Source: Oscillospiraceae bacterium
GTDB taxonomy: Bacteria; Bacillota; Clostridia; Oscillospirales; Acutalibacteraceae
DNA: 58,398 nt
Direction: 5' to 3'
Assembly: GCA_031271865.1 (NCBI GenBank)
Contig: JAISUW010000003.1
Coordinates: 1-58,398, forward strand
Part shown: piece by piece, positions 1 to 58,398 of the stretch
Position numbering within the stretch: position 1 is the first letter of the stretch
Layout: each line of letters opens with the position of its first letter
Made by a program: the position numbers and the translations under genes
Notes under the pieces: generated by a model
What the model saw: the letters and a program-made list of their open reading frames with translations, nothing else
What the model was told of the DNA's origin: nothing
Databases searched by the model: none

Positions 1-8
1 ACAACTAC

Positions 9-41
9 CCCGCCCGGTGCTTATCCCTTGCACCGGGCGGG
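9..41. repeat. 12-bp perfect inverted repeat (hairpin)
   Basis: Arms at 9-20 and 30-41 are exact reverse complements (CCCGCCCGGTGC / GCACCGGGCGGG) with a 9-nt loop. No clear T-tract follows on either strand, so I do not call it an intrinsic terminator with confidence; it may be the end of a gene outside the window. It lies upstream of the promoter at 114-142. Confidence 0.6.
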
Positions 42-113
42 CGGCGGTTCGCGACCCGCCTCATGGCTTCGCAAAGCCACTCTGAAAACATACGCTTTCT
101 TCCCACAACCACC

Positions 114-142
114 TTGACAAAATACCGCTTTAGAGGTATAAT
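114..142 (+). promoter_or_regulatory. Perfect-consensus sigma-70/sigma-A promoter
   Basis: TTGACA at 114-119 and TATAAT at 137-142 with a 17-bp spacer, all matching consensus. Transcription should start near 149. This fixes the start of the following gene at the GTG at 174, because an upstream in-frame ATG at 63 lies before the promoter. Confidence 0.85.
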
Positions 143-173
143 AATCCATACTTCTTTTCGCGGGGTGTGTTTC

Positions 174-572
174 GTGGGTAAAAGTCTTAGCTTGACCAGA
201 GCTACCGAACTCTCTATGCTGCTCAGCCGGCTCTTCTTGGAAGCCGGTGAAAAAGACTGTGATCTCGTCTTCGCTGCGGAAGCCGTCGAACAAGCACTTG
301 CCGCCCAGGTTTGGCTCATCCGTGCACAGGTCGCTTGCAACGGTCATGCCGCGTTCGCCGATGCTTTTAAGAAATGTGAAAAATCAATCGATGCTTGCGG
401 TGAAAAACTCAATTCCTTGCAGTCCCATCCCGTCTTCGGCGGTCAAAACTACTTGGCCGCTAAACAAGCTTGGCAACACGTCAAGTCTATCCTCGTTAAA
501 AGTAACCGTACTATCGCCCAGACTGCTGAACAGTTAAGGCGTGAAGCTGAGGAACGGGGGGAGCTTGGGTGA
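174..572 (+). CDS. Hypothetical helical protein (132 aa)
   Basis: I do not recognise this protein. It is mostly helix-forming, with two Cys in the middle (in CEKSIDAC) and one earlier, a basic patch (KSILVKSNR) and a charged C-terminus (RREAEERGELG). There is no signal peptide or membrane segment. I chose GTG 174 because the consensus promoter gives a transcript starting near 149 and a GGGG element at 162-165 can serve as ribosome binding site; the ATG at 216 is the alternative. The end of the gene runs directly into a pentanucleotide repeat, and its last codons already resemble it. It is convergent with the TtcA-like gene. The perfect promoter suggests strong expression, but the function is unknown. 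Confidence 0.6.
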   Translation: MGKSLSLTRATELSMLLSRLFLEAGEKDCDLVFAAEAVEQALAAQVWLIRAQVACNGHAAFADAFKKCEKSIDACGEKLNSLQSHPVFGGQNYLAAKQAWQHVKSILVKSNRTIAQTAEQLRREAEERGELG

Positions 573-690
573 GCTTGGCTTGGCTTGGCTTAGCTGAGCT
601 TAGCTTGGCTTGGCTAAGCTGAGCTAAGCTGAGCTTGGCTTAGCTGAGCTTAGCTTAGCTTAGCTGAGCTTAGCTGAGCTGAGCAGCTGA
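571..690. repeat. Pentanucleotide repeat tract (about 24 units)
   Basis: The tract is an uninterrupted run of 5-nt units, GCTTG, GCTTA, GCTGA and GCTAA, in mixed order, ending at GCAGCTGA near 690. It fills most of the gap between two convergent genes. The units contain the self-complementary AGCT, so the tract can fold on either strand and might act as a crude bidirectional terminator (inference). The same kind of 5-mer tract occurs twice inside polA (29021-29080 and 29232-29302). Confidence 0.9.
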
Positions 691-715
691 ACATACGCAC
701 CAAAGCAAAACTGCC

Positions 716-1594
716 TCAGCTATCATCCAACCCACCCCCAAACCGCTCCAAGAACGAGTGCGCTGTCCCGTCTTGGGTCCAGCCCAAGGCTGTATCGAGT
801 TTGACGTTCTCCATGGCGCGGAAGACAGACATCTCCACATTGGGGTTGTATTGCTTCATATAGCGCAGGAGGCGCTTCACCTCTGCGCGTTTGGAGCCTT
901 CGCCCGTGAAGACTTCGCTCTCTGCGGGCTTGTCTGCCGCGGGTTCTTCTGCATTGCACTCCACGCAGGCCTCGGTGAAAGGACAGCCGCAGTTAATGAA
1001 CGCCAGACCGTGATAGGCTTGCCACGCCTTGATGCTGTCCTCATGCACCAAGTACAGCGGGCGTATCAGTTCCATCCTGGGGAAGTTTGCGGATTTCAGC
1101 CGCGGCGGCATGGTCTGCACCTGGCCGCCGTAGAGGATGGATATGAGCGTCGTCTCCACTGCATCAGAGAAGTGATGCGCCAAGGCGATCTTATTGCACC
1201 CGCGCGCGGCGGCGGCTTTGTAGAGGTTCCCGCGCCGCATCCGTGCGCAGAGATAGCACGGCGAGCCGCCGGCTTTCTGCACCACATCAAATATGGGGCA
1301 GTTGAATATCTCCAATGGTAAATCAAGAAGGACGGCGTTGCTCTCTACTTTGGAACGCTTTTCCTGCGGGTAGCCGGGATCCATCGTGAGGTATACTGCC
1401 TCAAACGGTACATCGGAATAGCGTTGGAGCATCTGCATGAGCTTTGCCAGCAGGAACGAGTCTTTCCCGCCGGAAACGCACACGGCAATGCGGTCGCCCT
1501 CCTGTATCAGTTTGTATTGCTTGCAGGCTTTGGTGAACGGCCCCCAAATGCGCTCGCGGTAGGTCTTTTGCAAGCTCTGCTCTATTGAGAACAT
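716..1594 (-). CDS. ttcA: TtcA-like PP-loop tRNA-modifying ATPase
   Basis: The protein has an N-type ATP pyrophosphatase loop, SGGKDS at residues 41-46, followed by a CxxC motif (CYLC, about 113-116) and a later Cys-rich stretch (NCGCPFTEACVEC). These are the hallmarks of the TtcA/TtuA family, whose members thiolate tRNA, in TtcA at cytidine 32, using an Fe-S cluster held by three Cys. The length of 292 aa fits. I prefer ATG 1594, which has AAGGGG 8-9 nt upstream; an in-frame GTG lies three codons earlier. The gene follows rpoC on the same strand, separated by a hairpin. The exact tRNA position modified cannot be told from sequence, and many Clostridia carry several paralogues of this family. 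Confidence 0.8.
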   Translation of the reverse strand: MFSIEQSLQKTYRERIWGPFTKACKQYKLIQEGDRIAVCVSGGKDSFLLAKLMQMLQRYSDVPFEAVYLTMDPGYPQEKRSKVESNAVLLDLPLEIFNCPIFDVVQKAGGSPCYLCARMRRGNLYKAAAARGCNKIALAHHFSDAVETTLISILYGGQVQTMPPRLKSANFPRMELIRPLYLVHEDSIKAWQAYHGLAFINCGCPFTEACVECNAEEPAADKPAESEVFTGEGSKRAEVKRLLRYMKQYNPNVEMSVFRAMENVKLDTALGWTQDGTAHSFLERFGGGLDDS

Positions 1595-1612
1595 ATTTCC
1601 CACCCCTTAGAG

Positions 1613-1644
1613 AGGCAGGGGCGTGACGCATCACACCCCTGCCT
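1613..1644 (-). terminator. Hairpin between rpoC and the TtcA-like gene
   Basis: The stem AGGCAGGGG (1613-1621) pairs with CCCCTGCCT (1636-1644) and is extended inward by GTGA/TCAC with one mismatch. The U-tract is poor on the minus strand, so this is a weak or partial terminator, or a processing hairpin, after rpoC. Confidence 0.55.
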
Positions 1645-1658
1645 TTGGTTATTGTCTG

Positions 1659-5240
<3,582 letters not shown>

Positions 5241-5296
5241 GCTCCGTAACTCCGTTTCATAAATAAGATGGTGGGGAACTCGTCAGCGCATACGGC

Positions 5297-9223
<3,927 letters not shown>

Positions 9224-9599
9224 GGAACCCTCTCCTTACTCCGGGACGCATACGGCAGCGTACCCGACGGTATGTGTTACGACTTTCGATTGCTTATGTT
9301 TGGCTTGTACGATACGATGGGGGGAACGGTAGGGCGTATAAGAACGGCTATCTGGCAAATACAGGAAAACGCAGGGTTTTCCCCTCAAAAACCCAAACCG
9401 GAAGCGAGTCCTCCGATTTAGGTATGAGCCACTATGAAACTGTCACAGCATTTGTCATTCATTCTCCGTAGAAACAAAGATGTACGTACGGCAGCAGGCC
9501 GATTAAAATAATGCACGGAGGGCAATAACCCCCCTACCCCCAAAAAGCCGGAAACCATGTTCAGGGGCGCACAAACCAATCCAATCTATTATCATGGAT
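9224..9599 (-). other. rpoBC 5' leader, about 376 nt, no gene
   Basis: The stretch between the predicted transcription start (~9599) and rpoB carries no convincing gene and no riboswitch I recognise. A very short ORF starting at 9458 (8 codons) has a GGAG 5 nt before it, which is weak evidence. The T-rich and G-rich runs near 9530-9560 could fold. The rest of the gap up to aroF (9635-9787) holds only the aroF terminator. Confidence 0.5.
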
Positions 9600-9605
9600 T
9601 TTTAT

Positions 9606-9634
9606 AGTATACCATACTCGAAGCAGTTTGTCAA
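9606..9634 (-). promoter_or_regulatory. rpoBC promoter
   Basis: On the minus strand TTGACA (9634-9629), a 17-bp spacer and TATACT (9611-9606) form a near-perfect sigma-A promoter. An A-rich stretch just upstream (AAAAAAAAGC) looks like an UP element. Start is predicted near 9599. Confidence 0.85.
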
Positions 9635-9689
9635 GCTTTTTTTTATTATTTTTGCCGTTTGTTTTGAAATATTTGTAAAACTTATATGA

Positions 9690-9720
9690 ACAAGAAGAAA
9701 AGAGCGGCAGACTGCCGCCC
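9690..9720 (-). terminator. Intrinsic terminator after aroF
   Basis: The minus-strand stem GCGGC/GCCGC around AGTCT is followed by CTCTTTTCTTCTTG. It lies between aroF and the rpoBC promoter and so insulates the two units. Confidence 0.7.
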
Positions 9721-9787
9721 TTTGTCAGCGAACCCCGGTGCCGGGATAGCGTGAGGCCTTTCCTTTATTATAGCAGAGGGATTTTTG

Positions 9788-10789
9788 TTAAGCCAAAGCA
9801 GAGCGGAGCTTTGCCACGCCCTGCATGACCTCTTCGAATTTGGCGGGGGTCAGGCACTGCGGACCGTCAGACATCGCTTTGGCGGGGTTTGGGTGCACCT
9901 CTATCATCAGACCGTCCGCGCCGCCTGCCACGGCGGCATAGGCCATGGGTTTGACATAGCGCGCAACGCCGGTCGCGTGGGAAGGGTCGATAATAATCGG
10001 CAGGTGGGACTTCTCCCGCAAAACGGGGATGGCGGAGAGATCCAGCGTATTGCGGGTGGCGGTCTCAAACGTGCGGATACCGCGCTCGCAGAGGACAACG
10101 TTCTCATTGCCGCCGGCCATGATGTACTCGGCGCTCATCAGCCATTCTTGGATGGTGGAGGATAAGCCGCGCTTGAGGAGAATGGGCTTGTCAGTGTGAC
10201 CGAGGACTTTCAGCAACTCGAAATTCTGCATATTGCGTGCGCCGACTTGGAGCATATCCACATCACGGAAGGCATCCAGATGTGCGGCATCCATGATTTC
10301 CGTCACGATGGGCAACCCGGTGGCTTCCCTGGCTTTGAGGAGCAGGTCAATCCCCTCCTCCCGCATCCCCTGGTAGGCATAGGGGGAAGTGCGCGGTTTG
10401 AACGCGCCGCCGCGCAGGAGATTCGCGCCGGCAGCTTTCACCTGCTTGGCAACTTCCACAATCTGGTCTTCGCATTCGATGGAGCAGGGACCTGCCATCA
10501 CGGCGAAGTGGCCGCCGCCGATTTTGACGCCGGAGACATCTATGATGCTGTCGTCCGGGTGGAACTTGCGGTTGGCTTTCTTGTAGGGTTCTTGGACGCG
10601 TTTGACGCTCTCCACAATTTCCAGTGCCTCAATGAGGTCACTGTCAATGGAGGCAGTGTCGCCGATGAGACCGAGGACGGTCTGGAAACTGCCGATGTTC
10701 TCTTGGATGGATACGCCTTGGGCGATCAGCCAGCGGCGCAGTTCTCCGTATTGCTGGGCATCTGCATTCTTCTTGAGTACGACAATCAT
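9788..10789 (-). CDS. aroF: 3-deoxy-7-phosphoheptulonate synthase, type I-beta
   Basis: This enzyme condenses phosphoenolpyruvate and erythrose 4-phosphate to DAHP, the first step of the shikimate pathway. The 333-aa protein has an N-terminal ferredoxin-like (ACT-type) domain of ~75 residues, as in the Thermotoga-type I-beta enzymes, then the TIM barrel with AGPCSIE at 99-105, GGAFKPRTSPYAYQG near 127-141 and the late DPSHATG motif. ATG 10789 follows a long leader that encodes an aromatic-rich peptide and an intrinsic terminator, so expression is probably attenuated by aromatic amino acid supply. The N-terminal domain probably adds feedback inhibition (known for the family). Confidence 0.95.
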   Translation of the reverse strand: MIVVLKKNADAQQYGELRRWLIAQGVSIQENIGSFQTVLGLIGDTASIDSDLIEALEIVESVKRVQEPYKKANRKFHPDDSIIDVSGVKIGGGHFAVMAGPCSIECEDQIVEVAKQVKAAGANLLRGGAFKPRTSPYAYQGMREEGIDLLLKAREATGLPIVTEIMDAAHLDAFRDVDMLQVGARNMQNFELLKVLGHTDKPILLKRGLSSTIQEWLMSAEYIMAGGNENVVLCERGIRTFETATRNTLDLSAIPVLREKSHLPIIIDPSHATGVARYVKPMAYAAVAGGADGLMIEVHPNPAKAMSDGPQCLTPAKFEEVMQGVAKLRSALA

Positions 10790-10842
10790 GGGGGGAACCT
10801 CTCTTTCGGTTGGTGATTTATGTATTTTGCCGCACCGCGGTC

Positions 10843-10872
10843 AAAAGGAAAAAGCCGCGGTATTCCGCGGCT
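10843..10872 (-). terminator. aroF leader attenuator (intrinsic terminator)
   Basis: In the leader RNA the stem GCCGCGG (10871-10865) pairs with CCGCGGC (10860-10854) across an AATA loop and is followed at once by TTTTTCCTTTT. It lies between the leader peptide and aroF, where it can stop transcription before the structural gene. CCGCG at the leader stop codon (about 10906-10902) can pair with CGCGG of the terminator's 5' arm, a possible antiterminator. Confidence 0.8.
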
Positions 10873-10906
10873 GTCATATAAGGCTGTTTCCCAAAGGTGT
10901 GCGCGG

Positions 10907-10978
10907 TCACACTTTTGAAGCCTTGCGAAACCAAGCAAAGCTAAAAAAGTAAAAGAACGCGGCGTTTTGGTTGGGCAT
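10907..10978 (-). CDS. aroF leader peptide (Phe/Tyr/Trp-rich, 23 aa)
   Basis: The ORF starts at ATG 10978, 5 nt after AAAGGAG, and stops with TGA at 10909-10907. It encodes a 23-residue peptide whose core reads FFYFFSFAWF: six Phe, one Tyr and one Trp within ten codons. It begins a short distance after a consensus promoter and is followed by an overlapping hairpin and then a terminator, before aroF. That is the layout of ribosome-mediated attenuation as in E. coli pheL-pheA: when charged Phe/Tyr/Trp tRNAs are scarce the ribosome stalls and an antiterminator forms. The peptide itself probably has no other function. The gene is too short for normal ORF callers. Confidence 0.85.
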   Translation of the reverse strand: MPNQNAAFFYFFSFAWFRKASKV

Positions 10979-11021
10979 GGGGTACTCCTTTGGGCAGGGT
11001 CACTATGTGTGGATTGCATTT

Positions 11022-11050
11022 ATTATAGCATAGAATCCCGCATTTGTCAA
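11022..11050 (-). promoter_or_regulatory. aroF promoter, perfect consensus
   Basis: On the minus strand TTGACA (11050-11045), 17 bp, then TATAAT (11027-11022). The start near 11015 gives a leader of ~225 nt before aroF that holds the leader peptide and attenuator. It shares the upstream AAAAAAAGC run with the rpoBC promoter. Confidence 0.88.
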
Positions 11051-11062
11051 GCTTTTTTTGCT

Positions 11063-11515
11063 TTATCCGTCCGTTTGCGATGCATTCTCCCCTACGCCCA
11101 AAGCAGAGAACACCACCGGCCACTCCTCTTTGGTAAGGACGTTGCCGTCCGGGTCGGTGACGGTAATGTAGACTGGGTTTAGGTCAGCGTCTTCATAGTA
11201 ATAGAAAGTATAGTCCAGCACGGAAAACGACTGCACATCCGGGTCGGTGATGGCTTTGAGACTGTCGGGCTGCCAGTCGGCCCGCAGAGGCAAGGCGGCG
11301 CCTGTGGCTTCCGTCGCGCCGGTCGGCGCCGGCGGCGGCGGGCTCCAACCGCCCCACGGATAGCCGCCGTAGGGGAATCCCCAATAACCGCCGCGCCATG
11401 GGTAGCCTCCCCTGCCCCAACCGGCGGCGGCCGCCAGCATCCCCATCATATTGTTGTTATTTGAATTGCTGTTCGAATTGCTGTTATTGTTATTGTTGAT
11501 GACAACGGCACCCAT
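11063..11515 (-). CDS. Asn-rich, Gly/Tyr/Trp-rich hypothetical protein
   Basis: The 150-aa protein is not recognised. After MGAVVI it has a run of Asn and Ser (about residues 7-22), then a short hydrophobic segment (MMGMLAAAAGW), a Gly/Tyr/Trp/Pro repeat region (GGYPWRGGYWGFPYGG, about 36-58), a Pro/Ala linker and a 75-residue folded-looking C-terminal part ending in DPDGNVLTKEEWPVVFSALG. ATG 11515 has AGGAGG 7 nt upstream, so it is probably translated. No signal peptide is obvious. The low-complexity N-terminus resembles disordered or adhesive segments, but I can assign no function. It lies downstream of the pyruvyl transferase-like gene on the same strand (78-nt gap), possibly co-transcribed. 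Confidence 0.7.
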   Translation of the reverse strand: MGAVVINNNNNSNSNSNSNNNNMMGMLAAAAGWGRGGYPWRGGYWGFPYGGYPWGGWSPPPPAPTGATEATGAALPLRADWQPDSLKAITDPDVQSFSVLDYTFYYYEDADLNPVYITVTDPDGNVLTKEEWPVVFSALGVGENASQTDG

Positions 11516-11592
11516 GGCAAAACCTCCTGTGTGTTGCCGGAGATATACGAAAACGCCGGCGGCAGACGCGTGAACGGTTCTTTCATACAGTA

Positions 11593-12408
11593 TTACAGGA
11601 AGCGCGGGAAGGCTTCCAGCAACTGCTGTTTGATGTAGTCCACATCATCAAAGTTTGTATGGCAGCGGTTTTCTATGCTCGCTCTGTCTTTAATTTCCGC
11701 GGTGCGCCAGGCGCGGTATTCCCCCTTGCCGTAGGCTCCGTAGTAGTCCAGGAACTTGAAGAGGCTCTCCTTTGACTGCGCCTCGGGGCGCAGCTGCACA
11801 TTGGGGATGTGCAGCGCATCGGCGGCGACAAGCGGGTGAAGGCAGGCACTGGCAATGGTCTTGCAGTGGGAGATGGCTTCCAGAACCTCAGCCGCAGGTT
11901 GGGTCACGTCTATGAATGCCGCCCCCGTGCGGTATTGCAAATCCTTGTATTCCCTGCCTTTCAGCTGATCCGGACGCCCGCAAAGGCCAATGTCCGTGTC
12001 GCGCACCGGGTCGCTCTCCAAAAGCTCTGAGCAGAGCAGACCGCCATCCCCCAGCGGAACGGGCAGCGCATACCCCAAAAGCTGCTCCATGTAGTGCTTT
12101 GTCCTGGGTCCCCGCAGCGCGTGGACAATTGGGCGTCGCAACGGCACGGCAAGCACTTTCGGTTCTTCCAAAAATCCCGTTGTCCAGATGTGGATGGGGT
12201 CGCTGCTGCGCGGCTGTTCCTCCATGCGCACCCCGCACCAGTTGCCGGGGAAGATGGTCGCCAAAACGCTCCCGATGCCTAAAATGGAAGCTTCACCGGG
12301 GGCGGCTTGCCGCACATCGGTGCCGAACACTTTCTCCAAAATGGGGACATTCAGGGCATCACCGAAATTCGGGTAGCCGTCAAAATAGTATGCGGAAACA
12401 GGCAGCAC
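11593..12408 (-). CDS. Polysaccharide pyruvyl transferase family protein
   Basis: The family (CsaB/WcaK-like) transfers pyruvate from PEP to sugars of surface polymers. Features seen are the N-terminal NFGDALN motif (about residue 15), LGIGSVL, the central RGPRTKHYMEQL...LGDGGLL block typical of the second Rossmann half, and the late SACLHPLVAADALHIP motif (equivalent to SSLHG.I.A.A...P). I chose GTG 12408, which has GGGGGA 7 nt upstream; the longer ORF to 12540 would add an unrelated Cys-rich extension. A TATAAT at 12522-12517 on the minus strand may be its -10. The 271-aa length is slightly short for the family. The acceptor sugar cannot be predicted. Confidence 0.8.
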   Translation of the reverse strand: MLPVSAYYFDGYPNFGDALNVPILEKVFGTDVRQAAPGEASILGIGSVLATIFPGNWCGVRMEEQPRSSDPIHIWTTGFLEEPKVLAVPLRRPIVHALRGPRTKHYMEQLLGYALPVPLGDGGLLCSELLESDPVRDTDIGLCGRPDQLKGREYKDLQYRTGAAFIDVTQPAAEVLEAISHCKTIASACLHPLVAADALHIPNVQLRPEAQSKESLFKFLDYYGAYGKGEYRAWRTAEIKDRASIENRCHTNFDDVDYIKQQLLEAFPRFL

Positions 12409-12516
12409 AGGGCTTCCCCCTTTGTATGTACATTCCAAGCGGCACAACGCGCACACAAGGCACGAAGACACTTGCCGCCTGTACCATCGTATGCAAAACA
12501 GCGGGGAGATGTGCTT

Positions 12517-12556
12517 ATTATAAAGGAAAGGGGCGCGCAAAACGCGCCGCCCCTTG
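12517..12556 (-). terminator. Terminator after guaB
   Basis: The GC-rich hairpin pairs GGGGC (12530-12534) with GCCCC (12549-12553), with an inner GCG/CGC pairing and a small bulge, followed on the minus strand by TTTCCTTTAT. It separates guaB from the pyruvyl transferase-like gene. Confidence 0.65.
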
Positions 12557-12567
12557 CGATAAAAGCT

Positions 12568-14166
<1,599 letters not shown>

Positions 14167-14271
14167 TTACAATTTGCAAATATCCCGGCAACATTCTTTA
14201 TATAGCAACAATTCGTTGCCCGTAAAAGCAGGCTGGCGCGGCTCTTTGTGAAAATTTTCTCAAATCAGGGC

Positions 14272-14300
14272 TTGACATCTTCCGCGGATGGTGGTAAAAT
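14272..14300 (+). promoter_or_regulatory. dcw cluster (mraZ) promoter
   Basis: TTGACA (14272-14277), 17 bp, TAAAAT (14295-14300) preceded by TGG. It starts the plus-strand division cluster near 14307, leaving a ~140-nt leader before mraZ. The region between it and the guaB promoter (14133-14271) holds nothing else I can name. Confidence 0.8.
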
Positions 14301-14311
14301 AATAATCCCGG

Positions 14312-14326
14312 TGGGGAATCGTGGGT
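14312..14326 (+). promoter_or_regulatory. Candidate MraZ operator (two TGGGN boxes)
   Basis: TGGGG (14312-14316) and TGGGT (14322-14326) are separated by 5 nt, the spacing known for MraZ boxes in other bacteria, and lie just after the predicted transcription start. A third box in register is not present, so the site is only a candidate for autoregulation by MraZ. Confidence 0.4.
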
Positions 14327-14447
14327 AACACCCCTCTGTTTATAACCTTGTGGAGAGTGTGGATAACCCCTCAGTGGGGAACGCAACCAAAAACCGGCCG
14401 AAACACGTCGTTACGCACCGGACAGCACCCGGAAAGGAGGCAAGGAG

Positions 14448-14939
14448 ATGGCTTTCAACGAAGGCTTTGAAGAGAATGCCGTAGACGACAAAAGGCGATT
14501 CACCATCCCCGCGCCGTACCGCCGGGAGTTTGAGGGGCATGACATTATGCTCCGCAAGCCTTTGCCGGGGGAGGAGCAGTGCATACTGCTGATGACCCGC
14601 GAGCAAGGCGATGCGTATAAGAAAAGGGAGTATCAAAAAATCTTTGCACGCGACCAAAGAAAGGCCGCAAAGTTCCTGACACTCTGGAGCGTCATCACCG
14701 ACTGCCCGCAGGTAGACAAAGCCTGGCGGTTCATTATGCGCACCGACATGATGGAGGCCGCCGACCTGGAAGCCTCCGGCCGCGCCGCATTTGTAAGCCA
14801 AGGCACCCAAATCCAAATCTGGCACCCCGCCCGCCTGGCGGAATTTGTGGATGCCACCATGGCGGAACTGGGCAGTCTCGGCGCAGAAGACGATACCGGC
14901 TTCATCTCCTCGGCACCCGATCCGGCTTGGCTGGATTGA
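14448..14939 (+). CDS. mraZ: MraZ, dcw cluster transcriptional regulator
   Basis: MraZ is a DNA-binding protein that represses its own dcw operon. This copy is 163 aa and quite divergent: the first AbrB-like half is DDKRRFTIPAPYRREFEG (consensus DEKGRIxIPAKFRxxL) and the second half contains FVSQGTQIQIWHPARLAEF (consensus IGxxxxIEIWxxxxWxxY). The C-terminus is longer than usual (LGAEDDTGFISSAPDPAWLD). ATG 14448 has AAGGAG a few nt upstream. Position at the head of the cluster, immediately before rsmH, supports the call strongly despite the low similarity. Confidence 0.88.
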   Translation: MAFNEGFEENAVDDKRRFTIPAPYRREFEGHDIMLRKPLPGEEQCILLMTREQGDAYKKREYQKIFARDQRKAAKFLTLWSVITDCPQVDKAWRFIMRTDMMEAADLEASGRAAFVSQGTQIQIWHPARLAEFVDATMAELGSLGAEDDTGFISSAPDPAWLD

Positions 14940-15004
14940 GATATAAAGTTTACTTATCTTCGACAACACAAACCAAAGCAGAATACACAGTAGATGTGGT
15001 AGGA

Positions 15005-15934
15005 ATGATGCCGGAATTTCAACACGCCACCGTGCTTTTGAATGAAACCGTACACGCCCTCAAACCCAAATCCGGCCGCACCTATCTGGACGGCACGGGC
15101 GGCGGCGGCGGGCACACCGATGCCCTGCGGCAGGCAGCCGGTCCCGAGGCACGCATCATCACCTTAGACCGCGACCCCATCGCCGTTGCACACCTGGAAG
15201 ACCGTTTCCGCGCGTCGCCGAATGTGCAGGTCGTGCAAGGCAACTTCTTTGAGGCGAAAGCCATTCTGGAGGAATTCGGAATCTGCGCGCTGGATGGGGT
15301 TCTCCTCGATTTGGGGGTATCAAGCCCGCAGTTCGATACTGCCGCCCGCGGATTTTCATTCCACCGCGACGGACCGCTGGATATGCGCATGAACCCGGAG
15401 CTGGTGAGTGCCGCCGTCTGGGTCAACACCCTCCCTGAGGAGAAGCTCCGCGAAATCATCTGCCGCTACGGCGAGGAACACTACGCCACGCGCATTGCCG
15501 CCGCCATCACGCAGTATAGAGAGAACCAACCCATCGCCACCACACTCGAATTGGCTGAGATTGTCTCCGCCGCCGTCCCCGCCGCCTATCGCCGCGACGG
15601 TCACCCTGCCCGCAAGACCTTTATGGCACTGCGCTACTTCGTAAACGCCGAAATCGACGGCTTGGCACAAGCCCTCACCGACCTGTTTTCCCTCCTCGTC
15701 CCAAAGGCACGGCTCGCCGTGATTGGTTTTAATTCCATGGAAGACGCCGTTATAAAGGATGCCTTCCGCCCCCTCATGGAGGGATGCACCTGCCCCAAGG
15801 AATTCCCTGTCTGCCGTTGCGGCAGGAAACCCGCCGCCCGTTGGGCCGGAAAGCCCATCACCCCGACCAAGGAGGAGATTCAAACGAACCCCCGCGCCCG
15901 CTCCGCCAAACTGCGTGTTGTAGAGAAGCTGTGA
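15005..15934 (+). CDS. rsmH: 16S rRNA (cytosine-1402-N4)-methyltransferase
   Basis: RsmH methylates N4 of C1402 in the ribosomal P site. Visible motifs are the start block FQHATVLLNETV, the SAM-binding DGTGGGGGHT, LDRD, DLGVSSPQFD, the conserved FHRDGPLDMRM, HPARKTFMALRYFVN and the C-terminal KPITPTKEEIQTNPRARSAKLR. The start is uncertain: the open frame reaches back to TTG 14927 inside mraZ, but family alignment places the start close to ATG 15005 or 15008; a clear ribosome binding site is lacking, so translation may be coupled to mraZ. From 15005 the protein is 309 aa. Confidence 0.95.
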   Translation: MMPEFQHATVLLNETVHALKPKSGRTYLDGTGGGGGHTDALRQAAGPEARIITLDRDPIAVAHLEDRFRASPNVQVVQGNFFEAKAILEEFGICALDGVLLDLGVSSPQFDTAARGFSFHRDGPLDMRMNPELVSAAVWVNTLPEEKLREIICRYGEEHYATRIAAAITQYRENQPIATTLELAEIVSAAVPAAYRRDGHPARKTFMALRYFVNAEIDGLAQALTDLFSLLVPKARLAVIGFNSMEDAVIKDAFRPLMEGCTCPKEFPVCRCGRKPAARWAGKPITPTKEEIQTNPRARSAKLRVVEKL

Positions 15935-16054
15935 GCGGCACCCGGATGTATGCAAAGTGTGTGACGGAAGAGAAGAAGAAAGAGAAAGCCCAACCCCGCC
16001 CATTCGCCCGTCAACCCATCGTCAAACAACCTATAAGCTTGGAGGGAAATTGTC

Positions 16055-16519
16055 ATGTCGGCATCCGTTTTAGCCGAGAAGGAATCCGTTCGCACCATTG
16101 CGTTCCGCCCCGCCGCCGCAGGGACCGCCCTGCGCCCCTTACCGATCTCTTCTTTAGAGGTCATCCCGAAAGTCACACCCAAACCAAAGCACACCGATAC
16201 GGTCCTCACCCGCAAGAAAGAGAAAGCCGCTCACGCTTGGAAGCGCTTCGCCATCCGTGCCGTCGCGATAGCCATCGGTGTTTCCGGTGCGTTCTCTGCC
16301 GTCATTGCCTGCAAGGAATACAATGATGCCAATGTCCGACTCTTGGCGGCACAGAAAGAACTTGCCCGGCAGCAGTCCATCGGCGAAACACTGACTGCCT
16401 CGCTGCAATCGAAGTACGCTCCCTACATCTTAGAGGACTTCGCAGATAAACAACTCCACGTTGTACCTTTTGAGCCGAACCTCATGCACGTCATCGATAC
16501 AGCCGCAGAAGCGGATTAG
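16055..16519 (+). CDS. ftsL: FtsL-like septum protein
   Basis: The small bitopic protein of 154 aa has a ~63-residue basic cytoplasmic N-terminus, one membrane segment at about 64-86 (FAIRAVAIAIGVSGAFSAVIAC) and a predicted coiled-coil region (NDANVRLLAAQKELARQQS) outside the membrane. This topology, together with its place between rsmH and the septal PBP, identifies it as the FtsL/DivIC-type component that joins FtsQ/DivIB. The sequence itself is poorly conserved, as is usual for FtsL. A GGAGG ribosome binding site lies 9 nt before ATG 16055. Confidence 0.8.
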   Translation: MSASVLAEKESVRTIAFRPAAAGTALRPLPISSLEVIPKVTPKPKHTDTVLTRKKEKAAHAWKRFAIRAVAIAIGVSGAFSAVIACKEYNDANVRLLAAQKELARQQSIGETLTASLQSKYAPYILEDFADKQLHVVPFEPNLMHVIDTAAEAD

Positions 16520-16684
16520 TCAACGCAAACTTCGTATAATTCCGTGTGCCGTCGGCATACAATGACGAAAGGGCAGTCAGCGTACTGCCCTGGAAGAAAC
16601 AGAGGACTTGCGAAAACAGAGGATAGAGAGCGCAAAAGAAAGCCCTTTGCGCCTCTTTCCCCACTCCCAAAGGAGGCTGCCCGA

Positions 16685-19036
16685 ATGCGCAGACATACAA
16701 CCGGGGACCGCATGATGATGCGTGCCGTTATTGCCTTGGGGGTCCTGCTGATTGTGGGGTTCACATCCGGGGCAATCGGCATTGCCCGCGCCATGATCGT
16801 GCGCGGGGAGACCTACCGGGAAAAAGCGGAGCAAGGGCAGCTTCGGGACGTAGAAGAACCCGCGCCCCGCGGCGAGATTGTGGACAGTTCCGGGAATGTC
16901 ATCGCCTCCTCTACGGATGTCAAACGCGTCTATATCAACCCGAAGAAAGTCAACGATTACGAGAACAAGGATGAAATCATCCGGCTGATCAGCGAAGCTC
17001 TGGTCCCGATTCTGGGCATTGCGGAGGATAAGGTAGCAAAACAAGCAAGCTACAAAAACTACTCCGATATGACCCTCAAGGGCAAAGTGGACGAAATCAC
17101 CATGGAGAAGGTGAATGCCTTCCTGGATACAACCGTCACTACGAAAATGAAGGTTTTGGTTAAAGGTGCCGACGACGATGCGCCTGAGGAAGAAAAATAC
17201 CGCATCGTGACGGTAGACAAAGACGCAAAAGATGCCGCCAAGTTCAGCCTCTTTGTGGGTTCCAGCCGGGACACCATACGCTACTATCCGCTGGGTACAT
17301 TTGCAGCCAATGTCATCGGCTTCACCGGCTCGGATGACACCGGGCGGACGGGGCTGGAACTGTACTATAATAAGCAGCTGACCGGAACGCCCGGGCGCAC
17401 ACTCGTCGCCAAGAATGCCACGGACTCCAACATCGCCAGCGAATACGCCACACATACCGCGCCCATTAAAGGCTCCACGCTGAAACTGACGATTGACCAA
17501 GAAGTACAGCGCTTCTTGGAGAACAGCTTGGAGCAAGCGAGAATCGATGCCAAAGCCAAGGCAGCCTACGGCATCGTAATGGACGTAAATACAGGTGCCA
17601 TCTTGGGTATGGCGGCGCAGGCAAGCTATGACCCGGCGCACTACCAAGAATTGGCAGATTCCATCAAACTGGCGGAGATTGAGGCTATAACGGACGAGAC
17701 CGAGCGCAAGAAAGCCTTAAATGAAGCCATTCTGGCGCAGTGGCGCAACGGTGCCATTGACCTGACCTATGAACCCGGCTCCGTGTTTAAAATCGTTACA
17801 GTTGCGGCAGGCTTAGAAGAGGGTGTCGTCAATCTGAACACCTCCTATACCTGCACAGGTGCAATCCAAGTCGAGAACCGCACCATGCACTGCCACAACC
17901 GCAACGGGCATGGCACCGAAGACCTGACGCATGGTCTGATGAACTCCTGCAACCCCTTTATGATAACCATCGCGCAGAAACTCGGTGTGCATAAGTTCTA
18001 TAAGTACTTCGACGGCTTCGGCTTTACAGAGAAGACCGGCATTGACCTTCCCGGAGAAGCGGAGCCGAAACCCGGCATCTCCATCCACGCCGAGAAAGAC
18101 ATGAAAGTTGTGGAGCTCTCCTCCTGCGCTTTCGGTCAGTCCTTTGAGGCCTCGCCGATTCAAGTCATCTCCGCTGTTTCTGCCATCGCCAACGGCGGCA
18201 AACTGATGCGGCCCTATGTCGTGGCGCAGGTCTTGGACGAAAACGGTGCGGTCATAGAAGAGAACAAACCCACCGTGCGCCGTCAAGTTGTATCGGAGGA
18301 CACGGCGGACAAAGTAGCCGCCATGATGGAGCAGGTCGTCCAAGCAGGAACAGGGAAGAACGCCTATGTTGCCGGCGCACGCGTTGCGGGCAAGACAGGA
18401 ACCTCCCAGAAGCTCTCCGCGGGTTCCGGCTATGTGGCCTCGTTCTCCTGCTTCGCCCCGGCGGATAACCCGCAAGTGGCCGTGCTGATTGCCATCGACG
18501 ACCCGAAAGGGCAAATCAACGGCGGTCAAATCGCCGCCCCGCCGGCAGCAGAAATCATCGAGCAGGTCCTCCAGCACCGCAACGTCCCCATGCAGTATAC
18601 AGCGGAAGAGGAAAAGCAGTTGGCCGCGAAAGCCCCCACCGTCACCGGGCTGACTATTGCCGCCGCAAAGGAACTCCTAACCAAAGCGGACTACACCGCC
18701 CGCGTCGTCGGCAGCGGCGAGACCATACTGCGCCAGTTCCCGAAAGCAGGTACAACCGTCGCGACCGGCGGCGTGGTCGTCCTCTATACCTCCAATGACA
18801 ACACCGAACCTATGGTAAAAGTACCGAATCTGGTCGGCATGACCGTATCCCAAGCCAATGCCGCAGCAGCCGCCGCCGGACTGAATGTATCTTTCAGCGG
18901 GAACTTCGCCTCCAGCACAAAAATCACCAGCAAGCAATCCATAGAAACCGGTGCCGAAGTCCCCGCCGGAACCGTCATCACCGTACACTTTGTATCCACC
19001 AGCGGCGTCACAGACTCCACCCTCGGCGAGGATTAA
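16685..19036 (+). CDS. Class B penicillin-binding protein with two PASTA domains
   Basis: This is the septal (FtsI/PBP2B) or sporulation (SpoVD) transpeptidase that cross-links peptidoglycan. From ATG 16685 (AAAGGAGG 9 nt upstream) it is 783 aa: a membrane anchor at about 12-33, the dimerisation domain starting at PRGEIVDSSGN, then the transpeptidase domain with SVFK near 366, SCN near 421 and KTGTS near 569. Two C-terminal PASTA domains follow at about 650-702 and 711-772 (KVPNLVGMTVSQA). The longer frame to 16544 would add a basic leader without ribosome binding site. A 7-bp hairpin (16571-16590) sits between ftsL and this gene. FtsI and SpoVD cannot be separated by sequence alone. Confidence 0.93.
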   Translation: MRRHTTGDRMMMRAVIALGVLLIVGFTSGAIGIARAMIVRGETYREKAEQGQLRDVEEPAPRGEIVDSSGNVIASSTDVKRVYINPKKVNDYENKDEIIRLISEALVPILGIAEDKVAKQASYKNYSDMTLKGKVDEITMEKVNAFLDTTVTTKMKVLVKGADDDAPEEEKYRIVTVDKDAKDAAKFSLFVGSSRDTIRYYPLGTFAANVIGFTGSDDTGRTGLELYYNKQLTGTPGRTLVAKNATDSNIASEYATHTAPIKGSTLKLTIDQEVQRFLENSLEQARIDAKAKAAYGIVMDVNTGAILGMAAQASYDPAHYQELADSIKLAEIEAITDETERKKALNEAILAQWRNGAIDLTYEPGSVFKIVTVAAGLEEGVVNLNTSYTCTGAIQVENRTMHCHNRNGHGTEDLTHGLMNSCNPFMITIAQKLGVHKFYKYFDGFGFTEKTGIDLPGEAEPKPGISIHAEKDMKVVELSSCAFGQSFEASPIQVISAVSAIANGGKLMRPYVVAQVLDENGAVIEENKPTVRRQVVSEDTADKVAAMMEQVVQAGTGKNAYVAGARVAGKTGTSQKLSAGSGYVASFSCFAPADNPQVAVLIAIDDPKGQINGGQIAAPPAAEIIEQVLQHRNVPMQYTAEEEKQLAAKAPTVTGLTIAAAKELLTKADYTARVVGSGETILRQFPKAGTTVATGGVVVLYTSNDNTEPMVKVPNLVGMTVSQANAAAAAAGLNVSFSGNFASSTKITSKQSIETGAEVPAGTVITVHFVSTSGVTDSTLGED

Positions 19037-19067
19037 GACACCTGAAGCAGAACCAAAGGAGCCGCCC

Positions 19068-20540
19068 ATGCAATTACGTGAACTCCTGCAAGACTTCCCG
19101 CTGCAAAGCACCCTCACCGGCCTCGGCACAGAAGGCTATGATGCGGCGGAAGTAACACTGATAACAGAAGACAGCCGCAAGGTCATCCCCGGCTGCGTCT
19201 TTGTCTGCGTGGAAGGGAAGCACTTTGACGGTCACACAAAGGCAGAAGAAGCCATCGCCGCAGGCGCGGTTTTGGTCGTAGCGCAGAAAGAGACCGCTGC
19301 GACGCCGCAACTGCTTGTGGAAGACACGCGCTCTGCTTACTCGTACCTCTGCGCGGCATTTTTCGGCAAGCCCGCCGACCGCTTGGAGCTGATCGGTATC
19401 ACCGGCACCAACGGCAAAACAACGACCACAAAGCTCCTCAAAGAAATTTTTGATTCCCAAGGGTTCAAAACCGGACTCATCGGTACGCTCGTCAATATGG
19501 TCGGCGGCAAAGAACTCCCGGCGGAATTCACCACACCCGACCCTTGGAATCTGCAAGCCCTTTTTGCCGAAATGGTACAGGCGGGCTGCACGCACGTCTT
19601 CATGGAGGTTTCCTCCCAAGCGCTGGCGCAGGGGCGGGTCGCAGGGGTGCAGTTTGCTGCTGCCGGTTTTTCCAATCTGACGCAGGACCACTTGGATTAC
19701 CACGGCACGGTAGAAGCCTACGCACAGGCAAAGAGCCAACTCTTTAAGCAAGCCTCCATTGCCGTCACAAATCTGGATGATGCCCACGGTCTCTCCATTC
19801 TGAAAGGAAGCCCCGCCAGGGCTCTTACGTATTCGCTCAGTGATAATGACGCGGATTATACCGCAAAGAACATCTGCCTGAAACCGACCGGGGTGCGCTA
19901 TGAGCTTGTATCAAAGAACCTGATTGAGCGCATAAACTATGCTGTACCCGGCAGCTTTTCCGTCTATAACTCCATGCTGGCCGCTGTCTTGGCCATAGAA
20001 TGCGGCATATCCGCCGAAAGTGCCGCCGAGGCAATCGCAGCTTCCTCCGGCGTCAAAGGACGCATGGAACTCGTCCCTGTGCCGCCCGAGAAAGGCTATA
20101 CCGTTATTATAGACTACGCCCATACGCCCGATGGCTTGGAGAATGTTCTGCAGGCTCTCACCAAAGACAAGGAAGGCAGGCTGATCTGCGTCTTCGGCTG
20201 CGGCGGCGACCGTGACAAAGGCAAACGACCGCTGATGGGGGAAATCTCCTCCCGCTTGGCGGATATAACGGTTGTGACCTCCGACAACCCACGCACCGAA
20301 GACCCGGATGCCATTATAGCAGACATCCTCACCGGCGTGAAAGCCGCAAGCAAGCACTTTGTGGAACCCGACCGCATAGCGGCCGTTCGGTTGGCTCTCT
20401 CTCTTGCAAAACCCGGCGATACCGTGCTGCTGGCCGGGAAAGGGCAGGAGACCTACCAAATCCTCAGCACCGGAAAAATACACTTGGATGAAAGAGAAAT
20501 CGCGGCGGATTATTTCAGCGAATCCGGGAAAAACCAATAG
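19068..20540 (+). CDS. murE: UDP-MurNAc-tripeptide synthetase (meso-DAP-adding)
   Basis: MurE adds the third amino acid to UDP-MurNAc-L-Ala-D-Glu. The ATP-binding loop GITGTNGKTTTTK is at about 110-122, the Mur ligase central motifs (TTPDPWNLQ, HVFMEVSSQAL, NLTQDHLDYHG) follow, and the substrate-specificity motif is DNPRTEDP near 405. DNPR is characteristic of meso-diaminopimelate enzymes, so the organism probably has DAP-type peptidoglycan. ATG 19068 has AAAGGAG 7 nt upstream; an in-frame upstream extension overlaps the PBP gene and is not credible. Length 490 aa is normal. Confidence 0.96.
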   Translation: MQLRELLQDFPLQSTLTGLGTEGYDAAEVTLITEDSRKVIPGCVFVCVEGKHFDGHTKAEEAIAAGAVLVVAQKETAATPQLLVEDTRSAYSYLCAAFFGKPADRLELIGITGTNGKTTTTKLLKEIFDSQGFKTGLIGTLVNMVGGKELPAEFTTPDPWNLQALFAEMVQAGCTHVFMEVSSQALAQGRVAGVQFAAAGFSNLTQDHLDYHGTVEAYAQAKSQLFKQASIAVTNLDDAHGLSILKGSPARALTYSLSDNDADYTAKNICLKPTGVRYELVSKNLIERINYAVPGSFSVYNSMLAAVLAIECGISAESAAEAIAASSGVKGRMELVPVPPEKGYTVIIDYAHTPDGLENVLQALTKDKEGRLICVFGCGGDRDKGKRPLMGEISSRLADITVVTSDNPRTEDPDAIIADILTGVKAASKHFVEPDRIAAVRLALSLAKPGDTVLLAGKGQETYQILSTGKIHLDEREIAADYFSESGKNQ

Positions 20541-20588
20541 AGGGATTCTGCAATCGAAACCAATCCCCCCGCAAAGGAGAAGATGACA

Positions 20589-21641
20589 ATGAATGAATGG
20601 GCTGCCCTGATTATCGCCGTTGTGACATCCTTCGGTATCACTTGGCTCTTGGGCTACAAAATCATCCCATGGCTGCATAAGCTCAAGTTCGGGCAGGTGA
20701 TACTGGACATCGGTCCGAACTGGCACAAGCATAAGCAAGGCACACCGACCATGGGCGGGATTATGTTTATCGTCGGGACGCTGCTGTCCTGCCTGCTGGT
20801 CTTCGGCGTGGATGCCCTTTTCTATGAGAGCAGTCTTCTGAACATCGGGCATGGCTTCGGCACCAAGCTCCTCTCCGGGATTCTCATGGCTTCCCTCTTC
20901 GGGCTGATTGGCTTCTTGGATGACTACACAAAGGTCGTCAAGAAGCGCAACAAAGGTCTCTCCATCTCCCAGAAAACCGTCACACAGGTTGTGGTCGCTG
21001 TCGGCTATCTGTTCTCTCTATACCTCGCCATGGGAAAGGATCCCTATACTTTCATCCCCTTTGTGTTCGGAAAAGTACATCTCGGTTGGTTCTTCTGGGT
21101 TTTCGGTTTGGTGATTCTCTATGCCGCCATCAACGCCGTCAACTTCACGGACGGCATTGACGGGCTTTGCTCCTCCGTCACCATTACCGCTGCAGCGGCC
21201 GTTTTGGTCTGCGCGCTGCTCCTCAAACTGCCGGGGGTCGGTATAGCGGCAGCTGCCTTGGGCGGCGGCTGCGCCGGTTTCCTCGTCTGGAATAAGAATC
21301 CCGCCAAGGTTTTCATGGGGGATACCGGTTCCATGTTCTTGGGCGGAATGCTGGTCGCTCTCTGCTTTGCGCTGGATGTACCCGTTGTGCTTCTGCTCGT
21401 CGGTGTAATCTATGTCATTGAAGGTCTCTCGGATGTCATCCAAATCGGCTACTTCAAAGCCACTCACGGCAAGCGCGTGTTTAAAATGGCCCCCATCCAC
21501 CACCACTTTGAAATGAGCGGTTGGAATGAAAACAAAATCGTTGCCGTGTTCTCTGCCGTCAATATCCTCGGCGGCCTGTGCGGCATTGCCGCCATTGCCT
21601 GGGGTCTTGCGGAGAATTATCCGCTCTTGATTAATTCGTGA
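20589..21641 (+). CDS. mraY: Phospho-MurNAc-pentapeptide transferase
   Basis: MraY transfers phospho-MurNAc-pentapeptide from UDP to undecaprenyl phosphate at the inner face of the membrane, making lipid I. It has about ten hydrophobic segments, the PTMGG motif early, the catalytic FLDDYTK, NFTDGIDGL, and PIHHHFEMSGWNE near the C-terminus. Two ATGs compete: 20583 lies only 3 nt after AAGGAG, whereas 20589 has 9 nt spacing and is preferred; the difference is two residues. The usual neighbours murF (before) and murD (after) are absent. A palindrome array begins immediately after its stop codon. Confidence 0.96.
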   Translation: MNEWAALIIAVVTSFGITWLLGYKIIPWLHKLKFGQVILDIGPNWHKHKQGTPTMGGIMFIVGTLLSCLLVFGVDALFYESSLLNIGHGFGTKLLSGILMASLFGLIGFLDDYTKVVKKRNKGLSISQKTVTQVVVAVGYLFSLYLAMGKDPYTFIPFVFGKVHLGWFFWVFGLVILYAAINAVNFTDGIDGLCSSVTITAAAAVLVCALLLKLPGVGIAAAALGGGCAGFLVWNKNPAKVFMGDTGSMFLGGMLVALCFALDVPVVLLLVGVIYVIEGLSDVIQIGYFKATHGKRVFKMAPIHHHFEMSGWNENKIVAVFSAVNILGGLCGIAAIAWGLAENYPLLINS

Positions 21642-21761
21642 GGAAGCCGTATTACGGCTTCCCGCCGGAACCGCAATGCGGTTCCCCCGCCCGGGAGCCG
21701 TATTACGGCTCCGCCACAGGAACCGCAATGCGGTTCCCCGCCGGAGCCGCAATGCGGCTCC
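21642..21761. repeat. Array of five 19-21 bp palindromes (array A)
   Basis: Five near-perfect palindromes occur at 21642-21662, 21667-21685, 21694-21712, 21719-21737 and 21743-21761. Each has a core CGCAATGCG or CGTATTACG and arms that differ between units (GGAACC/GGTTCC, GGAGCC/GGCTCC, GGAAGCC/GGCTTCC) yet stay complementary. They fill the gap between mraY and the ftsW ribosome binding site and would form serial hairpins in the dcw mRNA. The same family occurs at 36272-36420. Confidence 0.92.
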
Positions 21762-21786
21762 CCCCGAAAAAAGGAGGTCAAAAACC

Positions 21787-23067
21787 ATGTCCACCCGCGT
21801 AATAGCCGGCCGCAACCGCTATGCGATACCGGAAGAGAAGGGCAAGAACATTTGGGAACAGATCAAATCCGCATTTACGACGGGCGGATTTGACGTACCG
21901 TTTCTTGTGATGGTAACGCTGCTGACCGTCATCGGGCTGTTGATGATGTACTCAGCGAGCTACGAATACAGCCGTGTACACAACGGGGGACCGGCGGCGA
22001 TCTTTCTGAAGCAGCTTTACATTGCGGTTCCGTCCTATGCGCTGATGATCGTCATATCCAAAGTCAACCTGGACTTTGTCAAGAAATGCGCAAATATCGT
22101 TTTATTGGTTGCGGTGGGGCTGCTGGTGCTATGCTACGTACTGAATATTGGCAAAGACATCAAGCGCCACATAGACATCGGTCCCATTCAGTTCCAACCC
22201 TCCGACATAGCGAAGTTTGCGCTGATCCTCTACTTTGCGTATGCCATGGATAAGTATCAAAAGCCCGGCTATTTGAATGCGTCCAAACACGGCACGGCTT
22301 TTCTGCAGGAAACCAACAAGTGGGAGCGTTTCATGGTACGTTGGCGTCCGACCTTGGTTTACTGCGGCGTACTTGTGCTCATCGACGGGTTGGTTGTCAT
22401 CGAAAGCCACCTATCGGCAACGATTATCATCCTCGGCATCGGTGCAATGATGATGTTCATCGGGGAGCAGCGCATCCCCGGTTGGGTATACTTTCTCGGC
22501 ATAGCCGTTGCTGTGGTTGTGATAGTCGTCGTCATCTCCAACCCGGATATCCTGTTGAAATTCGGTCTGAAGCAATACCAAGTTGACCGCATAACAGCAT
22601 TCAAGAACCCCTTGGAGGGTGATTTGTCCGGCGACAAGTGGCAGACAGCCAACTCCCTCATGGCCATAGGCTCCGGCGGACTCTTCGGGCGCGGCTTAGG
22701 AAAGTCCGTACAGAAACTGCTCTATCTCCCGGAACCGCAGAATGATTTCATCTTCGCCATTGTCTGCGAAGAACTGGGCTTTGTGGGTGCCATGCTCATA
22801 CTCTTGCTGTTTGCGGCACTTGTATTCCGCGGTTTTCTGATTGCGCTGCACTCCAAAGACCGCTTTGCCGCTCTCCTCACCATGGGCATCATGATACAGT
22901 TGGCGCTCCAAACCATATTGAATATAGGTGTAGTCACCGCTCTGCTGCCGAACACAGGCATCCTCCTGCCCTTCTTCTCCCAAGGCGGCACCGCGATTGC
23001 CATGCTTTTGGGCGAAATGGGCTTGGTTCTCGCCGTTTCCCGCCAAGCCAGAGAAGTCAAGTTATAA
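21787..23067 (+). CDS. ftsW: FtsW/RodA family peptidoglycan glycosyltransferase
   Basis: A SEDS-family polytopic protein of 426 aa that polymerises lipid II together with a class B PBP. Signature blocks are PIQFQPSDIAKFALILYFAYAM, the late LMAIGSGGLFGRGLG and LPEPQNDFIFAIVCEELGF. About ten hydrophobic segments are visible. ATG 21787 follows AAGGAGG by 9 nt; the open frame upstream is only palindrome sequence. Its position next to murG and with the septal PBP argues for FtsW over RodA. Confidence 0.92.
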   Translation: MSTRVIAGRNRYAIPEEKGKNIWEQIKSAFTTGGFDVPFLVMVTLLTVIGLLMMYSASYEYSRVHNGGPAAIFLKQLYIAVPSYALMIVISKVNLDFVKKCANIVLLVAVGLLVLCYVLNIGKDIKRHIDIGPIQFQPSDIAKFALILYFAYAMDKYQKPGYLNASKHGTAFLQETNKWERFMVRWRPTLVYCGVLVLIDGLVVIESHLSATIIILGIGAMMMFIGEQRIPGWVYFLGIAVAVVVIVVVISNPDILLKFGLKQYQVDRITAFKNPLEGDLSGDKWQTANSLMAIGSGGLFGRGLGKSVQKLLYLPEPQNDFIFAIVCEELGFVGAMLILLLFAALVFRGFLIALHSKDRFAALLTMGIMIQLALQTILNIGVVTALLPNTGILLPFFSQGGTAIAMLLGEMGLVLAVSRQAREVKL

Positions 23068-23124
23068 CCGGCACCGACGGCGAAGTGCCGCCTCTGCACG
23101 CCTCTACGAAAGGACAAGCACCGC

Positions 23125-24252
23125 ATGACCGAACAAACACGCATACTGATTACCACCGGCGGGACGGCCGGTCATATCAACCCCGCGCTGTCTGTGGCAG
23201 GCATCATCCGCTACCTCTATCCGGAAGCACCGATTCTCTTCGTGGGCACGGCGGATCACATGGAGGCAAGGCTTGTCCCTGCGGCAGGGTTCGATTTCAA
23301 GACCATAGACATCAGCGGCTTCCAGCGCAGTTTCAGCCCAACCAACATAAAGCGCAACATAGGAACCGTACGCAAGCTCCTGACCGTATCCGGACAAGTC
23401 GCTGCGATTCTGGACAGCTTCAAACCCGATGCCGTTGCCGGCTTTGGCGGCTATGTGTCCGGTCCTGTCGTGCGCTTGGCGCAAAAGCGCGGCATCCCCA
23501 CCGCAATCCATGAGCAAAACGCTTTCCCCGGCGTCACCAACAAAGCCCTCGCCAAAAAAGCCGATGCTGTCATGCTCGCCAGCGCCGCGGCAGCCGACCG
23601 TTTCAAAGCCAAAACAGCGCCTATCGTAACCGGTATGCCCGTGCGCCGTGAATTGCGCAATGCCAACCGGGAAAAGTGTCGTCAAGTTCTGAACCTTGAC
23701 ATATACCCTATGGTTCTCAGCATGGGCGGTTCGCTAGGAGCTAGGGCTATCAACGATTCCGTCGTTGGTATGTTAGAGATTCTCTATCCCGACAAGCTCG
23801 CACACTTTACACATTCCTATGGGCAATACGGCAAATGGGTTCCCGAAAAACTCGCCGAAAAGGGCATACGCAACGACCCGCCGCGCTTGGTTTTGCGCGA
23901 ATATATCGACGATATGCCCGTTGTCCTCCCGGCCGCTGATTTGGTCATCTCCCGCGCAGGTGCGTCCGCCCTCGCCGAACTGCAAGTCTTGGGTAAACCC
24001 TCCATCCTCATCCCCTCCCCCAATGTCAGCGAAAACCACCAATTCCACAACGCCAAAGCGCTCGTAGATGCGGGAGCCGCCGTCCTGATTGAGGAAAAAG
24101 ACCTCACCCCGCAACGACTCGCCGAGACCGTCCGTTCCCTCCTCTCCGACAAAACGCGCCTGCAAAAAATGTCCGCTGCGGCCAAGTCCCTTGCCCACCC
24201 CGATGCCGCCGAGCAAATCTTCTCCGTCATAGACAGCATCCTTCCCTCCTAG
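23125..24252 (+). CDS. murG: UDP-GlcNAc:lipid I GlcNAc transferase
   Basis: MurG makes lipid II from lipid I and UDP-GlcNAc at the inner membrane face. The 375-aa GT-B fold protein has the N-terminal glycine loop TTGGTAGHINPAL, GFGGYVSGPV, HEQNAFPGVTN and the C-terminal donor-site motifs MGGSLGARAIN, SRAGASALAEL and ENHQFHNAKAL. AAAGGA precedes ATG 23125 by 9 nt. It lies 57 nt after ftsW in the same operon. Confidence 0.96.
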   Translation: MTEQTRILITTGGTAGHINPALSVAGIIRYLYPEAPILFVGTADHMEARLVPAAGFDFKTIDISGFQRSFSPTNIKRNIGTVRKLLTVSGQVAAILDSFKPDAVAGFGGYVSGPVVRLAQKRGIPTAIHEQNAFPGVTNKALAKKADAVMLASAAAADRFKAKTAPIVTGMPVRRELRNANREKCRQVLNLDIYPMVLSMGGSLGARAINDSVVGMLEILYPDKLAHFTHSYGQYGKWVPEKLAEKGIRNDPPRLVLREYIDDMPVVLPAADLVISRAGASALAELQVLGKPSILIPSPNVSENHQFHNAKALVDAGAAVLIEEKDLTPQRLAETVRSLLSDKTRLQKMSAAAKSLAHPDAAEQIFSVIDSILPS

Positions 24253-24370
24253 ACCATCGGGCGTTACGTTTCCATATTCACTGTAACCTGTTTTCCGCAC
24301 GTCACGCCTCCCCTCCTCTCTGCATACAATGGACTGAATCCATTTGTTCAAAAGAGGAGGATGAGCCCGA

Positions 24371-25642
24371 ATGGCTGCTTACATCATCGAGGGCGGGCAT
24401 AAAATTACCGGCGAACATACAATCCAAGGCTCCAAGAACGCTGCACTGCCCATCCTTGCCGCTTCCGCGGCTACCAAACGCAAGGTTATTCTGCACAACT
24501 GTCCGAAGCTTACAGACATCTTCTCCGCTTTCCGCATCCTCGAGCACCTGGGCTGCAAAACAATATATGATGAAAGCACCCGCACTGCAAACATAGATGC
24601 CACCGGTCTCACCAACCACATCATTCCCGAAGCGCTGATGCGCGAAACCCGCGCCAGTATCTTCTTCTTAGGTCCGCTCTTAGCCGCATTGGGCAAAGCC
24701 CAACTCACGCCGCCCGGCGGCTGCCCCATCGGCGAGCGTCCCATCGATATGCACATCGAGGCAATGGAAGCCCTCGGCGCAAAACCCACCCTCAGCGAGG
24801 ACGGCTCCTCCATCACTTTTGAAGCGCCGGAAGGTCTCATCGGCACCCGCATCTCCCTGCGTTTCCCCTCTGTCGGTGTCACGGAGAATGCCATCATGGC
24901 GGCCATTGCCGCAAAAGGCATCACCGTCATCACCGGCTGCGCCCGCGAACCGGAAATCATTGACCTTGCCGACTTCCTCAATGCCGCCGGAGCCAAAATC
25001 TACGGTGCAGGCGAAAACACCATCGTCATTGAGGGAACATCCGCTTTCCATGACTGCGAATATACCGTCATTCCCGACCGCATCGCCCCCGTAACTTTCT
25101 TGGCCGCCGCCGCGATCACCAAAGGCGATTTGCTCCTCAAAGGCGTGCGGCCTGACCACCTCGATGCCGTCCTGACTGTCTTGGATCAAAGCGGCTGCCG
25201 GATTCAACGCAACAGTCCCGATTCCCTCTACCTCAACCGGCAATCCCCGTTGCGCCGCTTCCCAACCATCCGCACCGCCCCCTACCCCGGCTTCCCGACC
25301 GATGCGCAGCCGTTTCTAATGGCACTTGCCGCATTAGGGGAGGGAATCACAGCCATAACGGAGAACATCTTCGAGAACCGCTTCCGCCACGCCCATGAGC
25401 TAATCAAGATGGGTGCCGACATTATCGTGGATGACAAAGTCGCATTCATTACAGGCGTCCGTAAGCTGCACGGTGCTGCCGTTGAATCCCCGGATTTGCG
25501 CGCCGGTGCCGCCCTGGTTGTCGCCGGTTTAGCCGCAGAAGGCATCACAAGGGTAGAGGGCATCCACCACATCCGCCGCGGCAACGAGGCCTTAGACGCA
25601 GAACTGAACGCTTTGGGAGCTAAAATTACGCAGGAGGACTGA
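24371..25642 (+). CDS. murA: UDP-GlcNAc 1-carboxyvinyltransferase
   Basis: MurA adds enolpyruvate from PEP to UDP-GlcNAc, the first committed step of peptidoglycan synthesis. The 423-aa two-domain EPSP-synthase fold shows GSKNAALPILAAS near the start and the catalytic loop PPGGCPIGERPIDMH, whose Cys is residue 118. This is the residue alkylated by fosfomycin; it is Cys and not Asp, so target-site resistance is not expected. GAGGAGG precedes ATG 24371 by ~10 nt. The gap before it (118 nt) holds a small hairpin but no promoter I can defend. The stop overlaps the ribosome binding region of ftsQ. Confidence 0.97.
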   Translation: MAAYIIEGGHKITGEHTIQGSKNAALPILAASAATKRKVILHNCPKLTDIFSAFRILEHLGCKTIYDESTRTANIDATGLTNHIIPEALMRETRASIFFLGPLLAALGKAQLTPPGGCPIGERPIDMHIEAMEALGAKPTLSEDGSSITFEAPEGLIGTRISLRFPSVGVTENAIMAAIAAKGITVITGCAREPEIIDLADFLNAAGAKIYGAGENTIVIEGTSAFHDCEYTVIPDRIAPVTFLAAAAITKGDLLLKGVRPDHLDAVLTVLDQSGCRIQRNSPDSLYLNRQSPLRRFPTIRTAPYPGFPTDAQPFLMALAALGEGITAITENIFENRFRHAHELIKMGADIIVDDKVAFITGVRKLHGAAVESPDLRAGAALVVAGLAAEGITRVEGIHHIRRGNEALDAELNALGAKITQED

Positions 25643-25644
25643 AA

Positions 25645-26454
25645 ATGCCCGCCACCCCGAAACAAAACCCACGCCTCATTGCCGTCCTCTTTGCGGCCAT
25701 CGTTATGCTCGCTGCGGCTATTGTTCTCCTGCCTGTCCGCACCATTGAAATCAATACTGATTGTCCCTATACAGCCGAACAAATCTTGGAAGCTGCCGAA
25801 GCGGAGAAAGGCTTGAATCTCCTCTTCTTAGATAAGAAACAATTGGCTGCGGACATCCGCGAACGCCTCCCGAAAATCGGCGGACTGATTATCCACCGCA
25901 AATTGCCGGGCACCCTTGTCATCACAGCAACTCCGTCTTCTGCCTCCGGTGTTCTGCACAACGGCGAAGGATACTGGCTGGTCAACAATCGCGGGCAATG
26001 CATGGAAGAATTCCGGAAAGAGATGCTTCCCGAAGGTCTCCCCATTCTCAACGGCGCATTCCGCAAAGCGCTCTCCGCTGAAGCCGAAGAGGAAGTTTCT
26101 GATGCCAGCGGTGTCAACTACGCCCCCGAGGGCTTCGTCCTGCTCTGCGAGGCACTCAACGGTTCGCCGCTCGATAACCGTATCAGCAGTGTAACTCCCA
26201 ACCCCGCCTACACCCTCCCGGACATTCTCATTGACGGACGCTACCTCGGCGTATTGGGCGACATAGACAGCGCCTCCACTGATTCCCCACTCACCCAGGT
26301 TCAAAACAAACTGAAAGTCGCCGCCGCCACCATCGAAGTTCTGGACAAACGCAGCCCGAAACCCCGCGGCATCCTTTCCCTCAACGAAAAAGGAAAGGCC
26401 TACTACCACGAAGACTTCAGCATAGGGCAAGAAGAAACCGAAACAAATTCGTAA
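25645..26454 (+). CDS. ftsQ: Cell division protein FtsQ/DivIB
   Basis: This 269-aa bitopic protein has one membrane segment at about residues 11-30 (IAVLFAAIVMLAAAIVLL) and an extracytoplasmic POTRA domain (VRTIEINTDCPYTAEQILEAAEAEKGLNLLFLDKKQLAADIRERLPKI, given by its first residues) followed by the FtsQ beta region with ILIDGRYLGVLGD. It forms the FtsQLB-type divisome complex with the FtsL-like protein. Its ATG lies 2 nt after the murA stop, with AGGAGG across the junction, so translation is probably coupled. Confidence 0.87.
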   Translation: MPATPKQNPRLIAVLFAAIVMLAAAIVLLPVRTIEINTDCPYTAEQILEAAEAEKGLNLLFLDKKQLAADIRERLPKIGGLIIHRKLPGTLVITATPSSASGVLHNGEGYWLVNNRGQCMEEFRKEMLPEGLPILNGAFRKALSAEAEEEVSDASGVNYAPEGFVLLCEALNGSPLDNRISSVTPNPAYTLPDILIDGRYLGVLGDIDSASTDSPLTQVQNKLKVAAATIEVLDKRSPKPRGILSLNEKGKAYYHEDFSIGQEETETNS

Positions 26455-26525
26455 AGTTGTTTTCTTTACAAACTGCCAAATAGCGCAAAGGAAATCGCAA
26501 AATCATTTCCATTTATAAAAACCTC

Positions 26526-26554
26526 TTGTAATCTGCGCTGAAATGTGGTACAAT
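26526..26554 (+). promoter_or_regulatory. ftsZ promoter
   Basis: TTGTAA (26526-26531), 17 bp, TACAAT (26549-26554), with an extended -10 TGG directly before. Start near 26561 leaves a ~120-nt leader. FtsZ can thus be made independently of the upstream cluster. Confidence 0.75.
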
Positions 26555-26680
26555 ATATGATAAAGCAAACGGGTATGCTGCCGTTTCCCAAATGAAGGCA
26601 ATCGTGCCGGACAAGCTAACAGCTTTACAGCCTTAATACATACCAAACCAACTCCAAGTATAATAAAGGGGGACAAACCC

Positions 26681-28048
26681 ATGGCCTATGAATTCGCAAT
26701 GGACATCAGCGATGGGGTGCAAATCAAAGTAGTCGGCGTCGGAGGTGCCGGCGGAAATGTAATCAACCGCTTGGTCAACGACAGCGTTGACGGCGCAGAG
26801 TATATTTCTGTGAACACCGACCGCCAAGCCATGAATAACTCCTGTGCCACGCAGAAAGTTCTGATTGGTGAGAAGACCACCAAGTTCCTTGGCTGCGGCG
26901 GCAATCCGGAGATTGGCGAAAAAGCCGCCGAGGAGAGTGCCGAACTCATCCAAGAGACGCTGAAGGGTGCCGATATGGTATTCATTGCCGCGGGTATGGG
27001 CGGCGGCACAGGAACCGGTGCCGCACCCGTGGTTGCACGTGTAGCCAAACAGATGGGCATCCTCACGGTAGCCATCGTGACGAAGCCTTTCAACTATGAG
27101 CGCGCCAAGCGAATGAATACGGCCATACAGGGAATCAAAAAGCTGGAAGCTGTGGTAGACTCCCTGATTGTAATTCCCAACCAAAAACTCATGGACATCA
27201 ACAACGGCAAGCTCAAAGCCAGAGAAGGCTACGCCTTGGCGGATCAAGTGTTGGTGGAAGGCGTACACAATATCTCCAAGATATTCAAAGACGTTGAGTT
27301 TATCAACCTTGACTTCGCGGATCTCTCCAGCGTCATGCGTGACGCCGGTTACGCCCACTTGGGAGTCGGCAAAGGGCAAGGCGAACATATGGCTATTGAT
27401 GCCGCTACGCAGGCGATTAGTTCCAGTCTCCTCGACACATCCACCAAAGGCGCCAAGGGCATCATCATCAATCTGCGCCTCTGCGAAGACACGGATCTGG
27501 GTGAAGTCGAGCAAGCCATCGATTTGATTGCCAAAGACTCCGACCCCGACTGCAATGTCATCGTCGGTCAGATGTTTGACCCGGATTTGCAAGACGAGAT
27601 GCACATTACCGTCGTTGCCACGGGCTTCCCCCCGCCCGGCTCCGAGGATGCAAAGCGCAAAAAAGAAAAAGAGGAAGCGGAGAAACAAGCCGCTGCCCAG
27701 GCAGCCCGAATCGCCGCTGAGAAAGAGGCCGCAGAGAAAGAGCGCCGCAAGCAAGAAGACATCGAAGACCAACCTTGGCCGAATCCATGGCAGACGTACG
27801 GTGCCTCCGCCCATACGGCCGAACCGCCGGCAGTCCCCACGCCTGTCCGGGCACAAACCGCCGAACCTGCCGCTCCAAAAAAGCACGACGATATTCTCTT
27901 CCCGGTTCCTGCGGAACCAAAACCCACCCCGCCGCCGCCGCCGATTGGACCCGCTGCGCGTGTCTCTGACCGCGACTTGGAACCCGACCAGCGCGATGTG
28001 CTCCAAACCTTGCGCGACAAAGTCGCCCGTCGGCAGCAGCACAGCTGA
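26681..28048 (+). CDS. ftsZ: Cell division GTPase FtsZ
   Basis: The tubulin-like GTPase forms the Z ring. The core shows [13 protein letters not shown], the tubulin signature [13 protein letters not shown] near 104-115, and the [12 protein letters not shown]7-loop region with the catalytic Asp residues. At 455 aa it is longer than most (~350-390). After the core (~residue 320) comes a charged coiled-coil-like run ([16 protein letters not shown]...) and then a Pro/Ala-rich linker. The extreme C-terminus reads [17 protein letters not shown] and lacks the usual IPxFLR peptide that binds FtsA/SepF, although DVLQTLR may be a diverged version. GGGGG lies ~10 nt before ATG 26681. Confidence 0.97.
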
Positions 28049-28096
28049 GAATGCGCCGACGCCATCTGCGCTTCTCCTATCGGATACCCCAACTAC

Positions 28097-28119
28097 AAGG
28101 CGGCCTTGCGCCGCCTTTT
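28097..28119 (+). terminator. Terminator after ftsZ
   Basis: AAGGCGGC (28097-28104) pairs with GCCGCCTT (28110-28117) across a 5-nt loop and is followed by TTC, a short U-tract. It ends only ~20 nt before polA, so some read-through into polA is likely. Confidence 0.65.
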
Positions 28120-28138
28120 CACGACAGAGGAGCCCGCC

Positions 28139-30658
28139 ATGACTTTACTTGCTCTCGACGGCAACAGTATCCTCAACCGTGCCTTCTACGGCATCAGGAC
28201 CCTCACCACGAAAGACGGCCGCTATACGAATGCCCTCGTCGGCTTTCTGAATATCTACCTTAAACTGACAGCCGATGTGAACCCCGATGCCGTTACCGCC
28301 GCATTTGACGTGAAAGCACCGACATTCCGCCATGCGATGTATGCCGATTACAAAGCCGGCCGTAAAGGTATGCCCGCGGAACTCGCCGAACAACTCCCCC
28401 TCATCAAAGAGATTCTCCAATTGCTCGGCATCCGTGTCCTCGAAGTGCCCGGCTGGGAAGCGGATGATATTCTCGGCACCCTCGCCGCTGCGGCATCACC
28501 GGATGATACCTGCACCATCGCCACCGGCGACCGCGACAGCCTGCAACTTGTATCCGACAGAACAACCGTTCGGCTCGCCGCAACAAAAGGCGGTCAGCCC
28601 GTTACTACGGTCTATTCCCCGGCAGAAGTCGAAGCAGAGTACCTCTCCCCTCCCCCGGCGCTCATCGACATCAAAGCCCTCCAAGGCGATGCTTCCGACA
28701 ACATCCCAGGTGTCCCCGGTATCGGCGAGAAAACCGCCCGCCAACTCATCTCCATCTATAAGTCTTTGGATAATCTCTATGACAATGTAGCTACCGCTCC
28801 CGAAATCAAACCGGCTGCTCGCCAAAAACTCATCGACAACCGCGATGCAGCCTATCTCTCCAAAAAGCTCGGCACCATCCGTTGCGATGCTCCGGTTGAT
28901 ACCAATTACGCGTCCTATGTGCCGCTGCCCATAGATAAACTGAGTTTAACTAAACTGCTCTCCTCCCTTGAAATGTTCCGGCTCTTGGAACGGTTGGTCG
29001 GAAAGGAGGGGGTGGGGTCTGTTGCGTTGAGTTCAGCTGAGTTGAGTTCAGCTGAGTTGAGTTCAGCGCAACTCAGCTCCCTCCCGAACCTTCCCATCAT
29101 AAACGACAGAATCGACACCACATCCGGCATTATATGGAACCCTGCCCCTCCGCTGCATTTGTTACAGACACCGGGCATCAGGCTTTACACTACAGACAGC
29201 AAAAGCATTTGGGCGGGCGTGCTGGGCAGCGAAACTCAACTCAACTCAACTCAGCTAAACGCAACGCAACGCAACTCAACTCAGTTCAATCCAATTGAAT
29301 TCGACGCCGGGTTAGCGGCATACATTTTAAATCCGAACGCAGGGGACTACAGCACCGGACGATTACTATTGGAATACGATGCGGCCGATTTTCCGGAGCT
29401 TTGCCGAAAACTGGAGGAGAGACTGCGTGAGAACGGACAGCTGGCGCTATTACGGGAGATTGAGATACCGTTAGCGCGGGTACTGGCGCAGATGGAGCAT
29501 GATGGGGTACAGGTCGAAGCGGAGCGCATCAGGGCGTTTGGCGTAGAGTTAGAGGAACGGATTGAGCAGATAACGGCGCAGATCCGGCCGTATGCGGGCG
29601 AAGAGCTGAACCTAAACAGTCCGAAGCAATTGGCAGTGCTGTTATATGACAAACTGGGATTAAGCCCGGGGCGAAAGACCAAGACGGGAGCGCGTTCAAC
29701 AGATGCAGAGACACTCGAAGCGTTGGCAGAAGAACACCCGGTCGTGAGCATGATCCTAGAGTACCGGACGCTGACGAAGCTGAAATCTACCTATGCGGAC
29801 GGTTTGCTGGCGGTAATAGGGACGGATGGGCGGATACACAGCAAGTTTAACCAAACGGACACCCGGACGGGGCGGCTGTCTTCCTCCGAGCCGAATCTCC
29901 AGAACATCCCGATACGCCGGAGCTTAGGGGCTGAGCTGCGTCGCTGCTTCGTGGCGGCGGAGGGATGTATTCTGTTGGATGCGGACTATTCCCAGATTGA
30001 GCTGCGGGTATTGGCAGCGTTAGCAGAAGAAGAAAACATGCTGGAGGCTTTCCGTCAGGGAGCAGATATACACACAGATACAGCCGCGCGCGTTTTCGGC
30101 TTGCCGCGTGATATGGTAACGCCCATCCTGCGCTCCCGCGCCAAGGCCGTGAATTTCGGAATCATCTACGGCATCGGTGCCTACTCCTTAGCCAAAGACA
30201 TCGGTTCCACCTTCGGCGAAGCCAAACGGATCATCGACACCTACTTTGCCAAGTACCCGAAGATTAAAGCATACCGTGAATGCCTCATCGCCAAAGCGAA
30301 AGAGACCGGCTACGCCGAGACGGCATTTAACCGCCGCCGTCCTTTGCCTGAGCTGCACAACACCAACCCGGCACTGCGCGCTTTCGGCGAGCGCGTTGCC
30401 ACCAATATGCCCATCCAAGGCACGGCCGCAGATATAATAAAGGTTGCCATGGTCAAGACTGCGGCTCGTTTGAAAGCGGAAGGCCTCTCCGCCCGGATCG
30501 TCCTGCAAGTACACGACGAACTCATTGTTGAAGCCCCCATAGAGGAAGCCGACCGCGCCGCGGCCATCCTCAGGGAAGAAATGGAGGGAGCCGCCGGAGA
30601 TGCTTATCCCCTCGTTGCCGAGGTCCACAGAGGCTACGACTGGCTGTCCGCGAAGTAG
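28139..30658 (+). CDS. polA: DNA polymerase I
   Basis: Pol I of 839 aa from ATG 28139 (GAGGAG 7 nt upstream). Residues 1-~285 are the 5' flap/exonuclease domain (LALDGNSILNRAFYGIR; GWEADDILGTLA; GDASDNIPGVPGIGEKTA). The middle 3'-5' exonuclease-like region is short and lacks recognisable catalytic Asp/Glu motifs, so proofreading is probably absent, as in many Gram-positive Pol I. The polymerase domain has motif A DADYSQIELRVLAAL (~613), motif B RSRAKAVNFGIIYGIG (~665) and motif C VHDELIVE (~791). Oddly, two pentanucleotide tracts encode low-complexity peptides (SSAEL repeats at ~295-314; NSTQL-type repeats at ~365-388) within the degenerate exonuclease region. Confidence 0.96.
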   Translation: MTLLALDGNSILNRAFYGIRTLTTKDGRYTNALVGFLNIYLKLTADVNPDAVTAAFDVKAPTFRHAMYADYKAGRKGMPAELAEQLPLIKEILQLLGIRVLEVPGWEADDILGTLAAAASPDDTCTIATGDRDSLQLVSDRTTVRLAATKGGQPVTTVYSPAEVEAEYLSPPPALIDIKALQGDASDNIPGVPGIGEKTARQLISIYKSLDNLYDNVATAPEIKPAARQKLIDNRDAAYLSKKLGTIRCDAPVDTNYASYVPLPIDKLSLTKLLSSLEMFRLLERLVGKEGVGSVALSSAELSSAELSSAQLSSLPNLPIINDRIDTTSGIIWNPAPPLHLLQTPGIRLYTTDSKSIWAGVLGSETQLNSTQLNATQRNSTQFNPIEFDAGLAAYILNPNAGDYSTGRLLLEYDAADFPELCRKLEERLRENGQLALLREIEIPLARVLAQMEHDGVQVEAERIRAFGVELEERIEQITAQIRPYAGEELNLNSPKQLAVLLYDKLGLSPGRKTKTGARSTDAETLEALAEEHPVVSMILEYRTLTKLKSTYADGLLAVIGTDGRIHSKFNQTDTRTGRLSSSEPNLQNIPIRRSLGAELRRCFVAAEGCILLDADYSQIELRVLAALAEEENMLEAFRQGADIHTDTAARVFGLPRDMVTPILRSRAKAVNFGIIYGIGAYSLAKDIGSTFGEAKRIIDTYFAKYPKIKAYRECLIAKAKETGYAETAFNRRRPLPELHNTNPALRAFGERVATNMPIQGTAADIIKVAMVKTAARLKAEGLSARIVLQVHDELIVEAPIEEADRAAAILREEMEGAAGDAYPLVAEVHRGYDWLSAK
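29021..29080 (+). repeat. In-frame pentanucleotide tract 1 in polA
   Basis: Twelve consecutive 5-nt units of the type GTTGA, GTTCA, GCTGA, ending with imperfect GCGCA ACTCA GCTCC. Because 15 nt is a common period of codons and units, the encoded peptide repeats every five residues (LSSAE). Gain or loss of one unit would shift the polA frame. Confidence 0.92.
29232..29302 (+). repeat. In-frame pentanucleotide tract 2 in polA, inverted
   Basis: About fourteen 5-nt units (AACTC, AACGC, then AGTTC AATCC AATTG) encode TQLNSTQLNATQRNSTQFN. The units are the reverse complement of tract 1 units (AACTC against GAGTT), so the two tracts, ~150 bp apart, form an imperfect inverted repeat able to pair in DNA or mRNA. 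Confidence 0.9.
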
Positions 30659-30716
30659 GATTCTGTTCCTAAATTTTGGTTATTCTGCTGAAATTTCATA
30701 TTTCTTACGGAATTTC

Positions 30717-30746
30717 TTGACATTTATTGTCGATTTATGGCATAAT
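30717..30746 (+). promoter_or_regulatory. rsmD-coaD promoter
   Basis: TTGACA (30717-30722), 18 bp, CATAAT (30741-30746) with an extended TGG before the -10. The start falls near 30753, about 13 nt before the rsmD ATG, so the leader is very short. Confidence 0.75.
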
Positions 30747-30765
30747 AGAGTAGAGGTGGTTTTCT

Positions 30766-31314
30766 ATGCGTGTGATAACAGGTGCTGCAAGAGGTTTGCC
30801 CCTGAAAACCCTCCCCGGTGAAGAAGTTATCCGCCCGACCTCCCAGCGGGTAAAGGAAGCGATGTTCTCCGCCATCCAATTTGAGATAGAAGGAAAGACG
30901 GTACTCGACGCTTTCGCGGGCTGCGGTCAACTCGGTATCGAAGCCCTGAGCCGCGGTGCCGTTGCAGGCGTGTTCTGGGATGTCAGCAAGGAAGCCATAG
31001 CCACCATCACAGACAACCTGACCAGAGCCAAACTCTCCGACAAAGCCACGCTCCGGCAAGGAGATGCCCTGATGCTCTTCCGGCGTACTGCCGACCTATG
31101 GGACATTATCTTCCTTGACCCGCCTTACGGGCAAGGCTTGCTGCAAGAAGCCATCCCGCTCGCCGCCGCGCATCTTTCTCCGGGCGGACTGCTCCTCTGC
31201 GAAGCCCCGGCGAAAGAAAGTCTCCCCGAGCAAGCGGAGGATGTCTATCTGCACAAGACCTATAAGCACGGCAAGACCAAAGTCCTTCTCTACCGCCGCC
31301 AAACGGCCGACTGA
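30766..31314 (+). CDS. rsmD: 16S rRNA (guanine-966-N2)-methyltransferase
   Basis: RsmD methylates G966 of 16S rRNA. The 182-aa protein shows the family start RVITGAARGLPL, RPTSQRVKEAMFS, the SAM-binding VLDAFAGCGQLGIEALSRGA and the catalytic DPPYGQG. AGAGGTGG lies just upstream of ATG 30766. The rsmD-coaD pair is a widely conserved arrangement in Gram-positive bacteria. Confidence 0.95.
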   Translation: MRVITGAARGLPLKTLPGEEVIRPTSQRVKEAMFSAIQFEIEGKTVLDAFAGCGQLGIEALSRGAVAGVFWDVSKEAIATITDNLTRAKLSDKATLRQGDALMLFRRTADLWDIIFLDPPYGQGLLQEAIPLAAAHLSPGGLLLCEAPAKESLPEQAEDVYLHKTYKHGKTKVLLYRRQTAD

Positions 31315-31378
31315 TCGTCTTGTGATGTTATCATTGTGTTGTATTCCGGTGATGTGTTCGCTTTGAAAGGAGATGAGT

Positions 31379-31864
31379 ATGAAAAAAGCCATCTGTCCCG
31401 GCAGTTTTGACCCCGTAACCAATGGGCACCTTGACATCATCCGCCGCGCAGCCGCCATGTTCGACGAGCTGATTGTACTCGTCAGCTGCAACGCCGCCAA
31501 GCGCTGCCTCTTTACCCCGGCGGAGCGCATTGAACTCATTCAAGGGTGCGTCGGCGACCTGCCCAATGTCCGCGTTGACAGCACAGACGGCCTGATTGCC
31601 CAGTACGCAGCCGACCACAGCGCCACCGGTATCGTCAAGGGCTTACGCGCCTTGAGCGACTTCGACTATGAGTTCCAGCAAGCACTCACAAACAAAGTCC
31701 TGAACCCGGAGATAGAAACCGTCTTCCTCGCCGCCAGCAGCGACAGTATGTTTCTATCCTCCAGTATGTGCAAGCAGGTAGTAGCCTTAGGCGGCGACTG
31801 CAGCCGCTTTGTCCCGCCGAATGCCTTGGCGGCTCTCAAGGCGAAGCTCCTCCCGCAGCCATAG
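31379..31864 (+). CDS. coaD: Phosphopantetheine adenylyltransferase
   Basis: CoaD makes dephospho-CoA from 4'-phosphopantetheine and ATP. The nucleotidyltransferase motif CPGSFDPVTNGHLDII starts at residue 6, and the later GLRALSDFDYEFQQA and SSSMCKQV blocks correspond to the conserved ligand-binding and second ATP motifs. ATG 31373 abuts AAAGGAG, so ATG 31379 (6 nt spacing, 161 aa) is preferred. It lies 64 nt after rsmD. Confidence 0.96.
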   Translation: MKKAICPGSFDPVTNGHLDIIRRAAAMFDELIVLVSCNAAKRCLFTPAERIELIQGCVGDLPNVRVDSTDGLIAQYAADHSATGIVKGLRALSDFDYEFQQALTNKVLNPEIETVFLAASSDSMFLSSSMCKQVVALGGDCSRFVPPNALAALKAKLLPQP

Positions 31865-31938
31865 AAAAACCCACTGAAGTCGAAATCTACACATTCAGCA
31901 GCTTAAAATATGTCAATACAATAAGGGGGATCCATCAA

Positions 31939-32625
31939 GTGGCAGACAACGTAGACGCTTTGTTGAGCGAAATCAGGGATGAAATCGAAAACAGCCGCAA
32001 GTGGGGGAAACAGAGACTGGTCGACGAAAAGATCCTCGATATGCTTGAGGACATTCGTGCCGCCCTCCCCAGGGACTTAGAGCGCGCCCGTCAAGTCAAC
32101 CTTGACCGCGACAGAGTTTTGGAACAGGCCAAGCGGGAAGGCGAACGCCTAATCCACGAAGCCAAGCAACGCATCGCGGAGTTTGAAAACGAAAGCTCCA
32201 AGAAAGTCTTGGACATCATCAACAACGCCAAAGCGCAAGTCAAGCAGAAGCGCGAGGAGGGTGAGCAAATCATTGCAGCCGCCCAGGCGGAGGCAGCGCG
32301 GCTTGTCGCTGAGCATGCCATCGCAGCCAAAGCCCAAGAGCAAGCGGAGGCCATTGTGGTGGACGCCCACGCCCGTGCCCAAGAAATCGAGATGGCCGGT
32401 GCCAAGCGCGCCGATGAACATATCCAGAAAGCCCAGGCTTGGGCCGCCAATACGCGCAGCCAGACCGAGACGTGGTTCTTGGGCTTCGCCGCCGACACAC
32501 GTGCCGAAATCGAAGCGCAGCTCTCCCGCGCTGAAGAAACCCTCCGCGCCGGCACGGACAGCCTCCGCGCCCTGCGCCGCCAAGCCGAGCAGGCGCTCAA
32601 CGAACCCGTGCAGTATGCCTCCTGA
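31939..32625 (+). CDS. Coiled-coil, DivIVA/ATP-synthase-b-like protein
   Basis: The 228-aa protein is almost entirely a charged helix: ALLSEIRDEIENSRKWG at the start, then a long Ala/Glu/Lys/Arg-rich coiled coil (about residues 50-215). It has no membrane segment. I chose GTG 31939, with AAGGGGG 9 nt upstream; the longer frame runs back into coaD. In Clostridia a coiled-coil protein often follows coaD, and such proteins are sometimes annotated as ATPase or DivIVA-like without proof. A structural role at the membrane or division site is possible (inference). There is no Walker motif. Confidence 0.75.
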   Translation: MADNVDALLSEIRDEIENSRKWGKQRLVDEKILDMLEDIRAALPRDLERARQVNLDRDRVLEQAKREGERLIHEAKQRIAEFENESSKKVLDIINNAKAQVKQKREEGEQIIAAAQAEAARLVAEHAIAAKAQEQAEAIVVDAHARAQEIEMAGAKRADEHIQKAQAWAANTRSQTETWFLGFAADTRAEIEAQLSRAEETLRAGTDSLRALRRQAEQALNEPVQYAS

Positions 32626-32652
32626 ATCCGCGGTAAGGCTTTTCATGCACAC

Positions 32653-32687
32653 AAAAAACCAAGAGGCAAGCACACTCTGCCTCTTGG
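32653..32687 (-). terminator. Strong minus-strand terminator after spoVM
   Basis: A perfect 10-bp stem (32659-32668 with 32678-32687; CCAAGAGGCA/TGCCTCTTGG) with a 9-nt loop is followed on the minus strand by TTTTTTGTG. The U-tract shows that it serves the minus-strand spoVM unit; on the plus strand it is a weaker stop for the coiled-coil gene. Confidence 0.88.
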
Positions 32688-32709
32688 ATTTGTGCGGTAT
32701 GTACCGGGA

Positions 32710-32799
32710 TTAGCTGCAGCTGACATCCTTTTTGATACCGAACAGGACGCGCAGCAGTCCGCGAAGAGCTTTAGGGCTACGCAGCACCACAATCTTCAT
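32710..32799 (-). CDS. spoVM: SpoVM-like sporulation peptide (29 aa)
   Basis: ATG 32799 follows GGGAGG by 7 nt, and the ORF of 29 codons ends at TAA 32712-32710, 23 nt before a strong terminator. Aligned by eye with Bacillus subtilis SpoVM (26 aa) it keeps M1, K2, P9, K10, L12, G14, R17, G21 and a basic end with K-D. SpoVM is an amphipathic peptide that recognises the curved forespore membrane and anchors SpoIVA at the start of coat assembly. Pro-9, needed for curvature sensing in B. subtilis, is present. The Cys near the C-terminus (DVSCS) is an addition. The gene implies the host can form spores or recently could. Confidence 0.8.
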   Translation of the reverse strand: MKIVVLRSPKALRGLLRVLFGIKKDVSCS

Positions 32800-32859
32800 G
32801 GATATTCCTCCCTTCCTTAGCAATAGACATGGGACAGGCATATAAAACAAGTAACGGCT

Positions 32860-33030
32860 TTATCTGCGGAACATGGCGGCCAATTGCAAGCAACCGAGCA
32901 GGATAGCAATGGTCAGGCATACAACGGCGGCGGTAGGAACGAAAGCAGCCAGCGCAAGACCCAGCAAGAATGCTGCAAGCAGGGCACCGTGCCCCCAACC
33001 CGAGCTGAACATATACCCAAACCTGCGCAA
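32860..33030 (-). CDS. Small two-segment membrane protein (56 aa)
   Basis: TTG 33030 lies 10 nt after AAAGGAG (33047-33041) and begins a 56-residue frame that ends at TAA 32862-32860. The protein starts with a basic MRRFGY, then a Gly/His-containing stretch (SSGWGHG) and two hydrophobic segments (ALLAAFLLGLALAAF and AAVVCLTIAILLGCLQLAAMF), ending in RR. ATG 33012 is possible but is 28 nt from the ribosome binding site. It is 60 nt upstream of spoVM on the same strand and probably co-transcribed, so a sporulation role is plausible, but the family is not recognised. No convincing promoter was found upstream. Confidence 0.6.
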   Translation of the reverse strand: MRRFGYMFSSGWGHGALLAAFLLGLALAAFVPTAAVVCLTIAILLGCLQLAAMFRR

Positions 33031-33180
33031 ACCCCGGCCACTCCTTTCCGTTCTGATCGCATGGACGTATGTATATCCGCTATTCCATTCTATTCCAAAT
33101 CGCTCGGATAGGTGCTATTTGTTTTGACAAACCTTTACCGACCGCTCGCTGTTCCTCGTGAAACAGATAAGGAGATGCAC

Positions 33181-34119
33181 ATGGATTGGACCGAACTCAC
33201 CCTCCGCGTCCCGACAGAACTGACGGATACCGCGGCGGCTATCGCCCATATGGCTGTACCGTATGGATTATACATAGAGGACTACAGCGACTTGGAACAG
33301 GGGGCGGCGGAGATTGCTCACATTGACCTTATAGACGAGGATTTGCTTGCGAAAGACCGTACGCAGAGCATCCTGCACCTCTACCTGCCGCCGCACGAAA
33401 GCCCTGCGGAGGCACTCTCCTGGCTCCGCGAACGCTTCTCGGAGAGCTGTATACCCTTTGCGGCAACCAGCGCAGAGGTCTGCAATGCCGACTGGGAGAA
33501 CAACTGGAAGCAGTACTTCCATGCCCTCCCGGTCGGACAGCGTCTTCTGATACAGCCCACCTGGGAGCCGCTCCGGAATCCGGAGAACCGTCTGCCCATT
33601 CTCATGGAGCCCGGCCTTGCTTTTGGGAGCGGCTCCCATGCTACCACACGCCTATGCTTAGAGGCTTTGGAAGCTGCGATGCTTGCCGGCTCCCGTGCCC
33701 CGCGTGTTTTGGACATCGGCTGCGGCAGCGGCATCTTGGGCATCGCGGCCGCCCTCTTGGGTGCCGGGGAGGTTACCGCCATAGATATAGACCCCCTTGC
33801 CATCCACAGCACCATAGAAAACTGCAAGCGCAACCGGATACCGCCTGAGAAACTGCAGCCGCTCTGCGGCAACCTCACAGAAAAAGCAGCCGGGCAATAC
33901 AGCATCATCTTATCCAATATCGTCGCCGACGCCATCTGCAGCCTAACGGAAACTGTGGGCGAACTGCTCGCTCCCGGCGGCGTTTGGATATGCAGCGGCA
34001 TTATAGATACACGTGAGCCGGATGTGCTGACCGCACTGGAAAGCCGCAGCTTTAGGGTTCAGCAGCGGCTGGAGGAGGGCGGCTGGGTGTGCCTGTCTTG
34101 CATAGCGCATAATACATAG
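33181..34119 (+). CDS. prmA: Ribosomal protein L11 methyltransferase
   Basis: PrmA trimethylates lysines and the N-terminus of L11. From ATG 33181 (AAGGAG 6 nt upstream) it is 312 aa: an N-terminal L11-binding domain with NADWENNWKQYFHALPVG near 100-118, then the methyltransferase with GLAFGSGSHATTRLCLEAL, the SAM loop LDIGCGSGILGIAAALLGA and SNIVADAI in place of the NPPY-type motif. A TTGACA at 33124 is not matched by a -10, so its promoter is uncertain. It converges with the orphan minus-strand transcript that ends at 34141. Confidence 0.94.
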   Translation: MDWTELTLRVPTELTDTAAAIAHMAVPYGLYIEDYSDLEQGAAEIAHIDLIDEDLLAKDRTQSILHLYLPPHESPAEALSWLRERFSESCIPFAATSAEVCNADWENNWKQYFHALPVGQRLLIQPTWEPLRNPENRLPILMEPGLAFGSGSHATTRLCLEALEAAMLAGSRAPRVLDIGCGSGILGIAAALLGAGEVTAIDIDPLAIHSTIENCKRNRIPPEKLQPLCGNLTEKAAGQYSIILSNIVADAICSLTETVGELLAPGGVWICSGIIDTREPDVLTALESRSFRVQQRLEEGGWVCLSCIAHNT

Positions 34120-34140
34120 TATATAACGCCTATATGCTGC

Positions 34141-34167
34141 AATAAAAACAGGGCGCCGGGCGCGCCC
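34141..34167 (-). terminator. Terminator of the orphan minus-strand transcript
   Basis: On the minus strand GGGCGC (34167-34162) pairs with GCGCCC (34156-34151) around a 5-nt loop and is followed by TGTTTTTATT. It stops the unit that starts near 34493, just before the convergent prmA end. Confidence 0.82.
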
Positions 34168-34263
34168 ATATATTCATTTGCGCCCCCGTGCGGCGCCGCC
34201 GTTGCACATGCAACGGCGGGTTACGCACAAACAATAAAGGGCGTACTTGAGGGGGTGGCTGAT

Positions 34264-34377
34264 TCAGGCGGCGTTCGCGGTATCATTCGCTCTATCAATT
34301 GCCGCAAAGGGCTGACCGCCGGACGGGCGGAAAGGCGTTGACGCGAAGGGGCCGAAAGCGGGGCATTGCAAAACCAT
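34264..34377 (-). CDS. Possible small protein (37 aa) in orphan transcript
   Basis: ATG 34377 has AGGGGAG 8 nt upstream, and the frame runs 37 codons to TGA at 34266-34264. The peptide starts MVLQCPAFGPFASTPF and ends AAIDRANDTANAA; it is not hydrophobic, has one Cys and no recognisable motif. The good ribosome binding site favours translation, but its codons overlap strong RNA pairings (GCGGC/GCCGC, CCGCC/GGCGG), so the pairing signal and the coding signal compete. Confidence is low. Confidence 0.35.
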   Translation of the reverse strand: MVLQCPAFGPFASTPFRPSGGQPFAAIDRANDTANAA

Positions 34378-34499
34378 GAAAAGCACTCCCCTACCGGCAA
34401 CCGAGTTGCAGGAAACGGCAGTTAGGAAAAAACCGGTATGTGCAATGCTGTGCGAAACCGTCTCCAAGTGAGTTGGGAATCTCTCTCGGTTACAGCTAT

Positions 34500-34528
34500 A
34501 TTATACAACATTTCAATGGTATTGTCAA
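34500..34528 (-). promoter_or_regulatory. Perfect-consensus promoter of the orphan transcript
   Basis: On the minus strand TTGACA (34528-34523), 17 bp, TATAAT (34505-34500). Start is predicted near 34493. It faces away from the sensor kinase promoter at 34665-34693. Confidence 0.85.
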
Positions 34529-34664
34529 TAGTTTTTATACATTTCTACTATTTGACGAAAAATGAGCGTTTTTTAAGCCATTTCGGGGCATATTGCACGA
34601 AAATCCGGACAAATTGGCGGCTTTTGCTTTTACGGCCTAAAGCATTCGAAAAGTGCCGAAACGC

Positions 34665-34693
34665 TTGCAAAAGCGCGTTGCTTTTGGTATAAT
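34665..34693 (+). promoter_or_regulatory. Sensor kinase promoter
   Basis: TTGCAA (34665-34670), 17 bp, TATAAT (34688-34693) with extended TGG. Start near 34700 means that the kinase must begin at or after 34719. Confidence 0.8.
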
Positions 34694-34727
34694 AATAAAA
34701 GACGACTGCGGAGAGAAGGTGACCTCC

Positions 34728-36251
34728 TTGGCGCGACGGCGTATTCAAAGCGGCTTATTCCGCAGGTACTTTACTGCTTTTTTGGTGATTATACTTGTGA
34801 GCTTCTTTTTCCTGGGGGGCGCTTTTGTGATGCTCTCCCTGCGGTTCTGGACCGAGGACAAACAGACGCTCCTCTCTGAAAACACGGAGCGCACGGCGCA
34901 GATGCTAGACATCTACCGCGAAAGTTCGCTTACGGAGAATCCGGCGCGGCTCAGCGATATGATTCGCTCCCAACTCTTGAACACTTCCGCGATGCTGGAT
35001 GCTGACTTCGTCATCGTCAACAGCAAAGGGGACATTGTCGGCTGCAGGCATACGGTTCCCGCCACTTATCTGCCCACGAAGGCGCAGTGCAGCATCCATG
35101 ACTCGATTCATATACCGGCGGAAATTGCCGCCCGCGCCTTGAAATCACCGCTCATCTCTTTGGGGACATTTGGGGGTGCCTTTACACAACAGATGCTCTG
35201 CGCAGCGCATCCCGTGGGGGAAAGCACCTCGGACTTGAAGGCCGGCTTGCCGGAGGAACCCCTCTTCGTCTTGGCTATCCAGGACATCCGCGGCGGTCTC
35301 GCTGACTATATCGGCGGTATCCTGCGGGTGTATTTGATTGCTTCCCTGTTTGTACTCTTCATCAGCTTCTTCGTGGTCTACTATACGACTTTCCTGCTGG
35401 TGCGCCCGCTGCGCGAAATGGCGCGGGCAACCAAGATGTATGCCAATGGCAACTTCGCTGTGCGTGTGCAAGTTGACCCCAAAGATTCGGAGCTGCGCAC
35501 GCTCGGGGAAGCGCTGAATTCTATGGCTGTCAGCCTCGCGACTCTTGAAAGCCAACGGCGTAGCTTTGTCGCCAATGTGTCCCATGAACTCAAGACGCCC
35601 ATGACAAGCATCAACGGCTTCCTCCAAGGGATGCTCGATGGCACAATCCCCAAAGAGCAGCAGCCGAAGTATATGCGCCTCGTCAGCGAGGAGGTCAGCC
35701 GCCTCTCCCGCTTGGTGACCGGTATGCTCAATCTCTCTAAAATAGAAGCCGGGGAACTCTCTGTCGCGCATACGGCTCTGGATCTGAGCGAACTGCTCGT
35801 GCAAACGCTCCTCAGCTTTGAACGCATTATCGAAGAGAACCGCATCGAAATCCAAGGGCTCGAAGACCTCCGGCCTATCACTGTCCAAGGCGACCGCGAC
35901 CTCTTGACTCAGGTCTTCTATAACCTCATTGACAATGCCGCAAAGTTCACCCCGCCGGGCTTCGCGATTTGCTTCTCCACCACAGTCTCCGAAGGGAAAC
36001 GCTCCGACCGCAGACGCTTCGTCACTGTCGCTATCCGTAACACCGGCGTCGGCGTCCCCAGTGATAAGCTCCCCCGCCTCTTCGACCGCTTCTATAAAGC
36101 CGACGAGTCCCGTGGGTATGACGCGAAATCCAGCGGCCTCGGCCTCTACCTCGTGAAAACCATTACCGAACTCCATGGCGGAAAGGTCACAGCGAACAGC
36201 GATGGCTCCTCTTGGACCGAATTCACCGTTATGCTGCCGCTGCAGAGTTAG
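34728..36251 (+). CDS. Membrane sensor histidine kinase (orphan)
   Basis: From TTG 34728 (AAGGTGA ~5 nt upstream; GTG 34719 is the alternative) the protein is 507 aa. It has a first membrane segment at about 14-36, an extracytoplasmic sensor domain to about 190, a second segment (YLIASLFVLFISFFVVYYTTFLL, given in part: YLIASLFVLFISFF) near 200-222 and a HAMP linker. The HisKA motif FVANVSHELKTPMTSINGF carries the phospho-acceptor His near 287, and the ATPase has NLIDNAAKFTP and SSGLGLYLVKTI. The type is WalK/ResE/PhoR-like. No response regulator lies next to it, which is unusual for this class. The longer frame to 34653 contains the promoter and is rejected. Confidence 0.9.
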   Translation: MARRRIQSGLFRRYFTAFLVIILVSFFFLGGAFVMLSLRFWTEDKQTLLSENTERTAQMLDIYRESSLTENPARLSDMIRSQLLNTSAMLDADFVIVNSKGDIVGCRHTVPATYLPTKAQCSIHDSIHIPAEIAARALKSPLISLGTFGGAFTQQMLCAAHPVGESTSDLKAGLPEEPLFVLAIQDIRGGLADYIGGILRVYLIASLFVLFISFFVVYYTTFLLVRPLREMARATKMYANGNFAVRVQVDPKDSELRTLGEALNSMAVSLATLESQRRSFVANVSHELKTPMTSINGFLQGMLDGTIPKEQQPKYMRLVSEEVSRLSRLVTGMLNLSKIEAGELSVAHTALDLSELLVQTLLSFERIIEENRIEIQGLEDLRPITVQGDRDLLTQVFYNLIDNAAKFTPPGFAICFSTTVSEGKRSDRRRFVTVAIRNTGVGVPSDKLPRLFDRFYKADESRGYDAKSSGLGLYLVKTITELHGGKVTANSDGSSWTEFTVMLPLQS

Positions 36252-36271
36252 TATTCCAATTCTTGGGCGAG

Positions 36272-36420
36272 GCGGCCGCATTGCGGCCGCTGCGGGGAGA
36301 CCGCATTGCGGTCTCTGCGGAGGGCGGCCGCATTGCGGCCGCTGCGGGGGGCGGCCGCATTGCGGCCGCTGCGGGGAGACCGCATTGCGGTCTCTGCGGG
36401 GGGCGGCCGCATTGCGGCCG
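36272..36420. repeat. Array of six 19-bp palindromes (array B)
   Basis: Units start at 36272, 36297, 36324, 36351, 36376 and 36403, so the spacing alternates 25 and 27 bp. Two unit types occur: GCGGCCGCATTGCGGCCGC and GAGACCGCATTGCGGTCTC, with the same CGCATTGCG core; the last unit lacks its final base. The linkers are TGCGGGG-like and also related. The array follows the sensor kinase stop codon and precedes the bidirectional terminator. It belongs to the same family as array A at 21642-21761. Confidence 0.93.
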
Positions 36421-36434
36421 TCCACACGCAGAAA

Positions 36435-36463
36435 AGCTCCCCTGCCAATCCGGCAGGGGTGCT
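36435..36463. terminator. Bidirectional terminator, kinase and htrA
   Basis: The stem CCCCTGCC (36439-36446) pairs with GGCAGGGG (36452-36459), extended by AGC/GCT with one mismatch. On the minus strand it is followed by TTTTCTG, on the plus strand by TTTGCTTT. It serves htrA (minus) and probably the sensor kinase (plus). Confidence 0.82.
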
Positions 36464-36474
36464 TTGCTTTGGTG

Positions 36475-38130
36475 TTAATAACCGAAACCGAACGGGTCTA
36501 CTTCATACCAAGGTTGGGTGGAAGTTGCTTCTTCTCTTGTCCCCTTGTCTTCTATCAAAGTGACTTCTACGTCGAAGGTATTGGCGCGGTAGGATTGACC
36601 GCTGACGCGGGCAATGGTGAGTTTGATTGTGTCGCCGACCTTGCCGTTCTCAATGAGGGTGAGGAGGACATCTGCCTTGTTCAGTTCCTTGCCGTTGGCG
36701 TGGGTAATGACGTCGCCGGGTTGGACAGAGGAGTCTGCAAGGGACGAGTCGGCATCAATCTTTGCAATAATGAGGGAACCGCTGGGAAGGTCATTCATGC
36801 GAACGGCGTAGAGTCCGGCTTGGGTATCCGTAGCTTTCATATACTGAATGCCGAGCTTGGGTCGGTTCGGGACGTAGCCTTTGGTGATAAGGGCGTTCAC
36901 GACCTCTTGGGCTTGCTTGGAGGGGATGGCAAAGCCCATACCCTCGAACTCGGTGTCTACGATTTTCTGGGAATTAATCCCAACTACTTGCCCTGCGGAA
37001 TTGACAAGGGCACCGCCGCTGTTGCCGGGGTTGATGGGTGCGGTGTGCTGGATTGTGGTCATCTTGTAGGTGCTTTCCAGCGGGCGGTCAATGGCGGACA
37101 CGATGCCGTTGGTAAAGCTGCCCTTGAACTCGGTGCCACCTGGGTTGCCGATGGCATAGACGGTTTCGCCGACTTTCAGTGCGTCGGAATCGCCGAAGCT
37201 GACACCCGGGAGAGCGGCTTTTACTTTGAGGACAGCGACATCCGTGCGGCTGTCGGAGCCGACAATGGAGGCGTCGTAACTTGTGCCGTCGAGTGTTTCT
37301 ATTGTGACGGCCGAGGCATCCTCTATGACGTGCGCGCAGGTGACGATATAGGTATATTCGCCGGAGCTGTCTTGGTGGATGACAATGCCGCTGCCTTCCC
37401 CGGTGGCTTGGCCGCTATTGGAGCCACCGTAGAAGTTGCCGGATGTGCTGCCGGAGTACACGAGAACAGCGACGTTGGCATTCTTTACCTTCTCATAAAC
37501 ATTGATGGGTGTCTGCGCATCTACGGCAAGGGCAACACCCTGCGGGGCGGCTTCTGTCGTGAGCAGAGCCGAATCTGCCGCGCTGCTGTTCTCAGTTTTG
37601 CTGCCGGTGATACCGGCCAGCCCGTCGCGGACGAACTTTATACCGATAGCAGCTCCTACGCCGACCAAGACAACCAGCAGAACGATAAAGAGTACCTTAA
37701 CACCCTTTTTCTTCTTGACGGGGGTCACCGGGATGTCCGGACTGCTGCCGTAGTAGCCGTAGCTATTGGTATACTGCGGCGGCGTATAAGTCTGCGGGGG
37801 TTGCGCTTGCACCGGTTGGGTTTGCTGCGATTGCGGCGCATAGGCCGGTGCCTGCGGACGGTAGGCAGGACCGGATTGTAAATATATGGGTGGAGGCGGT
37901 ATCGGTGCCTTGGGGGCGCTTGGGTAAGGAAGCGGCGGCTGTGCCGTCGGTGCCACAGGCGGCGCAGCATCTGTGTGTGCGCCGGATGGGTTTTCCGCCG
38001 GGAAGGCGGGGGCGGGTATGTCTGCCGGAACGGAATCTGCAGCAGCTGCGCTGTCCTTGCCGGTATCAGGTTCGGTTCTGCGGTCGGGGTCGGTGTTCCA
38101 GCCGCCGAAGCTGTTGAATTGGTCATCCAT
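36475..38130 (-). CDS. htrA: HtrA/DegP-type serine protease with PDZ domain
   Basis: This membrane-anchored S1C protease degrades misfolded exported proteins. From ATG 38130 (GGAGG 9 nt upstream) it is 551 aa: a Pro/Gln/Tyr-rich cytoplasmic segment of ~140 residues, KKKK then one membrane segment near 145-168, the protease domain with catalytic His in CAHVIED (~265), Asp in SRTDVAVL (~297) and Ser in NPGNSGGAL (~371), and one PDZ domain at about 420-520. The long disordered N-terminus is larger than usual. It is downstream of the giant secreted protein gene on the same strand, but with its own promoter; the two may be functionally linked through protein quality control (inference). Confidence 0.95.
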   Translation of the reverse strand: MDDQFNSFGGWNTDPDRRTEPDTGKDSAAAADSVPADIPAPAFPAENPSGAHTDAAPPVAPTAQPPLPYPSAPKAPIPPPPIYLQSGPAYRPQAPAYAPQSQQTQPVQAQPPQTYTPPQYTNSYGYYGSSPDIPVTPVKKKKGVKVLFIVLLVVLVGVGAAIGIKFVRDGLAGITGSKTENSSAADSALLTTEAAPQGVALAVDAQTPINVYEKVKNANVAVLVYSGSTSGNFYGGSNSGQATGEGSGIVIHQDSSGEYTYIVTCAHVIEDASAVTIETLDGTSYDASIVGSDSRTDVAVLKVKAALPGVSFGDSDALKVGETVYAIGNPGGTEFKGSFTNGIVSAIDRPLESTYKMTTIQHTAPINPGNSGGALVNSAGQVVGINSQKIVDTEFEGMGFAIPSKQAQEVVNALITKGYVPNRPKLGIQYMKATDTQAGLYAVRMNDLPSGSLIIAKIDADSSLADSSVQPGDVITHANGKELNKADVLLTLIENGKVGDTIKLTIARVSGQSYRANTFDVEVTLIEDKGTREEATSTQPWYEVDPFGFGY

Positions 38131-38197
38131 GGCAATGTACCTCCGGGTGATGTGGGTTGCGGCTTGTGCGGCCGCCTCTGCCCTTTTTGTATCTATA

Positions 38198-38203
38198 GTA
38201 TAC
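38198..38203 (-). promoter_or_regulatory. htrA promoter (extended -10)
   Basis: TATACT on the minus strand is preceded by TGG (extended -10) but no good -35 is present at 17 bp. Start is near 38191, leaving a ~60-nt leader to ATG 38130. A weak -35 suggests control by an activator or an alternative sigma factor. Confidence 0.55.
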
Positions 38204-38279
38204 CACGCAATTATGAAATCCGAATGTGCAGGATATGGATTGTTTATCAAATCAAGAGGCATGAGGCATGAAGCAAGAA

Positions 38280-38318
38280 AGAGGAACGAAGTCCCCGCAC
38301 CCTTTCGGGTGCGGGGAC
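38280..38318 (-). terminator. Terminator after the giant gene
   Basis: A perfect 12-bp stem, GTCCCCGCACCC (38291-38302) with GGGTGCGGGGAC (38307-38318), with a GAAA loop on the minus strand, followed by TTCGTTCCTCTTTCTT. It ends the transcript of the 16.8-kb gene. Confidence 0.85.
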
Positions 38319-38352
38319 GGGTGTTTTGGGATTCGGGTGAGGGAGCGGGAGC

Positions 38353-41300
38353 TTAGCCAATCCAGCCGAAGAGGAAGTCCCAGACTCTGCCGAGCCACTC
38401 CCAGACGCTCATCCAGAAGCGTACCCAGCCGTTGGGTGCTACGCCGCTGGAGGGACTGGTGTCGTCACCGTTGGTGTTCTCATCGTCCCACAACTGGTCG
38501 ACCGCTTGCAGGTCTTCGTTGTCCTCTGCGTCGCCGCCGTTGAGGTCATCGTAGATTTGCTGGCGGGCGAGGTTGCCTTGGTACCAAGAGTCGTAGATGG
38601 CATCTACAGCACTGCTGCCTTGCATCCAACTCCAGTAGATGTTGGCGATGATTTGGTCTCTCGCCCAGTCACTCCAGAGCATGAGGTCAAGAATCCAGCC
38701 GATGAGGTTGCGTACGGTGTTGATGATGTCCGCCGGGGCTCCGAATTCAATGATGGCATCCAGTAAACCGTCGCGCATACTCTTCGTGCCCAGGAGGTCA
38801 AGGATGAGGCGCATGAATGCGGTAATCACATCGGCGCGGTCATCGACCGTCACGGTCAGGTAGTGGACATCGTAATCGGTGCCGTAGGTGTCGCCGCCGC
38901 CGGACGCGGATTCCTCGTGACGCAGGGTGCCGATGGCAATGCGGCGGAGGGCGGTGTAGCCGAGGCTGGTGTCGTTAAGGAGTCCGTGGACGATACCGTC
39001 GATGTCGATGTTCAGCATGTCGCCCAGACCGGCGCGTCCTGCAGTGAACCAGAGCGGATAGAGCAGGCGGCGGATGGACTGCTGCAGCGGGCTGGAGCTG
39101 TAGTCTGCCGGGTCAATCGGGTTGGTGTTCACGCCGCGGTTGTCGGCGAAGTAGACGATGTTCGGCAGGAGGGTGAGCAGTGTGTCGAATGGACGGTTGC
39201 AGAGGCGTTCCACCAAGCCGAAGATCGGGTTGAGGATTGCGTCGAGCATCCCTTGGCTGTCGCCTGCGGTGGCCATTGCATCGAATTCTTCCCAGCCGAC
39301 AACGAGATCGCCGTCGTTGAATGGCATGGTCAGCATTTCGAGAATCGGAATCAGGCCGTAGCGGTAGCCGTCGAAGCCGGTGGCGTAGATGAAGGCATCT
39401 TGCTCAACGACTGTGCCGTCCTCTTGGTAGTTGACGAAGTGGGCGGTGTTGTCGTAGCGCGTATTGTCCGCTGTGCCGTTTTCTGCGAGCGGGCGGTTGA
39501 CCTGGTCAAACGGGATGATCTCAAGGTCGCGTCCGGCGAGCAGGAAGCTCAAGAGCGGGACAACAGGTGCGAGCAGCGCGCTAAGGGCTTCGCGGAAGGA
39601 AGTGGAGTCATGAATCTCTGTGGCGGGTCCGTCTTCGATAATCTGGAGGATTTCTTCGAGGATGGCCTTGACGTCGAGTTCTTCGTTGCCGACCGTCACG
39701 GCACCGGCGAGAATGTCGTTGACAATGCGGTTGAGGGCAAAGTCTGCGTCGCCGAGGACTTCATCCAAGAGGGACATATCGAGGATGTCGAGGACGTTCT
39801 CCAGTACGGGCTTCAGGGCGTTGGTAATGGTGTTATAGAGGGTGCCGTCGTACAGGAAGCTGCCCACGAGTTCGGACAGAATGCCGGGGCTGACCGGTTC
39901 TCCGGGGACAATCGGTACGGAGCCGAGCGGCTTGCCGAAGAGGAGGATGCACAGCTGGTTGAAGAAGCGGTCGGCGTTGAGGGCAACGTACTCGGCCTGT
40001 TTCTCCGTCCAGAAGTTGTACGGATAGAGGTCAACCGGTTCTTGCGTGTTGACGGTCGGGTAGTAGACGTACTTGCACTCGAGTTCGACATAGTTCTCCG
40101 GCAGGAGGATGCCGAGGACGTACTTCAGGTCACCGTCAAGGATGCTCAGGACACCGAGTTCGTCAAGGAGGTTGGCGAGAATCTCAGGGATGTTGACATC
40201 CACATAGTAGGCCGCGTCTGCGAGTCCGCCGCTGCCCGGATAGTCAACATAGGCATCTTCATAGCGCTCCTCGCGGGTGTCGCGTCCGACTTCCCAGAGT
40301 CCGGCGGGTTCCCAGTTGCCCAACTGACCGATGATGAGGTCTTCGAGCTGAAGGACATCATCCGCCGTTGTCGGGTCACCGTCGCCCAGGACGGCTTGGA
40401 GAATCTCGTTCAGGAGGTCGCCGATGCGCAGGTCATTGATTTCGATGGTGCGGGAGACGCCCATGAGGTCGAGGCTGATGCCGCCGGTCAGGGACATAAT
40501 CACATCGTCGGCATCGCCCAAGGTGGCGACCACATCGAGGATATGCGTCACAGGGGTGAGGATGCGGTCCACTGCCTGCTGCAGGAGGCTCTTTTCGTTC
40601 TGCGAATTGCCGGAGGCAGCTGCGTCGCTGATGAAGTATGCAAGGTTCGGCAGAAGGTTCAGGATGGTCTGCAGCGGGTTCTCACAGATATTGGTGAGCA
40701 GGCACAGAATCGGGTTGGCGATGGCTTCGATGACCTTGCGGTTGTGGTCTTCGGTACCGGGGTTGGCGTTGAAGTCAGCCGGGGTCACGAGCGGGAACTG
40801 GTCATAGATGTTGTCGCCGTTGACATCCACGAATTCATCGCCTTGGATGCCGCCGACAAGAGCCATCAGGAGAGGCAGGAGTCCGCGTTCGTAGCCTTCG
40901 TTGCCGTAGAAGCGCAGGAAGCTCAGCGGTTCGGGCGTGACGTCGTCTGCGAATTCGTTGGAGATGAAGTCCACCTTGTCTTCGTCTTCCGCATCGGAGG
41001 TGCGGTCATCAATCGGGAGGTTGACAGTGGCTTCCGGCAGGATATAGAGGTTGTAGCCGGTGAAGAGGAAGTCGAGGACAGGTGCCAGCGGGTGCAGGAG
41101 GTTAATCAGTTCTTCCTCGAAGGCGGCCGGGTCGCCGGCAGGATCCTGAATCTGATAGGTGTCTATGGATTCGAGAATCTTGTTGAGGTTGAGCGGGGCG
41201 TACTCGGAGGCGCTGATTTCGCCGTCGCCGTCATAGTCGTCGCCGATATAGATGACATTCTGGACGACTTCTTCCAGCGTGACCCATTCTTGGTAGGTGA

Positions 41301-44300
41301 TATTGCCTTGGTCGTCTTTCTGCGTGATCTTGACTTTGAGACCATGGACCATCGGGATGACGGTGTCTTTGAAGATGTTTTGAATCAGTTCGAGGTTAGA
41401 TTTGGTGTACGCCACGGTACCGACGGCGTTCAGGAGCGTGTCTTCCAATGTGTCTTCGATAAGACCGTTCGGGAAGAGGCTGTCGAGTCCGAGGGCGGCT
41501 TCAAAGTCGGCTACCTTGTCATTCTCTGCGAAAATGCGGCTCCAGATGAACTCTATAATGAGGTCGATGTTGTCATAGAGGTACTGGGTCATTTCGGGCT
41601 TGAGGATGTCGTGGTTATATTCGGGTGCCGGGTCGGGTTCGGGCGCTTGGCCGTAGTCAATCTTCAGCGGAGCCGGCGGTTCCCAACCGTTGATGAGGTT
41701 GATGAGACCGCGAAGATCCAGACCGTCGAGGATGCCTGCCACGCCGCCCATGTTGCCGTTGAGGAACTCATCGACTTCGAGGCAATCCAAGATGTGCGCG
41801 AGGAGTTTGGCCGGATTGACGTTGACGTAGTTTGCCACGCCGCCGTAACCGACTTGCTGCTCGAGGGTGCGGGAGGAACCGGAGTTGTCTGTGCGGTTGA
41901 AGCGGGCGATGCTGTCAACGATGAGGTCTTTCAGCTGGAGACTGCCGCCGAAGTCACCGAAGATGGCCGTATCGCCGATCTTGATGCCCGGAATCAGGTC
42001 AGCCAAGAGGTCGTTGACGAAGTCGCCGATGCCGAGGTTGTCAATGTCCAGTGTGCCTTCGCCGGTGAGCGGGTTGGTGCCGAGGAGGGCTGCCACGATT
42101 TCGGGCAGGGTCCGGGCGGCTTCAATCTCTGCGCCGCTGCCGAGGAATGCGCCGAGACCTGCGCCTTCCGGATCTGCGGCACCGATGCCGTCCACGAGGA
42201 CGCGCACGGGATACAGGAGGTTATAGACCGCTTGCTGCAGGAGGCTCTGGTCGCCTGCTTTCGGGTTGGCGTCGTCAATGAAGTACACCACGTTCGGGAG
42301 CAGTTCAAGGATGGTTTGAATCGGGTCGGCTGCGATGGTGTTGACGAGGTAAATCAGCGGATCCACAATGGCGCGGACTTTCGCGGGCTTTTCGGCGGCG
42401 CGGTATTCGTCCGGCGTCAGGATGCCGGCATCCTCGTAGCCCATGTTCACGAGCATGAGGTAAATCGGCAGGAAGCCGTAGGCATAACCGTTGTTGCCGT
42501 GGATGCGCAGGAACTCGTCAATCGCTTCGCCGGGGCGGTCCATCGTATCGCCGGCGGTGCCTTGCGCACCTTGCGTTGCGGTCGGGTTGGGCTTGCGGAA
42601 CGTGACTTCGGGGGCTTCGTCCACATCGCTCGGGAAGAGGCGGATGTCATCGTTCATGAAGAGGAAGTCGAAGAGAGGCATTGCGCCGCTGATGAGGTCG
42701 GCAAGGATGGTCAGCGCGCCTTCTTCATCGAGTTCGCCGTTGGCATCGAGGACGGAGGAGAGGTCGGCTACATTGTTTGTCGAATCCCAGTACGCTTGGA
42801 ACGGAGCAATCACTTCGTCAAGGTCGAGCGGTTGGTCGCCGATGTAGACGATGAGCTTGAGGACTTCCGAAAGGGTAAGGAACGTGTCGGAAGCACCGCC
42901 GGTGTACTGGAAGTCCGCCGGGAGGGTGATGTCCGCAATTGTGCCCATGCCGAGCGACGACAGGTCAATGAGCAAGTGGCCGCTGCTGACATCGAAGCCG
43001 GAGGTCTGGAGAACCGGGACAATCTGCTGGTTGACAAGCGGCAGGAGGGTATTCTCAAGGAGGTTGCGGACCGGCTTGTCGTAAACGGTGGCAAGGGTCT
43101 TCTCGAGGGTTGGCTTAATGGTCACGAAGTCGCCCAAAAGGTTGGTGAGGAGCTCCTGTCCCTTCGGGTCTTCGTAAGCCTTGAGCCAGAGCCAATCCAG
43201 CACGGTGTCAAGGTTGTCGGTGAGGTAGGTGGAGAAGTTGGCGATGTTCGCCGCGCCCCAATCAGGCCATTGCTTTCCGGTGGCGAGGTCGGTGTTGCCG
43301 CCGTCGGAGGTCGGGTAATAGGCGCGGTAGTCAATCGTCAGCGGGACGATGTCGCCGTTGTGGCCCTGGTGGCTGTCGTCGGTTTCGTCTTCCCAGTTGT
43401 GCAGCAGGTAGGTGATACCTTGCAAGCCGTCCGGAATCTGGCTGTAGATGTTCAGGCAGTCCTCGGAGAGCAGGAAGTTGACGAGCGCGGGGATGTCGGT
43501 ATTAATGTAATACTCTTCATTCCGCTTGGCGCAATCGTAGTAGGGATCGAATTCCTCCACACGGCCGATGATGAAGCTGGCGAGTGTGACGGAGGACGGG
43601 AACAGACCGAGACCGGCGATGATGTCGTTGATCATGGTCTCGAGGTCGAGGTCGACCACGGTGTTGTAGAGGTCTACGATGGCGTTGTTGGAGGTATCCT
43701 TGATGGCTTCAAAGAGCGGCCATACGGGCGCCAACAGATTGTAGACGGCCTGCTTGGCGAGGGAGGCATCCTTCTGGTCAAGGCCTTGCGCGGCAGCAAT
43801 TGCCGGGTCGGCGGTCAGGAAGTATGCGACGTTCGGAATCAGCTCAAGCAGGGTGTCGACCGGGTCGGCGGCGAGTTTGTTGATGAAGTAGATAATCGGA
43901 TTGAGGATGCCGCTGGCCTTGAGCTTGTTCAGCTCGAGGTAACGGGCGGCGTAGGCGGCCTCGGAGACATTGGCGGGCTTCGATTCTATCTGGCGGGTGA
44001 ATTCCGCAACGGAAAGGATGCCGCATTCCGGATAGCCGCTGGTGAAGCGGTTGGCATCGTCGTTGACCAGCATGAGCAGAATCGGCAGGAGAGCGGATTC
44101 GTAGCCATTGGAGCCCCAGATGCGGAGGAACTCGCGCGGTTCGCCGGTGTCGGCACTCGGGTCGGTGTCAATGTCATCGTTATCGTCATTCGGGTTGGTG
44201 AAGTCGGCTTCGATGTCGCTGGTGGCGGGGTCGTCAGCCGGCGGTTCGGGCAGGAGGCGAAGCTCTGCGTTGGAGAGCAGGAAGTCAAGGATAGGCATGA

Positions 44301-47300
44301 TGGAGGCAAGGAGTTCCGTGAGCATATCGAGGGCTTCGTCTTCGGCCGTGCCGTTGCCGTTTTTGTCTGTCACGAACGGCTTGGTGGGGTCGTATTCGTA
44401 GGTGTCCGCCACGTCATCCGCTGTGCCGGCTACACCGTCCGGGCCGTCATTGCCGGGGGTGATGATATAGTGGTCGGCTGTATAAAGGGAAGTGAACTGG
44501 CTGATGACGTTGTTGAGGTCAATCTTGTGCTCGTTGACCCAGATGAAGTCGCCCACAAGGTCGGTGATGTCTAAGCCATCCGGACGGGTGTTCGAGCCGG
44601 TAATCAGATAGGCAGCAACACTGTTCAAGAGCGGGAGAGCGGTTTCGTTCATGAGCTTGACGACTGTGTTGAGGAGCATGACATTCACGCCGTCTTTCGC
44701 CCAAGCGGAGGACACGGTGTCTTCCAAGGTGGGCAGGACGTCGATGTAGTCACCGGCAATCTGCTCCAGCAAGCCTTTGGCTGCCGGATCGAGAGCGACT
44801 TTCTTCCAGACCCAATCGATGAGGACATCGATGTTGTCGGTGACGTACTCATGGTCTTTCTCTGTGAACCAAGCCGGGTAGTGCGGGGCGTTGACGTAGT
44901 CTTCATACGGGGAGACGGCGTCATCGTCGGCAGTTGCGGAGTACTGGTAGTCAATCTTGTTCTCCGGAATCTTGTCGGAGAAGTTGTGGAGGAAGTAGAC
45001 CAGACCTTGCAGGCCGTTGGCTTCTATCATGTCGTAAGCGCCGAAGGCTTTCAGGAGCTGCGACAGGACAAGGGCTTGGTCGACGTCGACATAGGTCGGT
45101 TTCCACTTCAGGTCGGCGAGCTTGTAATCTTCATCGAATACTTTTTCTGTTCCGATGATGAGGTCTTGGATGGTGAGGGCGTACTTCAGCGTGCCGCCCG
45201 GGAGACTGATGTCGGAGCCGAAGATGGTGATTGAGCCGCCGTCTTTCAGCGCCGCAAGCGCTGCGTCAAGCAGGTTGCCGACTGCGAAGTGGCCGTTGAT
45301 GATGCTGTCGACAATCGCCGCGCCGTCGCCGCCGACCATGTCGGTGAGGAGGTTACCGATGAACGGCATTTCCTTAATCATCACGAGGACGGGGGCGAGG
45401 AGGTTGGCACCGGCTTGCTCGAGCAGGCTCTTCTTGTACCAGTCTTTCTGGGTCTGATACTGGGAATCGGGATCGTTTTCCACAAGGAACGGATTGCCAA
45501 TCTTCGCATCGTAGGCAGCTTGATCTTGGAGGTACTTGTTGTAAGCTGCGAGGTCGGTGAGATACTGCGCATCGGATGTGCCGCCGGGGTACTTCGTAGC
45601 ATCGGTGGCATCCGGTTCGTCGACAGGAACCGGAGGCTGCAAATCCTCTTCGGTGAAGTTGCGGTCTTTGACGTCGCTCACAAAGTACGCGAGGTTCGGG
45701 ACGAGGTCGAGGATGAAGCTCACCGGGCTTGTGATGATTTCGTCGATGATGCCCAGCAGCGGCTGGAGGATGGCCTTGAAGCGGTTGGCCGGGTCGGCTT
45801 TGTAGTCGGCGGGGGTTACCACGTACTTGGAGGCATTCTTGTTCAGAAGCGCCATGTAGATGGGCATCAAGCCGTTGATGTAGCCTTCGCCGCCGTGGAC
45901 GGTCAGGAAGCCGTTGCAGGTTCTGGCCATGGACTCGAAGACCTTTAGAATGTTGTCTTCTTCATCATAGATCTGGTTGTTTTCGCTGTAGGTTGGATCC
46001 TTGGCCAAATCTTTCACGACGACATCATAGTACCAATTCTCCTGCGGGAAGACGAGGAGGTTCGCGCCGTTAAAGAGGAAGTCGAGGATGGGCATAATCG
46101 GCCCGATGAGGTCGGCGGTCGCGTTGAGGAAGTCCTCCTGCGCGTTGACCTTGGTGATGACGAACTCCTTGTAGTAGCCGGTAGGCATGATGATCGCGTT
46201 GCCTTGGTCGTCCGTATAGCCTGTATCGGTTGCCTGGTAGGTGGTGCCGCCATCGGATACGCCGTTCTTCGGGATGTAGACCGTGCCGTTATCCGATGAG
46301 GTCGGCTTGGTCACATAGAAGCCGAATTGACGGATGAGCTTGTCGACATCGAGGCGCTCCATGGTTTCAAATGTGCCGTCGCCGTCGGTGTCATACTGGA
46401 AGCCGAGGATAGCGGACGCCAGTTCGAGGATGCGGCGCTTGTCAAGCATCTTGGCGGCGTTTTCGCCGAAGAGCTCCGCGAGGTCAAGCCCGATGAGGGT
46501 CTTGAGGTCGCCGAAGGTCAGCGTGGCGATGGTGCGGGACTCATCCGCCGCCGTGTTCGGGTCGTCTTCGATGATGTTGCTAGCCAGCAAGCCGTTGACA
46601 ATGGTCGCGATGTACGCGAGGTTGTCGGCCTTGTAAAGCGTGGCGCCGAGCATGGCGGAGATGGTCTCCTCCATGGTGCCCTTCATCTCAAAGGTGAGAC
46701 CGAGCTGCGGAACCGCGTCGGTGAGAAGGTCGTTGACGAAGCCTTCTACGCCGAGGCGCAGGGCATTCATGCCGCGGTCTTCCTGGTTGAAGATGGCGCC
46801 CCAGATCCAGTCGATGATGGTATCGGCGTTGTCGGTGATATACTGGAGGTCATAGTGCTGAATCCACGAGGGGTAGCTGACCGGGTTCAGGATAGATGCG
46901 GCCGGGTCGCTCGAGCTGTCATACCGCGTGCGGTCTATCGGATTTATGACATCCGGTGCCTGCTCGTAGTTGATGGGGAACATATCGATCGGGCCGTTGG
47001 TAATCAGGTAGGTCAGACCGCCCATGCCGGTTTCGTCGAGCCACTTCGTCAGACCGATCTGGTGCAGGAGTTGCATCAGGACATCGGCCTTGTCTGCCTT
47101 GACGTAGTAGTGATAATCGCATGTCGTTGCAGAGTTGGTGGCACCGAGTTGTCCGTCAGCTGGTTTGGTGGTAGTGATATACTTGCCGAGAATCAGTTCC
47201 CTGAGATTGATTTCCGGTACGATGTAAGCACCGAGAATCTGGCTGTTGAGGGCGTTTTGCAGCATCGGGTTGACTTGCTCGTCAATGATCTGCTCGACGT

Positions 47301-50300
47301 TAATCTTCACGCCTTCCTCAAGGCTGATGGTGATGGCACCGCCGAGGAGTTTCAAGGTGTCCGGATCCGGACCCAACGGGTCATTTGCCATGGAGGGTAC
47401 AAACTCAGTCAGGATGTCATTGAGGCCAATCACTTTCGTGCCCGCCTTATCGTAGAGCAGCGGACGGATGGTGTCAATCAGGACATAGAGCGGCTCAAGG
47501 AGGGCATCCAATGCATCCTGCAGCGGACTGTCCCCTTCGTAGACATCATCGTTTGGGTCATTCGGTGTGCTTCCGCCAGACGCGAGCGGTGTGCTCACAA
47601 AGAATGCCAGTTCGGGGATTAGTTGCAGCAAGGTGGAGAAGATCGCCGTGCTGTCCTCGCGGATGAGCATGGTGCGCAGGGAGGTCGGTCCGAGCAGCGG
47701 ATTCAAGACGGCTTCCCACATCTTCGCATAGTCATCGGCGGTTGGGTTGGTAACACTAAATGCAGTGGAAGCGAGTGCAGTATCCGCCGTTGGGTCGCTG
47801 GCAGTCAGGAGCGGGGCAAGCAAGGCATTGTAGATCGGCAGCAAGCCGTTGTTATACCCTTCGTAGCTGTAGATGCCGAAGAGGGAACCGTAATTTGCTT
47901 CCGGACCTTTGTGCAGCTTATATGGGTCAATGGTAGTTGCAGTACCGGTCGGACCAACGGTTGATTTATTGGTCTTCAGCGGAATGAGCGAGAGGTTTGA
48001 GCCGCCCATCAGGAACTGGAGAATCGGGCCGGCGGGCGCCAAGAGTTTGCACGCTGCCGCAATGAGGGCGGATATGTCCGCGAAGTTAACATAGTCGGTC
48101 GCAGGGGCATCCGGGTCGGGCCGCGACCACTGCGCAAGACCTATGGGGCTCGGGACCGGAGTAGGTGCGGCAATCGGAGATTCTGTATCAACGATGTAAT
48201 CACCATGGTAGTGTGCGCCGATTTGCTGGTTGATGGCGACAATCAGCTGCGAGATGATGTCGACGACATCTATGCCCTTGCCGCCGATGAGCACCAATTC
48301 TTTGACGAGGGCAAAGATGGTCTGCATCGTGCTCGGCTCATTCGGGTCGAAGTCTTTGGTGAGATCCAGCAGCATATTGCGCAGCATAATCAGCAGGTCA
48401 ACGTAGGTGTCGCCCGCGAGCAGCTTCTCGGTCAGGAACCAGTTCAGCCAAGCATTGACGCTTGTGTCGCCGATGGCCGTACCGTTTTCATAGGTCGAGG
48501 AAGTATCGACATCCGGGTACCATCCCAGCGTGCCGCCCACGTTCGGCGTATAGCCAAAGATGGAGAGCCACAGGTTGTTAATCAGGGGGTCAAGGTTCTC
48601 GGAGAGGTAAATCGCGTCTTGCCGCGCCCCTTCGCTGTCGTCATGCCACCAGGACGGATAGTAGGTGTGCACGGTCGGGAGCGCAGCGGGGTAATCCACC
48701 GGCTGCTCTTTGTACTTCTTCGGTTCGGTCAGCTCCGCCAGTACCGGCACGAGGTTCTCTGCCGACAGATTGTCGAGGAGCTTAGTGATAACCGTTACTT
48801 CATAATTCTTATCCTCGCCGTTCTTCGGCGCAATCATACCGGCAACGAAATCCAGCAAGCTCTTCAGGACATCCGGCTTGTCTGCGTCGATGTAAATACG
48901 GTCTGCCGTATAGGGCCGGCGGGTGTCAATGTAAGCCAAACCCGTCGCCCTGTTCGTCAGCATGACACCGGAGGTCGTGATGTCATTGAGCAAATCCATC
49001 GGTAACGAATCCGCCAAATCGCCCATGCCGAGCAGCTCGCTGCGCAGAATGCCCTCAATGCCGCCGTTGAGGAAGCCCAGTGTTCCGTTCGGCGCGGTGA
49101 GGTCGCCCAAGATGCCCTGCACAATGTGCGGTTTGCCTTTGTGGAGGAGGGGATCTTCGCCCTTCAATCCGCTGCCGATGTCGCCGAGCAGGTCGCTGAC
49201 ATCAAGAATATTCAAATCATCCAGAAGGTCTGTTATCTTATTAATGGAGACAGAAAGGTTCGTAATTGACCCGTCTTGTTTGGCATCATCGTTCGTATTC
49301 AATCCGGCTTCTACGTCAACGTTCAGGTCGACTTTGGAAAGCAGCGGCAGAATGCGGTTGGCGTTGAGTGCCGTCACCAGGTTCGGAATCAGGTTGATAA
49401 TCTCGGTCACAGGCGCTTCCTTCAGCTTGGAAAGGAATGCCTCAATCGGTCCGAAGATAGCCTTCACAGCAGCCGTACCGCCATTATAGCCCCATGCACC
49501 GCCGTCATACAACGGTGTTGCAGGATTATCCGCAAGGTTTGTGGCATTGGCACGGAAAGCAGCATCTTTGCCCGCAAACTCCCGGCTTTGATCGGGTGTG
49601 CCTTGGGTGGGCGAACCTCCGGCTGTTAAATACTCTGCTACATCGCCGCCGTCCACGCGGAAGGCTGTAAGCCTGATTCCTTTCGAGGAAAACTCACCTG
49701 TAGCCGCTGTCGCCATGGACGGAATGGACTCCACATCCTTGCCCAAGAGAGCCTCAAATATAGGTGTCAGAATCCCTTGATAAGCTGCAATGGAACGGTC
49801 GTCTGTATCGAACTTCAGGCGCATGGTCAGGATGGCTTGGCTTTTGCCGCTGTAGTCGAAACCCAAGCCCCAGATTGTGAGCGGAACCCCTGCAAAGATA
49901 ATAGATGCCGTCAGACCTGCCATCCAGGCTGTGAAATTATCAAATATATTCGTACCGAGCAAACTCCCGAGCAAATCACCGAGGCTGATGTTAATCGTCC
50001 CGACCCAGTCATTCCCGAGCCAGCCGCTGTCCTCACCAAAGAGGATGGTATTCAGCGCGGGCATCAAACCGGAGAACGCGGAACCCATGGCCGCATAGAA
50101 GCGGTCGCGCTTTTCGATGGGGTCAATCACGTCGTCAATGCCCCAAGGCAGGTAGAACGCTTCGCCCGAATCAATCGTGCCGTTCAAGTCGTTGTCGCAG
50201 AAGTACTCGGATCCCCACACGGCATCGACTCTACTTACGCCGCCGGCTTTCAGAGTGAACCCATTGCCGCCTTTCGCATGGAGCTTGTTGTAATTTCCCC

Positions 50301-53300
50301 ATTCGAAATCCGTGTACATGAAAGATGTCCAAGCCATGTAGTTGCCGAGCTTAGCATAGACCTCCGGGAACGTATCCCGGTCAATTTTCTTTGCCAGTAA
50401 ATCTGGGTAGAGCGCCACGGCGGAAGCCGGGTTATCCATTAAATTCCAGGGCTTGTCGCCGCCACTACCCCAACTAATGCCCGTATCCCCGCGGAAGCCG
50501 GTTTTGGTGTCAAAGGGGTTGTGCCCGGTCGCATCCGGGTCGAGGATGTTGTGCAGGGAGTACAGTCCGGCATCCAAACCGGGCATATTGCCGATCATGT
50601 CGTTGATATCAATGTTCAGCTCGTTCTCAAACTGCTCCGCAATCATCGGATACGCCGCGCTGATAATCATGTTAATCAAGCTGTCGGAGTAGAGCATCCC
50701 CGCGAGGGCCTGATCCAAAACGGTCGCGATATTGACAACCTGCTCGCCGGCGAGCGTCGCCGGGGTAAGGAGCTTCTTCAGGTCAAGGCTGCCGCCGCTC
50801 TGCATACCAATCATGGAAAGGAAGCTGTCCACGCCGCCCATGCTCTGAATCAGCGGGTAGAGGTTGCCGTCGCGCCCGATGAGCACGTCAATCTTCGTGA
50901 TGAGCTGTGTCAAAACTTGGTCCGTGTCGGTCATGGGCTCGCCGTCGCCCATATTCGGTGGGTTGACGCCGTCCGGGTCGGTGCCGGGGTAGCGGTATTG
51001 TTCGGAGTTGGTGCTAGCTTGCGCAGTACCATCACCGGGCGAAACCGGGTCATTGTTATCATCATCAATCGTCAGCGTGTTATTCCAAGCATCATTCGCC
51101 TCGTCGAGGATATCATCCTCCATCCAAGCCCGCGGATAGGGCGGCTGGTCTTTCTGCTGATAGTACACCTGCGGGTTCTGCATAAAGTTGACATACAGCG
51201 GCTCGGCGCGCTCCACGATATACATATAGTAATAACGTGCATCCGAAATGGTCAGTGGGGTCTTGCCGGCGTTGCTGTCGTCATCCGTATAATTTGTATT
51301 GCCATACACCCCGAACAGTTCCCACGGGATTTTGGTCGGGTCGCCTGTCGCTGTACCGAAAAGCGGATCTTTACCCTCTTGCAGCAGCGGCTGCAGCAAG
51401 GAGGAGTTCTTCTCGGAAATACCCTTGCTCAGGTTCCCGAACGAAGCCCAATCGGGGATGATTTCATAGTATCCGGTTGGAGTGTATACCCACCCGCCGT
51501 TATAGGCGTCGCCGTCATATTTTTTACTAATGTCAGTCCAGCTCGGTTCCTGAATGGGACGGTCAACTCCGTTATTCGTATCGATACTCTTCCCCACATC
51601 TGCGCCGGCAGTAATCACATCATCCTCAAAGTCAGAGATATAAGCCTGCGCACTACTATCGCTGCCGACCAAGCGATCGACATAGGCGTTGAAGATGAGG
51701 CCCATAATCTTCATGTAGGCCGGCTGGGCAACATCCGTCTCAAATTCGCCGAAGATTTCATCCCAGTAGGTCTTGCCCGTCCCTAAAGTCGGAGAGGTTT
51801 GGTTCAGCTTGCTTACATAGCTTAACGCCAAAGCGCGATACTCCGTGAGCTTCGTCCGGAAGTCATTGTACATCGAAACGAGCGTAGAGGGACTCGTTAC
51901 ATTGCTGTAGTCGGCGTCGAGGATCCCGAAGAAGTAGTCGCGGTAGGCTTGCCACTTCACTTCGGCATCCGTGCGGTAGGTCTTCTCTGTGTTCAAACGG
52001 GTGAGCAATGCCTGCATCGAGTTATAGGTAATAGTATCCCCAATAATTGTATCGCGTTCTGACTGAGTCAACCCGCTGAACGCACTGTTCGCCGACTGCA
52101 AGGTAGAAATCAAGAGCATTAAGTCTTCCGTCGTCAACTGCCCGCTCTCCTGCACGGGGTAGCTGTCGTTGGCGGTGTTGATCGGTTCGGTTTTATAGTG
52201 GTCCACCCAGGTGGTGGTTACCGTGCTGGGATCGACACCATAGGAAGCCGGCATACTGGAAGTACCGTTCTCCCAAGCAGTGTATAATTGTGTACCCAAA
52301 TACGTGGTCACCGCACGCACTGCAGTTGGGTCTGTTGTTCCGACAGAAGTCGTCACCCAATCCGTTGCGTCAATGCTGTCTCGGTCCGTATAGGGGACAT
52401 AGCCTCCGCCGCCGGTCCCGACACCATAAGTCATGTTGCCCGCCTCGGAAACCAACGAACCCGTCGCGTCATACTGCGTCACCTGCGACCAGCTCTCATA
52501 GGCTGTATACGCCTCCGATACGTGCGTAAAAGCATACACCGCCGACGAAGTCCGCTCCGTAGACGCCTGCCCGCCGTAGCCGTAGGCATTGGTGCTTGGT
52601 CTCGAACCGTAGTTGCCGTTGCCGTACTCGGCACTGACGCCCGTCGCATCCGCACCTAAAGCGTACACAACGCTTGTTGTCGGGCTCCCATCCAAAACTA
52701 TAGAACTGGAGATTGGCACATCCGATGTGTAGTTAGTCCAATCGGCATTCGATGAATACCCGGTAGGTGTCGATACGTACGGATAAACATACGATGTCGT
52801 TCCGTTGTTTTGAGTTACATAGAACTGCGGTGCGGCATTCACATTATCATTGGCACCCAAGTGCTCCATAATTGTCGGCACGCTCGCCACGCGCAGCAGC
52901 GCATCGGCCGCATCATGCGCGCGCCACAGGTCAATGACCCGCTTGACATAGGCGATGTGGGTGCGGATGTAGGCCAGAGCTATCTCTTGGTCGCCATTGG
53001 CCGTTGTCCCAGTTAATCCGACGGTTAATTTGGTATAATAAGTCGGGCTGCTACTGGACCCTACAACGGAGGGGAAATTGAACACCCCGTCATTATCCAC
53101 ACGCACATACTTCCAAGCGCCATTCCAGTTCTCGATATCCTCTCGAACACCGTTAGAAGGAGTCGCAGTGTCATACGGCACACGCGAAACCAGCCCGCTC
53201 AGCCGCGTATTCAACTCATTATAATACGCCTGCAAAGAAGCCAAGCCCTTAGCGGAAGTGCCGTACTGGAAGTTATAGTACTGGCTCTCATCAAAAGCTG

Positions 53301-55122
53301 TTGTGCTCTTGTCGTCAAAGGGGTTGTTGGGGTTGAACTCGGCTTTCAGAATACCTGTTGCGTCTTCCGGAGCATTCGCGTTGCTGAAGAAAATCTGGTT
53401 GGCGGTCTTCTGCAGCTGCCCGGAAACATTCCCGCCGGTCAGCCCGGAGCCGTCGTTGGTGTCTTCGTCGTCCAAGAAGTAACGCCAATCCGAGATGATT
53501 TGGCTCTGCAGGAGTTCGGCTTTCCTTGCCAGCTCCATCTGGAGGTCTCTCGCGGATGTAATCGGCGGGTTGGTGTTTGTCAGCGAATACTGCACTTGAT
53601 CCGCGTCGCTTTCCAGCGGCAGCATCCCATACCACGCCAGCACCTTATTAACGGTTTCGCGGCTCGCGAAATTCAGGATGGACCCGGTCGCGGCGTAGAC
53701 GTTCGCATTCGATGCAGAGCCGTTAATTGCTGTGTAGTCGCCGGCAACATAGTTCAGTGCCGCTTCCCACTTCTTATACTCCGCCAAGGTGGTGAAGGGG
53801 TAGTTATTAACGGAAACCGTCCCCACACCGTTCGAGCCCACGGCCTTATGACCGGGGTATGTAGTCCCGTTGGCGTCCCCGCCGTTCATATAGAGCTTCA
53901 GCGCATTAATCGTAGCGGTGATGTCCTCTGTACGGTTCCCGGCAGTCAGATTGCTGTAGGCCGCACTCTCACCGGTGAGTTTGGAAACACCGGTCAGCTG
54001 GTGCGCCACCGCGCGGTAGACATCCCGCACTTCATACATCCCAAAAATGCCCGTGCCGCAGGGGTCTGCACCGCTGGCCTCTTCCATGGACCAGCCTTGC
54101 AGTTCGTTGGAGTTGACAATCTTGTGCGACCAATCCATCTCCAGCACCAAGTCGACTCTACTATTGACTTGGTTGATGTCCTGCGTGCCGCTCATCAGGG
54201 CGTCGAGCGCCGTACGCGTAACGGCGAATGTACCGGCGTACGGATGGAACCCGCCGAGATAGCCTTCTTCGTGGTGGTCGACCGTGATATTGTTGTCGAC
54301 TTCCTTGAGCCACTTCATGATGGTCGGCGTCTCAAGGATGGCGGCACTCCCGCTGACGCTCGTGCTTGTTGTGTTATGAAAGTGGACGCTATCATAGTCC
54401 CCTGGCGCCCCGCCGCTGGTGTAAGCTGAAGCAGGGTTGCCGGTGCCGGTACTGACACTGGCACCCGCCGTTGCCCCGGAAATGAAGTAGTTCACAACCG
54501 CAAGCTCAGCATCCGTCAGCGTAACGCCGCCGGGTTGTGCAGCTTGTTCTTCCAGACCCTGCTTAATCGTGGCGGCAATGCGCGTAATGGTATTGTGCTT
54601 GGGGTCTTTCGCCGTCGAGCTCGTGAAGTTGTACTGCCCCAAAGCCGTACCTTTCGTTGTCAGCTGGTACCCAATCGGGTAAAACGCCGAAGACCCGCCC
54701 CCGATATTGATGGAGCTGGGCCAGAGGATTTGGTCATTGAAGAACAGCGTCATGGCAACGGTAATGAACTTATCGAATGCATTCCACACGTTGGCACCCG
54801 CACCGTCCGTGCGGCCGCTGCCGTTGAAATACCCGCGGGAATACACCGCGCTCCCATAGTCGCCGATGTTCGCACGGATGGCCTGATCATAGGTATTCGC
54901 CGGCCATGACGTGCCCATGCTATTGACATTGGTCGTGAACTCAATCGCCGTAATATCCATCGCTCTGATGGCATTCGCCAACTCAATGTAGTTGCTCGTG
55001 AGGTCCGGTGCAGCCGAGGAGTTCATAACCATCCCGGCGGGGATAAGCCCCACAAGCATGGCGAACGCCAAAAGCACACTGAGTGCGCGCAAGCTGAACG
55101 GCCGTTTTGTATGTTTCTCCAT
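38353..55122 (-). CDS. Giant secreted repeat protein (5589 aa)
   Basis: One uninterrupted frame of 16.8 kb. ATG 55122 has AAAGGAG 7 nt upstream; an in-frame ATG at 55251 with GAAAGGG is a weaker alternative. The N-terminus is a Sec signal peptide (MEKHTKRPF, then LRALSVLLAFAMLVGLIPAG, cleavage near SSAA). Residues ~40-1500 are Ser/Thr/Asn/Tyr-rich and match nothing I know. From ~1500 to 5500 the protein consists of about seven divergent repeats of ~490-640 residues. No LPxTG, SLH, choline-binding or cell-wall motif is seen. The C-terminus is Trp-rich and amphipathic (WVRFWMSVWEWLGRVWDF). Few Cys occur. It has its own promoter and terminator. The function is unknown; a surface or extracellular structural role is inferred only from the signal peptide, size and repeats. 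Confidence 0.9.
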   Translation of the reverse strand: MEKHTKRPFSLRALSVLLAFAMLVGLIPAGMVMNSSAAPDLTSNYIELANAIRAMDITAIEFTTNVNSMGTSWPANTYDQAIRANIGDYGSAVYSRGYFNGSGRTDGAGANVWNAFDKFITVAMTLFFNDQILWPSSINIGGGSSAFYPIGYQLTTKGTALGQYNFTSSTAKDPKHNTITRIAATIKQGLEEQAAQPGGVTLTDAELAVVNYFISGATAGASVSTGTGNPASAYTSGGAPGDYDSVHFHNTTSTSVSGSAAILETPTIMKWLKEVDNNITVDHHEEGYLGGFHPYAGTFAVTRTALDALMSGTQDINQVNSRVDLVLEMDWSHKIVNSNELQGWSMEEASGADPCGTGIFGMYEVRDVYRAVAHQLTGVSKLTGESAAYSNLTAGNRTEDITATINALKLYMNGGDANGTTYPGHKAVGSNGVGTVSVNNYPFTTLAEYKKWEAALNYVAGDYTAINGSASNANVYAATGSILNFASRETVNKVLAWYGMLPLESDADQVQYSLTNTNPPITSARDLQMELARKAELLQSQIISDWRYFLDDEDTNDGSGLTGGNVSGQLQKTANQIFFSNANAPEDATGILKAEFNPNNPFDDKSTTAFDESQYYNFQYGTSAKGLASLQAYYNELNTRLSGLVSRVPYDTATPSNGVREDIENWNGAWKYVRVDNDGVFNFPSVVGSSSSPTYYTKLTVGLTGTTANGDQEIALAYIRTHIAYVKRVIDLWRAHDAADALLRVASVPTIMEHLGANDNVNAAPQFYVTQNNGTTSYVYPYVSTPTGYSSNADWTNYTSDVPISSSIVLDGSPTTSVVYALGADATGVSAEYGNGNYGSRPSTNAYGYGGQASTERTSSAVYAFTHVSEAYTAYESWSQVTQYDATGSLVSEAGNMTYGVGTGGGGYVPYTDRDSIDATDWVTTSVGTTDPTAVRAVTTYLGTQLYTAWENGTSSMPASYGVDPSTVTTTWVDHYKTEPINTANDSYPVQESGQLTTEDLMLLISTLQSANSAFSGLTQSERDTIIGDTITYNSMQALLTRLNTEKTYRTDAEVKWQAYRDYFFGILDADYSNVTSPSTLVSMYNDFRTKLTEYRALALSYVSKLNQTSPTLGTGKTYWDEIFGEFETDVAQPAYMKIMGLIFNAYVDRLVGSDSSAQAYISDFEDDVITAGADVGKSIDTNNGVDRPIQEPSWTDISKKYDGDAYNGGWVYTPTGYYEIIPDWASFGNLSKGISEKNSSLLQPLLQEGKDPLFGTATGDPTKIPWELFGVYGNTNYTDDDSNAGKTPLTISDARYYYMYIVERAEPLYVNFMQNPQVYYQQKDQPPYPRAWMEDDILDEANDAWNNTLTIDDDNNDPVSPGDGTAQASTNSEQYRYPGTDPDGVNPPNMGDGEPMTDTDQVLTQLITKIDVLIGRDGNLYPLIQSMGGVDSFLSMIGMQSGGSLDLKKLLTPATLAGEQVVNIATVLDQALAGMLYSDSLINMIISAAYPMIAEQFENELNIDINDMIGNMPGLDAGLYSLHNILDPDATGHNPFDTKTGFRGDTGISWGSGGDKPWNLMDNPASAVALYPDLLAKKIDRDTFPEVYAKLGNYMAWTSFMYTDFEWGNYNKLHAKGGNGFTLKAGGVSRVDAVWGSEYFCDNDLNGTIDSGEAFYLPWGIDDVIDPIEKRDRFYAAMGSAFSGLMPALNTILFGEDSGWLGNDWVGTINISLGDLLGSLLGTNIFDNFTAWMAGLTASIIFAGVPLTIWGLGFDYSGKSQAILTMRLKFDTDDRSIAAYQGILTPIFEALLGKDVESIPSMATAATGEFSSKGIRLTAFRVDGGDVAEYLTAGGSPTQGTPDQSREFAGKDAAFRANATNLADNPATPLYDGGAWGYNGGTAAVKAIFGPIEAFLSKLKEAPVTEIINLIPNLVTALNANRILPLLSKVDLNVDVEAGLNTNDDAKQDGSITNLSVSINKITDLLDDLNILDVSDLLGDIGSGLKGEDPLLHKGKPHIVQGILGDLTAPNGTLGFLNGGIEGILRSELLGMGDLADSLPMDLLNDITTSGVMLTNRATGLAYIDTRRPYTADRIYIDADKPDVLKSLLDFVAGMIAPKNGEDKNYEVTVITKLLDNLSAENLVPVLAELTEPKKYKEQPVDYPAALPTVHTYYPSWWHDDSEGARQDAIYLSENLDPLINNLWLSIFGYTPNVGGTLGWYPDVDTSSTYENGTAIGDTSVNAWLNWFLTEKLLAGDTYVDLLIMLRNMLLDLTKDFDPNEPSTMQTIFALVKELVLIGGKGIDVVDIISQLIVAINQQIGAHYHGDYIVDTESPIAAPTPVPSPIGLAQWSRPDPDAPATDYVNFADISALIAAACKLLAPAGPILQFLMGGSNLSLIPLKTNKSTVGPTGTATTIDPYKLHKGPEANYGSLFGIYSYEGYNNGLLPIYNALLAPLLTASDPTADTALASTAFSVTNPTADDYAKMWEAVLNPLLGPTSLRTMLIREDSTAIFSTLLQLIPELAFFVSTPLASGGSTPNDPNDDVYEGDSPLQDALDALLEPLYVLIDTIRPLLYDKAGTKVIGLNDILTEFVPSMANDPLGPDPDTLKLLGGAITISLEEGVKINVEQIIDEQVNPMLQNALNSQILGAYIVPEINLRELILGKYITTTKPADGQLGATNSATTCDYHYYVKADKADVLMQLLHQIGLTKWLDETGMGGLTYLITNGPIDMFPINYEQAPDVINPIDRTRYDSSSDPAASILNPVSYPSWIQHYDLQYITDNADTIIDWIWGAIFNQEDRGMNALRLGVEGFVNDLLTDAVPQLGLTFEMKGTMEETISAMLGATLYKADNLAYIATIVNGLLASNIIEDDPNTAADESRTIATLTFGDLKTLIGLDLAELFGENAAKMLDKRRILELASAILGFQYDTDGDGTFETMERLDVDKLIRQFGFYVTKPTSSDNGTVYIPKNGVSDGGTTYQATDTGYTDDQGNAIIMPTGYYKEFVITKVNAQEDFLNATADLIGPIMPILDFLFNGANLLVFPQENWYYDVVVKDLAKDPTYSENNQIYDEEDNILKVFESMARTCNGFLTVHGGEGYINGLMPIYMALLNKNASKYVVTPADYKADPANRFKAILQPLLGIIDEIITSPVSFILDLVPNLAYFVSDVKDRNFTEEDLQPPVPVDEPDATDATKYPGGTSDAQYLTDLAAYNKYLQDQAAYDAKIGNPFLVENDPDSQYQTQKDWYKKSLLEQAGANLLAPVLVMIKEMPFIGNLLTDMVGGDGAAIVDSIINGHFAVGNLLDAALAALKDGGSITIFGSDISLPGGTLKYALTIQDLIIGTEKVFDEDYKLADLKWKPTYVDVDQALVLSQLLKAFGAYDMIEANGLQGLVYFLHNFSDKIPENKIDYQYSATADDDAVSPYEDYVNAPHYPAWFTEKDHEYVTDNIDVLIDWVWKKVALDPAAKGLLEQIAGDYIDVLPTLEDTVSSAWAKDGVNVMLLNTVVKLMNETALPLLNSVAAYLITGSNTRPDGLDITDLVGDFIWVNEHKIDLNNVISQFTSLYTADHYIITPGNDGPDGVAGTADDVADTYEYDPTKPFVTDKNGNGTAEDEALDMLTELLASIMPILDFLLSNAELRLLPEPPADDPATSDIEADFTNPNDDNDDIDTDPSADTGEPREFLRIWGSNGYESALLPILLMLVNDDANRFTSGYPECGILSVAEFTRQIESKPANVSEAAYAARYLELNKLKASGILNPIIYFINKLAADPVDTLLELIPNVAYFLTADPAIAAAQGLDQKDASLAKQAVYNLLAPVWPLFEAIKDTSNNAIVDLYNTVVDLDLETMINDIIAGLGLFPSSVTLASFIIGRVEEFDPYYDCAKRNEEYYINTDIPALVNFLLSEDCLNIYSQIPDGLQGITYLLHNWEDETDDSHQGHNGDIVPLTIDYRAYYPTSDGGNTDLATGKQWPDWGAANIANFSTYLTDNLDTVLDWLWLKAYEDPKGQELLTNLLGDFVTIKPTLEKTLATVYDKPVRNLLENTLLPLVNQQIVPVLQTSGFDVSSGHLLIDLSSLGMGTIADITLPADFQYTGGASDTFLTLSEVLKLIVYIGDQPLDLDEVIAPFQAYWDSTNNVADLSSVLDANGELDEEGALTILADLISGAMPLFDFLFMNDDIRLFPSDVDEAPEVTFRKPNPTATQGAQGTAGDTMDRPGEAIDEFLRIHGNNGYAYGFLPIYLMLVNMGYEDAGILTPDEYRAAEKPAKVRAIVDPLIYLVNTIAADPIQTILELLPNVVYFIDDANPKAGDQSLLQQAVYNLLYPVRVLVDGIGAADPEGAGLGAFLGSGAEIEAARTLPEIVAALLGTNPLTGEGTLDIDNLGIGDFVNDLLADLIPGIKIGDTAIFGDFGGSLQLKDLIVDSIARFNRTDNSGSSRTLEQQVGYGGVANYVNVNPAKLLAHILDCLEVDEFLNGNMGGVAGILDGLDLRGLINLINGWEPPAPLKIDYGQAPEPDPAPEYNHDILKPEMTQYLYDNIDLIIEFIWSRIFAENDKVADFEAALGLDSLFPNGLIEDTLEDTLLNAVGTVAYTKSNLELIQNIFKDTVIPMVHGLKVKITQKDDQGNITYQEWVTLEEVVQNVIYIGDDYDGDGEISASEYAPLNLNKILESIDTYQIQDPAGDPAAFEEELINLLHPLAPVLDFLFTGYNLYILPEATVNLPIDDRTSDAEDEDKVDFISNEFADDVTPEPLSFLRFYGNEGYERGLLPLLMALVGGIQGDEFVDVNGDNIYDQFPLVTPADFNANPGTEDHNRKVIEAIANPILCLLTNICENPLQTILNLLPNLAYFISDAAASGNSQNEKSLLQQAVDRILTPVTHILDVVATLGDADDVIMSLTGGISLDLMGVSRTIEINDLRIGDLLNEILQAVLGDGDPTTADDVLQLEDLIIGQLGNWEPAGLWEVGRDTREERYEDAYVDYPGSGGLADAAYYVDVNIPEILANLLDELGVLSILDGDLKYVLGILLPENYVELECKYVYYPTVNTQEPVDLYPYNFWTEKQAEYVALNADRFFNQLCILLFGKPLGSVPIVPGEPVSPGILSELVGSFLYDGTLYNTITNALKPVLENVLDILDMSLLDEVLGDADFALNRIVNDILAGAVTVGNEELDVKAILEEILQIIEDGPATEIHDSTSFREALSALLAPVVPLLSFLLAGRDLEIIPFDQVNRPLAENGTADNTRYDNTAHFVNYQEDGTVVEQDAFIYATGFDGYRYGLIPILEMLTMPFNDGDLVVGWEEFDAMATAGDSQGMLDAILNPIFGLVERLCNRPFDTLLTLLPNIVYFADNRGVNTNPIDPADYSSSPLQQSIRRLLYPLWFTAGRAGLGDMLNIDIDGIVHGLLNDTSLGYTALRRIAIGTLRHEESASGGGDTYGTDYDVHYLTVTVDDRADVITAFMRLILDLLGTKSMRDGLLDAIIEFGAPADIINTVRNLIGWILDLMLWSDWARDQIIANIYWSWMQGSSAVDAIYDSWYQGNLARQQIYDDLNGGDAEDNEDLQAVDQLWDDENTNGDDTSPSSGVAPNGWVRFWMSVWEWLGRVWDFLFGWIG
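38900..49450 (-). repeat. Seven divergent protein repeats in the giant gene
   Basis: Each unit contains, in order, a DxxxVLxxLL...GLxGLxYLL segment, YPxWxxxxxxYxTDNxDxLIDWxW, a PIMPxLDFLLxNxxLxLLP segment, GNxGYxxGLLPIxLMLVN, and the best anchor, NPxxxLxxxxxxDPxxTILELLPNxxYFxSD followed by SLLQQAVYNLLxPV. The anchor recurs near 49385 (degenerate), 47605, 45690, 43825, 42285, 40640 and 39150, i.e. residues about 1913, 2506, 3145, 3766, 4280, 4828 and 5325. Spacing is 497-639 residues. The units differ at many residues at DNA and protein level, so duplication is old. Confidence 0.82.
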
Positions 55123-55295
55123 TTGCTTCTCCTTTCGGTTTCCCGCGGAAATTGGGTTGCCGTTTTGGTCTTTCTGATGTGATGGGGGTCCGAGAATGCC
55201 GTTTGGAAGCCGCCCGGTTGCAGCTTCCGCACTATGTATTGCACGCTTCATTTGATACACCCTTTCAAGACTATGCTATGATACTTCTACTATCC

Positions 55296-55324
55296 ATTTT
55301 AAAACAATTCCCTAAAAAAGTCAA
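55296..55324 (-). promoter_or_regulatory. Giant gene promoter
   Basis: On the minus strand TTGACT (55324-55319), 17 bp, TAAAAT (55301-55296). Start near 55289 gives a leader of about 167 nt before ATG 55122. Confidence 0.8.
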
Positions 55325-55666
55325 TTCTTTAACGAATTATTACAAAAAGTTCTCCATTTTGCACAAAAATGGGTTCGCGTTTTTGTGCATTTCGCCAAAA
55401 GTTCACCATTATTTTTTACCTTTTTAATAAAGACACAGAAACAGACCGCCGGGTTCCGCTTTAGAGCAATAAATTTTTGCGGGAGGCAGAAAACTTTTCA
55501 CCCCCCCGAATCGCTTATATATCAACAATTTCATAAATATCATAATTATGTACTGATTATCACACATACGTGCTTTTCACCGCATAGCTTTCCGTCCCCC
55601 CAGATTCATCCGCCGTCTCCCCAAAATCAAAGATGTAAATTTTTCGTGAACTATTCCTTAATTCTC

Positions 55667-55694
55667 TTGACATCCCAAAAAAAATCATTATAAT
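55667..55694 (+). promoter_or_regulatory. Plus-strand promoter without an obvious gene
   Basis: TTGACA (55667-55672), 16 bp, TATAAT (55689-55694). Downstream, CCCG/CGGG (about 55710-55727) forms a short hairpin before a run of seven T (about 55738-55745). The transcript would be ~45 nt if it stops there. No gene follows on this strand for 1.5 kb. Confidence 0.6.
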
Positions 55695-55796
55695 AGGAAG
55701 TGTAGGATACCCGCGGCACGAGTCGGGCATACCCTATATTTTTTTCGCTCCAAAAACCGGGAGAAGACCGCCGCCCCGCCCATCCGTTCACTCCAT

Positions 55797-55983
55797 CCAA
55801 TATTTGTGCAATATCACAACAAACCCCCATTTTTCACCTCAAACAATCGTGAAAATGACGAACAGCCCCCTCCCGCGCTCATCCCATTGCATGGAACCCT
55901 GCCTCCGCATACACCACCCAATATTTGTGCAATATCACAACAAACCCCCACTTTTTTGCCCGAACAATCGTGAAAATGACGAA
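55797..55983. repeat. Duplicated 66-bp element with TTGTG/CACAA dyads
   Basis: Copies at 55797-55862 and 55918-55983 are offset by 121 bp and nearly identical. Each begins CCAATATTTGTGCAATATCA and ends AATCGTGAAAATGACGAA. Within each, TTGTG-CAATAT-CACAA is a 16-bp dyad that resembles operator sites such as those of Rex. The element lies ~500 bp upstream of the giant gene promoter and downstream of the oxidoreductase. Confidence 0.88.
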
Positions 55984-56131
55984 AACCCACACAAACCGCC
56001 GCCTATTCCTTGCACAGAAAGGCAGTCAAGATATTTGGACGGTGAGCGGCTTCCTATTGTATCTACGCACAATCGCCGTGGGATTGTGTACGTAATGGCG
56101 GCTTGCGCAATGCATTACTGCCGCTCCCTGC

Positions 56132-57172
56132 TTAGAAGCGTGCGGCCTCCAGCTTTGCCGTTGCCTCCATAGCGGCGAGGTCTTGGGCGAGGCGCACGGG
56201 GTCAGGGGAGCCTGCGGCGGCGGCTTGGAGGAACAGGATGTCCTCGTCACGGTATCCGTAGTAATCCGCATAGCGGTCAGAGCCGGCTATCTCTATGCCA
56301 TCCAGTGTTTCGATATGTACACAACCCGTACCCATCGCGGAGAGGGATTGCTTGCCGCCGGAACCGTAAAGCAGCTTTGCCGAACAGCCCATACCGCCGA
56401 AGCCTAAGTCTATGAAAGCGGAAGCACCCTTGCCGTGGAACTCGAAGTCGTGCACCCTCCCGCCGGCAGCATAGTGGGAACGGATGATACCGGTAATGCC
56501 ATTCTCGAACTGTAAGACACACTGCCAGGCCTGCGGCTCGCCGTTGTCGGGCGCATAACTCTCCAAGGTGGCGGCTTTGGCTATAGGCGTACCGGCGGCA
56601 TAACAGAGCAAGTCCGTAACATGGATAACATCGCACTGAAACGCCGTGGCGCAGCCCTGATAGAAAGCGGGACTGCTGTTCTTGTAGAAGCGCCCTTCCG
56701 CATGGGTAATCTCCGTAGCTTCCCGCAGACGGCGCAGTACCTCCTGCACCAGAGGAATATAGCGGCGGTTGAAGCCGACATGGAGCACTTTCTCGGCCCG
56801 GGTTGCTTTATCGGCAAGGGTGTGCGCTTGCGTCAGGGTGATACCCATCGGCTTCTCCATAAAGACATGGGCACCTGCGGAGAGGCAGTCCCGCACCACG
56901 CGGAAGAGGCAGTCGGGCTGTACGAGGGCAAAGACCGCGTCTAAGCTTTCTTCGGCGAGCATTTCATGGTAGCTGATGTATGTCTTCGGTATGCTGTATT
57001 GCGCGGCAAGTGCCTCGGCGCGCGCCGGTCGGAGGTCGCAGATGGCAGCAATGCTGCCGCAAAACGCAGCATTGCTGCACCCCTCCCCCCCAAGCAAGCG
57101 GGAAAGCACGGGCAAGTGAATCCCGCTGCAAATCCCTCCGGCACCGATGATACCGATTCTGATATTTTTCAT
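56132..57172 (-). CDS. Gfo/Idh/MocA family oxidoreductase
   Basis: An NAD(P)-dependent sugar or polyol dehydrogenase-like enzyme of 346 aa. The N-terminal Rossmann motif is IGIIGAGGICSGIHLP (residues 5-20), the conserved EKPMG is near 107-111, and GFNRRY follows near 140; the C-terminal half is the family's beta-sheet substrate domain, with a His (DVIHVTDLL) at the usual catalytic region. ATG 57172 has AGGAG 8 nt upstream. The substrate cannot be predicted: members act on myo-inositol, glucose-fructose, UDP-sugars or biliverdin. It is divergent from the ferritin-like gene with 77 bp between starts. Confidence 0.9.
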   Translation of the reverse strand: MKNIRIGIIGAGGICSGIHLPVLSRLLGGEGCSNAAFCGSIAAICDLRPARAEALAAQYSIPKTYISYHEMLAEESLDAVFALVQPDCLFRVVRDCLSAGAHVFMEKPMGITLTQAHTLADKATRAEKVLHVGFNRRYIPLVQEVLRRLREATEITHAEGRFYKNSSPAFYQGCATAFQCDVIHVTDLLCYAAGTPIAKAATLESYAPDNGEPQAWQCVLQFENGITGIIRSHYAAGGRVHDFEFHGKGASAFIDLGFGGMGCSAKLLYGSGGKQSLSAMGTGCVHIETLDGIEIAGSDRYADYYGYRDEDILFLQAAAAGSPDPVRLAQDLAAMEATAKLEAARF

Positions 57173-57249
57173 GCGGCAAGCTCCTGTTCTTAGGCGGAAG
57201 ACAAAATCATATGATGGGGAGTGAATCATACTGACGGAGGTATATGACT

Positions 57250-58206
57250 ATGGCAGTAACAGTGACCAACCAACCGATGCCGGGACCTGCAGCATACCGC
57301 TTGCCCGACCTGTACCCCATCCCGACGGGGCTGACACCGAACCTGAAGACGGCGCGGCTGCTGAAGAAGGCCTATGCCGGGCGGCACTCCGAGCTGGGCG
57401 CACTGACGCAGTACATCGTACACCACGAGGCCTGCACCGAGGCGGAGGCAGAGGCATCCAAAGCGTTTGTCGGCATTGCCGTTGTGGAGATGCACCACTT
57501 GGATATGCTGGGGGGGCTGATTCGGCAACTGGGCGGCTGTGTGCGCCTAACGGGCGGCGGGAGTTTGCCGCTGCCGTTCACTACGAAATGGAATGTCACC
57601 GGCGACACATTGGAAGAGAACATCCGCGCGAACATAAAGGGCGAGGAAATCTGCATCCAAAGCTATCGGGACATCATCACAGAGCTGGGGGACAGCCCGA
57701 TATCCGAATTGCTGGCACGGATAGTGAAGGACGAGGTTGTGCATCTGGAGATACTCCGCGGCTTGCTGGGCGAGGGGCAAACCGAAGAACCGGACCCAAG
57801 CGTACCCTCCACCGGGACAGCGGCACCCATTCCCATAGACGCGGTTGCAGAGGTCACGGAGGTCGGCGCGACCGGGACACAGGCAAGTGCGGATACAGCG
57901 GCGGTGATTGCCCCGACGGCAGATCCGGCACCCGTAGAAACAACGCTCCCGGATCCGACAGATGTGCTGAGCAGCCTTGCTGCCTCCATCGGCGCAGAGG
58001 AAGCGGCGGGGGTCATCGCGCCGCCGGTAGAGATTGCCGTCCCCGCAGCGGAGGATTTGGAAGTCGACCCGGCACTCCTGGCGGAATGCACCGGCATGGA
58101 CGCACCCGCTGCACCGTCGGCACCGGTCGTCACAGAGGTACCGACCCCGGATGAAACACCGACCCCGGTGGAAGTACCCCTAGTGGACGTGCAGGCGCAA
58201 GAATAA
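57250..58206 (+). CDS. Ferritin-like diiron protein with Ala/Pro/Thr-rich tail
   Basis: The first ~175 residues form a four-helix ferritin-like domain with a complete set of metal ligands: E48 (HSELG), E80 and H83 (VEMHH), E132 or E133 (KGEE), and E162 and H165 (DEVVH). Proteins of this sort include rubrerythrin-like proteins and relatives of manganese catalase and CotJC. No rubredoxin CxxC pair is present. Residues 176-318 are an Ala/Pro/Thr/Glu-rich acidic tail with no predicted fold, unusual for the family. ATG 57250 is 9 nt after GGAGG; ATG 57244 is too close (3 nt). The 3' end of the gene is duplicated downstream. Confidence 0.82.
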   Translation: MAVTVTNQPMPGPAAYRLPDLYPIPTGLTPNLKTARLLKKAYAGRHSELGALTQYIVHHEACTEAEAEASKAFVGIAVVEMHHLDMLGGLIRQLGGCVRLTGGGSLPLPFTTKWNVTGDTLEENIRANIKGEEICIQSYRDIITELGDSPISELLARIVKDEVVHLEILRGLLGEGQTEEPDPSVPSTGTAAPIPIDAVAEVTEVGATGTQASADTAAVIAPTADPAPVETTLPDPTDVLSSLAASIGAEEAAGVIAPPVEIAVPAAEDLEVDPALLAECTGMDAPAAPSAPVVTEVPTPDETPTPVEVPLVDVQAQE

Positions 58207-58398
58207 CCGGCATGATATGTATGGGATAAAAATTGTTACCATTTGTAACCATTTCGTCGATGTGACGGTCGTCACAGAGGTACCGACCCCGGATGAAACA
58301 CCGACCCCGGTGGAAGTCCCCCTAGTGGATGTGCAGGCGCAAGAATAACCGGCATCGTATGTATGGGATAAAAATTGTTACCATTTGTAACCATTTCG
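58125..58398 (+). repeat. Tandem duplication of gene 3' end and downstream DNA
   Basis: Copy 1 (58125-58266) holds the last 27 codons and stop of the ferritin-like gene plus 60 nt of downstream DNA; copy 2 begins at 58267 and reaches the window end. The period is 142 bp. The copies differ at several positions (GTACCC/GTCCCC, GACGTG/GATGTG, CATGATATG/CATCGTATG), so the duplication is real and not recent copying of reads. Each copy ends with an inverted repeat GTTAC-CATTT-GTAAC. Copy 2 has no start codon and is a gene fragment. Confidence 0.93.

What the first reader, a model, noticed from the sequence alone, without database searches (positions are those of the whole stretch)
38353..55122. Giant secreted protein of 5589 residues built from an unrecognised ~500-640 residue repeat
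A single intact frame of 16.8 kb takes up over a quarter of the window and has a signal peptide, promoter and terminator. Its repeats, anchored by TILELLPNxxYF, PIMPxLDFLL and TDNxDxLIDWxW, do not match any domain I can name. They alternate amphipathic Leu-rich helices with Asp/Asn/Pro loops, which suggests a new modular fold. Preserving 5.6 kb of codons free of stops implies strong selection.
Basis: partly seen in the sequence, partly recalled or inferred. Interest (0 to 1): 0.85.

Follow-up and report, generated by a model that had tools for sequence, protein, structure and literature searches.

The report
Giant modular secreted stalk-like protein family
A gut-type Clostridia bacterium carries a real 5,589-residue secreted protein built from seven copies of a protein unit found in no library searched, most likely an extendable surface stalk held to the cell by an unusual aromatic tail.

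Summary
No credible match in Pfam, NCBIfam, PHROGs or PDB sequences. The own genome has two more giants. 46 of 300 genomes of the same bacterial family carry the unit (open frames to 10,643 aa); of 299 phylum genomes only the own one does.

New here: (1) Units cluster by position. First, second, next-to-last and last units match between proteins; middle units vary in number (0 to at least 4), as in a length-tunable stalk. (2) Many giants, not all, end in a ~30-residue amphipathic aromatic tail. It also ends eight unrelated signal-peptide proteins (CotH, papain-lectin, esterase, Ig-like, CHAP, three unknown), so it may be an undescribed surface-retention signal. (3) Short relatives with a transmembrane anchor sit directly before a MacB/FtsX-type ABC transporter at 15 of 16 loci holding that transporter; the sixteenth is cut by its contig.

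Best reading: secreted, envelope-tethered, helical stalk with a protein-specific N-terminal tip. Stalk shape, adhesion and tail function are inferred. The fold is unsettled: one low-confidence model; a second prediction failed.

The parts
38353..55122 (-). giant gene, 5,589 codons plus stop (protein P0001)
   Evidence: codon usage
55129..55135 (-). ribosome-binding-site-like AAAGGAG, 6 bases before the ATG
   Evidence: sequence read
55296..55324 (-). promoter-like TTGACT-17-TAAAAT; not above chance
55009..55122 (-). signal-peptide-like start, residues 1-38 (end approximate)
   Evidence: hydrophobic stretch 14-32; sequence reading
51310..55008 (-). protein-specific N-terminal region, residues 39-1271; no similarity to the other ORFs over 1,000 aa of the loci compared at 1e-4
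   Evidence: first similarity starts at residue 1272
49792..51309 (-). pre-repeat region shared with other giants, residues 1272-1777
   Evidence: 21-50% identity to seven other long ORFs
48244..49791 (-). unit 1 (residues 1778-2293), 'first' class
   Evidence: E 6e-55
46495..48051 (-). unit 2 (2358-2876), 'second' class
44491..46116 (-). unit 3 (3003-3544), middle class
42793..44322 (-). unit 4 (3601-4110), middle class
41161..42705 (-). unit 5 (4140-4654), middle class
39649..41109 (-). unit 6 (4672-5158), next-to-last class
38746..39579 (-). unit 7 (5182-5459), last class, matches profile positions 3-227 of 353
38356..38457 (-). C-terminal aromatic amphipathic tail (residues 5556-5589)
   Evidence: 56% identical in the paralogue's tail; tail profile; hydrophobic moment
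38291..38318 (-). 12-bp hairpin after the stop; listed by the scan for the plus strand, moderately T-rich after it on the minus strand

Best explanation
A secreted, envelope-tethered, length-adjustable surface stalk. The signal peptide exports the chain (sequence reading). The C-terminal aromatic amphipathic helix stays with the cell envelope, probably in the outer leaflet of the membrane (inferred). Four fixed 'cap' units (first, second, next-to-last, last) frame a middle that grows by internal duplication of units (shown by tree for giants of the genus), so the chain projects the protein-specific N-terminal region (residues 39-1271) away from the cell, where it would bind a partner such as host tissue, particles, protists or other bacteria (inferred). 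Short relatives with a transmembrane anchor, paired with a MacB/FtsX-type ABC transporter, suggest that the unit began as an envelope-associated extracytoplasmic module (inferred).
For: Intact coding frame. Seven units, controls clean. The nearest unit in another protein has the same position class for 40 of 41 units; in 2,000 label shuffles the mean is 9.0 and the maximum 22. Clade supports: second 1.0 (8 proteins), last 1.0 (5), next-to-last 0.98 (6), first 0.81-0.84 (the 0.81 clade also holds one unit of another genus). Middle units number 0 to at least 4. N-terminal region not shared at 1e-4, pre-repeat and repeat regions shared. Tail 0-4 residues before the stop in 23 of 30 examined matches; 8 of the 23 are on proteins that start with a signal-peptide-like stretch and have no unit over their whole length, 5 of the 8 with known domains. 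Tail and units co-occur: 10 of 17 unit genomes against 3 of 83 others, p 2.6e-7; without the four genomes that gave profile members, 6 of 13 against 3 of 83, p 1.3e-4. Very acidic (net -470) with 14 Cys.
Against: No adhesive or known stalk domain is recognised. Nothing here shows surface location; the tail could oligomerise instead. The structure model is low-confidence and does not show a rod. Not all giants have the tail: four of 13 other ends seen and the G022 protein lack it, and giants of G009, G010 and G012 end in looser hydrophobic helices. Seven of 30 tail matches are not at the C-terminus. One tail resembles phenol-soluble modulins, which are secreted, not anchoring. A sortase gene is present in the own genome, so the standard anchoring route exists but is not used here. 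Hydropathy also flags two stretches inside the repeats (3834-3852, 5179-5197). Similarity of N-terminal regions below BLAST's reach cannot be excluded.
Confidence: 0.5

Rival explanations
1. Extracytoplasmic partner of type VII (MacB/FtsX) ABC machinery: the unit binds lipid, peptide or cell-wall components and is worked by mechanotransmission; giants are enlarged versions with the same job.
For: Of 16 close homologues of one ~920-aa ABC_tran+FtsX protein (query included), 14 have a short unit protein directly upstream on the same strand by profile hit (12 by coordinates; 2 by ORF scan), one more by reading its C-terminal piece at the contig end (G458), one cannot be judged; six genera. TetR or MarR regulators in four of the six such neighbourhoods read. 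Type VII transporters do work in the extracytoplasmic space (PMC5985334, passages seen).
Against: The window giant is not beside such a transporter: neighbours are an HtrA-like protease and an oxidoreductase. The own homologue of the ABC (57% identity over query residues 1-419) sits by an M23 peptidase, with no unit ORF in the 19 kb read. The query ABC was chosen because it was adjacent. A short member without this ABC within 12 kb exists (L093).
Confidence: 0.25
2. Freely secreted matrix, coat or S-layer-like material rather than a tethered stalk; the tail drives self-assembly.
For: The aromatic heptad-like tail could pack into bundles; several giants per genome in some genomes; no cell-wall anchor domain found.
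Against: A protein-specific N-terminal region and position-specific units are unusual for a lattice protein (inference); the tail is shared with enzymes and a CotH-domain protein, which points to localisation.
Confidence: 0.15
3. Antagonism or predation effector delivered to other cells.
For: Giant size and secretion; protein-specific N-terminus.
Against: No toxin domain in Pfam or NCBIfam scans; padloc was not searched; the variable part is N-terminal, and the two immediate neighbours have ordinary domains.
Confidence: 0.05
4. Assembly artefact or chance open frame.
For: The genome is a 70-contig draft.
Against: Codon usage, controls, paralogues and relatives in many separate assemblies.
Confidence: 0.01

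Closest known systems
Fibrillar adhesins (PMC8286594, passages seen)
   Same: Long exported protein, repeated units towards the C-terminus, variable part at the N-terminus, unit number varies; the paper says that nearly half of its fibrillar-adhesin-like proteins lack a known anchor
   Different: No known adhesive or stalk domain; units are spaced 510-645 residues and look helical in one low-confidence model; the end is an aromatic tail, not LPXTG or SLH
Giant1-5 of Apilactobacillus kunkeei (PMC12863079, abstract and outline seen)
   Same: 3,000-8,000-residue extracellular proteins of an insect-associated Gram-positive, several per genome
   Different: Giant1-4 are predicted to have N-terminal beta-solenoids; no such match was found here
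MacB/FtsX (type VII) ABC systems (PMC5985334, passages seen)
   Same: Short unit proteins are membrane-anchored and encoded next to such a transporter
   Different: The window giant is not; the unit matches no Pfam model
Phenol-soluble modulins (NCBIfam PSM_epsilo)
   Same: Short amphipathic helix; one of 12 tails matches at E 5.7e-4
   Different: Here it is the end of large signal-peptide proteins, not a free peptide

Membership tests
Fibrillar adhesin | export signal and C-terminal stalk of repeated domains | tested here: met
   repeats; export by hydrophobic start (reading); that the repeats form a stalk is inferred
Fibrillar adhesin | recognised adhesive domain at the distal end | tested here: not met
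   Pfam: no family up to E 1 in residues 1-1200; N-terminal region protein-specific and of unknown fold
Fibrillar adhesin | surface location and binding | not testable with these tools
   needs experiment
Sortase-anchored (LPXTG) surface protein | C-terminal LPXTG, hydrophobic stretch, basic tail | tested here: not met
   no LPXTG-like motif after residue 4354 and best hydropathy of the last 60 residues 0.57; a sortase gene is present in the genome
S-layer-homology, dockerin or other wall-binding repeat protein | the corresponding Pfam domain | tested here: not met
   EF-hand_5 only at E 0.13, below cut-off
Type VII ABC partner (short relatives) | gene adjacency to an ABC_tran+FtsX gene | tested here: met
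   14 of 16 loci by profile hit, one more by reading, one undecidable; short relatives only, and not all of them (L093)
Type VII ABC partner (window giant) | gene adjacency to an ABC_tran+FtsX gene | tested here: not met
   neighbours are an HtrA-like protease and a GFO_IDH_MocA oxidoreductase
Any family with solved structure | sequence or fold match | tested here: inconclusive
   profile hits only to designed or coiled-coil-type helical chains; Foldseek on a low-confidence model, no match at E<=0.001

The most novel reading that the evidence does not exclude
A whole bacterial family uses a previously undescribed C-terminal aromatic amphipathic tail as a general surface-retention signal, and its main users are extendable all-helical giant stalks built from a new domain family that evolved from the extracytoplasmic partner of a MacB/FtsX-type ABC machine.
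Probability: 0.3. Interest if true: 0.8.

Novelty: new variant of a known kind. Interest (0 to 1): 0.62.

Why it matters
It adds a domain family that none of the libraries searched here holds (Pfam, NCBIfam, PHROGs, PDB sequences) and that recurs in 46 of 300 genomes of one Clostridia family. It shows a clean case of repeats lengthening by middle-unit duplication between fixed caps. It also offers a concrete, testable candidate for a missing anchor: a published survey found no known anchor in nearly half of its fibrillar-adhesin-like proteins (PMC8286594, passage seen).

Tried and rejected
Chance frame or artefact: rejected. Viral origin: one viral-contig scan with A1, using a single peptide pattern, confirmed no relative among 55 pattern matches; PHROGs none for the four pieces scanned. 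Weak Pfam hits (Glyco_transf_8C, Anticodon_2, EF-hand_5 and others, all below cut-off) were taken as noise: each of the ten families matched one of 25 diverse units. The PDB profile hit 8qad (E 2.4e-4) is a designed coiled coil and is absent with the more diverse profile. Operon with the HtrA-like gene: a hairpin lies between them and the flanks scanned at two other giants differ (List_Bact_rpt protein, ABC exporters), so it was not pursued. The 20 Foldseek matches all have E above 1 and were dropped. Paper searches (PubMed Central subset; rows listed only) for the tail letters and for giant proteins, anchors and surface proteins showed no paper describing this family or tail; passages of PMC11573180 on huge proteins named none of it. 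Tail matches that do not fit: of 30 examined, 7 are not at the C-terminus (two 13 residues before the stop, three near the N-terminus of 301-331-aa ORFs, two elsewhere inside); one of 31 was not examined.

Full report
What is there. The window holds one 5,589-codon gene on the minus strand, 55122 to 38353. The plus strand of the same stretch has stops. Codon usage matches that of seven other window genes (r 0.92, other frames 0.24-0.66). The protein starts with a signal-peptide-like stretch, is very acidic (net -470) and has 14 cysteines; hydropathy also flags 3834-3852 and 5179-5197. The gene sits among ordinary chromosomal genes: FtsZ, DNA polymerase I, PrmA, a histidine kinase, an HtrA-like protease downstream and an oxidoreductase upstream (ten window ORFs scanned).

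The repeat. Fragment self-BLAST shows pairs of 22-36% identity. Starting from five units, an iterated profile finds 64 units in 14 of the 119 ORFs of at least 250 aa examined (118 from 13 fetched loci plus P0001; three of the 14 are pieces of one G016 gene), and none in 238 reversed or shuffled versions. P0001 has seven. No Pfam, NCBIfam or PHROGs model matches at E<=0.001 or above its cut-off (relatives), and no solved structure credibly matches by sequence (the one hit below 0.001 is a designed coiled coil).

Distribution. The own genome (2.40 Mb, 93.8% complete) has two more giants: P0002 (3,138 aa) and P0003 (open frame at least 3,893 aa, running off its contig). With a 1,274-aa query, 14 of 40 genomes match, own included: 10 of 14 of the genus, 4 of 11 of other genera of the family, 0 of 15 of other families. 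With profile A5, 46 of 300 genomes of the family (21 of 135 genera) match, six of them contributors to the profile, with open frames up to 10,643 aa; of 299 phylum genomes only the own one matches. With profile A4, 3 of 295 order genomes match; the only one outside the family is a 75% complete genome, on a 3,352-base contig, so contamination is possible. Named relatives from one genome-contig scan are two MAGs: Oscillospiraceae Cf509_bin60 and Bacillota Co191P4bin15. A paper on termite guts lists another bin of sample Co191P4 (PMC7886697, abstract start in a listing and one passage seen), so that relative is probably from a termite hindgut (inference). No call names the window's own source or its family.

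Position-specific units. In a FastTree of the 64 units the first, second, next-to-last and last units of different giants form their own clades, while middle units form lineage-specific groups. For the 41 units of eight giants of the genus, the nearest unit in another protein has the same position class in 40 cases (2,000 shuffles: mean 9.0, maximum 22). For three proteins whose ends were not in the loci used (G000c, G011, G009b) late units were labelled 'middle'; the tree had been seen before labels were written. P0002 and the G012 protein have no middle units; P0001 has three, P0003 at least four by their place in the tree. The G016 giant (9,406 aa open frame) mixes two unit types in rough alternation. 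Fixed caps with a growing middle is the pattern expected of a spacer.

N-terminal part. Similarity to other ORFs over 1,000 aa in the loci compared starts only at residue 1272 (blastp 1e-4). Residues 39-1271 are thus protein-specific at that sensitivity.

The tail. P0001 and P0002 end in similar aromatic tails (56% identical); P0003's end is not on its contig. Elsewhere, of 14 giant ends fetched, nine carry variants of the pattern FFxKIxxFFxxIxxFFKxLF, four (G169, G336, G511, G435) end differently and one is cut by its contig. The G022 protein lacks it, and giants of G009, G010 and G012 end in looser hydrophobic helices. Searching six genomes, the tail profile matched 31 places; 30 were examined. 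In 23 the match ends 0-4 residues before the stop: 15 on unit proteins (several are members of the profile) and 8 on others. The 8 have no unit over their full length (0 of 8 at E<=10) and a hydrophobic stretch of about 2.1 or more near the start (signal peptide by my reading). Five have known domains: CotH; papain with lectin-like and Big_2; SASA esterase; Big_2 with DUF285 and List_Bact repeats; CHAP. Three have none. Seven matches are elsewhere in the ORF. In 100 family genomes 13 have a tail match at E<=1e-4 (positions in the ORF were not checked there); in 196 class genomes 3, two of these from one other genus on ORFs of 284-291 aa. Tail and units go together: 10 of 17 against 3 of 83 (Fisher p 2.6e-7), or 6 of 13 against 3 of 83 without the profile's own genomes (p 1.3e-4); genomes not listed as matches were counted as lacking units. 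Six tails tested have hydrophobic moments within the top 1% of 18-residue windows of P0001; the P0001 tail is not a transmembrane helix by hydropathy. Sortase genes are present in 13 of 13 genomes tested, own included, so the tail does not replace a missing sortase.

Short relatives and the ABC transporter. Seven short members (826-1,073 aa) each have two units, the second matching only the first two thirds of the profile; six also have a unit fragment at the N-terminus; all seven have a C-terminal hydrophobic helix (2.35 or more). In six of the seven a ~920-aa protein with ABC_tran and FtsX domains lies directly after them; the seventh (L093) has no such protein within 12 kb. In 50 genomes the search found 16 close homologues of one such ABC (at least 52% identity, query included): 14 are adjacent to a unit protein on the same strand by profile hit, one (G458) follows the C-terminal piece of a short member that I recognise by reading, one starts at its contig's end. 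The 12 weaker rows were not followed except the own one (two rows, C51), which lies beside an M23 peptidase and has no unit ORF in the 19 kb read. The query was picked for being adjacent, so the result holds for that subfamily alone. Four of six neighbourhoods read carry a TetR or MarR regulator.

Structure. One AlphaFold2 job on 731 residues with 15 sequences gave mean pLDDT 62.9, mostly helices with a few short strands, 321 residues at 70-90. Foldseek against PDB gave nothing at E<=0.001. A better-framed job was interrupted and could not be repeated.

Interpretation. Shown: real gene, unit family absent from these libraries, spread within one family in the samples searched (one doubtful exception), position-specific units, shared tail, adjacency of short members to a type VII-like ABC. 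Inferred: surface location, tail as anchor, stalk, N-terminal binding tip. I put the stalk reading at 0.5 and the ABC-machine reading at 0.25.

Noticed in passing
L094-L097, L101, L102 (G530, G355, G354, G372, G016, G568): Conserved pair: transmembrane-anchored unit protein followed by a ~920-aa fused ABC_tran+FtsX transporter, in four of the six with a TetR or MarR regulator
   Followed up: partly
L132, L133, L135, L136, L138, L141, L142, L146: The same C-terminal aromatic tail on eight signal-peptide-type proteins without the repeat unit
   Followed up: partly
L140, L144, L145: Tail-like amphipathic segment near the N-terminus of 301-331-aa ORFs that read like alpha/beta hydrolases (my reading, no family scan)
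   Followed up: no
L100:8812-13275: Own-genome homologue of the ABC_tran+FtsX protein lies next to an M23 peptidase, as FtsEX-type systems work with wall hydrolases (recalled)
   Followed up: no
window 36475-38262 (-): HtrA-like protease (Trypsin_2 plus PDZ) directly downstream of the giant gene
   Followed up: partly
L013:3-3629 (-): 1,209-aa ORF (open at the contig end) with seven List_Bact_rpt stretches directly downstream of the paralogous giant P0002
   Followed up: no
L034, L043, L044 (G016:C13): 9,406-aa open frame in which two types of the unit roughly alternate
   Followed up: partly
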